DNA of 64,000 nt from Siderastrea siderea (lineage: Eukaryota > Cnidaria > Anthozoa > Scleractinia > Rhizangiidae). The stretch spans positions 36,006,601 through 36,070,600 of the forward strand of contig OZ034969.1 in assembly GCA_964030785.1 (NCBI GenBank). The letters are read 5' to 3'. The position numbers were made by a program, and so were the translations under genes. Positions 1 to 64,000 of the stretch are shown piece by piece. Within the stretch, counting starts at the first letter, position 1, and the number at the start of each line of letters is the position of its first letter. The notes under the pieces are model-generated. The model worked only from the letters and a program-made list of their open reading frames with translations. It made no database searches and was not told the origin of the DNA.

Positions 1-1534
1 CCACTTGTTCTTAAAATTTCACAAACAGTAGCTTTTGTACGGAAGGCTTTGACTCCTAAATAATCAAGACAAGACAAAATAAAGCACAGTAAAATGGGAA
101 AGAAGCATTTAATAAAAATTGTCACACTTTTTATGGCGAGTCAGTACAAAAATCATGCAACAGTCTGAACAACAAGCATTGAACAAATCCAGTACCAGAA
201 AAGGCGACATTTTTTGGCTATAGCACAAAAAAATTGACACTGGTTTACCTGTACTCGTTGTGGCTCTATCTGTGTTCCCTGGAATAGCTCCAGACATTTA
301 GACACAAGTCGGATGCCATGTAAAATACGTTGAATCGCTTTCACAGTTGTTTGAGTGTTATTTTTACCATTCCGTCGGCGGGCTCTATACTAAGAAAAAC
401 TGCGTTTTGTGGTTTGCGTTTAAAAAGTAAGATGGTGAATTCTAATGTTCCTCACCTCGTTAGTCTTGTTTCCGTGAGCTGCATAGTAATTATCGTACGA
501 GTTTAGTTATTAATCCTGTCTTCAGTTCGATCAAACAAACACATGATGGCTCCGTTGTCAGCGTTGTGCGAACGGAGCGATTTCCAACTCGTTCATTTGA
601 ACTCCCGCAGCCACAACGGTGAGATAGTACAGCTTCAATCCGCTTTGAACGACGATTACAACAATTTTCAGGAAAAATCAAACACGTACCACATTTCAGA
701 GCCCATAATTGGGAGACTTTTCCCAAACCTTGTGCTTGTACGTTCACTTCGGAGGAGTTTCATTGATTCATTCAGCTCCGCAAAGAAACGCTGCAACACT
801 TCGCAAGGTTTTGGCGCCTTTTTCGGTCAGTGATGTGATCGCGATCGATTCTTATCTCGGAGTTTCTCTCTCTTGATTTTATAGCAATTAGTGATTGCGT
901 TTTTAATAATAAAAACAATTATGTACTCGGACATACTGGATATCAAATAATTAATATATAGATTTAGCGGAGCCTAAAAGCGGAGCTCCACGTCTCTCTT
1001 TCATGCTAATTGGCCCGTAAAATACAGTAAATTTTAGTTGTGCAGTTATTCCCCAAGAGGTGAAAAACAGGAAAGGAAAACATGCGGACCGCTGAGGAAA
1101 CTGTGAGCTGGCTTATTTTTCATCAAAGAGAAGACTTCAGTACGACTTTCACCGACAGCTGTTCTTGTAGCATTCTTTCGAAAGCTAGCTTATAGAGTTC
1201 AAGAAGAGTACCTATAAAACTACAATTGCTAAAGAAAACCCACTTAAAGACTTTTCCCTGCAAATACACATTTCTCTCTGATTCCAATGCATCCCTCTGG
1301 CTGCTTAGTTCTGTTAACCATGAAACATTTCTCGAAATCTATCTTGCAAAAATGAATAATATTTTCCCGGCATCAAACCGTTTACTGGCAAAAATTCTCC
1401 AAAAAATGTTTTCGGAAACTTTCAAGCACACGTATAATTATCAAGAGAAAATGGCACAAGTTTTTCAACCGCGAAGTATTAATCGGGCGCTTTCAAGAAT
1501 ACACCCTGAACTATTACATTTTAGGAAGGTTTTA
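1..1534. other. Intergenic, no gene recognised
   Basis: AT-rich sequence with only short open frames on both strands. None shows a recognisable domain, codon bias or convincing splice context. Around 960-1000 there is a short GC-richer patch with repeated gcggagc words, which recur near 4580-4600 and look like scattered repeat debris. I see no RNA gene here. Confidence 0.5.
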
Positions 1535-2360
1535 TGCACCTATCAATTTAAAGCCGGCGGGGGGGGGAGGCAGGGCATGGGGTGGGGATTTGACATTTTT
1601 CAAAAATTTGCCGTCAAATTCCCTGCCCACGGGCAAACCATTTCAGTCAAATGCACAAAAATTTCCCCACCCCGGGCGGCATATTGCTGTCAATTATTTC
1701 CAGGCTGGATGCAAGAAAGACACAAGGAAAACACAGGAAAACTCTATAATTTTCACTTCTCAACGTTGCTACATCTCCAAAGGTACGTGTTTAATAACCA
1801 TTCAATCTGCGTTTAATACACTGTATATATCGAATTACAAAATCAACAGATTCTTTAAGAAACAGTTCGTGTTTTCTTGCAAAGGCTGCAGAAAGCGTAA
1901 CATTTGAAAAGAGCAGTCATTGCAGTGACTGGCCCGTACACTGGTCGTTTGCATTGGCCAAAAAATCTACTTGGTTTATCTTCATTCCTGTTTACTTCGA
2001 TACTGCAATGTCTAAAAGCGTTCAAATCAACAAAAACACTCTAAATTAATTAAAAATATGGAGATGAAACAGTCATATTCTTTGATTCTCGATCTCGTGG
2101 ACATCGTCGTGGACAGCCATTATGATTTCAAGAACGTAGAGTGCATGCGTGACGCGGGAAAAGTCATTTCCATCTCAGTCTCTTTCGTTCAAGTCAACGT
2201 TCAAACAGATCCACGTTGGGCGAAGACAAATTCAAATATCCCCTCCCCCGGGAAGGCAAGATCAGTCAAAAGACCCACCCCAGGGCCAACAATAACAATC
2301 AAATCCCCACCCCATGCCCTGCCTCCCCCCCCCCCCGCCGGCCTTAAATTGATAGGTGCA
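1535..2360. mobile_element. MITE-like inverted-repeat element with G/C-rich arms
   Basis: The sequence starting TGCACCTATCAATTTAA and running through a long G run, GGCAGGGCATGG and GGTGGGGATTTGA at 1535-1592 recurs in inverted orientation at 2303-2360. This gives about 58-bp terminal inverted repeats with small differences in the G-run length. The interior also contains CCCCGGG-type clusters. TTA flanks both ends and could be a 3-bp target duplication, but three bases can match by chance. No transposase is encoded, so this reads as a non-autonomous DNA element of unknown superfamily. Confidence 0.6.
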
Positions 2361-2731
2361 TTAGAGTCTCATTTTAGACAAAATACATGTAGACTTAAAC
2401 CGAGAAATGCTTTGCTTATAGTTACTTAAATAAAGATTTCATTTCGATCTGTAACTAAACACACACTGAAATGGCTTAGCGGTTTAACAAAAAACAAAAC
2501 GATCACGAAAACATGCCACACTGAACTCACTCACTGAAACGGCGAGTCTAAGTTTAGTCGCTAAATTGGGACAGAAATGTCATTCACTTCATATGGAGAA
2601 GCTAAAAAATATAACAATATAAGGAAGATAAAATATTCCACAACTGAACAAAAAACATAAGGAGCTTTACACTAAGACTATAAACTTAAAAATGACGACA
2701 GAGCGACTCTTCAGGTGTTGAATACTAAATA

Positions 2732-3636
2732 ATGCATGATTCAATTTTACCTGTTACCATCCCCCCCCCCGGGCAACCCCCGGGACAAGTCCAGCCCTTT
2801 GGGCCCGGGGGTGGGGAATTGTTTGAAAAGGTTTTGTCCCGGGGGTAGGGGGGCGGGGCAAATCGAAAATAACTTCTCGTTTTTCTTGTGAAGCACGTCA
2901 CTAGCTTATCACTTCTCAATTGACACAATGGCGCCGGACCGCGTAGAGAAGACTGCCTATTTCCAGAGGCAATCTCTAGAATTTGGAGCAGCCGGGTTGG
3001 AGAAGAATAATCTCTCGAAATTAAAATCTGCATTCAAAGGCATGTTTATTATAAATTGTTAAACGAAGGTGCGGTTGATGCGTACTCGAATGGATGGCGT
3101 TCATCACAAACATAGAAATATTTCTTCAGCGTATTTGTATGAAACAGATGCACAGCTTTATATTAAACAGAGATCTCATTCCAGTGTTCTTGTGAAACAA
3201 GCTAAGAAAAACTCCTTTAAAATGGTGTCATCAATTTGCTCACCGGACCTCTTTTGTGCATCTGCTATATTTAGAATAAAACACGCGGTGAAGAACATTT
3301 CTTTACTCGCCAGCCGAATGCCAGTGCGGTTAGACTTTTTTCTTCAGTTTTCTTTTTCATTGTAGTGTCCATGTTTTTTAATACTATACAATATCCTTCG
3401 TTCAGTAAACTCTAGAAAAGCGTTTAGGTTCTTGTCAAAACGTTGTGCTATTGTACGGAAATCAATTTTGAACACAAAAACGTATTTGTGGCCGATGAGG
3501 AGTCCCGGGGGTGGGGAATTGTCTCTTTCTGCGTGCCCGGGGGTGGGGAATAGACCGCCAAGTAAGAAAAAAATTGCAAATCCCCGAGGGTGTGCCCGGG
3601 GGGGGGATGGTAACAGGTAGAATTGAACCCTGCATA
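2732..3636. mobile_element. MITE-like inverted-repeat element (C-run termini)
   Basis: An arm containing TTCAATTTTACCTGTTACCA followed by a C run and GGGCA at 2740-2775 is repeated inverted at about 3594-3627. Weaker similarity continues outward to a TGCA word on each side. CCCGGGGGTGGGGAATTG words occur inside both halves. It resembles its neighbour at 1535-2360 in G/C-rich ends but the arms differ. The interior encodes nothing recognisable. The exact outer boundary and target duplication are uncertain. Confidence 0.55.
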
Positions 3637-5329
3637 AATACGATAAATACGAATTAGTCAAAACAACCCAATACGCGTCGCCGAAGAAAAACAACCTACA
3701 TTGAAAAAACAACACAGACTCAGTCTAGGACTAGTCACGATTTCCACTTTTCGAATAAAATACAGTAGAATTCCTCTAAGAAAAATATTGAAAATTACGC
3801 ACTAAAGTTCAAAAGGAAATTGAGCTTAATTAAGCTTAAGTTAACTGAAGCCTAAATATCAGATTGCTCACTAATGAAAATCCTTTAATGCATAAACACA
3901 GAAAAAGGACAAGAAACCTTCAAAAACATGAAATGGCATTCACATACAAAGCATTCGTCTGCCTAGGAAAGCAAACTGCATTCAATTTTCCCCTCGAGTG
4001 AAGTTGCTCGCAAGCCGGCAAACGGGAACTACGAGCTATTTTTAAACAAGTTTTTAAAACATTTCAAGAAAATTACCATAATTTACTAAACATGTAAAGT
4101 CGCTCAATTAAACAATTTTTACAATGTAAATCCACACTCAAATCTATAATTTACTTTACCACTGAACTGAAAGAAGGCCTTGAAAATCTAAACAAAAGTC
4201 GCCGGGTTCTTTCCAGATCTCCGTAGCTTTGAAAAAAACAAGTATGTCCGCGAACAAGGATTTCTTGCCTTCAAGCTCTCCAGTATCTTCTATATGCGCC
4301 ATCGAGATCATAGCAATCCTCTTCCTTTTCGTGATGAACTGCTACAAGTCTTCATTCCAAGAATGTATTACAATTATCGTATTGAAAGACGACCGTACGA
4401 CGAACCAGCCGCCATGTTGTTTACTTCAGCTACAAGAAAAATTGTCATTCCACCTCCCCCGGTCAGGCTGTCTTGGGACTCCCGTCACCCTCCCCCAGAG
4501 TCTGTACGGACGGACGGACGTACGCTGACGTCAGAACCAAAATTTTTCGGATCAACGGGTTACCAAATTTTCTTACCCATGGTGCTCCGCGAGCTCCGCT
4601 ATAACCATCTTGGTCACATCCAGCACGCCCTCGTTGTACGCAAATTTGCGTGTAGCCACGCGCGTTTATGACGTTAAGGGTGGCGCAATTTTTTCTAAAA
4701 ATAGCACATTTGTCTTTTTCGATGGGGCCGCGTGGGCCCCGCGCTTACGGTCTCCGTCCCCGATTATGGCTCCTGATTTTTCTAAAACCTCCAAGAAGCA
4801 CCAAACGCTACTAAAACGTAATTAAAGAAAAGGTGAAACGATATGAAAAATGCAAAAGTTACTCTAAGAGAGTTATGATTTCTCATTAAAAAGAGGTAAA
4901 TTCTAGATTCTGATAAGAGTGCTGTCAAAATATGGTAACGTCAAATTCCATAACAAAGGCATGTTGTATACCAAATTGTTGCCACATAAATTTCAGGAAA
5001 AGTCATCAAGATTGGTGGCCTTAGCATGCTTATTAATTCGAAAAAAAAAAGTTAAAAAAAAAATCCAAAGTCCTTGCGGACAAATTCGCCTCGCCCCTCC
5101 TCTGCCCGGTCTGAAAAGGGTGATCAAAAATTAAAAAAGGTTTGTATATAAATGAAATCCCTTCTTTTTTATTTTTTAATTTTTTGACTATTCGGTAGTG
5201 ATTGAATTTGATCGAAAGTCGCTTTGATTTTCTGATAATCTTCAGAAATTTAGAAAATAGTGGGGATTCCTTCAAAAAATCGAAAAAACGCAAACGACTG
5301 CAGAAAATCCACTCTGTTTTCTTACTCAC
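3637..5329. other. Intergenic or intronic DNA, no gene recognised
   Basis: This is downstream of the PAN/fibrinogen-like exons on their strand, so it may be intron of that gene. I did not find the next fibrinogen-like exon (expected to begin with the GGW motif). The stretch at 4500-4680 with cggacggacg and gctccgcgagctccgct words looks like old repeat sequence. Confidence 0.4.
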
Positions 5330-5876
5330 CTCCATCGGTTGTCACATCACAGTAAACGGTGAAAGGATTTCCAGATGATGTGGGATCAATGGAGTAATTT
5401 CCATCGCCAGAGGATGGGTGTACATCTTTGCATGATCGAGGTGCGGACGTTTTAAGTTGTTTCGTAACTGTTCCTTGAGAAAGAAAGAGACAGTGTCAGT
5501 TGATGTGTAAGACCATGTCTTTAAAAGTAGCTCTGAAGCTGAGGAAAGAACATCGCGTCATATATGTTTTACGTTCTTCTCTCATCAATCCCATGTACGT
5601 GGAGGACAAATCCTTTCTTATGGACTCGGCCTCAGTTGAATATATGGTTTTGATGTTAAGATCACACATTGAAGTGGACCACCAAAAGTTTAAACTTTTA
5701 CACAGTGACTCATACATGCAAGCCATAAGGCAGCCGGGATAGTCAGCAGAGTAGAAGAATCTGTATGTGTGGTTTCGCAAGGCAATTCCTCTTTGGGATC
5801 TTTCTTCGATGTTGTCTTTGTTGTGATGTGCCGTTGTAGCGATTATATGAAGACCGAGCATAAGTAGCATCTTCAT
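5330..5876 (-). CDS. Secreted PAN/apple-domain protein with fibrinogen-like segment, first two coding exons (partial gene)
   Basis: Two exons can be joined in phase on the minus strand. Exon 1 (5876-5573) starts at an ATG giving a hydrophobic signal peptide (MKMLLMLGLHIIATTA), then a PAN/apple-like domain with cysteines in CLMACMYESLCKSLNF and MCDLN. It ends at a GTAAAA donor in phase 1. Exon 2 (5473-5330) has acceptor TTCTCAAG and donor GTGAGTAAG. It encodes SCKDVHPSSGDGNYSIDP followed by FTVYCDVTTDGG, the start of the fibrinogen-like fold common in cnidarian secreted proteins. The frame could start farther out at 5951, but the internal Met fits the signal peptide better. Likely an extracellular adhesion or lectin-type protein; its ligand is unknown. 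Later exons were not found in the window. Confidence 0.7.
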
Positions 5877-6204
5877 AATTGTCCTCGGGATGCAACAGGG
5901 CTTCTGAAAGACAGGATGGGGTCGAACGCTGAATGCACTGGCCATGAACACGTTTTAACCTTCCAGCAAAGAACTAAATGACTCAAGCAGTTCAAATTGG
6001 GTCCAAATTGTATCTGGCAAACATGGTTGATGTTGATCAACTATATCTTCCACCAGATTGCCGAGAACAGGATGGAATTTTCGCTGACTGTAAATAATAA
6101 CGTCTGCTTTGGCCTTTAAACGAGCAATTCTGATGGAGTGTCATGTCATATGACCGTGATCCAAAAATGTGGAAGAATTGCGATATACCAGCAAATTTTA
6201 ATTT

Positions 6205-6312
6205 GATGGATGGATGGATGGATGGATGGATGGATGGATGGATGGATGGATGGATGGATGGATGGATGGATGGATGGATGGATGGATGAATGGATGGATG
6301 GATGGATGGATG
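6205..6312. repeat. (TGGA)n microsatellite
   Basis: About 27 tandem copies of a tetranucleotide equivalent to GATG/TGGA, with a single interruption (GATGAATGG) near 6289. An open minus-strand frame across it gives a SIHP repeat, which is an artefact of the repeat. Confidence 0.95.
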
Positions 6313-6730
6313 AGTGGCTAGTGTATCCCCTCACAAGTTAATGTTCAATGGAAAGTAAGCATGGCCGTCCAAAATGACGGAGAAAATTTGGTAAATAGTA
6401 TTTCGTACTATAACGATAGAGGTCAATATTCTTCGACTATTTTAATTTGTGTGCATAAAATCTTTCGGGTTGATTTGAAAGTGATGCGTAAACAAATTTT
6501 TAAAATTTTAATGCTAAGTTGGGGTTGTAAAGTTTTAGTTTTTTCTGTTTTACATGACACGTCGTTAACACCTGTTAATTTTTGTAATTAGTATCATTAC
6601 AGAAATACTTCTTCATTAGTCATATCTGAGTTTGAGTCACCGCTCTGAATTTTACTGGTAAATTCACTAAAGAAGCCAATTTGAATTCTGCGACTTACTT
6701 TAACGTTTTTGTAAATTTTTTTTTTTTCTA

Positions 6731-6908
6731 TAGCCTGCGTAGCAAGCGTTTCCGTAGGGTTTTCGGCCGCCCGTTCGAGGCGTTTTGCGCTTTTTGGTGG
6801 CGCAAAAATTGGGGTGAGCCCAACACTGATGGAAACAGCGGGGAGGGGGAGGGGAGGCGAGAAAAGGAAACGCTTGCCCGCAAACCCCATGATTTTGAAA
6901 AACGCCCC
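6731..6908 (+). repeat. Foldback repeat, copy 1
   Basis: Begins TAGCCTGCGTAGCAAGCG and carries GCAAGCGTTTCC near one end and its exact complement GGAAACGCTTGC near the other, about 110 bp apart. A second copy of the whole unit lies inverted at 7652-7813. A related gcgcctgctacgcaagc word occurs near 50550. It is non-coding and resembles a small non-autonomous element. Confidence 0.7.
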
Positions 6909-7651
6909 TTTGACACTTTCGCAGTTGGATAAATTCACAGCGTGACATCTGGTGAATAAAGTATTTTACGAATAACAGATCACCGGAGGATGCAAATTTA
7001 CTTCCATCAAAATCAAAACAAACTCTAAACGATCGCTTCAGGATTTGTCGTAATTCCACAGTTAAATTTCAGCCTCGAAAATCGGGTTTATTTTCTTCGG
7101 AAAACCTTTTCAAAGCGTCGCAAAGAAAGGACTCTTATGGAACAATTCTCGTTGATCTTTGCAGAGCGGTAGGAGTGGAAGTTGTTCAAAACTTGTAGCT
7201 ATTTCTGGACCGTATGCCTGTGCAATTCTTCATGTGCTCGTGAAATTTGGAATTTAGGGGCATTATTCGAAGTTATTCGGAGTGCGATAGGTAGCGAGTC
7301 TGCTGTTTCCCAAACTCCGCCAAAACAGTCTATCAACATGTGTAAACGGCTGCTTCAAACTCTATCAGGCAACAGTCCTTGTCGCAAGAATGTTCGTGTA
7401 GATTCCTCTGTGTCGGAGAAAGCTTTCCGCAAGTCTTTGAGATCTGCCGTCGGATCAGGACAAATTTGATCTTGAGAGGAACTTAGGTAAAAATAGTGAT
7501 GGTGAGAAGAATTCCCCGATCGAGAACCAGTTCGTTGTGTTCATGCGGGTCGCTCAAATGAACATACCTGATTTGATTGACGGATTTATCACTTGGCAAT
7601 CAACACTACCATGCCGCGCCAATCAGGAAACTCCGTTCGTGGACGAACGGT

Positions 7652-7813
7652 GTTTTTCAAAATCGTGGGGTTTGCGGGTAAGCGTTTCCTTTCCTCCCTT
7701 CCCCACCCCCGTCTTGTACTTTTTTGCGCTCGCCCCAATTTTCGCGCGTTCAAGAAGCGAAAAATGCTTCAAACCTGCGGAAAGCCCTACGGAAACGCTT
7801 GCTACAAAGGCTA
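7652..7813 (-). repeat. Foldback repeat, copy 2 (inverted)
   Basis: Reverse-complement counterpart of 6731-6908. It shares the TAGCAAGCGTTTCCGTAGGG end, the CAAAATTGGGG-like core and the GGAAACGCTT-CCCGCAAACCCCA end, with numerous substitutions. The roughly 740 bp between the copies has no recognisable gene. Confidence 0.7.
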
Positions 7814-8624
7814 TTTTTCGAAGGAAGTTTTTCTCCCAGCCAAACTATATGCAATTCAAGCGCGCATAGTTTTTTGAATATTTGTTTGTTTTAATTGTGA
7901 AACAGTCGTACTCGAAATCTCCTATTTGCTAGACAACTAAATCCCTTAGTTCCTGTATATGTTTTTGGTCTTAATGCTGACTCACAATTCAGAGGAAATA
8001 AGATGGAGATGTAATTCAACTAAAATACACATTATATGTCGACCTTGAAACGATCGATGTGTGGATGGATGCACCTCTGTCTTGTCTTAAAGTTTTTTCG
8101 CAGATGATAAAAAGACAAAAACAAAAAACCTATCCCAGTAAATCAATCTAAGCTTAAGCTCGTAAAAATGAGAAAATACTACATCACAGTTTATTATTGT
8201 GTCCCTACTTTCATGTTTAATGGATTGGCTTTTGGAGGACGTTTGGAAGTTGCACATGAACGTCTACTTGCTCAAATGTGACATCGCTCAAACGCCGTTT
8301 TCCATCTCTCCTAACTAGCCGCTATAAAGAGTTGGGGGCATCATTTGTTTGAACGTTGTTTGGTTAGCCTACGATGTTGCTTGTTTTCATGGTATTTCCA
8401 CTATTGTCATTCTAATCAATCCATATAATGAACCCAATTGGGCTCAATTTATATGCATCCCCCCACCTTTATAGCAGTTTTTTTAAATAGCAGATCCAGT
8501 TAAAATTTCTACCAATCCATAAACGCCTCAATTAAGCTGAAATTCGATGGAATGTCACGTTTTGTGAATTTTTTGGTGATATTCGGAGATGTTTGAGGTC
8601 AAAAAGCGGTGATTTATGAAATTG

Positions 8625-9026
8625 TTTTAAGGACGGTGCCTCCTAATACAGATGTATTTTTGCAAAGGTTATGACTATGGGGAAAAACTAGATTTTAGCA
8701 AGGGTTATTGGAATCCAAAACGAAAATGTGGGTAACCATGCATTTTTCAGAGATAATTAAGCAACCAAATTCCAAAAAAGGACTAAAATACAAGAATGTA
8801 TGGCGATTTCTTTCCATATTTAACCTCAATTATCTCTGAAAAATGCGTGGTTACCCCAATTTTCTTTTTGGATTCTGATAGCCCTTGCTAAGATCTACTT
8901 TTTCCACATAGTCATAAACCGCGCAAAAATATTATTGTATTAGTGGGCAAATTCCTTTAGAAACTTGAATGTCCCGAGATGCGCAGAACGTATGAGCAGT
9001 AACAAAAGCAGGCACCGTCCTTAAAA
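8625..9026. mobile_element. About 400-bp imperfect palindromic element (MITE-like)
   Basis: The arm from 8625 (TTTTAAGGACGGTGCCT) to about 8770 is matched in inverted orientation between about 8826 and 9026. Long shared words include GTTATGACTATG, TTAGCAAGGG, AATCCAAAA and GCATTTTTCAGAGATAATT. One arm has an extra 40-50 bp near its outer end. The whole unit can fold into a long hairpin and has no coding capacity. The boundary is taken from the outermost matching bases. Confidence 0.7.
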
Positions 9027-9727
9027 ATAGAATTTTATGTTAAAAATTAATAGATGCACAGAAAACTGTCCGCTAACTATAACAAACCAAAGTGTTTTCC
9101 TGTGGGGATGCAACCAGTGTTGTGTAAAAGGACTCTATTTCTCTTTTTATTTAGTTCTTAACTCAGGACCCATTTCATCAACATTCAACCAGTGTGTCCC
9201 TTTAAATAAAAGAAATAATGTTACTTAAGTTTGAAAAAACCGTACGGGTACTAAACAAAAACGTTCACAGCAGGCACTTTATGCTCTAAATTTTTAAATC
9301 GGATTTTGCATAATCAGTTATTTATTATGGCAAATACTTCTTGAAATACTTTTTGTGATGTGAAAACTTGACGATCTTGTGGTGTTTTCGGTAGATTTGC
9401 AGTTTTTTTCCTCATATGGACTAGGGTTCCTAACCGGAATTGTTTTTTATCTTCTCTAAAATACCAGTTGCAAACTGACAATTAAAATAACCTCGATATT
9501 CCCCTCAGTAAGGAATGAAAAGCTATGAAAATTAAAAACAAATACATTTGGTAACGCCGCACAGCTAAAGTAATAGTCGACGTTGATGGTGCGTGGGCAT
9601 GAGCAGAGAAATTGAAAAATTAATAGAGCATGCATAATCAATAAAGAAAGCTAACAGGCCCTTCCACGGTTTATTTTTACTTTTGAGAAGAACCAGTTAG
9701 TGAAAATTAATCGATACGTTTAGAAAG

Positions 9728-9947
9728 AGCGCCTTAAAATGAGTAAACTTTCGAGTTTGAGAGTAATATGTCAGAAACGAGCGAAGGTAAAATAATAGCT
9801 CCGCAAAGTCAAGAAATTTTACAAACGTTTGTTTGGTGGTGGGCACAAATTTGCGCCCCACCATATTGCCACTTTGCGGAGCCATATCTTTGTTATTTTT
9901 CATCCTATCACTCTCACACTTGGCAACTTTACTGATTTTAAGGCGCT
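9728..9947. mobile_element. About 220-bp foldback element
   Basis: Outer arms AGCGCCTTAAAAT(G/C)AGTAAA pair with the inverted copy ending GATTTTAAGGCGCT. Inner arms GCTCCGCAAAGT and ACTTTGCGGAGC are an exact 12-bp inverted repeat. Between them are further partly complementary words. It is non-coding and probably a small non-autonomous DNA element. Confidence 0.65.
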
Positions 9948-10585
9948 CTTCCCAGCGACGTCAATGGATTTTTGCTGACTGGTCCATGTGAAAAGTTGAA
10001 AAAAAAGAAGGGTATATTCCGTGCAAAGATGTTGTAGCGCTTTTTTTCCCTACGTTTCTTCCTCAGCGCGCGTGCTCCTGATAAAGACAAAAATCTTACA
10101 CTCTAATAGCTGCCGTGAAACGAGAATAAAACATTTTGCAGCAAGAAAACGTGTGTTTTATCATAGACGGCCTCTTACAAGCTGGAGTTAAACAACTACA
10201 GTCATGAGCCACTAGGTTCATGCACTGCATGTTTTTAAATTATTTTTTTGTTTTAGGTAATGTAAATAAATTTTGCGGGATCTGTTTTGGAAGTTGCAAA
10301 AAAATATATATTTATCTCGCACAAATGAAAATCCGTAAAATTTCATATCAAACCATAGTTGTAATAAACTAAATGCAGTCATCTGTAAATAGAGTATTTA
10401 TGCAAACTCGCGTCTAAAATAAGGCACGCGCGAAGTTTGAATACTGATCAACACTGCCAGCTTGTGTTTGCATATGGAAAGTTAGGAATAACTGACTATG
10501 CGATAATGGATGATTTGGACCAGGAGCTCTTTTCAGAGCTCAAAGAACCCCTGGTCTAACCTCTACTACTACATATGGTTATGCC
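9948..10585. other. Intergenic, no gene recognised
   Basis: AT-rich DNA without a supported frame. Near 10518-10558 a short imperfect inverted repeat (GACCAGGAGCTC and CCTGGTC) lies just upstream of the LINE target site. Confidence 0.4.
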
Positions 10586-10598
10586 ATTTGTGTGACTC
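10586..10598. repeat. LINE target site duplication, left copy
   Basis: ATTTGTGTGACTC occurs here and again at 31193-31205 directly after the poly(A) tract of the LINE. The first A of the right copy could belong to the tail, so the duplication is 12 or 13 bp. It bounds a complete retrotransposon insertion. Confidence 0.85.
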
Positions 10599-10686
10599 GG
10601 GACTGGGACGAGATCATGGGGGCGTAAAGACGTGTGCTACAACCCGCCCGTAAATTTAGTCTTTTCTAGCTTCTTGTTCAGAGCCT

Positions 10687-10983
10687 ATGGCCGAGGTTAT
10701 TTCGAATTTTATTTCCAAAAGAAGAAACCGGTCATCAGGGTCGGAAGGAGAGGAAGCAAATGAACCGAAAAAGCTAAGGAATACGGTCCACGAGAACGAA
10801 TCTCAAATCGCCGAAAGTGAAGAAGACCAGAACGTAATTGTTATAGCGCCTGAGATGACCGTCGACGTTGCCAGCAAATTAGAGGTAATACTCGTCAAAT
10901 TAAATAACATTGAAGTGTCGGTAAAGAATGTAGAGACTAACCTCGCTAGCCTTGAAAAGAGAATGACGAAGCTGGAAGAAGCT
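10687..10983 (+). pseudogene. LINE ORF1, 5-prime part (interrupted)
   Basis: The ATG at 10687 opens a frame for a charged N-terminus (SKRRNRSSGSEGEE) followed by a heptad-rich stretch (KLEVILVKLNNIEVSVKNVE), as in L1-type ORF1 proteins that trimerise through a coiled coil. After 99 codons the frame runs into the Polinton left terminus and stops at 10993-10995. The continuation lies at 26104 in the same frame once the Polinton and one copy of GAAGCT are discounted. ORF1 proteins bind LINE RNA and act as nucleic-acid chaperones. Confidence 0.85.
10978..10983. repeat. Polinton target site duplication, left (GAAGCT)
   Basis: GAAGCT immediately precedes the AG terminus of the Polinton and is repeated at 26098-26103 right after its CT terminus. 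A 6-bp duplication is the hallmark of Polinton integration. Confidence 0.95.
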
Positions 10984-11412
10984 AGTAGTTTATAAAATGG
11001 GAATTCCGGAACACTGTCAAATCTTCGGTCAAAGTATACAAGCACACCTAGTCAAATCTTCAGTCAAATTAAAGAGAAATATTTCCAGTCAAAGTATACA
11101 AGCACACCTAGTCAAATCTTCAGTCAAATTAAAGAGAAATATTTCCAGTCAAAGTATACGAATGCAGTTGGCGAAATATACCCACAATTTCATATAAAAT
11201 TTATATGAAATCTCCAAGAAACTTCACACACACTTGACTGATAAAAGCACGCGAGCGCACCTAGCCAAATTTTCCCAAAATTTTCGCCCGAGAATACAAA
11301 CGTATTTTCCCCAAAATCTTCAGTTAAATTTTATTATTACCGTAAGCATAACTTGTTACACCATTTTTATGAATATATCTTTTATCATCGAAGCAGCTGA
11401 GTGATATTTTAT
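10984..11412 (+). repeat. Polinton left terminal inverted repeat (429 bp)
   Basis: Matches the reverse complement of 25669-26097 base for base as far as I could compare by eye, with no net indel. It contains two adjacent identical 60-bp units (11041-11100 and 11101-11160, differing only at the final base). It also contains a 25-bp palindrome at 11187-11211 with 12-bp arms ATTTCATATAAA. The inner 88 bp or so are the mirror image of the 3-prime end of the polymerase gene. Such repeats serve as protein-primed replication origins and integrase ends in this family. Confidence 0.95.
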
Positions 11413-11818
11413 CCAATACATAGCTACCAATTTGATGTTTTTCACTTTTAATTAGTCTCATCATATGACGCATCTGTTTTTTATTGATATGCCGGTCTGT
11501 TCAATGTCAAAGTTGGTTTGATTTTATGAACGGTAAATAGATTCTGCCAGAAAACCACAGGGACTTTCCCGAGGAAAATGAGTCATTAAGTTTTTCAATT
11601 GTTTTTCTAACGCGTTAGACAGTTTTTTGTCTTGAAAACCACAGGGACTTTCCCGAGGAAAATGAGTCATCAGATTGTTATGTAATATCAGATGAACTTG
11701 TATTTGAAGTAAAGTTTATTGGTAAAGTTTATTAGTGAAGTTTATTAGTAAAGTTTATTAGTGAAGTTTGTTATTTCTTAGAAAAGTAGACTTGTGCTAT
11801 ATAATAACTGAAAAATGT
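11413..11818. other. Left subterminal non-coding region with relic polymerase tail and repeats
   Basis: From 11413 to about 11495 the sequence is a diverged reverse-complement copy of the polymerase C-terminal coding region just inside the right repeat (shared words CTACCAATTTGATGTTTTTC and ATTAGTCTCATCA), so the inverted repeat once extended farther. A 37-bp direct repeat follows (11550-11586 and 11634-11670, beginning GAAAACCACAGGGACTTTCC). Then comes a 13-bp tandem array of AAAGTTTATTAGT-type units at about 11710-11772. I see no gene. Confidence 0.75.
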
Positions 11819-13513
11819 TTATGACGCTCTATATTCCATTAATAGTAAGAATTCTTCTCCTGGTGGAAAAAGGGTATTCAATTCCACAATTAAATAACTA
11901 AACGACAGGTTTAAATTGATATTTATTTTTTGTGTTCGAGTTGCATTATTTGAATTAAATAAATGTATTGAATCATTAAAATTTTGAGTGTGTTTTCTAA
12001 TTTTTAATTTAACAAGTGGATATTTATTTTTGTGTTTGAGATAGAAAACTGTTATATTCATTATTTGAACATCGTTTAAAAAGAGTAATTTATCGAAACC
12101 GTTTAATAAAAATGCGTAACCGTTTTTAGTATTTAAATACCCATTTATGTAATGAACGGAACCACTCAAATTATGTCCGTTTAAAGATAAATCTGTTTCC
12201 ATCACCATTTTTCCGTTTTCAATTACAAAAGCGGTGTCATAGACACTTGGGTCAACGTTTGAAATTGTTTCTTTTACACCATAAACAATAAGATGTCCAA
12301 TTGTTAAAAGTGATGGAAAAGTAACTGTACCGTGTAGATTGAGATAAATAAATTGTGGAGGTGAGCTACCCCATCGGTGAAAATTGATAACTGTTTTGGT
12401 ATAGTTTTCGAATGTTTTTGTTGCATAATTAGAAATTGAAATCGTAGTGCCTTGCACTGTCACACTCAACTCACTCATTTCCGGTGGAAACCATTCAACT
12501 ACCAAAGTATAGTATCCAACAGGAAGTTTGAAAAGGTTAAAACCGAGGCGTGATTGGTACTGGTTTGGTGAGCTTTTTTGAAACAGGAGTTTAAGTTGGT
12601 AAGCTTTTTTATTAATTTGATGTGGAGAATTGGGAAAATCAACAATACCCAAAACCTGAATATTTAATTCACTTGAAGATTCGTCGTCGTTTTCCATTAA
12701 ATATCTGAATACATCTTTTTTCCCCGAGCTAGTGATCTGAGATTCATGAATTTTTTGAGTGACAAGATTTCTCAAATCTGTTATTTCATTTTCCATTAAC
12801 TCAACATTAACTGCGGATTTCGAATTTTTTGAATCGGTTTGTAAGTTAATAATTTTATTGTTATTTAAATTCAAGTCTCCCGACATACTTGTCGTGCCAT
12901 CAAGTTTGAGATAATTTTTTTGTGAGTTAGTGATTCTCTGAGTGATATATTCTACAGTAGCAACGTCTTTTTGGTTTACTGGAAATTTAACATTGGTGAT
13001 TGCATTATCTTTCATATCAATAGTAGTGTCCTTATCTAATTTTTTCACAAGCTGATTATCGACATATTTTTTATTTACTCCATGGTCTGAATTAACTGGG
13101 TCTTTGATATTTGTTATGAAATGGTTGTTCATGTCTAAAGATTGTAGCATAGACCCGCCTTCTTTTTTACTCAAGAATATATTCCGGGCTGTATTATAAG
13201 AGATGGCTTTATTTGTGTTTCCATGAATTGGGTACGACTGTGGTTGTAAAATTAGGTCTCCGTTCATAGTTGCTCCTGTCTTTTTCACAAACTGAGTTAT
13301 ATCCACACTTGAAATCTTAGCTATTTCACTATCTAACTGGCTTTTTGTAACCACATCATTATTATTGGTTCCTTGTTTTACATTCACTAATTTTTTATTC
13401 TGCATATTATAATCATTATTAGCATCTAATTTGAATCCAATACCAGGTAAACCTCTGAGACCTCTCGAATTCATAAAATGATTAAAATTCAATACTCCGT
13501 TGTAAAAACTCAT
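11819..13513 (-). CDS. Tail-fibre/spike-like protein of the Polinton (564 aa)
   Basis: The ATG sits in the context TTAATAAATG. After a short collagen-like GLRGLPGIGF segment (about residues 18-27) there are four imperfect repeats of the type hydrophobic-NN-x-I-x-N-h...V-K-x-Y-V: LVNVKQGTNNNDVVTKSQL, FITNIKDPV...VNKKYVDNQL, AITNVKFPV...VATVEYI and IINLQTD. This repeat type is known from bacteriophage tail fibres, where it forms trimeric shafts. The C-terminal 300 residues are beta-rich without a recognised fold and would suit a receptor-binding head. The gene is 11 bp downstream of the ATPase on the same strand, so co-transcription is likely. Role as a virion fibre is inference. A secreted host-like lectin origin for the C-terminus cannot be excluded. 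Confidence 0.7.
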   Translation of the reverse strand: MSFYNGVLNFNHFMNSRGLRGLPGIGFKLDANNDYNMQNKKLVNVKQGTNNNDVVTKSQLDSEIAKISSVDITQFVKKTGATMNGDLILQPQSYPIHGNTNKAISYNTARNIFLSKKEGGSMLQSLDMNNHFITNIKDPVNSDHGVNKKYVDNQLVKKLDKDTTIDMKDNAITNVKFPVNQKDVATVEYITQRITNSQKNYLKLDGTTSMSGDLNLNNNKIINLQTDSKNSKSAVNVELMENEITDLRNLVTQKIHESQITSSGKKDVFRYLMENDDESSSELNIQVLGIVDFPNSPHQINKKAYQLKLLFQKSSPNQYQSRLGFNLFKLPVGYYTLVVEWFPPEMSELSVTVQGTTISISNYATKTFENYTKTVINFHRWGSSPPQFIYLNLHGTVTFPSLLTIGHLIVYGVKETISNVDPSVYDTAFVIENGKMVMETDLSLNGHNLSGSVHYINGYLNTKNGYAFLLNGFDKLLFLNDVQIMNITVFYLKHKNKYPLVKLKIRKHTQNFNDSIHLFNSNNATRTQKININLNLSFSYLIVELNTLFPPGEEFLLLMEYRAS

Positions 13514-13524
13514 TTATTAAATAT

Positions 13525-14169
13525 TCAGATTATTTCAGTAAAATTTTTTGCATTAAATTTTCGTGGCTTATCAACATATAGAAAAGTATATGGTTCATTT
13601 GTTGCTAAGAGATAGTCGTCTTTCTTAACGTTCAATTCTTGACATATCCTACTCTGTTCATTCTTGCTTGGAAAATCGAAAATGCAGTGATGGGAACAGT
13701 TTAATCTGATGGTTTTGTCTGTATTGTAAAAAGACTGAGACAGATAGATACAGCTACAATTTTTATTTCGAGAGTTCGTGAAATAGTTTCGTATTTCTCG
13801 ATCATTTTTCGCTCCAGTGTTCAAGTAATCATCAAAAATGATTAACTTTTGGTTTCCATCATCCATTTCATGTAAAGGAATTATCTCACCATTGCTATCT
13901 TCAATGATATTATAACCATATTTTTTCGAAAGAGGTTCAAATTTTTTCAACAAATATTGATACTTGTTTTGCTGTAAGTTTTTAGCATATAGATAAATCT
14001 TATCAAAAAATAATAGGGGTTTGTTTATCATGTGAAGTAAAAGATTGGTTTTACCACTTCCACTAGGAGCGCAGATTAACATTCTGAAGCATCTATCTGG
14101 CATAAAAGGATATAATTGGGTGAAATTACTGTCTTTATCACCTTTCACATCATAGTTTGGTATTTCCAT
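13525..14169 (-). CDS. A32/FtsK-HerA-type genome packaging ATPase (214 aa)
   Basis: Walker A is APSGSGKT (residues 34-41) and Walker B is KLIIFDDY (108-115), followed by the NSRNKNCSCIYLSQSFYN segment typical of Polinton and large-DNA-virus packaging ATPases (sensor region). Length fits the Polinton family (about 200-250 aa). It would power translocation of the element's DNA into capsids. The start ATG lies in AATAAAATG, 157 bp from the divergent start at 14326 with a repeat-bearing spacer between, suggesting a bidirectional promoter. No sign of decay. Confidence 0.92.
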   Translation of the reverse strand: MEIPNYDVKGDKDSNFTQLYPFMPDRCFRMLICAPSGSGKTNLLLHMINKPLLFFDKIYLYAKNLQQNKYQYLLKKFEPLSKKYGYNIIEDSNGEIIPLHEMDDGNQKLIIFDDYLNTGAKNDREIRNYFTNSRNKNCSCIYLSQSFYNTDKTIRLNCSHHCIFDFPSKNEQSRICQELNVKKDDYLLATNEPYTFLYVDKPRKFNAKNFTEII

Positions 14170-14325
14170 TTTATTAATTCACAACAGAATTTTCCTAAAT
14201 AATTTTATGCGACACGCTATGCGACACGCTATGCGACACGCTATGCGACACGCTATGCGAGCTTTTTTTATATTCAATAACCCATTTTTATTCAAAAAAT
14301 AATATTTTTGTTTCGATTAAATAAA
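14170..14325. promoter_or_regulatory. Divergent promoter region with four 12-bp tandem repeats
   Basis: Between the divergent ATPase and 328-aa genes lie four exact tandem copies of TATGCGACACGC (14206-14253) plus a partial fifth to 14260. They are strikingly GC-rich compared with the surrounding A/T sequence. A bidirectional regulatory role (repeated binding site) is inferred from position and sequence only. Confidence 0.6.
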
Positions 14326-15312
14326 ATGAGTCTCCTCAAGTGGAAAGAAATGGCTGAAAAAAGATCGAAAATAGGCCAAGATGTCAATACTATCAGGGAA
14401 ACGTTAAAACAAAAGAAAATAACCGATACAATGAGTGATGTTGAAGCAGAGAAGCTTTTCAAACCGATAACATCCGGTTTGAAAGAGTTGACACAACCTC
14501 GACCTTTTAAAAGACGGTTGCAAAGGAAAAAAGTAGAGGTTCCAGATTATGGTATCAATATAGATGATGAAGAAATACCAGATTACAATCTTGAAGATTT
14601 GTTTCATGAACCAGAAAATACGAAACAGCTTGTTCCAAAACCACCCTCCTATGATGATGTTCTCAAAGATTTGGAAACAGGAAAAAAGAAAATATATGTC
14701 AATCCTGAGTATATGCAACAACTTGAAGACCCACCAGAATATGAAGAAGATGAAGTTCCAGATTATGAGATTTTTGAAGAAGATAGAATAAATGAGACTT
14801 TAGATGAACTTGGATTGACCAACTATGATGACATTGAAGCACAACTCAAAAGAGAAGATATGACAGAAAAAACAAGACATTCTTTCTTGTCAAAGAAAAT
14901 AGAAAATGCAGCTAAGAAAAGACAACAACTTCCAGGTTACAAAACACACATTACAAAGCAGTTGAATAAAGGTTTGATAAGCCAATCTGAAGCACAGTTC
15001 AGAAGAAAGGTCATCGACGACGCTCGAAAAGTTCTCAACGATTATATCAATTTCAACAAAAATAAGTTGAAGAGTTTCAAAGGTTCCGGTCTCAAAGGAA
15101 AGAAAACAAAACGAGGTGGAAAAACCGTCGCATTTTTCATCAATCCCGAAGAAGCCATCAAAAAATTGGGATTGATAGTTGGATCGATTGATGCCGGAAA
15201 TAATAGCATTGAACTCAGAAACACAGGTGTTGCCATTCTCGATATTTTGTTGAGAAATTACATAATTAGCAAAGATAAATACAACAAAATTTATAAAAAC
15301 TTTTTCATGTAA
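14326..15312 (+). CDS. Unidentified Polinton protein with PPxY and PDY motifs (328 aa)
   Basis: The ATG at 14326 (context AATAAAATG) is preferred over the upstream non-ATG codon. Residues 70-150 are acidic and Pro/Tyr-rich, with three (V/I)PDY motifs (72-75, 84-87, 144-147) and two PPxY motifs (PPSY 106-109, PPEY 136-139). A basic Gly-rich hinge follows (GSGLKGKKTKRGGK, 253-266), then a conserved-looking C-terminal block (LGLIVGSIDAGNNSIEL, ILDILL). I do not recognise an enzyme. Position at the head of the capsid gene run and the PPxY motifs suggest a virion or assembly protein that contacts Nedd4-type ubiquitin ligases, by analogy with adenovirus and retrovirus structural proteins. That is inference. 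Confidence 0.75.
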   Translation: MSLLKWKEMAEKRSKIGQDVNTIRETLKQKKITDTMSDVEAEKLFKPITSGLKELTQPRPFKRRLQRKKVEVPDYGINIDDEEIPDYNLEDLFHEPENTKQLVPKPPSYDDVLKDLETGKKKIYVNPEYMQQLEDPPEYEEDEVPDYEIFEEDRINETLDELGLTNYDDIEAQLKREDMTEKTRHSFLSKKIENAAKKRQQLPGYKTHITKQLNKGLISQSEAQFRRKVIDDARKVLNDYINFNKNKLKSFKGSGLKGKKTKRGGKTVAFFINPEEAIKKLGLIVGSIDAGNNSIELRNTGVAILDILLRNYIISKDKYNKIYKNFFM

Positions 15313-15317
15313 AATAA

Positions 15318-16082
15318 ATGAAGACTACATTAGTTTTATCTTCTCATAACGTGAAGAAACAAACAAAAAATAAACCGAGTGATTTCACAATCAGATATAA
15401 TCAACCAATAATACTTGATCCAAACAGACAATACGAACTCGGTTTAGGCCGAATTATATCCATGTCTTTCACATGGTTCAATATCACATCAAAGTTGAAC
15501 AACCAAAAAATAAAATACTCTTCAGATGGTGGAAAAACTTGGAAAGATATAATCTTCCCACCGGGCACATGGAATTATGTCAGTTTCAATGATTTTATCA
15601 AGCAACAGACAAAAATAACAACTTCAAGCTCGACCACGTATCCAATTACATTGCAATTCAACAACACGACTTTCAAAACAACAGTAAATCTTGCAACAAA
15701 CTACCGACTGGACCTGACAACATCGAATTTTAGCGATCTGATTGGCTTCAACAAACGAATTTTAACCAGTTCAAGTGATGGCGACTACACACCAAATCTC
15801 AGTCAAGATACAGAGATTTTGAACATACATTGTGATCTTATTTCGGAGAGTCTTGTTGATGAACATGAAACGGATATTATTTACACATTTGGAACAAATG
15901 ATTTACAACCATCTTATGCTTTTACCAAAGAGCCATTGAGAGTTCAATATTATCCAGTGAATAAGTACATGATACACACCCTGCGGATTTACATTACCGA
16001 TGGAAAAAGACGAATTATTGATTTAAACGACGCCGATACATCATTTTCTCTGATTTTGAGAGAAAAAAAAAATAACGGTTAA
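15318..16082 (+). CDS. Minor capsid (penton-like single jelly roll) protein (254 aa)
   Basis: The length and beta-rich pattern match the Polinton penton/minor capsid family: N-terminal N-x-PSDFTIRYNQPIIL, the SFTWFNI segment, SSDGGKTWKDIIFPPGTW, and the C-terminal VQYYPVNKY...LRIYITDGKRRIIDL. The start follows the previous stop by 5 bp within AATAAATG, so the two genes are tightly packed. Such proteins fill the icosahedral vertices next to the major capsid protein. It is directly in the expected order before the small basic protein and the major capsid gene. There are no transmembrane or enzymatic motifs. Confidence 0.85.
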   Translation: MKTTLVLSSHNVKKQTKNKPSDFTIRYNQPIILDPNRQYELGLGRIISMSFTWFNITSKLNNQKIKYSSDGGKTWKDIIFPPGTWNYVSFNDFIKQQTKITTSSSTTYPITLQFNNTTFKTTVNLATNYRLDLTTSNFSDLIGFNKRILTSSSDGDYTPNLSQDTEILNIHCDLISESLVDEHETDIIYTFGTNDLQPSYAFTKEPLRVQYYPVNKYMIHTLRIYITDGKRRIIDLNDADTSFSLILREKKNNG

Positions 16083-16091
16083 TTATAAAAA

Positions 16092-16520
16092 ATGATCGTG
16101 AATGATTACAAAAGAATTTATCATCCAAGTCTTGGAAGATTCGTTTACAAACACATTGGATCAGGTTTGATTGTGGACAATATTTTCAAACCGGTTAAAA
16201 TGATTGCGAATAAACTTTTGAAACCCGTCGCTAAAAAAGCTTTAAAATCGGGAATAGAAAGTGCCGGCGACAAAATTGGTAAAAAAGTTGTTGAAAAAAT
16301 TGCTGAAAAATCTGGCCATCTTTTCATAAAAGACCTTCAGAAAAAAAATCCCAAATCAACAAAGAAACAAAAAGGGAAAGATTTTGATGAAATTTTGGAC
16401 GGATTGGTTTCCGGAAAACAAATTCCAAAACAAGAAGATTACAACGTATTGTTGAATAGAATGATTTCTGGAGAGGGGTATAAAAAAAACAAAAAACAAA
16501 AAAAAGTTTCATTAATATAA
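16092..16520 (+). CDS. Small basic virion-type protein (142 aa)
   Basis: Lys-rich (many KK pairs) with an N-terminal DYKRIYHPSLGRFVYKHIG segment, an amphipathic middle (KMIANKLLKPVAKKALKS, AGDKIGKKVVEKIAEKSG) and a C-terminal ISGEGYKKNKKQKK. The ISGEG tract fits the adenain-type cleavage consensus (M/I/L)xGx|G at residues 125-129 and would separate a basic tail. Position between penton and major capsid genes, plus basic charge, suggest a core or DNA-condensing/minor capsid role comparable to small adenovirus core proteins. I do not recognise the exact family. The stop is directly followed by the next ATG. Confidence 0.75.
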   Translation: MIVNDYKRIYHPSLGRFVYKHIGSGLIVDNIFKPVKMIANKLLKPVAKKALKSGIESAGDKIGKKVVEKIAEKSGHLFIKDLQKKNPKSTKKQKGKDFDEILDGLVSGKQIPKQEDYNVLLNRMISGEGYKKNKKQKKVSLI

Positions 16521-17810
16521 ATGACTTTCAGAACAAGTGATAAAGTACAAAGATATGAACTGGTTAGATTCTCTCTTGACAATATCATCGAACAACCCGG
16601 AAACGATAATTCTCAAAATAAAACAGGATATAAATTCACAATAACGGACAGATCCACCCTTTTCGATTATTTCAACGGGTATTTTGAGGTGACAAAAGAA
16701 CTTCAAAAGAAAGCCGATGGATCGGGTTTTGCGGCGGCCGATCGAATTTCAATGATCAATGGGTCACATTCTCTCATCAAGCATATGGTCATTAAATCTG
16801 CCGGTAAAACAGTTTATGATAGTGACAATATTCACAGAGTTGTAAATGTCAAAAATTTGTTGGAATACGGTGATGATTATAGCAGATCGGTGGCAAAAAA
16901 TAGTTTTTGGTATCTTGACACGGAAAATTCAACGGCAAATACGAATTCTGGTTTTGAACAAAGGCGACTTTTAACTCAGGCAAAACAGAACAATGGTGGT
17001 GGAGGACCGAGAAGCGTGAATGAGATCATTCCATTGAATAGATATAGTTTCTTTGAGGAATTGGAAGACAAAATGCTACCTCCAATGCAGCTCACTTTCG
17101 AACTGGACTTGAATGATGATGATGAATTGATTCACAAAGCGGCCGGTGCAGATGATGGAAGAGTTGTCGTCAAAAGATTTTATCTTTGGCTTCCAAAAAT
17201 AGTCCCGAAAGATAGTGTTTACAGCGAATTTGTGGAAGATTTTCTCAAACCGACCAAATGGATGTATATGAAAGACATGTATATTCAGAGTGCGAATACA
17301 AGAGCTATCCAAAACATGTTTCAAATTAGTCCGGCCATCGACAATGTTGAACATGTATTCATTTATCTGCAGAGAGACAATGGTCCTAACAATGAGGAAT
17401 CCGAAAGGACCCCCTTCATTTTTGATACTTTCAAGCTGAATGCAGCCGATACCAATAGCTCTCTTGCATCGTGTCGTTTGGAGTATGGAAACAGTACTTT
17501 TTATCCTGAATTGGAGTATGATGCAGATTCGAAATCAAGAATCTTCAACGATTTAATGTCTTATGCTTTCAGAAAGAATGATGTGAAAACAGGAACGCAG
17601 TTAAACATTCACAATTTCACATCAATTTACGGTCTTGTTTATTTCGATCTCACTTATCAAAAAGAGTCTGTCACAAGGGATCCAAAACAACTGATTTTGA
17701 ACTACAGATTGAATGTGGCGCCGGCAGCCGATGTGAGAGCTCATGCCATTGTATTTTACAAAAATGAGATCATTGTCAACAAGGTTGGAAATGAACTCAT
17801 GATTGTTTGA
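16521..17810 (+). CDS. Major capsid protein, double jelly roll (429 aa)
   Basis: The start is in TATAAATG immediately after the preceding stop. The sequence matches the Polinton major capsid pattern: N-terminal YELVRFSLDNIIEQPGND, the RSTLFDYFNGYFEV segment, central SGFEQRRLLTQAKQN and EIIPLNRYSFFEELEDKMLPP, and C-terminal DLTYQKESVTRDPKQLILNY. Family knowledge: these proteins form trimeric double-jelly-roll capsomers building an icosahedral shell. The frame is intact. The last 20 bp of the gene and the following spacer are duplicated 515 bp downstream, evidence of local unequal recombination. Confidence 0.92.
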   Translation: MTFRTSDKVQRYELVRFSLDNIIEQPGNDNSQNKTGYKFTITDRSTLFDYFNGYFEVTKELQKKADGSGFAAADRISMINGSHSLIKHMVIKSAGKTVYDSDNIHRVVNVKNLLEYGDDYSRSVAKNSFWYLDTENSTANTNSGFEQRRLLTQAKQNNGGGGPRSVNEIIPLNRYSFFEELEDKMLPPMQLTFELDLNDDDELIHKAAGADDGRVVVKRFYLWLPKIVPKDSVYSEFVEDFLKPTKWMYMKDMYIQSANTRAIQNMFQISPAIDNVEHVFIYLQRDNGPNNEESERTPFIFDTFKLNAADTNSSLASCRLEYGNSTFYPELEYDADSKSRIFNDLMSYAFRKNDVKTGTQLNIHNFTSIYGLVYFDLTYQKESVTRDPKQLILNYRLNVAPAADVRAHAIVFYKNEIIVNKVGNELMIV

Positions 17811-18540
17811 TTTGAAAAAATTCGTGAATTTATTTTATTTCGTTTAAATAAAATAAATGGAAACAGAACTACATGAAATAAATGTCACACTTTCAAAGTA
17901 TCAGAAAGAAAAAATTTGTAAAGCTTTTCACAACCGTGAAAAAATCTTACTGAGGTTGAAAAATGATGCCCTCAGAGGAAGTGATACTCTTCTTGTTCCT
18001 TCAAAGTCATTAAAAAGGATGAAAGATGATGCCCCCAACGGAAGTGATACTATTCTTGATAAATCAACTTTCATTGAAAGGTTGGAAAATGGTACTCTTT
18101 TTGTAAATTCAACGACCGATGAAAGGATGGAAAATTATTGTCTTCTTTTTCATCCAACGGTTGTTGAAAGGTTGGAAAGTAAACGAAAGAATGAGTATAA
18201 AGGAATGACAATATTTTTGGATTATTCATTAATAACTGACTTAACAAAAGATTCTGTCACTCGGAATATAGAAAAACTGATTGAATGTGGCGCCGACTGC
18301 CATTGAACTCATGATTGTTTGATTCGAAAAAATCGTGAATTTATTTTATTTTCATCAATAAAATAAAATGTCTACAGAACTACATGAAATAAATGTCACA
18401 CTTTCTGATTTTCAGAAAATGAAACTTAGTAAAGCTTTTCACAACCGTGAAACAATCAAACTGAGGTTGAAAAATGATGCCCTCAGCGGAAGTGATACTC
18501 TTCTTGTTCCTTCAACGATCGTTAAAAGGTTGGAAAAGAA
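17791..18540 (+). repeat. 515-bp-period tandem segmental duplication
   Basis: The block beginning with the 3-prime end of the major capsid gene (GAACTCATGATTGTTTGAT), the A/T-rich spacer with ATAAA(A)TG start, and the first 50 or so codons of the next gene is present twice, starting at about 17791 and 18306. Copies differ by scattered substitutions and small indels, so the duplication is not brand new. It created the paralogous pair 17857-18306 and 18368-19171. Confidence 0.85.
17857..18306 (+). CDS. Short paralogue of the following core/membrane-type protein (149 aa)
   Basis: The N-terminal 50 or so residues (TELHEINVTLS...QKEKICKAFHNRE...LRLKNDALRGSDTLLVPS) match the start of the next gene closely. 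Downstream the protein instead carries three degenerate repeats of a KDDAPNGSDTILDKSTFIERLE-like unit (only parts conserved: ND/DD, GSDT, hydrophobic, RLE/RME) and lacks the glycine-rich, hydrophobic and PPxY parts. Its stop lies next to the duplicated capsid-gene tail. It is probably a neofunctionalised or decaying duplicate, with function unknown. The frame and the start signal (AATAAATG) are intact, so expression is plausible. Confidence 0.65.
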   Translation: METELHEINVTLSKYQKEKICKAFHNREKILLRLKNDALRGSDTLLVPSKSLKRMKDDAPNGSDTILDKSTFIERLENGTLFVNSTTDERMENYCLLFHPTVVERLESKRKNEYKGMTIFLDYSLITDLTKDSVTRNIEKLIECGADCH

Positions 18541-19171
18541 CCGCAATATGAATAAAGGAATGGAAATAAAACTGGCCAAGACCAATATCAGAAAACAGGT
18601 CGGTGGTTCACTTTTGAGTTCAATCTTGTCACTCGGTCGAACTTTCGGACCGACATTGGCAAAAACACTGGGATTGTCGGCTCTCGCCGGTGTCGCTTCC
18701 GAAGGAGCATCTCAGGTTGTGAAAAAGATATCCGGTGGTTCGCAAACTGGCGGTTTCCTCATTCCAAATTCTAAAATAGATCAACTCATCGCAAATAAAC
18801 ATCTCTTGAGTGAAAAACAAAAAAGAGATATTATCAATGCAATCCAAACCGGTTCCAGTGTTCATATAAAACCAACAAAAAAACAAACTGGTGGTTTTCT
18901 CGGCACTCTTCTTGCGTCGATCGGTGTTCCACTCGCTCTTGAAGCTTTCAAAAAGATGGTGGGTGGTTCAGGAGGAGTTCCAAGAATTGGAAAACCCCCT
19001 TTGAAAGATGGCGGATCGGCTCCCAGAATGGGAATATATCAACCACCGCCTCCATTTTATGGAACATGGGAAAACTTTGGCGGAGGGAAAAAAAAAAAGT
19101 CGGGGGAAGGGTTACTACTTGGGAAAAACAGTCCATTCAAAGGGATTCCACTGTTGGGATCAATTCTTTGA
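18368..19171 (+). CDS. Core/membrane-active-type virion protein with cleavage sites and PPxY (267 aa)
   Basis: Domains in order: N-terminal module (LRLKNDALSGSDTLLVPS, residues 32-49); a Gly/Ala/Leu hydrophobic stretch (GGSLLSSILSLGRTFGPTLA to LAGVASEGA, 79-115) that could be amphipathic; a second hydrophobic stretch (GGFLGTLLASIGVPLALEAF, 175-194); then a Pro-rich tail with PPFY (228-231) and a conserved-looking end GLLLGKNSPFKG. ISGG|S (121-125) and MVGG|S (197-201) fit the adenain consensus (M/I/L)xGG|x. The combination of amphipathic region, adenain-type sites and PPxY parallels adenovirus protein VI, a membrane-lytic capsid protein, but no homology is claimed. A run of 11 A at 19088-19098 lies in the overlap with the protease frame. 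Confidence 0.72.
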   Translation: MSTELHEINVTLSDFQKMKLSKAFHNRETIKLRLKNDALSGSDTLLVPSTIVKRLEKNRNMNKGMEIKLAKTNIRKQVGGSLLSSILSLGRTFGPTLAKTLGLSALAGVASEGASQVVKKISGGSQTGGFLIPNSKIDQLIANKHLLSEKQKRDIINAIQTGSSVHIKPTKKQTGGFLGTLLASIGVPLALEAFKKMVGGSGGVPRIGKPPLKDGGSAPRMGIYQPPPPFYGTWENFGGGKKKKSGEGLLLGKNSPFKGIPLLGSIL

Positions 19172-19680
19172 AATTCCTCAAAAATGTGCCATTGAGCAAT
19201 CACGATTTGATAAAATGGTGCCAACATCTCGGAATTCCAATTGACAAAGGTGGTGTTTTATCAAGAGAACAAACTGTTCCACACAACCACAAAATGGCGT
19301 TTTTCATTTACAATCTTGAGCCGTCGTACATGAGTGGAAGTCATTGGGTCGCAACATTTGTAAAGGATGGGAGAATCAATTATTTCGACAGTTTTGGGTT
19401 GCCACCATTTCAAGAAATTGTGAATCATGCAGAGAAAAAGAATCTCACTCTGATTCATCAAAATAACCAGATACAAGATTTGGGTACAACCACTTGCGGA
19501 TATTTTTGTTTATACTTTTTGAATGAGATGAACAAAGGTTCATCGTATTTCGACCTTTTGCAAGTCTTTGATGTTAATGATACCATGAAAAATGAGAGAT
19601 TCATTGAAAGATATTTTGAAAAAATTTCCCACCATATTGTAAATGAAAACATATTGCGTAAAACAAAGAAAAGAAACTGA
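19066..19680 (+). CDS. Adenain/Ulp1-like cysteine protease (up to 204 aa)
   Basis: Catalytic elements: GSHWVATF (His93), YFDSFG (Asp108), IQDLGTTTCGYFC (Gln137, Cys144), numbering from the ATG at 19066. This is the Polinton maturation protease family, expected to cleave virion proteins at (M/I/L)xGx|G or (M/I/L)xGG|x. The frame overlaps the preceding gene by 106 nt in the -1 frame. The conserved domain seems to begin near residue 43, with no other Met before it, so the protein is made either from this ATG (which lacks the A/T start context of its neighbours) or by -1 frameshifting at the A AAA AAG heptamer 19093-19099. Confidence 0.88.
   Translation: MGKLWRREKKKVGGRVTTWEKQSIQRDSTVGINSLKFLKNVPLSNHDLIKWCQHLGIPIDKGGVLSREQTVPHNHKMAFFIYNLEPSYMSGSHWVATFVKDGRINYFDSFGLPPFQEIVNHAEKKNLTLIHQNNQIQDLGTTTCGYFCLYFLNEMNKGSSYFDLLQVFDVNDTMKNERFIERYFEKISHHIVNENILRKTKKRN
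19093..19099 (+). promoter_or_regulatory. Candidate -1 ribosomal frameshift heptamer A AAA AAG
   Basis: In the frame of the 267-aa gene the codons read GGG AAA AAA AAA AAG TCG, so A|AAA|AAG is correctly phased for tandem -1 slippage. The -1 frame is the protease frame, open to 19680. An extra phased A AAA AAA lies three bases upstream. I could not identify a strong stimulatory stem downstream by eye. Confidence 0.45.
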
Positions 19681-19795
19681 GTGCGTTGAACCCTCAGGAT
19701 ATAAATATGCAAAAAACGGTCGACTAATGTTCTTTTGCACATGTGCTGAATGTGGAATAACTAAAACTAGATTCGTGAAACAAACGGGAAACTAA
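19681..19795 (+). pseudogene. Orphan zinc-ribbon-like fragment
   Basis: A frame without a good start (only internal ATG at 19727) reads ECVEPSGYKYAKNGRLMFF and then CTCAECGITKTRFVK before TAA at 19793-19795. The KNGR...C-x-C-x2-C...T-K-T-x-F-V pattern resembles the second half of short viral zinc-ribbon proteins that occur next to this position in related elements. The first Cys pair appears missing, so it is probably a remnant. Alternatively it is an extension of the protease by +1 shifting. A GC-rich hairpin (GCCCG...CGGGC) lies just after it at 19799-19818. Confidence 0.4.
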
Positions 19796-19830
19796 TTCGC
19801 CCGTCTGAAGGGGCGGGCATTCTGAATACG

Positions 19831-20442
19831 ATGGCATCCACTGGTACTGATATGTTAATTCACCACGGTATTCCTTGGCTTGGAAAAAAAGCAGTTGAAA
19901 TGGGAAGATATTACGGTAGTGAAGCACTAAGGAACCCAAAACTGCAGAAAAAGGCTCTCGATTATGCTTTGGAAAGAGCGGCTCCTTTTATTCAAAAAAC
20001 AGGATCGGAAATGCTTGATCAATTGTCCACTAAAATCAGACCGAATAAAAAGTATAAAACAGACAGAAAGGATTTGGACGGTGGAAGTTTAGATATACAT
20101 AAAGCCATTGGAAAACTCCCTAAACCCAAAGGGGGTTGGACTCTTCCAGGACATCGATACACAGGTCCATACAACGATCTTGAAAATCAGGTGAGATGGA
20201 ATCCAAAAACGGGAGAGATTCTCGAGATTTTTGACAAACCAACCGGCAGAACTGATGCCGTGTCGATGCAACACGATGTCGATTATTCGGTTTGCAGAGA
20301 CGATAAAAAATGCAAAAACAAAGCCGACAGGAAAATGGTCAAAGCTTTGGATTCTGTTCCTTATAATGAGAGACAATGGGGTCATTGGATGGCACGAAAT
20401 ATGATTAACACAAAGCAAAAACTTGGTCTTGGTTTAAACTGA
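19831..20442 (+). CDS. Parvovirus-type phospholipase A2 capsid-associated protein (203 aa)
   Basis: C-terminal half has the secreted/parvoviral PLA2 signature: calcium-loop-like GHRYTGPYN (residues 107-115) and catalytic His-Asp in DAVSMQHDVDY (142-152), then the end KQKLGLGLN. In parvoviruses this domain breaches endosomal membranes during entry; similar genes occur in some Polintons and adintoviruses. The calcium loop has Tyr (YTGPY) where the usual YxGxG has a second Gly. The N-terminal half is helical and basic, and LDGG|S (82-86) fits the adenain consensus, so the enzyme domain could be released by cleavage. The ATG context (ATACGATGG) differs from most genes here. A T TTA AAC heptamer precedes the stop codon. 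Confidence 0.85.
   Translation: MASTGTDMLIHHGIPWLGKKAVEMGRYYGSEALRNPKLQKKALDYALERAAPFIQKTGSEMLDQLSTKIRPNKKYKTDRKDLDGGSLDIHKAIGKLPKPKGGWTLPGHRYTGPYNDLENQVRWNPKTGEILEIFDKPTGRTDAVSMQHDVDYSVCRDDKKCKNKADRKMVKALDSVPYNERQWGHWMARNMINTKQKLGLGLN
20433..20439 (+). promoter_or_regulatory. Candidate -1 ribosomal frameshift heptamer T TTA AAC
   Basis: The phospholipase frame ends GGT TTA AAC TGA, placing T|TTA|AAC in exact phase and directly against the stop. Slipping -1 makes the next codon CTG at 20439, which is the integrase frame, open without a stop from there to 21392. TTTAAAC is one of the established efficient -1 heptamers. Stimulatory downstream structure was not resolved by eye. Confidence 0.65.
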
Positions 20443-21392
20443 AAAGGCCGTCGAGTGAAGAAAACTGGCAAGAAAAATTAGCTGATGAGCTTCATAAACC
20501 GATAAAGCGTAACTTCACCCGGCGGCGGGTAATTGTAAACCATATTGACGAGACATGGTGTTCAGATATTGTTGAGATGCAAAAATTCAGTCGATGGAAC
20601 GCTGGCTACAGATATCTTCTCATGGTACTCGATGTGTTTAGTAAATATGGTTGGATCGTTCCATTAAAAGATAAAAAGGGTGAAACCGTTATGAATGCAT
20701 TCAAAACAATATTCAAAGAGGGGCGTAAACCACAATATATTTGGACAGATAAAGGCAAAGAGTATTATAACAAACATGTTAAGGAACTACTTGATAAGAA
20801 TAAAATAACCTTATACTCAACTGAGAATGAGGAAAAGTCGTCAGTTTGTGAAAGATGGAACCGTACAATCAAAACCAAGATGTGGAAGCAGTTTACTGTT
20901 CAAGGTAATACACAGTATCTTGAAATGTTACCCAAATTAGTGAAACAGTATAACAATACCAGACATTCAAGCACAAAGATGACACCTACAGAAGCGAGTA
21001 AAAAGAAAAATGAAGGAGTTGTTTACTTTAATCTGTACGGTGATATGGAAACATCAAGGCAAAAACCAAAGTTTAAAGTCGGTGATAAGGTAAGAATATC
21101 TAAGTACAAACGTCCTGTCTTTGACAAAGGATACACAGCCAATTGGACAGAAGAAGTTTTCACAGTTGACAAGATACAATACACCAATCCGATCACTTAC
21201 AGACTCAAAGATCTCAGTGGTGAGGAGATATCAGGTTCTTTTTATGAACAGGAGATGCAGAAGGCTGTTCAAGACGTTTACCGTATTGAGAAAGTGATTA
21301 GACGAGACGCTCGAAAAGGTAAAGCTTTGGTGAAGTGGAGCGGTTACCCAGAAAAATTCAATTCCTGGGTAGATATTAATGATCTAATGTGA
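20439..21392 (+). CDS. Retroviral-type integrase with C-terminal chromodomain (INT), probably expressed by -1 frameshift
   Basis: The frame is open from inside the phospholipase gene. The first ATG (20577) lies four codons after the first catalytic Asp (CSDIVEM, Asp codon at 20565), so starting there would remove an essential residue and the conserved DELHKPIKRNFTRRRV lead. The other catalytic residues are Asp in WTDKGKEYYN and Glu in SSVCERWNR, 33 residues between. A basic SH3-like region follows (KVGDKVRISKYKR), then a chromodomain (VYRIEKVIRR...ALVKWSGYPEKFNSWV) that may direct insertion to marked chromatin. It would insert the element with 6-bp duplications. The start given is the first -1 codon after T TTA AAC. 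An unannotated intron is the alternative explanation. Confidence 0.85.
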   Translation: MKRPSSEENWQEKLADELHKPIKRNFTRRRVIVNHIDETWCSDIVEMQKFSRWNAGYRYLLMVLDVFSKYGWIVPLKDKKGETVMNAFKTIFKEGRKPQYIWTDKGKEYYNKHVKELLDKNKITLYSTENEEKSSVCERWNRTIKTKMWKQFTVQGNTQYLEMLPKLVKQYNNTRHSSTKMTPTEASKKKNEGVVYFNLYGDMETSRQKPKFKVGDKVRISKYKRPVFDKGYTANWTEEVFTVDKIQYTNPITYRLKDLSGEEISGSFYEQEMQKAVQDVYRIEKVIRRDARKGKALVKWSGYPEKFNSWVDINDLM

Positions 21393-21435
21393 AAATGAAT
21401 TTAAAAATATTTTCTTATTATATAATAAAAATAAA

Positions 21436-21744
21436 ATGACAACATTCATGACTTATCAAGAAATTCGAAAAATAGCGGTTGGAAAAAAAATCAAAAATGC
21501 ACAGAAGCTCTCAAAAATAGAGCTGGTAAAAGTGTTAAATCTTGATGAAGGAGTGTTATACAAACCAACAGGGAAGGAGGTGTTGATTACCAATGTTGAC
21601 ACACAGGTTGTTACAAAATGCAAAAGCATCTATCAGTGTTCAAAAGTATTGGGTAAAAAATACGGTTCGATTCATTATTACGTAAACTGTGGAAATGAGT
21701 TTGTGGATAAGAATGGAAATAAGGTAATATTATCTTTTGCTTGA
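21436..21744 (+). CDS. Small unknown protein, SAP-like plus NUMOD1-like (102 aa)
   Basis: The start is in AATAAAATG. The N-terminal 35 residues (YQEIRKIAVGKKIKNAQKL, then SKIELVKVLNL) resemble a SAP-type helix-extension-helix DNA-binding motif. Residues 60-98 (KCKSIYQCSKVLGKKYGSIHYYVN, first 20 enough to see the pattern) resemble the NUMOD1 helix-turn-helix motif found beside homing endonucleases. No nuclease motif is present, so a DNA-binding role is the most that can be suggested. The polymerase N-terminus has a similar SLKKLSKSKLIKLL helix, which may reflect shared ancestry. Confidence 0.6.
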   Translation: MTTFMTYQEIRKIAVGKKIKNAQKLSKIELVKVLNLDEGVLYKPTGKEVLITNVDTQVVTKCKSIYQCSKVLGKKYGSIHYYVNCGNEFVDKNGNKVILSFA

Positions 21745-21818
21745 ACTTTTTCATTTCGTGAAAAGTGAAATGAAAAAATATTTAAAAAATATTGTTATAC
21801 AATAAAATAAAAAGAAGA

Positions 21819-24800
21819 ATGGATTCACAAACAGAAATGAACAAAGCTAGTTTGAAGAAACTTAGCAAATCAAAACTTATCAAATTGCTTCTGAAGCAGG
21901 AGAAGAAGAAGCTAGTTCCAATACCAAAACCATATGTACCAACACCTCGTAAGAGTGTCAAACAGATGGCTAAAAAATATGAAGAAAACATCATTCTACC
22001 ACCTCCAGAATTCAGGGATGATTACAAACCAGTTCCAGCACAAAGGACTTATAAACCAAGACCATATGTACCAACACCTCGTAAGAGTGTCAAACAGATG
22101 GCTAAAAAATATGAAGAAAACATCATTCTACCACCTCCAGAATTCAGGGATGATTACAAACCAGTTCCAGCACCTAGAACTAAGAAACTATTGGATAAAT
22201 TAATTCCAGCGCCTAGAACCAAAATAGAACAAACAAACAAAGCTTTAAAAGGTTACACTAAGTCTTATGAAATCAGCATCAAAAACAATGAAGACCCCTT
22301 AGCCCAAATGCAAAACACGAGAAAGGCTATAGAACATAATGTAATAGCTTTGTTGAATGAGATGAAAGGCTTGAAATACGTTGAAACGTTGAAGATTACG
22401 TTTGAAAAACAGAATGGAGACAAGTTGATTGAAAAGGAAGCTTATTTCAATGCAAAGCCACAAACAGTAACAAATGATGCAGATATTGATAACTTGTTGC
22501 AGATAACACAACAACAGATTGTAAATATGATTCAGCAATGGATTTCAGAAGGATCAGCATGGACAATTAAATCGGTTGATGGTCATTTCATCAATGTTGT
22601 AAAGTACAGACCACTCAGAGGTTCTTCATATATTCCATTACCCAAAGAGCTGCGAAACCCAGCTAAAGGGATTATAAACATGAAAAATAATGACAATGAA
22701 TGTTTTCGTTGGTGTCATATTCGTCAGCTATTGCCACAAAACGAAAATCCACAGAGAATAAAAGAGTGTGATAAAAAATATGTAGAAAAATTGGATTACT
22801 CGGGAATCGAGTTTCCCGTTTCTGTGAAACAATACAACAAAATAGAGAAACAGAATAATATTCGTGTTAATGTCTTCGGTTATGAGGAAAGGCAACCGTA
22901 TGTGATTTACGTTTCAAAAGAAAAGTTTAACTCTTGTTTGAATCTACTCTTAATAACCAGGGGAGAGGTGAAACATTATTGTTTAATAAAGGATTTCAAT
23001 AAATTTATGCACAGTCAAACGAATCACAATGGAAGAAAGCATTTCTGTATGTACTGTCTTCAATGTTTAAGCTCAAAAGAGCATCTTGAAAAACACAAAG
23101 TTGATTGTATTGAAATTAATGGGAAACAAGCCATTAAAATGCCAGAATCTGGATCAAAAATTGCATTCAGAAATTATCATAAACAGTTACCAGCACCTTT
23201 CGTGATTTATGCTGATTTTGAAGCCATCACCGAAAAAGTTGATGAGAAAGCTCCGCAAAAATCCTGCACCGAAAAAGTTGATGTGAAAGCTCCGCAAAAA
23301 TCCTACACCAAACAATATCAAAAACATACGGCTTGTGGATATGGTTATAAAGTTGTTTGCTGTTATGACGATAAATTTTCAAAACCAATTAAAATTTACA
23401 GAGGAGAAATGGCCATTCACAAGTTTATGAAGGATATGTTGGCTGAAGTTAAATACTGTCAAGAGGTTGTAAAAACCCACTTCACAAAACCTCTCGAAAT
23501 GACAGACGAGGATGAGGAAAGTTTCCAAAGAGCTGAAGAATGTCACATCTGCAAGAAACCTTATGACACAAGTGATGTTGGAGTAAGAAATGTTGGAGTA
23601 AGAAATGTTAAAAATGTTAGAATAGGAAATGTTAGAGTAAGAGATCACTGTCATATCACCGGCAAATACAGAGGCTCAGCACACCAAGTATGTAATCTAA
23701 ATTTCAAATTGACTAATAAGATACCTGTGGTGTTTCACAATCTCAAGGGGTATGACAGTCACTTTATAATGCAAGAGATTGGTGATATTGTGAAAAAGAA
23801 TGCGTATATTGATAAAGAAGGAAAGGAACATGAGATGAAAATAAATGTCATTCCCTGTAACATGGAGAAATACATGGCCTTCATGTTGGGTCAATACCTT
23901 GTGTTCATCGACAGCTTTCAATTCATGAGCTCGTCATTGAGTGATTTGGTGAATAATCTTCCTGTTGAAGAGTTCAAACACACGGGACAAGTATTTCAAG
24001 GTAAAAAATTGAGTTTGATGACAAAGAAAGGTGTCTATCCTTATGACTATATGAATAGTTTCAAAAAGTTTGAGGACAACAGGTTGCCGAAGAAAGAAGA
24101 TTTTTTCAGTATTATGAATAATGAACATATCACAGATAAAGAGTATCAACATGCACAGAATGTTTGGAACGAATTTGGTCTATCATCAATGGGAGAGTAT
24201 CACGATCTATATCTCAAATCGGATATTTTGTTGCTGACTGATGTTTTTGAAAATTTCCGCAAAGCATGTCAACAATACTATGGATTGGATCCTGCTCATT
24301 ATTTCACATCACCCGGTCTGAGTTGGGATGCAATGTTGAAAATGACAAAAACTGAATTGGAGTTGATTAGTGATGTTGATATGTTTCAATTCATTGAAAA
24401 AGGTATGCGTGGGGGGATCAGTTACATTGCCAATCGATATGGAAAGGCAAACAACAAGTATATGGAAAACTACAATCCGGAGGAGGTATCAAAATACATC
24501 ATGTATCTGGATGCAAATAATCTTTATGGTTGGGCAATGAGTCAATATCTTCCAACAGGTGTGTTCGAATGGTTGACTGAGGAAGAGGTGGATTTATCCA
24601 AGTATAATGATGAGTCTGAAAAAGGATTGATATTAGAGGTTGATTTGGAATATCCAGAGGAGTTGCATGATCTCCACAACGACTATCCACTGGCCCCTGA
24701 AAAAATCAAAGTAACTAAAGATATGTTGTCACCTTATTGTCGAGAAATTGCTGAAAAATTTAAAGTAAAGGTTGGACTGGTTGAAAAGTTGATACCAACG

Positions 24801-25757
24801 TTGCTAAATAAAGAGAAATATGTTTTGCATTATCGCAACTTGCAACTCTATATGTCTTTGGGGTTGAAACTGACAAAGATTCATAGAGCTCTCGAATTCA
24901 ATCAGAGTCCATGGTTGAAACCTTACATCGATTTTAACACAAAAAAGAGAGCAAAGGCAAAGAACTCTTTTGAAAAGGATTTTTTCAAGTTGATGAACAA
25001 TTCGGTATACGGAAAGACGATGGAGAATCTGAGAAAGCGACAGGACATCAAACTTGTAACCGATGAAGAAAACTTTTTGAAATGGACCAGCAGACCGAGT
25101 TTCATAAGCAGTAAAATATTTAATGAGGATTTAGTTGCCATTCATAAAATCAAACCAACTTTAACATTGAACAGACCGGCATATGTTGGAATGTGCATCC
25201 TAGACTTATCAAAAACATATATGTATGATTTTCATTACAATTACATCAAAAACAAGTACGGTGACAAAGCTAGGTTGCTGTTCACAGATACTGACAGTCT
25301 AACATATGAAATTGAAGCAGATGATGTTTATCAAGATTTTTGGAAAGACAAACATCTATTCGATAACAGTGATTATCCAAAGAATAGCCCGTTTTTTGAT
25401 AACTCAAACAAGAAAGTCATTGGAAAAATCAAGGACGAAGCAGAAGGAATACCAATCGTGGAGTTAGTTGGTTTGAGGTCAAAAATGTATTCTTACATCA
25501 AGGACAATAAAGAGGGAAGTCGCACAGCAAAGGGAATAAAAAAGAATGTGATAAAACAAAAAATACGACATAAGAATTACAAAGATACGCTTTTCAACAA
25601 AAAACAGATGCGTCACTTGATGAGACTAATCAGAAGTGAAAAACATCAAATTGGTAGCTATATGGTGAATAAAATATCACTCAGCTGCTTCGATGATAAA
25701 AGATATATTCATAAAAATGGTGTAACAAGTTATGCTTACGGTAATAATAAAATTTAA
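21819..25757 (+). CDS. Protein-primed family B DNA polymerase (1312 aa)
   Basis: Start chosen at the first ATG (MDSQTEMNKASLKK). Features: a SAP-like N-terminus; a Pro-rich linker duplicated exactly (111-bp copies at 21931 and 22063); a C2H2-type finger (FCMYCLQC...HLEKHKVDC, about residue 410); exonuclease motif YADFEAI (Asp466, Glu468); an inserted Cys/His cluster (CHICKKPY...RDHCHITGKYRG...CN); exonuclease HNLKGYDSHF; polymerase motif A YLDANNLYGW (Asp898); motif B LMNNSVYGKT (Asn1060); motif C FTDTDS (Asp1157, Asp1159). It replicates the element with 3-prime to 5-prime proofreading, using protein priming at the terminal repeats. The last 30 codons lie in the right terminal repeat. All catalytic motifs are intact. 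Confidence 0.95.
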   Translation: MDSQTEMNKASLKKLSKSKLIKLLLKQEKKKLVPIPKPYVPTPRKSVKQMAKKYEENIILPPPEFRDDYKPVPAQRTYKPRPYVPTPRKSVKQMAKKYEENIILPPPEFRDDYKPVPAPRTKKLLDKLIPAPRTKIEQTNKALKGYTKSYEISIKNNEDPLAQMQNTRKAIEHNVIALLNEMKGLKYVETLKITFEKQNGDKLIEKEAYFNAKPQTVTNDADIDNLLQITQQQIVNMIQQWISEGSAWTIKSVDGHFINVVKYRPLRGSSYIPLPKELRNPAKGIINMKNNDNECFRWCHIRQLLPQNENPQRIKECDKKYVEKLDYSGIEFPVSVKQYNKIEKQNNIRVNVFGYEERQPYVIYVSKEKFNSCLNLLLITRGEVKHYCLIKDFNKFMHSQTNHNGRKHFCMYCLQCLSSKEHLEKHKVDCIEINGKQAIKMPESGSKIAFRNYHKQLPAPFVIYADFEAITEKVDEKAPQKSCTEKVDVKAPQKSYTKQYQKHTACGYGYKVVCCYDDKFSKPIKIYRGEMAIHKFMKDMLAEVKYCQEVVKTHFTKPLEMTDEDEESFQRAEECHICKKPYDTSDVGVRNVGVRNVKNVRIGNVRVRDHCHITGKYRGSAHQVCNLNFKLTNKIPVVFHNLKGYDSHFIMQEIGDIVKKNAYIDKEGKEHEMKINVIPCNMEKYMAFMLGQYLVFIDSFQFMSSSLSDLVNNLPVEEFKHTGQVFQGKKLSLMTKKGVYPYDYMNSFKKFEDNRLPKKEDFFSIMNNEHITDKEYQHAQNVWNEFGLSSMGEYHDLYLKSDILLLTDVFENFRKACQQYYGLDPAHYFTSPGLSWDAMLKMTKTELELISDVDMFQFIEKGMRGGISYIANRYGKANNKYMENYNPEEVSKYIMYLDANNLYGWAMSQYLPTGVFEWLTEEEVDLSKYNDESEKGLILEVDLEYPEELHDLHNDYPLAPEKIKVTKDMLSPYCREIAEKFKVKVGLVEKLIPTLLNKEKYVLHYRNLQLYMSLGLKLTKIHRALEFNQSPWLKPYIDFNTKKRAKAKNSFEKDFFKLMNNSVYGKTMENLRKRQDIKLVTDEENFLKWTSRPSFISSKIFNEDLVAIHKIKPTLTLNRPAYVGMCILDLSKTYMYDFHYNYIKNKYGDKARLLFTDTDSLTYEIEADDVYQDFWKDKHLFDNSDYPKNSPFFDNSNKKVIGKIKDEAEGIPIVELVGLRSKMYSYIKDNKEGSRTAKGIKKNVIKQKIRHKNYKDTLFNKKQMRHLMRLIRSEKHQIGSYMVNKISLSCFDDKRYIHKNGVTSYAYGNNKI

Positions 25758-26097
25758 CTGAAGATTTTGGGGAAAATACGTTTGTATTCTCGGGCGAAAA
25801 TTTTGGGAAAATTTGGCTAGGTGCGCTCGCGTGCTTTTATCAGTCAAGTGTGTGTGAAGTTTCTTGGAGATTTCATATAAATTTTATATGAAATTGTGGG
25901 TATATTTCGCCAACTGCATTCGTATACTTTGACTGGAAATATTTCTCTTTAATTTGACTGAAGATTTGACTAGGTGTGCTTGTATACTTTGACTGGAAAT
26001 ATTTCTCTTTAATTTGACTGAAGATTTGACTAGGTGTGCTTGTATACTTTGACCGAAGATTTGACAGTGTTCCGGAATTCCCATTTTATAAACTACT
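25669..26097 (-). repeat. Polinton right terminal inverted repeat (429 bp)
   Basis: Reverse complement of 10984-11412. It includes the polymerase stop codon at 25755-25757, both 60-bp tandem units and the 25-bp palindrome, ending in CT followed by the target duplication. Confidence 0.95.
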
Positions 26098-26103
26098 GAA
26101 GCT
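26098..26103. repeat. Polinton target site duplication, right (GAAGCT)
   Basis: Second copy of the 6-bp duplication. Reading through it from the left LINE fragment restores the ORF1 frame. Confidence 0.95.
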
Positions 26104-26754
26104 GAGGTTTCGACAAAATGTGACATCGAAGCCGTTAACAAAAGAATTGACACGTTGGACGAGAAGCTAACTAATTCTCCAACTGTACCAGCAATTAAAG
26201 ATCAAATGGACAAATTCAGTAGCCAATTACTTCAACTCAGGAAAAAACAGGAAGAATTAGCTGCACTTCAAGAACAGCTAAAAACGAAAGATTTATACTT
26301 GGAGGCATACTCGCGTCGCGAGTCTATCAAGTTCGTAAACATTCCCGAAGAAGATGAAAGAGAAGACACCGAAGAAATAATTCGCGGCTTCCTCGAACGG
26401 GAGCTCGGTTTCGTGGAAGCTGGAACAGTTGAAATACAGAGAGTCCACCGTGTCGGAAAGAATACCAGTGAAAGCATAAGGCCGAGAGCAATCCTTGCTA
26501 AATTCCTTAGAGCCAAGGATTGTGACAAGATTCTCTCATTGGGTTTTCGCCTTCGTGACACCGATTTTCAGATGTACAGAGATTTACCACGGGAGATCGT
26601 CACGAGGAGAAAAGCACAGATGGCCATTTTAAAGAAAGCAAGGCAGCATAAGGTTCACGCAGTGTTTAGTAAGGCCGAGCCAGATAAGTTGTACATAGGT
26701 GGAAAGTTCTGGCCGGTAGGCAAACCGTTTGACATCGAAGAGCTGGATTCCTAA
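26104..26754 (+). pseudogene. LINE ORF1, 3-prime part
   Basis: This 217-codon remainder (stop included) is in frame with 10687-10983 once the Polinton and one duplication copy are discounted, giving about 315 residues, the normal L1 ORF1 size. It continues the coiled coil (QLLQLRKKQEELAALQEQL), then shows the L1-type RRM region (AYSRRESIKFVNIPEE, VEIQRVHRVGK) and the C-terminal domain (FSKAEPDKLYIGGKFWPV). Without the upstream ATG it has no proper start now. Confidence 0.85.
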
Positions 26755-27199
26755 ACTAGGACGATGTGGAGAACTTTAAGACATTTTCTATTTTTTCAAC
26801 CGGAACATTTGCACTAAAATATAAGGTAAACATCATTTATAAGAAGCTATGAATGCTTATTTAATTTACGCACTTAATTATAAGGGCCGGGGGTCGCACT
26901 AATCCATACAGATTGCGCCTTTACTAACTATTGCTTGGATCCGGTGTCACAGCGGATTTTGTCCCCCCGCCGATTTTGTCCCCCCGGACCAAATCCGCTA
27001 GCGGATATTGTCCCCCCGGACAAGCTTTAACAGTACTTTACTGGCTGTGATTCATACTTTTTCTTATTTTAAGTAGAATGTTTTTTTCTGTTGTATTTGT
27101 CTTTATGTGGGCCATTAAGTCAGTCAATAATTTTATTATGCTTTTTGAACACAACAACTTTCGAGGAAACGCAAATTTAAATAATTATAAGCTGGAATA
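26755..27199 (+). other. LINE inter-ORF spacer with GTCCCCCCG repeats and hairpin
   Basis: No reading frame. Three copies of a TTGTCCCCCCGG-like word occur at 26959-27018. Between the last two is a near-perfect inverted repeat at 26986-27013 centred on the exact 14-bp palindrome ATCCGCTAGCGGAT. The tract is far more GC-rich than the rest of the LINE. Its role is unknown; it could be a small palindromic insertion or a structure helping ORF2 translation. Confidence 0.6.
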
Positions 27200-30100
27200 A
27201 TGACAACAAATATACAATTCAAAGCTATCTCGCTGAACGTTCGTGGAATTCGCACTTTCGAGAAAAGGAAAACAATTTACAATTGGTTAACTCAAAAGAA
27301 TGCAGATATTTGCTTTCTCCAGGAGACTTATAGCACAAAAGAAATAGAAAATCAATGGAAATCCCAGTGGCGAGGCGAAACTTATTTCGCGCACGGCACT
27401 GTGCATAGTCGTGGGGTCGCCATACTTGTACGAAACACGCTCGATTTCACACTAAAATCAGTCCAATCAGATGAGGAAGGAAGATTCCTTTGTCTTGAAG
27501 CCATTATCCAAGACCAATTGTTTCTTTTAGTCAATATATACGCACCCAACACTTCAACTGAACAAACATCGTTTTTCCGCAAACTTTCTGATCTCATTAA
27601 CAGTGACGAACGCTACGAGCAATGTAAAATCATAATCGGAGGTGATTTTAATGTCACTCTAGATCCATCTAAAGACTGCTCTGGTGGCAATCCAGTCTTA
27701 AGAGACTCGGTTAAAGCGCTGGAAGAAATTTTAATAGAAAATGATTTAATTGACATTTGGAGAGTCCAAAACCCCGAGTGCAGAAGGTTCACTTGGAGAC
27801 AAAAAACACCACTTATTCAACGACGGCTTGATTATTGGTTCATTCCGGAGTCACTTCAAGATGATGTCGCTAAAATAGAAATCGTACCTGCGGTGAGAAC
27901 TGATCATTCGGCAGTTGTTATCGAAATTAACTCTTTAGACACTCAGAATCATGGCCCTTCTTTTTGGAAAATAAACAATAGCCTTTTTGAAGACTCGACA
28001 TACGTTGAATTGATAAGAGAAAATATTCCCGTCTGGTTGAGCGAGATTAATTTTTGCACAGATTACCGAATAGTATGGGACTGGATCAAATATAATATTC
28101 GTAGGGAAAGCATCTCTTACAGTAAACAAAAAGCGCGTGAAAAGAGAGAAAGAGTGAAAAACATTGAAGAGACATTAAAAATGTGCGAGGAAAAAATTGC
28201 TGAAGAACCATCTTATGAAAATATACAAAAGTTAGAAACAGCCAAAAGCGAATATGAAAGAGAATATGACTATATTGTGAAAAGGTTAATCATTCGTTCC
28301 CGTGCAACATGGTTCGAAAAAGGTGAGCGAAACACTAAATATTTCTTAAATCTAGAAAATAATAAAAAGACAAAAACCTGTCTAAGAAAGCTATTACTGA
28401 CAGACGAACAAGAAAGCACAAATCCAAGTATAATCCTTAATGAAATATATTCCTTCTATTCTAATTTATATGATGAAAAGACAGATGTGGAGATCGATCA
28501 GACATCTTGCCCCTTTTTGAATAATCATGATCAAATTCCTAAGTTATCTGTTCCAATGCGCGACAGCTGTGAAGGAGAGCTGACCCAAGCAGAATGTTAT
28601 AAGGCTTTATCTGCATTTAAAAATAATAAAACACCAGGTAACGATGGGCTATCGGCAGAATTCTATAAAGTATTTTGGTCTGAAATTGGTGAAGTCCTGG
28701 TTAATTCTCTCAACTACTCTTATCGTTGCGGGGAACTATCAACAACTCAAAAACAAGCTGCAATCACACTAATAGAGAAGAAAGGAAAGGACAGAAGAAG
28801 GATAAAAAATTGGCGACCTATATCATTGGTAAATGTCGATGTTAAGATAGGCTCTAAAGCCATTGCTATGAGGCTAGAGAAAGTGCTTCCGAGCATAATT
28901 CATTACGACCAAAGTGCTTTCGTCAAAGGACGAAACATATTTGATGCTGTCCGCACCATTAACGACATCTTTGACTTCACCCAAATGAAAAACTATGATG
29001 CTATTCTGACTGCAATTGATTTTGAAAAAGCTTTCGATTCATTGAATTTGAATTTCTTATTTCATTCTTTAGAAGCGTTTGGTTTTGGTGAATCTCTTAT
29101 TGCATGGATTAAGACTTTTTATAAGAATATATCAAGTTGTGTTTTTAACAATGGTTTCGCCACACCTTTTTTCCAACTTAAACGAGGTGTACGCCAAGGT
29201 GACCCTCTGTCACCATATCTTTTCATAATAGCCCTTGAATTATTAGCAATTAACATTCGAAACAACGAACAAATAAGAGGCATTAAGTTTGACGGTAATG
29301 AGATTAAGTTAGTGATCTTTGCCGATGACATGACAACATTCGTGCGCGACACAGTTTCATTCTCTCATCTAATCAACACCTTGGAACAATTTACAAGTTA
29401 TTCGGGATTAAAAATGAATCATGAAAAGACGGAAGTAATGCCTCTGGGAAATATGACGTTAGAACCAACGGATGTAGGCGTGAATGAGATAAGCAGTATT
29501 GTCAAAATTCTGGGGGTATATTTTACATATAATCATAAGCGTTTTTATGAAAAAAATTTTGAATCTATCGAGAAATCTTTAAAAGAATTGCTACAAAGCT
29601 GGTCTTGGAGAGGTCTTACGTTGATTGGAAGGATTCAAGTGATCAAATCCTTTGCCATACCGAAAATCCTTTATCGTGTTGCTTTGATCTCGTGTAAAAA
29701 ATCTGATTTTGTCAAAAAAATCAATGAATTACTTTATTCTTTTATTTGGAAGGGTAAAGACAAAGTAAAGCGTGCAGCCTTGATAAACTCCATTGAGGAA
29801 GGAGGTTTGACAATGCCAGATATTGCATCTATGATTTCAACGCAGAGAATATTGTGTATCAAGAAATATTTGGATAATTACCCAGCAAGTTGGAAACTTT
29901 TTCTTAATTTCTATTTGAAGAACGTTGGGGGCAAGTTTTTGTTTCACTGTAACTTTGATTATAGGAAATTACCAGTTGCTGTTCCAGAGTTTTATAAAAA
30001 ATGTATCCAAACCTGGTCCTCATTAAATGAAAACAACCCCAGTACAACAAAGGATGTTGCGAATCAGATCCTCTGGAATAATAGGTTTATTTGCATTGGC

Positions 30101-30427
30101 AAAAATTCAGTATATAACCGAAGGATAAGTAGTGTAGGTCTAAACAAGATTGGCGACCTTTACGACGGTGCAGGGTTGCTAGTTTTCAACATGGAGCCTC
30201 TGAGATCTATTCTATCCCCCAGCGACATGTATTTATTGATTAGTATGCTGGACGCCATGCCTTTGGTATGGCGTAACCTGTTAAATGGAAGTAAATCATC
30301 TATAGCGCTTCTCACCTCTCCTTTTGAGCCTAATTCTTTTAATATACTTTACGAAAGTGATATAATCCCACTTGAAGACCGAAGAGTCTCAATTAGAATG
30401 GAAAAAAATTTATCTAACACCTATTAG
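27200..30427 (+). CDS. LINE ORF2: endonuclease and reverse transcriptase (1075 aa before frame disruption)
   Basis: The N-terminal apurinic-type endonuclease has LNVRGI, FLQETY, IIGGDFNV, RRLDYWF and RTDHSAV, the usual catalytic and His motifs. The reverse transcriptase follows with GNDGLSAEFYK, NWRPISLVN, AIDFEKAFDS (motif A), RGVRQGDPLSPYLF (motif B) and VIFADDMTTF (motif C). The protein then runs through the thumb region until a premature TAG at 30425-30427, just after the frame change described for 30390-30908. It would nick target DNA and prime reverse transcription there. Without the tail it may be inactive. Confidence 0.88.
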   Translation: MTTNIQFKAISLNVRGIRTFEKRKTIYNWLTQKNADICFLQETYSTKEIENQWKSQWRGETYFAHGTVHSRGVAILVRNTLDFTLKSVQSDEEGRFLCLEAIIQDQLFLLVNIYAPNTSTEQTSFFRKLSDLINSDERYEQCKIIIGGDFNVTLDPSKDCSGGNPVLRDSVKALEEILIENDLIDIWRVQNPECRRFTWRQKTPLIQRRLDYWFIPESLQDDVAKIEIVPAVRTDHSAVVIEINSLDTQNHGPSFWKINNSLFEDSTYVELIRENIPVWLSEINFCTDYRIVWDWIKYNIRRESISYSKQKAREKRERVKNIEETLKMCEEKIAEEPSYENIQKLETAKSEYEREYDYIVKRLIIRSRATWFEKGERNTKYFLNLENNKKTKTCLRKLLLTDEQESTNPSIILNEIYSFYSNLYDEKTDVEIDQTSCPFLNNHDQIPKLSVPMRDSCEGELTQAECYKALSAFKNNKTPGNDGLSAEFYKVFWSEIGEVLVNSLNYSYRCGELSTTQKQAAITLIEKKGKDRRRIKNWRPISLVNVDVKIGSKAIAMRLEKVLPSIIHYDQSAFVKGRNIFDAVRTINDIFDFTQMKNYDAILTAIDFEKAFDSLNLNFLFHSLEAFGFGESLIAWIKTFYKNISSCVFNNGFATPFFQLKRGVRQGDPLSPYLFIIALELLAINIRNNEQIRGIKFDGNEIKLVIFADDMTTFVRDTVSFSHLINTLEQFTSYSGLKMNHEKTEVMPLGNMTLEPTDVGVNEISSIVKILGVYFTYNHKRFYEKNFESIEKSLKELLQSWSWRGLTLIGRIQVIKSFAIPKILYRVALISCKKSDFVKKINELLYSFIWKGKDKVKRAALINSIEEGGLTMPDIASMISTQRILCIKKYLDNYPASWKLFLNFYLKNVGGKFLFHCNFDYRKLPVAVPEFYKKCIQTWSSLNENNPSTTKDVANQILWNNRFICIGKNSVYNRRISSVGLNKIGDLYDGAGLLVFNMEPLRSILSPSDMYLLISMLDAMPLVWRNLLNGSKSSIALLTSPFEPNSFNILYESDIIPLEDRRVSIRMEKNLSNTY

Positions 30428-30908
30428 AGCAACACTAAGCACAAAACTGCGGGAATTTCAGTATAAGATACTTAATAGAATTTTATATACAAATGACATG
30501 CTTTTTAAGTTTAAGAAAATCGAATCTCCTCTATGTTATTTCTGCGAAAATGATATAGAAACCATAGAACACTTTCTTTTCCTCTGCCCGAGAGTTCAAG
30601 TTTTTTGGAGTGAAGTATGCTCTACTTTCGGAGAAAAGCTGAACTGGAGCAGATCTCTTCACATAAAAGATATTTTTTTCGGAAACCAAGACCTAAAAAT
30701 TCACAATAATTTGACAAATTACATTATCCTGGAAAGCAAATATTTTCTGTATCGTTGTAAACTAAACAAAACCCCATTATCTATTCTGCATTTAACAGAA
30801 AAAATTAAGAATACATATTATATAGAACGTTCTATTGCGAGAGAAAATAATAAAATTGGTTTTCATTATGAAAAGTGGGAACCTCTACTCCCACTTATCT
30901 CTCCTTGA
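30390..30908 (+). pseudogene. LINE ORF2 C-terminal tail after a +1 frame change
   Basis: The frame continues as EWKKIYLTPIRATLSTKLRE, a typical L1 ORF2 tail, and contains the CCHC motif CYFCENDIETIEHFLFLC. It ends at TGA 30906-30908. The switch from the upstream frame must lie within about 30372-30405, near an A7 run, and fits a single inserted base. Numbering of the start is approximate. Confidence 0.8.
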
Positions 30909-31192
30909 TTAGTTGTTGTCACTTTTTTTTTTTAAATTATACTGCAAATTACATATCAGACTGCTGTAATATACCTAAGTTGTTGGCCTTTGTAAACCCT
31001 GTTATTTTGTAACCTGTCACTTTGTAAATTAAATTAGCCATGTTAAATTGTATGTTTTGTAAACTCGAAAATTGTAACCTTTTGTTTCCGTAATTAACTG
31101 TATTTTCCTTTTATTGTGCTGTACATTTCTTTTTTTGCTGTATTTTTATGTAGTAAAACAATAAACAAACAAAATACAAAAAAAAAAAAAAA
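30909..31192 (+). other. LINE 3-prime UTR with polyadenylation signal
   Basis: AT-rich tail with runs of TGTAA words, AATAAA at 31160-31165 and a 16-base A tract ending at the target duplication. No frame of note. Confidence 0.8.
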
Positions 31193-31205
31193 ATTTGTGT
31201 GACTC
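31193..31205. repeat. LINE target site duplication, right copy
   Basis: ATTTGTGTGACTC, identical to 10586-10598. A second gtgtgac word follows by chance or as a local repeat at 31209-31215. Confidence 0.85.
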
Positions 31206-33216
31206 TTGTGTGACGCATATCCCTTGTTTTTGCTACGATCGCTGACCACGATCGAGCTTTAGATTTTTTGCTCTATTAGGGAATGTAAACTGACTTACCT
31301 GCTGTTTTGTTTCACATAAAAGTTAAAAAGCTCCTAAATGACAGAGGCAAAATGTTACAGTGCCTGCTGCTTGCGCACGGACAAGCCGGAAACGCTGAAT
31401 TTATTTACGACACAATCATCTCGCTCGCGCAGCGATGATTCGACATGGCTGTCTTTCTGTGTTGTAACTTTTACCCAGACGAAACCACTCTAATATGCCC
31501 ATGCAATACCGGATCAAAATGGAAAACCGTTTCATGAAATGTTCTACTCGAAATATGAGCATATCTTCGATTTTACGAAACAATAGCGCGCTCCGTTCAT
31601 TGTTTAGTTTGCCGCCTACATCATGATAATGAGCATCACCGTGCGTTCTTGGCAACCAATGAATTAAGCTCTTTCTAGGAGTCTTTGAATAATAACGCGC
31701 GATATGACAGATCTACAAACTTTCTTGAACTGGAAGTAAATGTCCCGAGAACAATAGTCATTCTGCGCAATGAACCTTTGAATTCTCCTACAACCCTTGT
31801 GTTCCGTTGAACCAAAGACCAAGCCAACACGGAAGGAGAACCGTATTTAATGTTCACAATCAGCAACGCAAACAAAGAAACAAACAATTCCATCTACAAA
31901 GAAACTACGTTGGCACTCGGCCTTACAAATATTCAAAATAAACGAGAAATTAACTGGAATTCAACTAAGAACTTACTTCTTTGACTGCCTCCGTAATTGG
32001 CGTACATATACACAACTTGTTGAACTTCTTGACAACTTCTTAGCAAACTTACAATATTAAACGGGATAGCAAAACGGGTCAGCAAAACGTAAACGACCTG
32101 GTTAGCTTGACAGTTTTCTTACAACTGAAAACTACGCTCGGTGACGAGACTTACTTACGCTATGCTATTGCGATGCTTAAATTTAAAAGGCGCGCGCGCA
32201 ACATTAAACAGAGACAGCGCGCGCGTCCAAACTAACTAATAATTAAAAGCTGATCGTTTATCAGAACACCTTGCGTTTTCAGTATCTTGCAGTACAGTAA
32301 TAAAAGGCATTCGTTTTAAAAACTTGCGTTACCTGTATGTTTGCGTGTCTACTTGTTGAAAGGTGATACTCCAGCTAAACGCCCATAGTTAAATGTTCCT
32401 CTTCAAAAACAAATCTTTTGCATTTTGTTCAAGGCTAAGTTTGTTTTCACCGCTAAATAATGTTTTGGTTCGACAAAATTAACCCAGTGTAGAATCTAGC
32501 GTTTTCGTTCGCTCTTTATATGAGCTAAATTTCAAATGCATGAATTGGCATAGTTTAGTAAACTTAAAGGAGGTCACTCCAGAAAGTGTATATCCTTTGT
32601 AAAAAAAAACACACTGAGTTGAGTTACTGACCGTTGTTTGAGCTTCCATAGTGCATCCGATCCCAATGAAATTCCTCTCCAAAGAAGCAAAAAATCGTCA
32701 TCGGGCTCCGCCATTTTGGATAGCGCTTAGGAGCCTGGCCATGTATTCGTGACGTCAATTTGTCCAAATTGAAATTGGCAGGAAGCTCAATAGCAGCTGG
32801 TAAATTTCAAGTTCGATTCAAGTGCATAGCTTTTTGGTTGCTCTCATTTCTTTTTCGCGGTGCTGTTGTAAACTGAAAAGGGAGCGTAAGCAACCACGAC
32901 GGAAAATAACTTACAAATATTTCAAACTTGTTCGCTATAGTTTCAACTCGTTCAATCTACCTAATGTAGCCGAACAATCCGGGAACTGACTCTGTAAGGA
33001 CGGCGTTACAGTTCAGGTAGAAAAAAGAAAATTCACTGTCGTGTGTAAACGTTTTACATAGAACTTTCAATTGAATTTGGTCCGAAGTTTCTCGTTGTTG
33101 TTTTGCAGACGACAGCTGAAAGAAATGTACCAAAATCTGTATCGCACGTACAAGTCATTGTTTTGCTAATTAAACCTTTTGTTCTGTGACCTTCTCATCA
33201 GCCGTCGCCATCGTGC
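31206..33216. other. Intergenic, no gene recognised
   Basis: Only short frames without domains. An alternating GC patch (GGCGCGCGCGC and CAGCGCGCGCGTCC, 32190-32226) forms an inverted pair. No exon with convincing splice sites was seen. Confidence 0.4.
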
Positions 33217-33460
33217 TTGCTTACACAGTCCCAGACTGTAACAATATGTCCGAAAAAGATAAGGAAAGAGGTGAAATCCAGACCTAGCAAAGCAGCGGCT
33301 CGACCAGCTTCGCCGTGAGAAGCGATTTGGCTTTGCCGAAAAACTGGAAAATGTTTATGTTTTTAATGAGCATTTTCATGCTGACTGCTTTGAAACCAAC
33401 TCCTGGGTGGAAATACCCGAAGAAGGATTTAAGCACACAAGAGAGAAGTCCTCTTATTCT
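33217..33460 (+). pseudogene. Degenerate THAP-like domain fragment
   Basis: One frame gives TVPDCNN and another, after a stop/frame change, gives RREKRFGFAEKLENVYVFNE and then HFHADCFETNSW. The spaced CxxxC-like start and the EHF...DCFE end match the outline of a THAP zinc finger, a DNA-binding domain common in cnidarian genes and P-element-type transposases. Frames are broken, so it is a relic if real. Confidence 0.4.
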
Positions 33461-33619
33461 GTGAGCTGTGGACTCGGCTTCTCTCTTGACGTCTTTTCTG
33501 GCTCTCTGGGTCAGTCGGATCCTTTCTCTCAGGAATCTCATGGATGCTACTTCAGCGACTCTGTGTGCGCCTTTGGTGGGAACTGGCGGCCGAATCTGGA
33601 GATCTTTAGGAACAATGTG

Positions 33620-33800
33620 GTTCTACCAGTGGGTCATCAGCAGAGTGTCCGTTGGAACTGAAGTGCTCTGCGACGGGTAGACTAGGGGTACTCTTGTAAT
33701 GCTACGAAGGTGTTAGCCAAAGTGTCATTAAGAGTGAGTCCAGTTTCGCCAACGTAAATGGTAAATGGCAGGGCAGCGACGGCATGAGATGCAGCACAAA
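33620..33800 (-). pseudogene. Relic of a GIY-YIG endonuclease domain (retroelement-type)
   Basis: On the minus strand AALPFTIYVGETGLTLNDTL is followed, in another frame, by a VAEHFSSNGHSADD-type segment (CGCAGAGCACTTCAG at DNA level). The GIY-YIG family has Y-x-G followed by Arg and Glu/His motifs, and this arrangement occurs at the C-terminus of Penelope-like and related cnidarian retroelements. The same DNA words recur inverted at 34087-34460. Stops interrupt it. Confidence 0.45.
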
Positions 33801-34059
33801 AGACCAGATGTCGAACCGGTGAATACTTCTTTGATGGTTATAGTATCTTTAGGCTCCTGAAGAGCAGTGCCACTAATAATTTGACATGGGGGTGTCGACA
33901 AGCAACGGAGCCTGCGAATGTGGTAGCAGGATTTCTGTCGGACGTGTAAACGAGAATCATGCTGACTTTAATCTCGTCGGGAAGCGACCACTGGTGGCGG
34001 TCCCTTCGCTAAGTTCAACCATAAGAAGTCAGCCTGTACCCCACCTGAGAGTAGGTTCT

Positions 34060-34620
34060 TGGGAACCCAGAGAGTGCGCCTGGTCTGCCCGTCGCAGAGC
34101 ACTTCAGGTCCAACGTACCTCAGGGAGGGAGGGGGGGGGGGGTGCTTGATTCAATTTTTGCTGGGTATGTGCTGCTTGCCCCTCCGAGCCCCTACCCCAT
34201 TATAGTCTATTCTGTAGCCAATTATGGACCCCATATTAGTGCAAATATACCCCAAATCCCTACTTGCCGAAATTTGCTTATCCCTGAAATCCAGCAAATG
34301 TGCGACCCCATTCTAGTAACTCTATTAGCTCCTATTGGAAATGCAACCCCATTATAGTCAATCCAGTCGTGAAAATGCGACCCCATCCAGCGGCACATCC
34401 CCATTAGCCTATTACAAGGAAGTACACCCCCCGGGCAACGTACACTCTGCTGATGACGCACTGGTTTGCGGTGTCAAGCTCTGCAGTGGCAACACTGACA
34501 AAGGAGACACCAAGAAGTTCGTCATATTCAGACTTGCCAACCGGGTGGCCTCAAATCAGACTTTCATTTCTTGTGGTTTGAGCGCCCGCGCTGGAGAGGA
34601 AGTGTTAATTTCATAATTTT
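34060..34620 (+). pseudogene. Second GIY-YIG retroelement relic, split by a MITE
   Basis: The CCCGTCGCAGAGCACTTCAG segment (34089-34108) and the later frame HSADDALVCGVKLCSGNTDK (34445-34504) followed by RLANRVASNQTF are collinear parts of the same module seen inverted at 33620-33800. They are separated by the insertion 34119-34435. Both relics indicate an old retroelement of this type here. Confidence 0.45.
34119..34435. mobile_element. 317-bp MITE with 8-bp target duplication
   Basis: CAACGTAC at 34111-34118 is repeated at 34436-34443. The ends are G-rich on the left (AGGGAGGGGGGGG then GTGCTTG) and C-rich on the right (GAAGTACACCCCCCGGG), forming imperfect inverted repeats. The interior contains repeated CCCCATT...AGT words. 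An 8-bp duplication suggests a hAT-type origin, which is inference. A similar G-run terminus is seen at 34971-34985. Confidence 0.7.
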
Positions 34621-35255
34621 GTTGCGAACTCTATCTGATAACGAACCAAAATGCACTGATGAAGGGCAAAGCCCGTAGATTAAGATTTTACTCAGCATAA
34701 TTTTTGTCAATTTGTACCCCAAAGGCCAGTTCTTGTTTAACCTCAATGAACAGAAAAAACAACAACTGCCAGTCTCAAGCGGTGCGCCTGGGATGCCCTC
34801 GTTCGAAAATAAAGAACAAAGAACTAAGGTTTAATGGTGTAAACTGCGACGGGTAACTGAAAGCAATGAATCAAGATTGTTGCTAACATAACCGTCCTTT
34901 GCCCTGCCGGATTTCCATTTTCCGATGCGCTCGTTTGAATGACGTAATACAAAAACCGGAAGTGGTTTCAAGGGGGGGGGGTACTTGCAGAACACCTCCC
35001 CCATTTCTGATCAACATATGTCTTCTTGCATCGGGCTGAAAACAATACACGTTATTGACATGCAAATAAGTGGAGGGGTATTCTGTTCGGGGCAAGTAGG
35101 ATAACCTACAGACAAATTAACAAATGCTACAGTATTGCGTTACTAGGCGTTATACATGGCGTGACAATTTTTATCGTTTGTTACCAATCTCCCCGAGCCT
35201 GCAGTATTTATAGCAGCATTCACGCGCACTTTGCGCCAGTTGACTGAACAACAAC
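34621..35255 (+). other. Upstream region of the MEAK7-like gene
   Basis: No gene. A TATTTATAG element at 35205-35213 lies 43 bp before the start codon and could be the TATA box, with low confidence. A G-run repeat end lies at 34971-34985. Confidence 0.4.
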
Positions 35256-38200
35256 ATGGGGATTTTAGCGAGTAGAGGTTTAGAATATGAAGACAGTTAT
35301 CGTTCCTTCTCCGAGAAAGAACGCCAACTGCTTTCTTCCCTTTTCGACAAACTAGCTACGGCGAATGAACACGGTGTTATGAAGATAGAGCTGGGGCCTT
35401 TTAAGGTGAGTTCGAATTTTGTGCCAAAAATAAGCTTTGTGTACCAGAGTCGATTTTATGTTCGATCGACCAGTTTGCAAAGAACGAGCCATACAAATTT
35501 TAGAGTCGAAAATTTGTTTAAAAAAGAAGGAAACGTGCAAAAATTCATAAATGCGATAATACTTTTGTTACAGTACATTCGCTGTCACATATATTGTTGT
35601 CAGGCTTGGTTTTTTTACAGCTTCGATACCAGCTGCTTTCCATCGCCTTGCCTATATCAGTAGACGATCTCTGTCGTTTCCTGTTAAACACCAGTACGAA
35701 TTTTATTTTGTTTACACAAAGGTATTCTGCGATAGAGATTCATTAGTGATAATTTCCCTGCCGTCGTTTTCTTACACAGGAAGATTCAGTGTTTTGGAAA
35801 TAAATAACAGAAGTGTGAATTATTCATATCAGACTTGTGTCTTGGTGAAAATGGCTTTTGTCGACCGACAATAACGGCTCGGATCAGTTTTCTGAATAAG
35901 CATGAGTTAATAAAAGCACTGGGATAAAATATATGGCACGTTAAATAAGGTAGTCTTAAAAAGGCTTATACTAAGATTAAAAGAGCTCAACAGAGCTTGC
36001 TGGATCTCCTGCCTATTTATGTAATAGCTAGTTGTTCAAATGAATGGTAAATAAAGGCAATTCCGATCCTCTCGATCTTCTTCTTGAGATTTGCAACCTT
36101 TTTTTGTAGTGACAGGCAATTTGTTATAAGCAGAATAATTGCTCTCAACCACTCAGCTTTTGTTACATCCAGAATTTCACTGTGCTATTTCGTAGAATCA
36201 CTTGCTGCGCTGGTACAAGTCGATTTTTTTTTATCGGTAAAGACGTGCACGGAAATTTTTATTTTCATGATACTGAGAATTTAAAGTACAACAATTTTGT
36301 GATTCCAAGTGGGCCAAAAGTTCAATCATATACTTTTTGCTTTAAGCATTCATAAAAATTACATGGTAATAATAGGCTGCTATTAATTTATATAGTGGAT
36401 GATGAGGTCGAGAAAAATGTTGTGATTACATACATGTAGTGGAGAGCAGATCAAGTATTATTTGATGCTGAAAGTAAAGGCAAATAAACAATCTGTGAGG
36501 CACTGACAATTAAGTCACAATATTTTGCGATAATCAAGCTCAGTAATTTGTTTTGCCATTCAGCCCTTATATAGCCTTCGGATGTACAAGCAAAGTGACA
36601 CCCTGGGCCACTGTGGTACGAAGGGGGGGGGGGGGGGGTGGGTTTGAGGTTGATGGAAAACCCCTTAGGTTTTTGCTATGTTGCAATGTTTCGAATGATT
36701 TTATCTTTAGTAGAAATCCTGCAATGTGCCCAACTGGATGAGCTACAGTGATTTTGTTACCCCTGTGTCCTGTATGACTAGCTGACACATAACAATCCTA
36801 AAAGACACAAAGTAACATATGGCATGCCTTCTAAACGACGCACAAGCACGAACGTGCCAAGATTAATGTCCTGTTTGAATAATTTAGAATTTATGTCACA
36901 ACTTACTTCAAAAGAAAAATATTGGTTGGTGCTATTAAAATATATTGATCTAGGAGTAATCTCTGAGGGAAAAAATTCAAGCCTTTACTTGCATTTTTAA
37001 TAAATTTTATCTATTCCAAATAAACACCGCCATGTTTGTTTGTGATCAAGTGGCTAGGTATTTTGATGTCAAGAGGACTCTGTGAACTAGGTCGTATTAA
37101 AGCTCGCCAAAACCCGCCATTTACGATAATATGTGAGGCGAAAGAGAAAAAAAAAACAGAACAAAACAAAGCAACAAAGTATGAGTTCAAGCAATTGATT
37201 GATAGGACTGACATTAGTTTGCATCTGGGACTCATTATCTTTTTTATGGGGTGAGTTTCAGGGACTCAGTAATGGCAAATTGTAACAAAATCACTGGAGG
37301 TATATCGGTTGTTAAGATGGCAGCCATCTTGGATTGTACCTAAAATTAGAAATTATCAAAAAAAAAGCAGGAAATTGAAATGTTTTAATGCTAGGCATGT
37401 AGAATATGATCATAAAAACACTTTGCTTCTTTTTGTGCAAAGAAAAAAAAGTGAAAAAAAAACATGCATTTTTATTCAAAAATGGCTTGACCACCTGCTA
37501 CTTATTACATCATATCTTGCACCAAAGTTGTGTCAAAAGGGATATGCGTACTGCTACGTAAAACAGCAAGTGTAGCTTATGGGGTGGTGTGCCCCCCCCC
37601 CCCCCTTACCCCTTTTACATCTAAGGGTAAAGTTCATGATCATGGACAAAGGCAAGCAGCTTTCACAGCTTTTTTAAATCAATCTTTCAAAGTTGCCTTA
37701 CTTGGCTGTCTGCACTGTTGATGTTCAAAATGGAATTTCCACTTACTGTAAGATTACAAATGCTTGTTTCCTTTTTTCCTTCTTTTTTGGCTCAAGAAAT
37801 GAACTCTGCTCAAAAAAATGACTCAGAAAAACTAGTTGCAGAATTTGGTTTGAAAGAAAACAACTGCAAATGATTGGAACATTTTTTGCAATGAAGTAAT
37901 TAACACCATTTATGCACATGAGCAGGCCCTTATTCAGAGGCAGTTATTGTCTGTGTTTATTATAATTATGTATTGTTTACCGATCAAAATGTCAGAGAGA
38001 ATAATGATGGTAGTTTACATGTTAAGTCCTCTTCAGCAAAGATGTTTATGGTATGATGTAGCTACAGTTGGAAGGATACTAGTTGCTTCCAATATTTCTG
38101 TCAGTTAAACAAGAAATTGTTTAATATTTACTTATTGATTAAATACAAGTTCTCTCATTAGTTAACTGGTGGCAATAGCAGACAAAACTTAAACCAAGAC

Positions 38201-41200
38201 GAGTGACCTTTGGTTTGCCAGTAGGTAGTCGTGGGTGTAGTATCCGTAGGAAGAACTAAACACAACACATGTTTAATCAACATGGCCGTTCGTGAAAGCA
38301 CGAGGTCCCAGCATGCATTGCAAAGAGCAAGCATAACAGTTACAAATATGGGCATAACCGTACACCTCCCTTCCTAGTACAATCAAGTGAACTGATTAAC
38401 AAAGACACAGGTAATTGCATGTCTGCAAACATTGTTCTTTCCTTAAGCCTTGAACTAAGGGTAACTTGAACTGTAACAGTTTTACTATCAAATGTTCAAA
38501 TGTGCATAGCACAGTCTCTGAAAGGCATAAATGTAATAGCAGTCTCTTAAACTACTCTAACAGAGTCCAACATAAGTTTAGAGATCCAATCGATCAGGCG
38601 GCTTAACAATTCTCCCTGAACGTGTTTGCAATGGAACTGTTTGACTGCGAACAGGCTGCATTGGAGCTTCAGTTATGGTATCCGGGTGCTGAGATGGTAA
38701 GGGAGCTGTTTGACTGCCGGCAGGCTGCATGGGAGCTTCAGCTATAGTACCTGGAAGCTGAGGTGGACCGGTCTTTTCTTCTGTCTCCAGAAAGGCATGG
38801 TAATTGGCAGTACCAGTGGAAGTGGCTTGCTTGTCTGCCTTTGAAGGGGACTGCAACTCTACTTTGACAAGAGCAGATCTGTTTCGTCGTATTGTGCCCT
38901 TCTCTGTTTCTATGAGAAAGGAGCGAGGATGCTGAGTGCGCCCCTCTATCTTCCCTATGCGGTTTTGGTCTCTGATCCATACTGAATCACCAGCTGTGAC
39001 AGCTGGAAGTTCCTTCGCTCGGTGTCGTTGGTTAAAGCTTTTCCTTTGGTTGAATCTGTAGGTCTCTTCTTTCTTCACAACTTCTTCGCGTTCTCTCCTC
39101 AAATCTCTGGGTGTCAATGTCTTTTCGAGCACAGGGAGCTGAGTCCGGAGTCTTCGTCCCATAAGTAATTCACTTGGTGAGAGACCAGTTTGCAGGGGAG
39201 TAGATCGGTAGGTGAGGAGTGCGAGATAGGGGTCATCATTCTTCTTTAACAGTCCTTTCACAGTTCTTACAGCCCTTTCAACTTCTCCGTTGGCTCGAGG
39301 ATATCTGGGGGAGCAAGTCGTGTGGACAAACCCATAACTGGCCGCAAACTCTTGGAAAGATACTGCACTAAAACAGGGCCCATTGTCGGAAATCACAATG
39401 TCTGGGATGCCATGGGTTGCGAATAGCTCCTTGGAAGCTGCAATCACACTCTTTGCGGTTTGTGTTGTGAGGCGCTTGATTTCAACCCATCTGGAATAGT
39501 AATCAACAGTGATGAGGTATGTTCGTCCCCCATCCTCGAACAAATCCATGCTAATTCTCTCCCAAGGGCGACTGGGAAAGGATGACGGCATCAAGGGCTC
39601 CTTGGGTTCTGGAAGTTCCTTTGAACATGTGAAGCATGCTTTGACCATGTCTTCGATGGCTGCAGAAAGCCCTGGCCACCAAACTGACATTCTGGCTCTA
39701 GCTCGGCATTTGCTAATGCCAAGGTGACCACGATGGATGCAGTCTAGTACTTCTAATCTTAGTGCTGGCGGGATTACGATGCATTCGTCATAGAGGAGAA
39801 GATCGTCAACGACTGCTAAGTGAGCTCTGCTCTCCCAGTAAGGCCTGAGTAGGGGTTGATGGGGTATGTATACTGGCCAACCATCTTGGCAGTACCTTCT
39901 GACTTGCATGCATACTTCATCATTTCTCTGGGCTTCTATAATCTCTTGGAGGCGCTGAGCGGTTGCCGGAAGTTGGTTCACAGTGGAGCTAGCAAAGATT
40001 TCAACCTCCTCAATAAACTGTATGTCAGAGGTGTTTGGGGAGCTGGCTGGAGCACGTGACAGTGCGTCAGCTGAAATCTGACATTTACCAGGGACGTGTA
40101 CGACTTCAGGATTGTATCGCATCATTCGCAGACGGAAGCGCAATATTCTAGGGGGCATCTTGGACAAGTCAGTTGTTGTGAGGAGTGGAACAAGCGGCTT
40201 GTGATCTGTTTCCAGGGTAAACCTGAGTCCAAGTACATACTCTTCAAGGCGTTCGCATGCCCAGGTTGAGGCAAGCGCTTCCTTCTCGATGACTGCATAG
40301 TTCTTTTCAGCATCATTAAGGGACCTGGAGATGTAACAGATAGGATGGCGCTGTCCATTATCTTGGATTTGAAGGAGAACTGCTCCTAGTCCTGTTGATG
40401 ACGCATCTGCAGCAATGACTGTTGCACGGTTAGGGTCGTAATGCGCAAGGACTTCAGGTGAGGCAAGCTTCTCTTTGACTTGCTGTAATGCTGTCTGCTG
40501 AGCTTCACCCCAGTACCAAGCACTATCTTTGCGAAGGAGTTGGCGTAAGGGTGCATTGATGTCGGCTAAGCCAGGTACAAACTTGCCCAGTTGGTTAACC
40601 ATGCCCATGAACCTCTGTAGTTCTGTCACATTCTTGGGAGTTGGAAATTGGCCAATAGCATTTGTCTTCTCTGGATCTGCATGGACACCCTGGGCATCGA
40701 CAATGTGTCCTAGGAACTTGAGTCTTCCTTGAGAAAACTCACACTTTTGAATGTTCAGTGTTAGTCCAGCTTTTTGAAGCCGAAACAAAACTGCTCGGAC
40801 ACGTACGTCATGTTCAATCTGGTTCCTTCCATGGATAAGGATATCATCCATCCGGCATATGACTCCATCAAGGCCCTCCAAAATGTCTGACATAGTCCGC
40901 TGAAATATTTCCGGGGCTGAACTAATTCCAAAGGGTAAACGATTGAAGCAAAAGCGGCCAAATGGTGTGATAAAGGTGGTCAACAATTTTGACTCTTCAT
41001 CCAGAGGAATTTGCCAGAAACCACTATTAGCATCTAATTTGTGAACACTTTACTTTCGCCCAGCATCGCGAGGCTCTCATCAACAGAACCCATGGGATGA
41101 GTTTCGCGCTGTACTGCTTTGTTCAGTGGTGTCAGGTCTACACAGATACGTACACGCCCATTGGGTTTTGGGACCAGAACGATGCCAGAGCACCACTCTG

Positions 41201-44200
41201 TGGGAACAGTGACAGGAGAAATGACACCCTGTCGGAGCATAGAGTCGATTTCCTTCTTCACTTTAGGCAACAATGGGTGAGGAATTTTCCTTGGGGTGTA
41301 GAGGCGGACTGGCTTTACATCCGGGTTAAGCTTGATTTGATACTTGGTTTCCAATTTTCCCAGGCCGCTGAAAAGATGAGGAAATTCTCCAACGAAGTTC
41401 GCTGGTTGAGTGTTCACCTCTCCGATTCGGGCGATTAACCCGAGGGAGTATAGCTGATCTTTCAAAACATACACTGTTTCCGAAATCTGACGCCCTTCAT
41501 ATGTCAACGTGTCTTGAAAGGTGCCAACAACTGATAGAATGGTGCCTCCTGGACCCCTTAGAATCTGCTGGGATTTCTTTAGTTGGTTGTCTTTAAGCCA
41601 AGGCTCCTGATCACTGACAATGGATACAGCTGCTCCAGTATCCAACTTAAAATGTGTTTCGTGGCCATCAACCTTCACAACGGCGGTCCAGAAATCTGCG
41701 TCGCTGCTGTAGACTTCACCGAGGAAGGGAACTTCAACGTCTTCAAGGTCTGCTACTTCGTTGACAGATGAGCGCTTTGATGCCTGTTTTGTGGAGAGGC
41801 ACACAGCTTGGAAATGACCTCTTTTGTGACAGCTGTTACAAGTTACATCCTTTGCAGGGCATGATAGCCGCTTGTGTTGCTGTCCGCCACACCACATGCA
41901 TTTACGTTCGGGCTTTGACCGTACTCCGGGATTCGGTTTTGAATCTCGCTTGTGCTTTTCCACTAAATCCACACGTGTGGGTTCGGTAGCCGTTTCAGAG
42001 ATGACGTTCCCGCGGATGAGATCCTTGTTTTGCTTTCGTGCCTCCGCCTGAAGACTCATCTGCACTGCCGTTTCGAGAGTTAAATCTGCTTTGGCTTGAA
42101 GTCGATCTGATAACGAGTCGTCAAGAACGCCTACAACAATTCGATCACGGATTAAGCCATCTTTTAGTGGGCCGTACTCGCAGTCTTCGGCAAGCCTGTA
42201 TAGTTCTTGAATGAATGTGTCCACTGACTCGCCTGCCAACTGGTGTCGCTGGTTAAAGAGGGCTCGTTGTACAATCAAATTGCGGCGAACATCAAAATAG
42301 CCGTTGAGGGCGGTGCGAACTTCGCTGTACGTAGCTTTGGTTTCGTCGAGGCGGAGGGTGGCTAGGATGTTGTCTGCACAATCTCCCATGGCATACAGTA
42401 AGGTACTCACTTGTTCGTATTCGGGCTTCTTTTTGAGGCCAGAGGCTATCCTGTAACGTTCGAAACGTCGGCTCCATCGAATCCAACATTCAGCTTGTTT
42501 TGGGCCGTTCGCGCCATCAAATCGTGTGGGAAGTGGAAGTTGACTCGGTTGCTGTGTTTGAGTTTGGTTTTGTCCTGCTGCCGGGAGCAATTCTTGATGT
42601 GTTCCTTCTTCTAAATCAGGCATTTTCAGGGTCCACAACCGCTGCCACCATGTAGTATCCGTAGGAAGAACTAAACACAACACATGTTTAATCAACATGG
42701 CCGCTCGTGAAAGCACGAGGTCCCAGCATGCATTGCAAAGAGCAAGCATAACAGTTACAAATATGGGCATAACCGTACAGTGGGCTTGCCCGCTTCTTGT
42801 GGATCTGTAGCACTTGACAATTATAATTTTTGATGTTAATGTACAGTTGCGGGCTCTAAGTTCTACTCTTTTCTGCCCCACTGGTGCTGGAGTAGTATGG
42901 TTACAAAATGTTTAAGGATAATAACAAAAAAATAGACTTAATAAATGGAGTGGGGACACAGTGGTGTAGTGGTTAGCACATTGGACTTCAGATCTGAAGG
43001 TCAGTTGGTTCGACGCCCAGTCCCTGCCATTTTGTTGTTTCCTTAGACAAGAAACTTTACCCCACATTCGTCTCTCTCCACCCAGGTGTATAAATGGGTA
43101 CCAGCGACATACTGCTTGGGGTAACCCAGCAATGGACTAGCATCCCATCCAGGGGAGAGTAGCATTGCTTCATGCTACAAAAGCTGGGATAAGCGCCGGC
43201 TGTGTGGGCCTGCTTGGCTTGTGTGTGTCACTTTACCTTACCTCATAAATGGAGAATGAGTAACAAAGAAAAATTAAGGCTGTTTTACCATGATTCAACC
43301 TCACTGATGCTTCGAGTGCTGTGATTATTAGTCTAGAACTGTATATGAAAGTCTCATAACATAGATAACATAGTTATTACATGTTTATGTTAAATAAATA
43401 TAAGTATAAATATATTATGGAAAAGAAAGAACCTCTTGAAAAAGGAAAACAAGAGTTTGACCCTTCGATGTTTTGTTTCTAAAATAAAATGAGAAGAAAA
43501 AGCAAAGCACCTTGCATAACTATTAAAAAAAATTGGCTAGATTTATTTACTTATTAAGGAAGGTTTTCAGTTCTAGATACAATTTTTGGCAAAAAATATC
43601 AATTGGCAAAAATGTCTTTGTTTCTGGCAATTCCGAAATAAAAGACAATGACGGTTTGCAGGTGCATATATTTAGTACAGCTGAATGGATCTTAAAGTGC
43701 TCTGCCAAATGGCTGAGATGGAATCAAATAAACATAAAATAAAAATCCTAAGTGGTTGACAGGCCAGGAAATGATTTTTTTTTCATTACTATCCAAAACT
43801 TTGTTCCAAAACTAGGCAAACATTTTCTCCATCTTAACAGACCTTTTTTTAATACATTTATAGCCTATAATTAGGCTTATTTGGGAAACAATAAATTTGG
43901 TCTTCAGAAGTAATGAATTTCATGATTTATAAATTCACAAACACATACATCATAGGAAGTTGATGCAAAAAACTGGCTTCAATTGGATTTTTCATAATTG
44001 GGCTCACTGCTATCGTATTTTTTTTTCATTACTATCCAAAACTTTGTTCCAAAAATAGGCAAACATTTTCTCCATCTTAACAGACCTTTTTTTAATACAT
44101 TATAGCCTATAATTAGGCTTATTTGGGAAACAATAAATTTGGTCTTCAGAAGTAATGAATTTCATCATTTATAAATTCACAAACACATACATCATAGGAA

Positions 44201-47200
44201 GTTGATGCAAAAAACTGGCTTCAATGGGATTTTTCATATGGGCTCACTGCTATCGTGGCAGATGAGGTCACCAAAACAACAGAAATAGTCTTTAAGATCT
44301 AAAGTTTTCTACAGGGCATTGTACTGTCTGAAAAGAAAAAATTAACAAAAACAAATCGAAAACAAAGTGAGACATAAAAAAACCTCCTGAAAGTATATGC
44401 CTGGATATATTTGTCTTGTATATAATGGGTAATGGAAAACCTTTTAGGTAATGTAAGTTATGCTTGGGTTAACTCTCCCTTGGGCAACTTGCATCCCATC
44501 CAGGGTTGAGGGGTAGGAATACTCCTAGTAATTTATAACTGTGTGGGTGTCATGTGACCCAAAAGCATTGGAGGGTAATAACGTTTTATGTGGGTAGGGG
44601 CAGGGTGTGGGGCTTTCCTTCAGGATTCCAACCCTTGCCCTCATGTACTGATTTTTAGCAGTTAAGTATAGTACCACCCCTTCCATATTACTACAATACA
44701 TGTAACAGTTCCACCCCTCTCTTATAACTCAAAGATGTTATAATAAACGAAAGACAGTTTTACTACCCCCAATATTTTTTTTTTTGAAAGCTTCTCAGTT
44801 TCTCACAAGCTAAAGCTTACTTCCATTTTTGTTGTTGTTACTTCTGCCACAATTTTGTAACCTTTTAAGGTTTGGATTAAGCTGCCACTTTATAGTGACC
44901 CTCTGAAATACTTAATATTTATAATTTTTCCTACCTTTTGCATATTGTGAGCAAAGAGTCACCTTTTAGGTAGAGCCTACCCTAATTGTTGTCTTCTATA
45001 TTTAAACGAAGTCCCTCCTTGTTGCCTTAACACTAATCTACAAGAAAAAGCAACAGCAACAGCAACAATTGCTACAAACCAGTACTCAATTTACCAATGT
45101 GCAAAGAAAATGCAACTTACTGTCAGTAACTGCTTTCATATCATAAATAGTGGGGGCGTGGTGGTGTAGTGGTTAGTGCGTTGGAGTTCAGGTCCGAAGG
45201 TCGGTAGTTCGACGCCCAGTCCCTGCCATCGTGTTGTTTCCTTAGTCAAGAAACTTTACCCTACTTTCGTCTCTCTCCACTCAGGTGTATAAATGGTTAC
45301 CGGTGACATACTGCTGGAGGTAACCCTGCAAAGGACTAGCATCCCATCCAGGGGGGAGTAGCAATACTCTTAGTTGCTTCATTCTTCAGAAACTGGGATA
45401 AGCTCTGGCCGTGTGGGCCTTCTTGGCTCGTGTACAACTTTACCTTTTTTTATATAGTAAAAACTCTATTAAGCCCCCTGGGAGCTTATATATTTCAAGT
45501 ACGTTTGAGCAGGGTGGGGGGGTGGGCCTTAATAGAGAGATGGGGCTAATTTATGTTAGCAAAATGCCATGAAGTTAGGTTCTCATGAGCAGAAGATGGT
45601 ATCTATTCTACATAAGGAACTATGAAGTTAGAGGTTTAATACAGTGGAAGATCAGGAACAAATTAGCATTCAAAATGCAGATAAACCTTACTTTGATCAA
45701 TGAAGTGTTATATTCATGATTGCCATAATGACAATTCTTTTAGAGTAGCACAAAAAGAGGGGGGGGGAGTTAATAATTTTCCTCCTCCAAAAAGGGGGAC
45801 ATGTTTGAGAGGGGGGAGGGCTTATTTAAGATGGGAGGGGGGCATAATGGAGAATTTATCATGGTTTTTCTTTTGTGCATTGTAGGAACATGTATTATGG
45901 CTGTTGCCAGAACCAATCATCAACCGTTTCTTTAAAGAAATGGACAACATTCAGCGAGCTCGTCGAGCTCTGAAAAACCCTTTGCAGAATGGTCATGTGG
46001 GAAAGGTGGCTTTCTTTATTTCTATGTCTCATGTCTTCAAACGTAGCAGAGAGGAAAAAGCACACATATTTTACTTCTTAACTGCCGACGTTGATCAAGT
46101 CGTAACCAGCGTAGAGGTGGAAGACCTTTGCAAAATTTTACTGGACAGCTATGTAACTGCATTAAAGAAGACCTCTGTTGGTGCACAATGGAAGCTGCAG
46201 ACAAGTGCAGAGGCAAATCACAGATTTGCCAAGAATGCAGTCAAGGATCTGTTAGGGAAGAAAACTGACCCCAGCTGTGTTGCACCTGAGGAGTTTCTTC
46301 CATGGTTTAATAAGTTTCCTCTGATAGAAAATTTGTTTCTTGCTGTGATGAGGGCTTGTTTTTTGGATGTAGAAAGTCTTGTGGAAGAGAAGCCTCATGG
46401 ATTGGAAGAAGGATGTGAGGAGACTGTTGCACATGTTCAGTATGATAGGTCAGTAAGAGCCCAAGGGCATGAAATTTTATTTATTTGCCATTAATGAATA
46501 CCCAATCATCAGTGTTTGACGTACAGTGTACATGTAAAGGTTAGTGGGTGAAGTGCTCCATTAACAGACTATCACGGGCCATACACTGAAAATTCATAGT
46601 GGAATTTATAAACTACGTGTAAGCTAATGCCATTCACTAATGCTCTGATAAATTAGTATCATTATCGTTTATATCTCTGATGAGGAGGGGTTTCCAGATA
46701 TGTCTAGGTATCTGACTTGTCACCCAAAAGAGTGGCTGTGTTGTTAGCCCATAAAAAAAACGTTTTTGCCTTGAAAACTGCATGGGCTGTACATTGTTCT
46801 GAAAAAGGGTACAGGCCATGCAGTTTTCAATGCTTATTAGTCTGGTGTAGTGAGCATTGGAAATGGGTTAAGGATTTTAAGCTCTAGGATAGACACTGAT
46901 CCTCTTCCAAAATTCTACATACCTGATTACTATGATAATTGTGTTTTTTCCAACACGATTGTATGTATAGGCCCGTTCATACACTCACCGTTGAACTAAT
47001 AAATTATGGGGTGTAGAAAACTAGTACCCCTTTAAGTGAAATTTAAAATATATGTATATACATTATCTTTCTTAAAATTGTTGTTTGTAGTTTTGTATTT
47101 CCAATTCATTGTGTTTAGGTAAATTGCTTATTTTGTGGACTTTTTATCGGAATCATTTCCCCATTTTGTCATCTCATTTTTTCCTCAGATCACACATTAT

Positions 47201-50200
47201 AGTACCATGCAAGTTTGAAGCTGACTTCAATACAATTGATCCACTTTTGGATATTCCATCCATTGTTCTTATAAACCACCATTTGCCGGCACCGCAGCGG
47301 CATCGATGGCGGTTGTTGTTCTCAACTCAAATTCATGGTGAGAGCTTCAGTGCATTCATCCACCAAATCACAAATCAAGGTCCTGTGATTATAGTGGTGA
47401 GAGACACCAGTGGACATGTTTTTGGAGGTTTTGCCTCGATGAGTTGGTCTGTCAAGTCTCATTTTGTGGGTATGTTTTTGTTTGTTGTAATAGTGGTTGT
47501 GCATGCATGCATGAGTTTTGTTCATCTGATCCAATCTAAACCAATTAATCCAGGCTTCGTCACTATTGTTGGATCTCACATGATCCAAGTTTTCTGAATT
47601 GGTTGTTTTTGCCCAGTAATTGCTGATGTCATGTGGAGTACACCTAAAATGAACACTTGCCATGTGCACAGGCGTTGTGATGATCTCCATGCAATATTAT
47701 TATAATTTTGAAGTTGAAAATAAGGGAAAAAAAAGATAAAGTTGAAAATAAATTGAGGTCCTCCATCCCTAACATTTCATTTAACTTTTCTTTTGCATTC
47801 CATGCGACCAACCATTCATTCGATCACTGATTTAATTACTCAGGAAATCCAAATGCTCGTACATATTGCGCAAGTTTACATGAATTTACTATATATTTTT
47901 AATAATTTATTACAAGGGGACAGCAGTTGTTTTCTGTTCAGCCTGAAGCCCACCATGGGAGTGTACCAGCCGACAGGTTACAACGACAACTACATGTATC
48001 TCAATATGGGCATGCAAACCATGCCTAATGGACTGGTAAGCAGTTGTGAATTATCAGTTGTCTTACTGTTGTTTCCCCGCTCCTTAGAAAGTAATAACGG
48101 CGGTTGCTTTGAAAGCTTCTGGGAGTATATTCAGTACAGCTACCCGTGTAGTGGCAGATTAGGCCGGGATACGTGCGTGGGCCCCAAGTGCCTGATGGCG
48201 CCACAAAAATGCAAGTTAGCCTTGAAAAACGGAAATCAAATGGGAAATCAAACGAAAACATGATCGGGGTGAAAGAGGGAAAACAGTGTAAAACCTATGC
48301 ATTTTTAATATCGTTTGTTTAGCTTTATTTAATTACGGTTAGGTAAAAACATCAGGCCTTTACAAATGATAAATTAAAAAACAATTAGCGTGCTACTGCA
48401 TGTCAATTTACAAGTAGTTATCGTCTTGGCTAAACACAAAGTATAAATTCTAACTAAAAACAATATAACTGCTAGAAATACTCTTTACTTAATTAATTAA
48501 CGAAAACAATACAAAAGGATGCCTGCTTTCCATGAATGCCATGTATTAACTTAGTTTATTCACAATTCTCAAAGAAACCACTGCAGCCGGATTTGAAGCT
48601 GGTGAAATTTTTTGCCTGCCGGAACTTGACGGGTAGGCTATTCCCACAGCACCGCTTCTCTGTAGCTGAAGCTGTTTTTTAGAAATTTGGTGCGGGGCTG
48701 TGGAATAGCTATCACCACGACCATTAAGAAATTTATACACAGCAAAAAGAACGGTGAGGTGATTAGTCTTCTCGGCAGTGGTGGTATGATAGTGCAGTAT
48801 TATAATCGGCAGGAACAAACCACAAGTGTGGCCGCTAGGAGCGCTGGGACAAGTTTACTCCAGGTTACATCGGCACACGATAGCGTGGAGAACGGGCCAT
48901 GGCTAAACGCTTGTTTTTTACCCACTAATGGGACTCTGTCGCCAATTTTTACGATTACTTTATAAAGCGAAAACTCTTATCGCGAATTGCTTAAAGTTAC
49001 TCTGCCTGAGTTTTCTGAAACTGTACTTAAGTGTGCTTGGATGCCGATGGCTAAGATGGGAATGGAGTGCAACTTGAAGACATCAGGCTGATGTTTTCAA
49101 GTTTTTCCCGTTGTTTCTTGGAAAAATCGCCAGAAACTGACTATGGTTTGTTCTTCCTTTGAGAAGAAAGAAAAAAATCTCTTTCTTCTTTTCTATTTTT
49201 CTTGATGTTCTAAGAGCATTTTAATTTGTGAACGATAAAAAGTATTAATTGGAATTTCAGCACTTTTTCATGCCAAAACCTAAAACATCCTCGTGTCATA
49301 GCCCCTTTGAAGAAGGAAGGCTTGAAAATTTCTAGGTGTTTGGGGCCCAGCAACTTAATTCACCTGAGGACACCAAGGCCTCCCAGTACACCCCTGTGTT
49401 AATATGTTTACCTCTCCGCTTTGGTGTTTGACAGGGTATGGGAGGACAGTTGAACTACTTTGGCTTCTGGTTGGATGATGACTTTGGTTCTGGGCACAGT
49501 CGAGGTCAGCCCTCCTGCACAACTTACGGAAGCCCGCCTCTGTCAGCTCAAGAGGAATTCAAGATTGACAAGCTTGAGGCTTGGGGTGTAGGTGTACCAC
49601 CAGAGAACGAGGTAAGGCTGGGTAACGGGCTGAACTACCTCAGTGGAGCAGTTGTAGACGTTATAGTATTAACGAATGGATGGACAAAGGAGACGATGAG
49701 GGATTAAGGAGGAGACGAATTGACAGATGAACGAGTAAATGAAAGAACAGGAATAAATGAAAGAACCGACCAACCAACGAAAGAGCAACGGACCATGGAA
49801 TGCACGGACAGACAGACAGATGGACTAACGCATGAAACGTTATATATGCTCGAATGGTACAGCCAGTACAACGTTGAAATGTATTTTCTTTGCCCTGTAT
49901 AACTCATACGAGACTGAAGGTGGGGGAAAGCAAAGGGTACATAAGTGTGCTTGATTGGAACGTCTAATCGACCGTAATTAAGTTATTACAATTAAAGGGG
50001 CGCTGGACGGAGATAATCCACGTCACCCTGGATCACCACCCGGGTGGATCATCTCCGAAAGGGGAGGTTAACGGAGCAATTATTCCCAAACGAGAGAGGA
50101 GGGGGCGCCTACCACCCCGCCATTGCTTTCTTCATTGCCTCCCCTCGTCGAGGTCGCGCGGTTGGTCAATTTTACCTCGTTCACTTACGGGAAGATAAGT

Positions 50201-50643
50201 TCGTTGCCTCTACTGCTACGAGTTTTTATGGTATATCGGTATTACATCGTGAAAACAATCATGTCTGGGTGATTCGCAAAAGGTGTTTTTGAATCGACGA
50301 GCCAGCGTGAGAACATTCTGTGTTAAGTACGGTTAAGTATTGAAATTATCCTTAATCAATTTTGTCCAATCAAATCAATCAATAAACTGATTGGCACAAA
50401 ATTATTTCTGACCGATCATGATCTTTACTTCTGCGAGGGGAACGTGAAAAACCATGGAAACAATTGCGTGGCAGCAGGCCCTACCGTTTACCTTCCCTGT
50501 TTCCGCGCTCGCATCGCGCGCTAGCTAATTTCCCCACTCCCTTTTTAGCGCCTGCTACGCAAGCTAAAGTAATGGAAGTGTAATTTTTCTCCCGTCCCAT
50601 CTCCCACTGTTTTCAATACAGTTTACGAAGGGCTAAAAAAATT

Positions 50644-50681
<38 letters not shown>

Positions 50682-51001
50682 GGTTTATTAGTAGTGTTTC
50701 CATAAAGTGGCTCCCAGACCACTCTCTTGGTGGTGCAATGCTTGAAGTCTCACAAGCTACATAAAGGATGGAGGCGAACGTTCCGGGTATATCTGAACTG
50801 CAGATTCAAAACAAAATAAAGAAATGATAATTCCATTTAGGTTTGTAGGTCCGCTCAACAATGTTCTCATTGCTCTTTGCTATCTCTAAACAGCTGGAGA
50901 AAAAGAGCGTGCTGGATACAGAGGTGGAAGCCAAGGCTTTCTTGGAAGTAATGGGCAAAAAGATGCATAGTGAAGGATACAGAGAGCCAGACACCGACTA
51001 A
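35256..51001 (+). CDS. MEAK7: MEAK7/TLDC1-type TLDc-domain protein, six coding exons (465 aa)
   Basis: Exons in phase: 35256-35405, 45886-46448, 47189-47469, 47917-48035, 49435-49611, 50894-51001, all with GT-AG borders. Exon 1 encodes an MG start (potential myristoylation, MGILASRG) and an EF-hand-like N-terminal helix. Exon 2 gives the helical middle. Exons 3-5 give the TLDc domain (QRHRWRLLFSTQIHGESF, VFGGFASMSW, FLFSLKPTMGVYQPTGYND, NGLGMGGQLNYFGFWLD). Exon 6 ends KKMHSEGYREPDTD, like vertebrate MEAK7. Length is close to the vertebrate protein. In mammals MEAK7 associates with lysosomal mTOR signalling. Intron 1 is 10.5 kb and holds an LTR retrotransposon, SINEs and other repeats. Confidence 0.9.
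35406..38230. other. MEAK7 intron 1, proximal part
   Basis: Contains no supported frame. Homopolymer G run at 36619-36640 and C run at 37591-37605 mark ends of unidentified repeats. Confidence 0.5.
38231..38235. repeat. LTR element target duplication GTGGG, left
   Basis: GTGGG abuts the TG terminus of the left LTR; the same five bases follow the right LTR at 42780-42784. Confidence 0.8.
38236..38364 (-). repeat. 3-prime LTR (129 bp)
   Basis: TG...CA bounded copy, differing from 42651-42779 by one base (T versus C in the GGCCGyTCG word). Confidence 0.9.
38578..40986 (-). CDS. pol: Gypsy pol, C-terminal part: RT, RNase H, integrase (802 aa)
   Basis: Contains RT motifs FITPFGRFCFNRLPFGISSA and CRMDDILIHG (the DD active-site pair), RNase H (VIAADASSTGLGAVL, LETDHKPL), integrase zinc region (HRGHLGISKCRARA...CFTCSK) and catalytic core residues (MDLFEDGG, VISDNGPCF, NGEVERAVRT), and ends in a Pro/Gln-rich tail. 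The frame continues upstream of the given Met toward 41030, where a one-base deletion separates it from the gag-protease frame. Intact apart from that break. Confidence 0.9.
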   Translation of the reverse strand: MLTTFITPFGRFCFNRLPFGISSAPEIFQRTMSDILEGLDGVICRMDDILIHGRNQIEHDVRVRAVLFRLQKAGLTLNIQKCEFSQGRLKFLGHIVDAQGVHADPEKTNAIGQFPTPKNVTELQRFMGMVNQLGKFVPGLADINAPLRQLLRKDSAWYWGEAQQTALQQVKEKLASPEVLAHYDPNRATVIAADASSTGLGAVLLQIQDNGQRHPICYISRSLNDAEKNYAVIEKEALASTWACERLEEYVLGLRFTLETDHKPLVPLLTTTDLSKMPPRILRFRLRMMRYNPEVVHVPGKCQISADALSRAPASSPNTSDIQFIEEVEIFASSTVNQLPATAQRLQEIIEAQRNDEVCMQVRRYCQDGWPVYIPHQPLLRPYWESRAHLAVVDDLLLYDECIVIPPALRLEVLDCIHRGHLGISKCRARARMSVWWPGLSAAIEDMVKACFTCSKELPEPKEPLMPSSFPSRPWERISMDLFEDGGRTYLITVDYYSRWVEIKRLTTQTAKSVIAASKELFATHGIPDIVISDNGPCFSAVSFQEFAASYGFVHTTCSPRYPRANGEVERAVRTVKGLLKKNDDPYLALLTYRSTPLQTGLSPSELLMGRRLRTQLPVLEKTLTPRDLRREREEVVKKEETYRFNQRKSFNQRHRAKELPAVTAGDSVWIRDQNRIGKIEGRTQHPRSFLIETEKGTIRRNRSALVKVELQSPSKADKQATSTGTANYHAFLETEEKTGPPQLPGTIAEAPMQPAGSQTAPLPSQHPDTITEAPMQPVRSQTVPLQTRSGRIVKPPDRLDL
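41034..42623 (-). CDS. gag-pol: Gypsy gag-protease and start of RT (broken by frameshift)
   Basis: The start taken is the first ATG after the primer-binding site (42623). Gag region with RWSRRFERYR and RRNLIVQRALFNQRHQ is followed by two CCHC knuckles (CMWCGGQQHKRLSC, CNSCHKRGHFQAVC), an aspartic protease (FKLDTGAAVSIVS), and the RT N-terminal fingers (VPKPNGRVRICVDLTPLN). It stops at TAG 41036-41034, just before the catalytic motif A of RT. A single missing base in an A run explains the break. The Gag and Pol domains share one frame without an internal stop. Confidence 0.9.
   Translation of the reverse strand: MPDLEEGTHQELLPAAGQNQTQTQQPSQLPLPTRFDGANGPKQAECWIRWSRRFERYRIASGLKKKPEYEQVSTLLYAMGDCADNILATLRLDETKATYSEVRTALNGYFDVRRNLIVQRALFNQRHQLAGESVDTFIQELYRLAEDCEYGPLKDGLIRDRIVVGVLDDSLSDRLQAKADLTLETAVQMSLQAEARKQNKDLIRGNVISETATEPTRVDLVEKHKRDSKPNPGVRSKPERKCMWCGGQQHKRLSCPAKDVTCNSCHKRGHFQAVCLSTKQASKRSSVNEVADLEDVEVPFLGEVYSSDADFWTAVVKVDGHETHFKLDTGAAVSIVSDQEPWLKDNQLKKSQQILRGPGGTILSVVGTFQDTLTYEGRQISETVYVLKDQLYSLGLIARIGEVNTQPANFVGEFPHLFSGLGKLETKYQIKLNPDVKPVRLYTPRKIPHPLLPKVKKEIDSMLRQGVISPVTVPTEWCSGIVLVPKPNGRVRICVDLTPLNKAVQRETHPMGSVDESLAMLGESKVFTN
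42651..42779 (-). repeat. 5-prime LTR (129 bp)
   Basis: Second LTR copy, followed on the plus strand by GTGGG (42780-42784) and preceded by the primer-binding site. Confidence 0.9.
42951..43244 (+). mobile_element. tRNA-derived SINE, copy 1 (294 bp)
   Basis: Internal RNA polymerase III promoter: A box TGGTGTAGTGG at 42962-42972 and B box GGTTCGACGCC at 43007-43017. A 10-bp target duplication ATAAATGGAG flanks it at 42941-42950 and 43245-43254. The body is shared with 45151-45450. Confidence 0.85.
43774..44256. repeat. Tandem duplication, two copies of about 243 bp
   Basis: The segment from a T run and CATTACTATCCAAAACTTTG to GGGCTCACTGCTATCGT occurs at 43774-44016 and 44017-44256. The copies differ by only a few bases and small indels. 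No frame. It lies in MEAK7 intron 1. Confidence 0.9.
45151..45450 (+). mobile_element. tRNA-derived SINE, copy 2
   Basis: Same family as 42951-43244, with A box TGGTGTAGTGG at 45162-45172 and a B box with one mismatch (AGTTCGACGCC, 45206-45216). More diverged; no clear target duplication. Confidence 0.8.
45466..45853. mobile_element. G-rich inverted-repeat element abutting MEAK7 exon 2
   Basis: Left end CTCTATTAAGCCCCC pairs imperfectly with the right end GGGGGGCATAATGGAG. The interior has GGGGG clusters. It ends about 30 bp before the polypyrimidine tract and acceptor of exon 2. Boundaries are approximate. Confidence 0.5.
50644..50680. repeat. (ATTT)n microsatellite
   Basis: Nine or so tandem ATTT units in MEAK7 intron 5. 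Confidence 0.9.
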
Positions 51002-54000
51002 ACATGTCTGAGTTTGTGTTACGCCTTTAAGATATATACACATATTTATTTCTTATTTCAGTTTCTTGCAGTGCATTGCGCCATGTAGTTGCCACTTGCA
51101 TTTTTTTTGTTATGGTTTCATTGTGATTTTTAGTTTTCAAAATGTTGGAAAAGTTTCTCATGGCGTTTGTCGAAAAGTGAACGTGGAATTTGACAGTTCT
51201 TGAATTTTGCGGGCTAGTCGAATAGTTAAAAATTCTTCGAACAAGCTAGAGTAGAATGATTGTTTTATCAAATTCTCAACCTCAGTAATAGCTGCTGAAA
51301 AAGTTTTGAATATTTTTGAGGACAAAACTTTGCGACGAAAATTTTGGACACCGCAGCAGCTGACAAGGCATGCAATCTTTTATATACAAGACAGAAAGCA
51401 GAGTTATTTGCTGATAACTTGTGTGCGTGAACCCGTGAGAAAGCTAGAAATTTAATAACCAAGAATGAGAATTTAATAATAGTTTTATCGTGGCTCTTTT
51501 GCAAATTTGTTTCTGTGTTTGTTTTGTTTTTGTTTGTTTGTTTGTTTTTTTGAAACTTTGTTTATTCGTGATAGAAAACCTCTTTGAACGGACGGTAAAT
51601 AACAAAATTGGTAATACATACAGTACATTACAGTCATGATCGATTACCGAGAGGAAAGAAGTAAAAACAACAACAATAGCAGTAACTAATTACAAGTGAT
51701 TTCTACTGACGTTATCGTGAATTTTGTGTTCCAAGTTATTACATGAATGAAGAAAAAGGCATATAAGCCTGTAAGTCCACCACAAAAAAAAGAAAGAATA
51801 AAAGAAAAGAAAAACAAACAGAAAACAAACAAAGAGAAGAAAATGAAAAGCAACATATAAAACAAATAAATGTTACAAATAAATTGACAGGTTGGGTCAT
51901 TCGTATTCCATGATGATATAAATGTATATATATTTAAAGGAAACAGCGATAAGATATAGTTAATTCATTTGAGTTTATCAGTGCTAAATACTGTGATCAT
52001 TTTCTCAAATGGCTTTACTCATTTTCTTTAATGGGTTTATTGGCTAACTTCAGGCAAGTTGTTTTAATTGGTCGATGTTTGTAGTCGCTCTCGCTAAGTC
52101 AACGATCTTCTGGCTAGAAACGAGGGCAAGAGGGTCTCATTTCAGTCACAACAATTGAACAGTTCTGCTTTAACAATGATTTGAAACTGTAGGGATTTGA
52201 TGATTTGAAACTTTTATAACTGTAGGGATTTCATGACTGGTAGTTGTATGTCCGACGATTTTCATGTATAGCTGTTTTGTTTGCTGCACTTGAACTTCAC
52301 TGACTTTAGCAAATGGAATGCTCATAATATTTAAACAGTTATTTGACAAAAGTGAGTTTTATTTACTTTCCAAATGTTTTGGTCAAGAATTTAATGGTTT
52401 AAAAGTGCAGATACTCTACATACAGCAAGAACGGGCCTATTTACCACAACAGGGTGCCATGCAAAAACAACAAGCAAATTACATTGTATGAAAGGAGATA
52501 ATTTTATAGTCGAATTGTAAATCACTGGTTTTCTCGTACATTGCATTCCTTTTAGACTGTTAAGTTTCTGATAGTATTTGCAAGGAAGTTCAATTTCTCC
52601 ACCTTGTACCCACACTCCTTCTGGTGCAATATTTTCATATGCAAAATCCCGCATTTTCAGGTGCAAAATCACTCATTTTCAGGACGAAATCTCTTTCAAA
52701 TATAAACCGAACCATTTTTGAAGTGCAAATCTTATAATACCCGGGTATAATACCGCCCCCCCCCCCGAAAATAAGCCCACCAAAAAGGGTCCTTTATGAA
52801 CAAATAACAAATATAATTAATTATGAAGACAAAAATTGAGGAAAACTGGAAAGAAAAGAGTGAAATACACTTGAACTTAGGTTAGTGTACCAAGAAATTA
52901 AAGAACCAACGTCAACTGTTACATCTAAAAACAACAATTTCACGAACTTGCGTTTGATGTGAAGTACAAGTTGGTTACAAGTACCTCGTAGTCAACGAGC
53001 GCGAGTGGAATTTTTTTTTCTTTTCCAATCATTTTCGACTTCGGTAAATCTGCCGGGTTTTTACCTTTGTTTTGGATAAACCTATGTCTTCACGGCAAAA
53101 ACGTTTGAACTCCGCGGGCAAAGTAGAGCAAAAACCAGGGTTAATCGTTAATAATCTCAGGGGCACCCAACGGTTCGTTTCGGGAAATATCAATTCGGAA
53201 GGCCTAAATCGCCGGAGAAAAATGAAAGCAGTGAAAGTTAGTGATTTCTTTGGCGAAACATCACGTCAGACTTTCGTAACGGGGGACTAATTAATTTATG
53301 TTGTTTTCGGAAGAACAATTATGTCGTTTTCATTGTAAAATAAGGCCAGCTAGTGTTTTCGGAGAGCTATCAGCAGCTCGCAAATTCGGCGGATTGGATT
53401 CTATTTCCTAAAATTTTATGCGGCCTACATTTTCAGCTAAAAACTCCGAACAGATCAGCCTGTGTTAGCTTACACAAATATGCTTTTAGAAAGCTCCGAA
53501 ACAATCCAAGAAAGTAAGAAAATGATATTTCAAGTATTTTGCTAAAATTTTCTCGTCGGGTGCCCCTGATAACCTATGTGCGGTGAACCAATGGGAAAGC
53601 TAGAAATTCAATAACCGAGACCAAAAATTAAGTAAAAATTATTATTCAGTGGAAGAGGTGTAATTAGGGAATTTACACTTTTGCTTTAAATACGGACAAA
53701 ATTATAAATAGAGGGTATAGGAACTTTCTATCGTCAGTATAACAGAAAGTTAATAAAAGTGTTTTAAAATGGCTCAAATAATGAGCTTCGTAACTGTTTG
53801 TACTGGTGTAAGTCTTTTCTTCACTGCTTGTGGGTATCGAAAAAGCATATGTCCTCTTGGAAAACCCTTTGCAATTTGGTTTCTTTTCAAACTTGGAAGT
53901 CCCCTATCAGTTCCCTATTACCTTTGAGTTTACCCGTACCACGAGTCAAGTTCGAGTCAGGTTTAAAAATATTGTTTTAATTTCTTTTGATTGTGATTCT

Positions 54001-57000
54001 TACTTTCATGATGATGTGCCAGTGGTAAAAGGTAAGATTATAAAACGGTCTGGTCTGAGATCTCGATCGATCGATCACGGGCGTCATTCGAGCTACGATT
54101 CGAAGCCTGCTTTTCAAAGATATGACATCTCATAGTATTTATAAATTTTCCTGAAAGAATGTGACCTCTATTTGCATAGAGCTGGAGAAGAGGTCCCATT
54201 TTCACGATACACCGAGCGAGAAAACTGACGTGAATTCCCGTTCGCGCCACTCGAGCGCCATCTTGTTGCGTCCAAAGGGAACCCAAAACGTCATTCAATG
54301 GAACCTATTTCCTTCGCGGACAAAATGTTTGAAGACATGTTTTCCAGTATTTCAGCAGGAAACGAACCTGTACGCGGGGTTTCGAGGTAAAATTATCTCA
54401 AGAGTATTTGAAGTATTTTGTCTGTCTATAATGGGCCACACCTGTGTCAAGAGACGGTAGTGAAAGGGACTCTACGGAAACTTTGACGATATTCAACTTT
54501 ACACGCCGCTAGGTAAGTTATCCGAAAGGTAAGTTACGTATAACCACGCTTCTGGAACCATGGTGAACAGTTAACTCTTTGAGCTTTGGCCACCAACAAA
54601 ACAAATCAAAACCTTTCAGGAAAATTAATAGATAAGGAGGATAAGCAAGGACTGGGGTTAATTTCGTTCAATAAGGTGTTACCAACACTGGGAATGAACT
54701 GAAAATATCTCTTGGACTGTTGATGTTTTGAGCATCGGTTGGCGCAACATTATGAAAGAAAGAATCGCAATCAAAAGAAGATAACATAAAGTCAAAAAAA
54801 CGGATTTTTTGTTAACCCAACTCGAACTTGACTCGTGACTCGAACATGACCCGGGCTCGAACTTGACTCGTGCTACGAGTAAACTTGTTGCCTTTGATTG
54901 TCTTGGGGTATAGATTAGCAATGATGGATGACTTACGAACAAAATGTTTAGTACAAAACCTCCCGGTCAAAAAAGAAAATCATTTTGGTTGATAACACAT
55001 GTAATCGTTAATTTACAAAAAGTAAATATTTTTTAAACCTACTGATTAAGACCTCGTTTTCCAACTTTTTCTACTAGTATAAAATCATAATTCAACGTTT
55101 TCATTTGATACTAAGACTCACTAAGGAGAAAATTGGACATTGGCTGGGGAATTTTTTTCCTCAGGTCCTCAGGATAAAGTTTGCTTGAAGTTGTTGGCAT
55201 CTCCTGGTGCCAGTTAATTGCATTGGCTAAGGATCTTAAAAGTGCCATAATTTGAATCCGTTTCATTTATACCATTTTATCGTAAGACACAACGTCTCAG
55301 CTGGATAGGCAAATTTATACCCAGGCTTTCTTCTCTTCTCTTCTCCAGGGGACGGGAAGGGGAGAGACCCTGAGTACGAGGTGGCTGAATTTAACCGTCG
55401 GACGTACAAGAGGGGCTCCGAAAGGGGCTCAGGCAAATTAAGGCCTGGATCTCTATAGATTTCAAGGGGGTGGTCTAAAGTAAATAAATTCTATCTCTTA
55501 GCTAACAAATTAAGGCAACCCTTCAACCAAAAACTGTGAAAAAATGGATATTAAATATATTTATATTTTGATCACGTGACTAGCCAAGCCCAATTTTGTA
55601 AGAAAACGTTTGACTAAAAATTCCCACTTGTTACCGATCAAAATCTTGACCAACATTATACCCTACCAATGACTGTCGGAAGTGACCTTATAACAGCAGA
55701 TGGAGCGAGACAAGCTTTTAATTCCTTCCCGTTAACACCCTGCATTTACACAATGCAACTTTGGAGAGGGACTGGCACTAGTCAAAAACAGCAGATAGTA
55801 TTAAATCCCCCGAAGAAGGACGGCTTGACTGTCCGAAGTATCGGGAAAACCAACTCGCTCGTCGTTTTTTCTTTGCTGTTTTTTCATTATAGTTTAAGAT
55901 AGTATTAACCTAGTGCAACAACAAATTCGCGAGTACTTTAGACCCAGAGCTCAATTCACTTGAGGGGGACGAATTTCATCTGCACCTGCCGTTTTTAGTA
56001 GCTGTACGCATATCTCTAATACACATTTTGACACAAGGTTGGTGAGAAGTGGTTGCTATGGGTACGGCATATGACGTCACAAGTAGCAGGTGGTCAAGTC
56101 ACTTTTTGACAAAAATGCGTGCTTTTCATCTTTTTAAGTTGAAAAAGCACAATTTTTTTCATTTTATATAAAACAATTTAAGGTTTGGGGTACGAAGGTC
56201 TAATAACCTGGACTGATACTTTTGTGACCCAAACCATTTTTTTCTTGCTTTTTTCGAGCAGGCAAGAGTTGTTTTCTATATCCTTGGCCTATTTTACGTC
56301 CTACGGCCTTGCGAGGGGCCAAAGTCTTATCTCTTTTATAATAGCCCCCCGTATACGCGTACGGGAGCACTTTTTCGCTGTGTTGGATTAGCCAAGTATA
56401 CCCACGGTCGGGAGTCACGTCGCGTACGCGTTCCAAGCACATTTTTGCACGATAACAACAGCGTTTCTTTGTCAACGTATTATGAACGTTTGATCCCTAA
56501 GAGAAAGTGTTAGCAAAAAATGCATGTGAGAATGTGTTGACTGAGATTTTGTGAAGGTTCAAGCATTTTGGGTGCTTTTACCGAGCTCAATCCAAAACTT
56601 GCAACGTTTCCCACCCGCTAGCCTTTCTTTACTTTATAAGGGACACAACGACGCTGGAATCTTTTTTTTTTTCAAACTTGTGGAAATAGCTTCCAGAGGT
56701 ATCCAGGACAACCAGGACACTGCATCAAGCGAGTCAATAATCATCCATATTATTTCTTCAAATTAAAGTTTATTACTGAGTAAAACACAAACTGCTTGCT
56801 ATACCTAATCGTAAATATTATTTTCAGCTGAGTTCAAACAGCTCAAATCATTAGCGTTACAACCCCCGCCTGGTTTCTCTCCTATAAAAGTTACTGAAAC
56901 TTTAGTTTTTTTCTGCTAACAATAAAAAACAACAGTTAAATTGGCCTACCTAGATATTTCAAAAACTTCCAAATGTTAGAATCGTATATGGTTCTTTGCA

Positions 57001-57652
57001 GTGGTAAGGCACGTTCTACTCCTTATTTGTACGAAGCAATTATGTGATGTTAAAGAGCGAAAAGCAATAACAAAAAATAAACAACAACAAAAAACAAATA
57101 AAAGAAAGCAAAGCAAACCTTAAGCTTTGTTAAACAAGAAGCTCTCCTATAAAAGGAATGGCGCAATGAACTCACGCTTCAGAAGAAATTCCACCAAACC
57201 AAGGAACCAAACTTTGGTAAACAGATTAATTTTATAAGTGACAGTCATAGAAAAGGCACATGCAGTTAGAAGGTACTTAACTCAACGTAACGTAACCGTT
57301 TGTTTCTAAAAATTCGAGTGTAAAGAAAAGGAGCCTGCAAAACGTGAATCTTTTGAATATATCAGAATATGACAAATTACTTCGTAAATTGAGCTGTTGG
57401 TTTCCTTTAAGATAAAGTTTAAGAAATCTTTTCTTGGCTATTTTGTTTTTACGCTCACGGTAGCAAACTCCGACCGTCGAAAGTGACGACATGGTAAAAT
57501 ATTGAACAAAAACGAAAATATTGACCCTCGTAGCTTCTGGATTTTTCAAGAAAGTTTTCTAAGCTTAAGTAACTGAGTGACAACTCGGTACCAGGTGGGC
57601 TATGCCACTCACATTTTATATCAGAGCTTCTTGATTAAAGTACACTTGTCTC
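51002..57652. other. Intergenic between MEAK7 and XPNPEP2-like genes
   Basis: MEAK7 3-prime UTR is expected at the start, then no gene is recognised. An inverted word (ACGAGTCAAGTTCGAG at about 53940-53955 and its complement at about 54867-54882) may mark a roughly 960-bp non-autonomous element. A C run at 52757-52768 marks another repeat end. Short frames across the region lack domains. Confidence 0.4.
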
Positions 57653-60268
57653 TCACATAAGAAAAACCAAGCTAATGGCTACAAACAGAACTGTAATTGC
57701 AGACGCTGTGATGGAAAGGCCTCCAGCTTTAGGTGGCTCTGTTGACACGCCAACCGGTTTGGTGATCTCCACCAGCCAATCGTACACGTCGTTCTTCCCC
57801 TGTTGTTTTAGCATCGCGCCAACCTTATCGTGGCAGTCTTTGTGGTATTTATTCAGCCACTCAATCTGTAAACAAAACAAGAAAAGCAACTCAGTCTTCA
57901 ACAGCTATTTCTGTCCAGTTATCTTACATTTGAAAAAATACTGAAAGGGGAAACAGTTTTAAGTTTTGCTTCACTAGCTTGTCTAAGCAATGCATTACCC
58001 CCCCCCCCCCAACCTCCCTCCCCCGGCTATCCCTATTATTGTTAAGTTTTACTTACTTTTGCGTAGCGTAGGATCTTTAAACCTGAAAGCTCGGTGGCAA
58101 TCTTGAGTACTTTAGTCACTAAACTGAATCTAGACTGGTATTTGGTAAATTGATTACTAATCAAGCAACAATTGTGTTACGTTCTTAATACCTCAGAGGA
58201 CGTCATTATGTCCAGGTTGATCAGACTCTTCCAGTATGGCACCTGCCAATTATTAATCAATCAATCAATCAATCAATCAAGCCACACAATTAAAAATATC
58301 AAGCTTATGAAGCACACTTACCATGAATTTCTAATTAACTGTACTTGTTTGTGGTCTTTCGTTTGCTTTCAACTAACAGCTAGCATAATCATTTCCGTAA
58401 AACAGATCTTCACATGGTGCCCTTTCCAGCGTGTTTGCCCAAAGTTCTGACTCTGTTTCGTACTGTATTACTATAGCCTTATTTAGTAGATGTCATTTTT
58501 GAACATTTCAGGTTTAGCTACAAGCCAACATCTCCCTCCGGTTTTTCCCAGATAAACGCCACATAAGCGCCATAACCTTTGCATAAATGATAAAAACCAA
58601 TACGTAAATGACAAAGGCAATTTTGTCTTCCTTGTGTTATTTCCAGAGGAGTGGACGGCTTGCTGATTTTGCAAAATTCTCGACAAGCGGTGAACGCGTC
58701 TTCGAGCACACAGACCGCCAGGTACTGGAATAAAGTATTTGCAAAAATCTTCATTGAATTATGCTAAAACCAATATTAAATTGTACTTACAAAGGAAACT
58801 GGTTCAAATGCCACGTACTCCACATCGTTAAAGGTGTTCTAAAAACAATAAAGGAAAAACAAACTTAGTTTGTAATATGGACAACAGCATAACCACTTTA
58901 CTTCTATGAGTATTCTTTTAAAAGACTTGATTTCGTCTCGGGCCTCGTGCGACAAAACCAAAAAAATGCTTTTCCAAATGTTTTCTTTACACTTGGACTT
59001 CAATTGCCAACCAACCAATTTCTTCTTCTTCTATTTTTATTTACTGATATTTTTACTGTCTAAATAAAGTTTTTGTTGTTGTTGTTGTTTTTATTACTCT
59101 TCACTAACTCTCCTACCTCGGTTTTTGCAGGGACGGCAACAACCACAGTTTCCAGTCTCACCCCAAAATTTCCATCCTCGTAGTATCCAGGCTCTGATAT
59201 AAATGCAGATGAAGGAAATTAGCAAAATGTTCTACCGCAAAGACTGACCTCTTCACGTCTTGAATAGCCTGCGTTCAACATGTTAAAATTCTGACACGAT
59301 TCTGAAGCTTACTTGACGAGCTGTTTGGTTTTAATTACATGGAAAAAAAGTCATACAGCTGCTGCTTTTGCCAGAAAGCCACTGCCAGAAAGCAAAAGCG
59401 TGTCTTATGGCATCATACACTTCGTAATGACAGCAAAAAGAAAAATTAAAAGAAACACATATGCAATCCCATTCGATATTGTAAAACACTGAAATGTTAT
59501 TTCTATGTTGGCCGCGCGTATTTACGACAAATTTGCTTCAGTGTTTGTTAAAGTGTAGGTTTACTTCTAGACTTACCAAGAAACACACTGCTTTAACTCG
59601 ACACCTTGAAGAAGCATTCCTCTAGAATATTGAAATTAACTCTGTGGCTACTTTGGAAACCATAACCAACTTACCGTCTGACTGGAACATTCCAGGAACG
59701 ATTGGTCTTTCCCATGGCTTTGGACAACCACCGTTTATCCTCTGTGGTCCTGCAACATAGATTGTAATGTTATCGGCCTTAACTGCTTTACGGTATTCAA
59801 ATAACGCGATTCAGTCGCTACTTTGACAGCGTGAATTCATTATTGAATAAGCTAACAACGTGACTCCAAGCCGACAATGTGAATACCATTTTCGATTTGT
59901 GCATAATAGAAATGCGCTGAAAAAGACCTCCTGTAAGAGGGTTCTTATGCGTGAGAAGTATAGTAATACAGTGCTGCTGAACACTTGAAAAGTAAAATTT
60001 GCCTTGGAAGTGACAAGTAGGACCCTGTTAAAATAAAGGGATATTTGGCCTTGCCATTCCCCTTGGTTCAACCATTGCCGTCCAAAGTTCCCGCAAGCCG
60101 AACAAGAACGTAGGTCCCAATAATAAATCCAGGCTGCGGCTCTGAAGAGTTTCCGAGGCTTACCTTCATGTACACTTAGAAACATGCCAATACCGTGACC
60201 CGTCCCGTGCCTGTAGTCCAGTCCGTTTCTCCACATTTCTTTTCGTGCGATGGGATCTAAGAAGCGAC
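57653..60268 (-). CDS. XPNPEP2: Aminopeptidase P (XPNPEP2-like, membrane or GPI anchored), last six exons (partial)
   Basis: Exons on the minus strand, all joined in phase with GT-AG borders: 60268-60164, 59749-59675, 59193-59117, 58838-58791, 58242-58192, 57865-57653. They encode the metal-binding active-site segment [54 protein letters not shown], and the closing [16 protein letters not shown] helix. This is the pita-bread fold of Xaa-Pro aminopeptidases, which release N-terminal residues preceding proline. The C-terminus ends with a hydrophobic stretch ([19 protein letters not shown]) preceded by small residues, as for GPI attachment in XPNPEP2. No upstream exon was found within 60269-64000, so the 5-prime part is outside or separated by a long intron. 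Confidence 0.85.
58254..58280. repeat. (AATC)n microsatellite
   Basis: Six to seven AATC units just upstream (gene-wise) of an XPNPEP2-like exon acceptor. Confidence 0.85.
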
Positions 60269-60349
60269 CTATGGCAAAACAGGAGAGTAACTAAGTTACA
60301 TAGCCAAAGAGATATGGCTTGCAAGAGCTGTGTTCTTGCTTTAAGGCCA

Positions 60350-60429
60350 ACATTCTCGTCCCCAGAGCCGCTTGGCCATCTTAGCCACCGGCGACTAAGA
60401 GGGCCACGCGGCTCTGGGGACGAGAATGT
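60350..60429. repeat. 80-bp near-perfect hairpin element
   Basis: ACATTCTCGTCCCCAGAGCC at 60350 is matched by its exact complement ending at 60429, with 22-bp perfect arms. Inner arms GGCCATCTTAG and CTAAGAGGGCC extend the stem. It lies in the intron upstream of the active-site exon. Typical of a tiny foldback repeat. Confidence 0.8.
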
Positions 60430-62844
60430 AAGGCTGAACGTCAATTTTTTCGGACCTTTTTTAACTGATGAGAGAAAACCTGGCAATGAGATCATTTTTA
60501 AACTATGTATACATTTTTAAATCTCACTGGCCGGAAATGAGTGCAACTCTCACAAGCGCCCCAAATAACATGAGAGAAAATTATAGCAAGGAAAACGACT
60601 GTAACAAAGGAACATCAAACATGCACAAATGTTCCATGTACAAATATTTTGGATCTTGTAGGAAACGTAACTTGACACAAAAATTAATTCTGTAATGTTT
60701 GAACCAGAAGAGAATAGCCGACCTTGAAAGTCCCCTACGTCTTCTTCTTGCGTGACATAATGCTTGACGAACGTGGCAACTCCCATATCCAGAGAAATAT
60801 ATAAATAAGCTCTGTTTTATTTTCCACATTATTTCACACGGACTAACATTTTGGAACACATGGCTAAAATCGAGTAATAAGTGTGCCTTGTTAGAAAAGA
60901 TCATGCCATTCTGTGACGTGTGCAAGTCTTGCATGACTAGTCAAGTAGCAAACTGTCAAAAAAGCCAGAAACGTCGCACCTGCTGACATACCGTGTGGCA
61001 CTAATTTTCTTCGGATTCAAATTTTTGGGATTTTCGCGGTTTTTTCACGATCCGGAAAAAAAGTTCCCGCGAAAAAAATAATTCCCGCAAAAATTTACTC
61101 CATTGTCGAAATTCGTATACAAACATCGCCTTTTACATGTGATGTAATATTATGTTGGTGCCCATTTACTTAAACTGTCTCTTTCGTTCAAAAATAAAAC
61201 GAAATTAGAAGCAAAACATTCAGAAATAAAACGATGAAATTGCAGTCGGTACATTACAAGTATTAAGGTGTTAAAAGCTTTAAAGTAAAGGATCGTCTGA
61301 TGGTACTCCATTGATTAACTGATTTAACGTGTTATACATCTGCATATTGTTCGCTTCGCTGAAGCCACACAAAAATCAGTGGTTGTGTTCAGCGAATAAA
61401 TTCTGTTTTGATGAGCATTTTGATGTGAAAGTAAGATGCAAAATTGGGTGAAAGTTATATTAACGGATGTTTTGTTATGTAGAGAGGTGGTAATGAGCGA
61501 AGGAATCGTTGGAATTTTAAATGAGCGAATTCGAGAATAATGGAGTGGGTCGCCTGTGTGGTAAACAACGTGAATTTTATCACGTGGAGTACATGTGATC
61601 AAGTCAAGGCCAAAATTTTGCTGTAATAGCTCCGGGGGAGGGGATTTTATCGCACGGCCAGGCAGTCATGATCATTTGATAATGTTTAGTGTGTGTCGTT
61701 TCACTTGTAAAGAACGTGTTATGTTGATTGAGCGTGAGATCAGGTTACTGTTTTGTGTAAACAAGTGGTGTTTTGTCACGTACAAACAAGTGATGAGAAA
61801 AAGTTCAATGGCGAGTCACGAGACTTTCATGAGACTGTCATAAGTTCGTTTTCGGCGCTTTTTATTGGCTTTCGTGGTAGCTAGAGTTGTGTAACAAAGG
61901 GCGAAACTTAAAAGAAAGCGGGGAATGAGTAAATTTATGCGTTTTTTTGTAGTCTGAAAAATGATAACCTATTTCTGTGTCTATAAAACTGTGAAACGAA
62001 TCATGCGTAGAGCTATTGCGTTTTTGTCTTCGTATTGGAGGTGATAATTGTTTTGATTTGATTTGATTGTCGTGCTGATCTTTCCGCTCAAACTTTGTAC
62101 AAACAATCCCGCTACCGCCACGAAGCCTAACCAGAAACCTATTTCGCTGGTAAGTCGCCTCTAACTTTGCGCTTAGCTAGTCGCACGTACGAGCAACGTT
62201 TATGCCACCCGTACAATCGTTTTCCTTGTCGACCTTGTGCCTTTGACGGACCTAGTGATCGAGTGGCATGGGCATTAATTTTAAAACCTACCAAAAGGTG
62301 CGAACAATAATTCGTTTTAGTTCGAAATTCATATTCTGCCCTTTTTATACCTTCAAACTATTTGCCATCTATTTATCATCATTTACTATGGGACATCCCT
62401 GCACAGAAGTCACGTTATTTCTCACACTCTAAAGTTGAACCATGTAACTCCAAACGTAAGTTATGCGCATGCGTACAAAGGATTTGTTCCAGTTCTCATC
62501 TACCAAAACAAACAAAGCTGACAAATATTTCCTAGACCGAACATCATAAATATCAGATAACCCACGAATTATTTACTAGAACTCGCTTCCGCTCACGTGT
62601 AAACCAGGTTTGTGCTGACGATTCGTTTTCTAAGGAAGTCTAACACAAGGAAGCCAGCAATTTCTATTTGATATATAAATGTCCAACGTCAAGCAAATGA
62701 AATCCGGACACTTTCGTCGTGTCGCTTTAATAGCGGAATTTTCCGTGCGTCTCATCTACATTTTTGTTCCAGCCCCGACAACTAGCCTTTCGGTAAAATA
62801 CGACAGTCATCGGGAATGCCGAACATGGTCCACCCAAAAACCAC
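60430..62844. other. Probable intron/intergenic DNA, no gene recognised
   Basis: Short frames only. No aminopeptidase P exon and no RNA gene was identified. Confidence 0.4.
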
Positions 62845-62876
62845 CCAACCAACCAACCAACCAACCAACCAACCAA
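62845..62876. repeat. (CAAC)n microsatellite
   Basis: Seven to eight tandem CAAC units immediately before the LINE fragment. Confidence 0.85.
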
Positions 62877-62921
62877 AGAACCAACCTTCCCAGAAACTTG
62901 AGGCTGCATGTCGACTATGAG

Positions 62922-64000
62922 GCTATTTTGTCCTGTTCATTAATGACATGCCTAGTGCAGTGTCGGATAACACCACATTAGCACTTTTTGCGGACGACGC
63001 CAAGTGTTTTCGTACAATAAGATCGCCCTTGGACTGTGCGCAATTCCAGACGGATATTGACACCTTAGGAGAGTGAAGCTATGCATGGAAACTAGCATTC
63101 AACTTTGACAAGTGTTCACTCTGCACGGTGACAAAGAGGCGTAATCCAACAATTTACGATTACAAGATGAACAATAAGATCATTAAATGAGTCCTAAGCC
63201 AGAAAGATCTCGGCATCGTCATCACCAGCGACGCAAACTTCAAGGAACACATCTATTCCCAAGTTAGCAAAGCCAACAAAATGCTGGGCTTCATACGGCG
63301 CACGCTAAACAGCAGAAGTGATCAGTTTCTACCAACTTTTAGATCACTCTACTTGGCTTTTGTCCGCTCTCATCTAGATTATGCATCAGAGATCTGGAGC
63401 CCTAAAACCGTAACATTGATAAAGATGATAGAAGGGGTACAAAGGTGAGCCACTAGACAGATACTACCAGGACTGAACTATAATGAAAGACTCCAGAAAC
63501 TTAATCTACTTCCTCTTGTTTATCGAAGAGAAGTTAAAGACTTGACTACATTTTATAAATTAAAATGTGGATATTATAACGTACCAGTTGATAACTATTT
63601 CGAATTTTGTGCTGACAAAAGACTTAGGTCGTACTCAAGCAATAAACTTAAGCTTAATGTATATAGAACAGAATTTTTCAAAGCTACTTTCTTTAATCGT
63701 ATACCATATCTATGGAACAATTTACCAGATAATATTAGAATAAGCAACCTTGGAATCTCTAGTTTTAAAAAACTATGTGAGGATTACTACAAAAATATAG
63801 GTTTTGATCCTGACAATCCCAGAGCTACATGGGTGTCATGATGTTCTCACTCTAATTTTTGCTATATACTTTTCAATAATTAATTATTAGTCATGGGTGT
63901 GAGAATTTCAAATTTTAAATTATTGCTACATTTCTCAAAGATTTTTCATTATTTTGTTCAATCTTATTACTGTCCTGTAATTTTAAGGTGGACTAGCTCG
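62922..64000 (+). pseudogene. 5-prime truncated non-LTR retrotransposon (CR1/Jockey-like RT tail)
   Basis: One frame reads YFVLFINDMP, ALFADDAKCF (catalytic FADD), later KMLGFIRRTLN, RSHLDYASEIWSP, NLLPLVYRRE, and ends WNNLPDNIRI...SFKKLC at 63841. In-frame stops at 63074, 63188 and 63446 show decay. The motif order matches the C-terminal half of LINE reverse transcriptases different from the L1 at 10599. The sequence after 63841 may be its 3-prime UTR. Confidence 0.8.

Follow-up and report, generated by a model that had tools for sequence, protein, structure and literature searches.

Introduction

Programmed -1 ribosomal frameshifting at the gag-pro and gag-pol junctions of retroviruses (MMTV, HTLV, HIV) involves a slippery heptamer of the form X XXY YYZ, a spacer and an RNA structure. 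The canonical -1 slippery heptamers include T TTA AAC and A AAA AAC, and the coronavirus frameshift site consists of U UUA AAC with a pseudoknot as the stimulator.

In adintoviruses, the available text of PMC11071296 describes hypothetical -1 frameshifts in Penton and Hexon-Adenain, with slippery sites near the 3' ends of the ORFs. A parvovirus-type phospholipase A2 (PLA2) domain is present in a capsid-like protein of Sf Maverick 1 and 2, according to the portion of PMC5803895 available. Frameshifting between PLA2 and integrase (INT) is not reported in the accessible parts of PMC12567637, PMC12721341 and PMC10120064, and no description of it was found in the titles and abstract openings of the open-access papers that matched. 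Here, we compare with these systems a PLA2-INT junction from the coral Siderastrea siderea, located in a 64,000-nucleotide stretch of DNA that was analysed as a whole and is referred to as the window.

Results

The Element and Its Genes

The window contains a Polinton/adintovirus-type element with the following main features:

10984-26097, + strand: Polinton/adintovirus-type element, with ends AGTAGTTTATAAAATGGG..CCCATTTTATAAACTACT
18368-19171, + strand: ORF 5' of the protease, no family match above the cut-off
18943-19680, + strand: protease frame, adenovirus (adenain) type by a borderline match, PF00770 with E = 0.0015 and 18.7 bits against a cut-off of 21.3
19831-20442, + strand: PLA2-like ORF (zero frame), PF08398, ATG at 19831, motif MQHDVDY at 20266
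20439-21392, + strand: INT in the -1 frame, rve core PF00665 and C-terminal chromodomain PF00385

The element is complete, with AG..CT ends, a 6-bp target duplication (GAAGCT, at 10978-10983 and 26098-26103) and terminal inverted repeats at 10984-11505 and 25576-26097, whose 522-nt arms are 97% identical. It includes a packaging ATPase of the A32 type (Pfam PF04665, E = 2.4e-10) and a 1312-residue ORF (21819-25757) with a DTDS motif, which we take to be a polymerase motif (protein-primed DNA polymerase B); the polymerase families gave no match to this ORF at E ≤ 1. The C-terminus of this probable DNA polymerase sits in the right terminal inverted repeat (25576-25757). The ORF at 18368-19171 is probably a virion protein, judged by its position only. 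It adjoins another ORF, at 17857-18306, and the two have a similar N-terminus, TELHEINVTLS, because of which they look like paralogues. The candidate ORFs of the element gave no informative family match for a double jelly-roll capsid protein, and there was no reverse transcriptase among the ORFs listed for it.

The element interrupts sequence that appears LINE-like from its ORFs at 10687 and 26206-30427. In this flanking sequence, at 10687-10995 and 26206-30908, inspection by eye suggested ORF1-like pieces on both sides of the element and a reverse-transcriptase-like ORF at 27200-30427.

The PLA2-INT Junction

The junction between the PLA2-like ORF and INT comprises the following features:

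20376-20408, + strand: INT-frame ATG (20376) 5' of the heptamer, closed by TAA at 20406-20408
20433-20439, + strand: T TTA AAC, a slippery heptamer phased for a -1 shift and read as TTA AAC in the zero frame
20440-20446, + strand: spacer of 7 nt, opening with the PLA2 stop codon TGA
20447-20460, + strand: 5' arm of the predicted stem, starting 7 nt after the heptamer
20513-20526, + strand: 3' arm of the predicted stem, overlapping the CGG CGG CGG run at 20520-20528

A preliminary description of this DNA had stated that the PLA2 frame (19831-20442) ends in GGT TTA AAC TGA and that the integrase lies in the -1 frame, open to 21392. Both statements were confirmed from the sequence, and the heptamer has the right phase for a -1 shift. 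The INT frame, -1 relative to PLA2, is open from 20409 to 21392; its first catalytic Asp (Asp1) is encoded at 20565, with no ATG between the TAA at 20406 and Asp1. The description had also placed the first ATG, at 20577, after the Asp codon. This is correct for the sequence after the last INT-frame stop, but it overlooked the earlier, TAA-closed ATG at 20376.

When the protein sequence of the PLA2 tail was kept fixed, 11% of synonymous recodings had some in-phase slippery heptamer, and 8% had TTTAAAY at the stop, so that a single heptamer in the window is only mildly surprising. Among the 892 slippery heptamers in the window (both strands), that at 20433 ranked fifth by stem score. The four heptamers that outranked it come from two other places in the window, and the top score belongs to a long hairpin that follows an A-run, at 46753-46830.

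Conservation of the Heptamer in the Host Genome

Two sets of copies were collected from the host genome. With INT of the window as the query, 125 of 3544 candidates were scored and 80 were fetched, making a first set of 81 with the window; with P0083 as the query, 118 were scored and 40 more divergent copies, picked for diversity, were fetched as the second set. The -1 relation was found in 116 of the resulting 121 INT junctions (the window and 120 copies), and in all 116 an in-phase slippery heptamer was present just 5' of INT (A AAA AAC in 65, T TTA AAC in 50 and T TTA AAA in 1). All 81 junctions of the first set had both the -1 relation and the in-phase heptamer (TTTAAAC 49, AAAAAAC 31, TTTAAAA 1), located 48 or 51 nt upstream of the ADEL codon. 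The second set had the -1 relation in 35 of 40 copies and the heptamer in all 35 of these (AAAAAAC 34, TTTAAAC 1), at a distance of 45, 48 or 51 nt from the ADEL codon downstream; one AAAAAAC copy had a second phased heptamer. The remaining five comprised three in-frame fusions, L096, in which the PLA2 frame is shifted, and L124, which lacks the PLA2 motif.

As a control, 420 nt (140 codons) of upstream PLA2 sequence in the 81 copies of the first set contained 4 in-phase heptamers, with 93 and 10 in the two other phases. Compared with 4 in 81 × 140 upstream codons, a recurrence of 116 in 116 is more than would be expected by chance; all of this junction DNA comes from one genome, of whose candidates a part was fetched, and the copies share ancestry and hence are not independent. 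Alignment of the junction had been proposed as a check on the conservation of the heptamer and its phase, and within this genome both were retained in every -1 copy, in two canonical forms.

In the TTTAAA group, 93 of 131 PLA2 third positions varied, compared to 1 of 7 positions in the heptamer, 1 of 7 in the spacer and none of 14 in the 5' arm of the stem. Since the 5' region of INT also has low diversity overall, the low diversity of the heptamer is weak evidence on its own. The interchange between T TTA AAC and A AAA AAC, which changes the INT residues (FKL versus KKR), argues against conservation at the protein level alone; in the A-type copies, a role as a Lys-rich localisation signal could still contribute to the retention of KKR.

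Two rival explanations bear on these counts. An old single-ORF fusion might have been broken by an indel, through decay or sequencing error, and fusions do exist in relatives while some copies (L096) look decayed. However, the same -1 relation recurs in 116 of 121 junctions, each of the 116 with its heptamer, and the window element has open ORFs and 97% identity between its inverted repeats; decay would require the same indel phase in every lineage, and we regard it as scarcely credible. Initiation at a non-AUG codon such as the CTG at 20439, a near-cognate with A at -3, is extremely improbable: of the 31 first-set copies with A AAA AAC, 25 have CGG or CGT at this place and just one of the 31, L085, has CTG, and such a start would have no need of a phased heptamer.

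INT-Frame ATG Codons and In-Frame Fusions

No ATG preceded Asp1 in the open INT frame of 83 of the 116 -1 copies (62 of 81 in the first set and 21 of 35 in the second). An ATG was present 5' of the heptamer, in open frame, in 25 copies (13 and 12, respectively), and only between the heptamer and Asp1 in another 8 (6 and 2). Related elements with an in-frame ATG before the Asp and no slippery site had been named as evidence that would speak against frameshifting; here, all 25 + 8 ATG-bearing copies of the 116 keep the heptamer. The heptamer was lost in two of the three in-frame fusions from the host genome: L106, with a broken run, and L107, with a deleted linker, have no phased heptamer. The third, L105, has a longer A-run (A7), in which A AAA AAA matches the phase of the fused frame.

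The ATG codons raise the possibility that the integrase is made from its own AUG overlapping PLA2 (20376 or its homologues), on a transcript that starts inside PLA2. The ATG at 20376 is flanked by A (-3) and G (+4), an upstream ATG in open frame occurs in 25 of the 116 copies, and internal promoters are common in DNA viruses. Nevertheless, in the window the 20376 frame is closed by the TAA at 20406, the open frame lacks an ATG before Asp1 in 83 of the 116 copies, and the copies that have one keep the heptamer too. Initiation at an own AUG, which accounts for neither the stem nor the fused ORFs, thus appears very unlikely.

A Predicted RNA Stem 3' of the Heptamer

The stem predicted in the window has 14 positions, with 13 pairs and one A-C mismatch. 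The fold of 20440-20540 had an MFE of -25.1 (z = -2.16), and 5 of 200 dinucleotide shuffles were equally stable. With the INT protein fixed and the codon usage of the element, 2 of 2000 synonymous recodings reached this MFE and none of 2000 reached the stem score. Permuting the segment's own codons gave an MFE as good in 395 of 2000 cases and a stem as good in 104 of 2000, indicating that the use of rare GC-rich codons accounts for much of the signal. CGG makes up 4% of Arg codons; of seven CGG codons in the surveyed ORFs, three form the run at 20520-20528, at the 3' arm. Folding of 20440-20520 had been suggested beforehand; a strong stem does start 7 nt downstream, but its 3' arm (20513-20526) extends past that range. 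No candidate for an H-type pseudoknot came up 3' of the heptamer as far as the search extended.

At least 12 of the 14 pairs were kept in 105 of the 115 fetched -1 copies from both sets, with the 3' arm placed by best match. In the first set, 12-14 of 14 pairs were kept in 64 of 73 distinct junction rows and not in the other 9 (10 copies, of the L065 type); the heptamer columns of this row alignment were unusable, because the aligner had shifted the A-runs. Differences from the window were mostly on the 3' side and kept or improved the pairing (A-C to A-U in 40, G-C to G-U in 34 and 9, and U-G to U-A in 17), and there were two pair-breaking cells in the comparison. Changes on both sides, from G-C to A-U, occurred at two pairs in four copies (L093 and L129; L113 and L119), the second of the two compensated pairs adjoining a 3-nt length difference. 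As read from these alignments, the covariation of the predicted stem is compensatory but thin.

The ten L065-type copies (L065-L068, L070, L071, L073-L075 and L078) keep A AAA AAC, but have a different linker, without the conserved long stem. Their local hairpin is marginal: its stability was equalled by 52 of 1000 recodings over 48 nt and by 699 of 1000 over 99 nt. Except in these ten, the copies have a spacer within the 5-9 nt expected for -1 frameshifting, followed by a structure that is predicted to be stable.

A connection of INT to PLA2 or to an upstream exon through a small intron or alternative splicing seems highly improbable. The host is a eukaryote, which allows for splicing, but splicing gives no reason for a conserved heptamer, phase and spacer, and the available text of PMC8097293 reports intact vertebrate Mavericks to be free of introns.

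Fused and Split Homologues

PLA2 and INT Pfam domains occurred in one protein in 32 of the best 120 of 5845 INT matches. Among the matches listed, these single-ORF fusions are 428-562 residues long, and the named organisms are Stylophora and Oculina. The apparent TTG/GTG starts and short overlaps suggest that the listed fused homologues are unspliced ORF calls, probably from a bacterial-type caller. Reading the N-terminal Met residues of the database INT proteins as ATG was considered and dropped, since two-frame decoding probably puts many of them on TTG or GTG.

At the place of the heptamer, 40 of the best 120 stand-alone PLA2 proteins end exactly in LN*, another 7 continue beyond LN, 66 carry xKN and 7 carry other residues. 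By two-frame decoding, the N-termini of split INT proteins correspond to a -1 reading of the DNA that encodes the PLA2 tail, over 37 of 37, 38 of 38 and 19 of 19 codons in the best pairs; for the opposite frame relation, the best alignments matched at most 9 codons among the rows listed. Of 20 N-termini decoded, 18 gave A AAA AAY or T TTA AAY, and 2 (P0074 and P0094) gave the non-canonical C TTA AAY. These 20 had been chosen for the motif: a first attempt decoded 13 of 22, after which the undecoded P0098, P0100 and P0111 were dropped, P0021 was added and local conflicts were relaxed. Because of this choice, and because near-complete PLA2 partners were available for only 9 of the 20, the decoding is weaker than the DNA evidence; it constitutes all of the junction evidence from other genomes. 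In two Stylophora proteins (P0104 and P0118) outside the decoding set, which left out the rows from P0104 onward, the frames look different by eye.

A tree of INT with 108 rows required 18 changes between the fused and split states, at least 13 of which were forced by well-supported branches; 13 of 121 rows had no usable core and were left out, and at least two fused rows (P0012 and P0071) were mislabelled. A search of viral contigs with the window INT and with the INT alignment gave no relative. A search of genome contigs found two distant Polintons, L001 (a Limnohabitans MAG contig) and L002 (a Bathymodiolus symbiont contig), in which the arrangement before INT differs; in L001, a different ORF lies upstream and an ATG occurs in the INT frame well ahead of the core. 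The Polinton-like genes in these contigs, labelled as bacterial MAGs, are probably host contamination.

A Candidate Slippage Site at the Protease Junction

The protease frame is -1 relative to the ORF at 18368-19171 and has an ATG at 19066 in the window copy. The overlap contains one further feature:

19088-19098, + strand: A11 run where ORF 18368-19171 and the -1-frame protease overlap, with A AAA AAA (19090) in phase

Among 21 loci (the window and 20 further copies, L131-L150), the junction was in the -1 relation in 18, +1 in 2 and in frame in 1, and an in-phase A AAA AAA was present in 17 of the 18 -1 junctions. In 10 of the 21 loci, the open protease frame lacks an ATG 5' of the match. Slippage at this A-run could possibly be transcriptional as well as ribosomal.

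Discussion

The proposal of the preliminary description, that the integrase is made as a PLA2-INT fusion by programmed -1 frameshifting, draws support from the phased heptamer in 116 of 116 -1 copies, the stem and the fused relatives. On this sequence evidence, we consider it very probable that -1 programmed ribosomal frameshifting at the heptamer yields the fusion beside free PLA2. Ribosomes would start at the AUG at 19831 and translate the PLA2-like ORF, and most would terminate at the UGA at 20440, releasing free PLA2. A fraction would slip back by one base at the heptamer, which is U UUA AAC here and A AAA AAC in other lineages, aided by the stem 7 nt downstream. Reading on in the -1 frame, these ribosomes would produce a PLA2-integrase fusion of ≈520 residues (203 + 317), a predicted size within the 428-562 residues spanned by the natural single-ORF fusions. 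If the analogy with Gag-Pol of retroviruses holds, slippage would set a low integrase:PLA2 ratio, and the integrase may enter the virion with the genome. We infer the slippage, its efficiency and the virion role of PLA2.

Together with the protease junction, this arrangement suggests a programme like that of gag-pro and gag-pol, in which the processing enzyme (the adenain-type protease) and the integrase would each be made only or mainly as a -1 fusion to the probable virion protein that precedes it, at the A-run and at T TTA AAC / A AAA AAC respectively, and both be packaged at low stoichiometry. We see the case for such a programme as evenly balanced; if true, it would be either convergent with retroviruses or an ancestral parallel to them.

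Frameshifting at the PLA2-INT junction would give a testable expression mechanism for the integrase in a major class of eukaryotic virus-like elements. It would account for the many integrase ORFs in this group that have no start codon, make the "split" annotation of the gene predictable, and predict a PLA2-integrase fusion that may enter the virion, a parallel to Gag-Pol in a double-stranded DNA lineage. If confirmed, retrovirus-style expression of the integrase would be a novelty among DNA elements of this kind.

The locus resembles the retroviral gag-pro and gag-pol junctions in having a phased heptamer at the end of the upstream ORF, a spacer and RNA structure, and an enzyme (protease or integrase) downstream in the -1 frame. 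It differs in that it belongs to a DNA element, that the upstream partner is PLA2-like rather than Gag, and that the listed ORFs include no reverse transcriptase. The heptamer is identical to that of coronaviruses, where the stimulator is a pseudoknot, whereas a stem with a long loop is predicted here. The Sf Maverick 1 and 2 proteins share the PLA2 domain, but there it is part of a capsid-like protein, and the available text of PMC5803895 mentions no integrase fusion. The adintovirus Penton and Hexon-Adenain sites come from the same virus group and are likewise slippery sites predicted toward the 3' ends of ORFs, with an adenain fusion among them; the accessible text of PMC11071296 does not name PLA2-INT among these genes and contains no conservation test.
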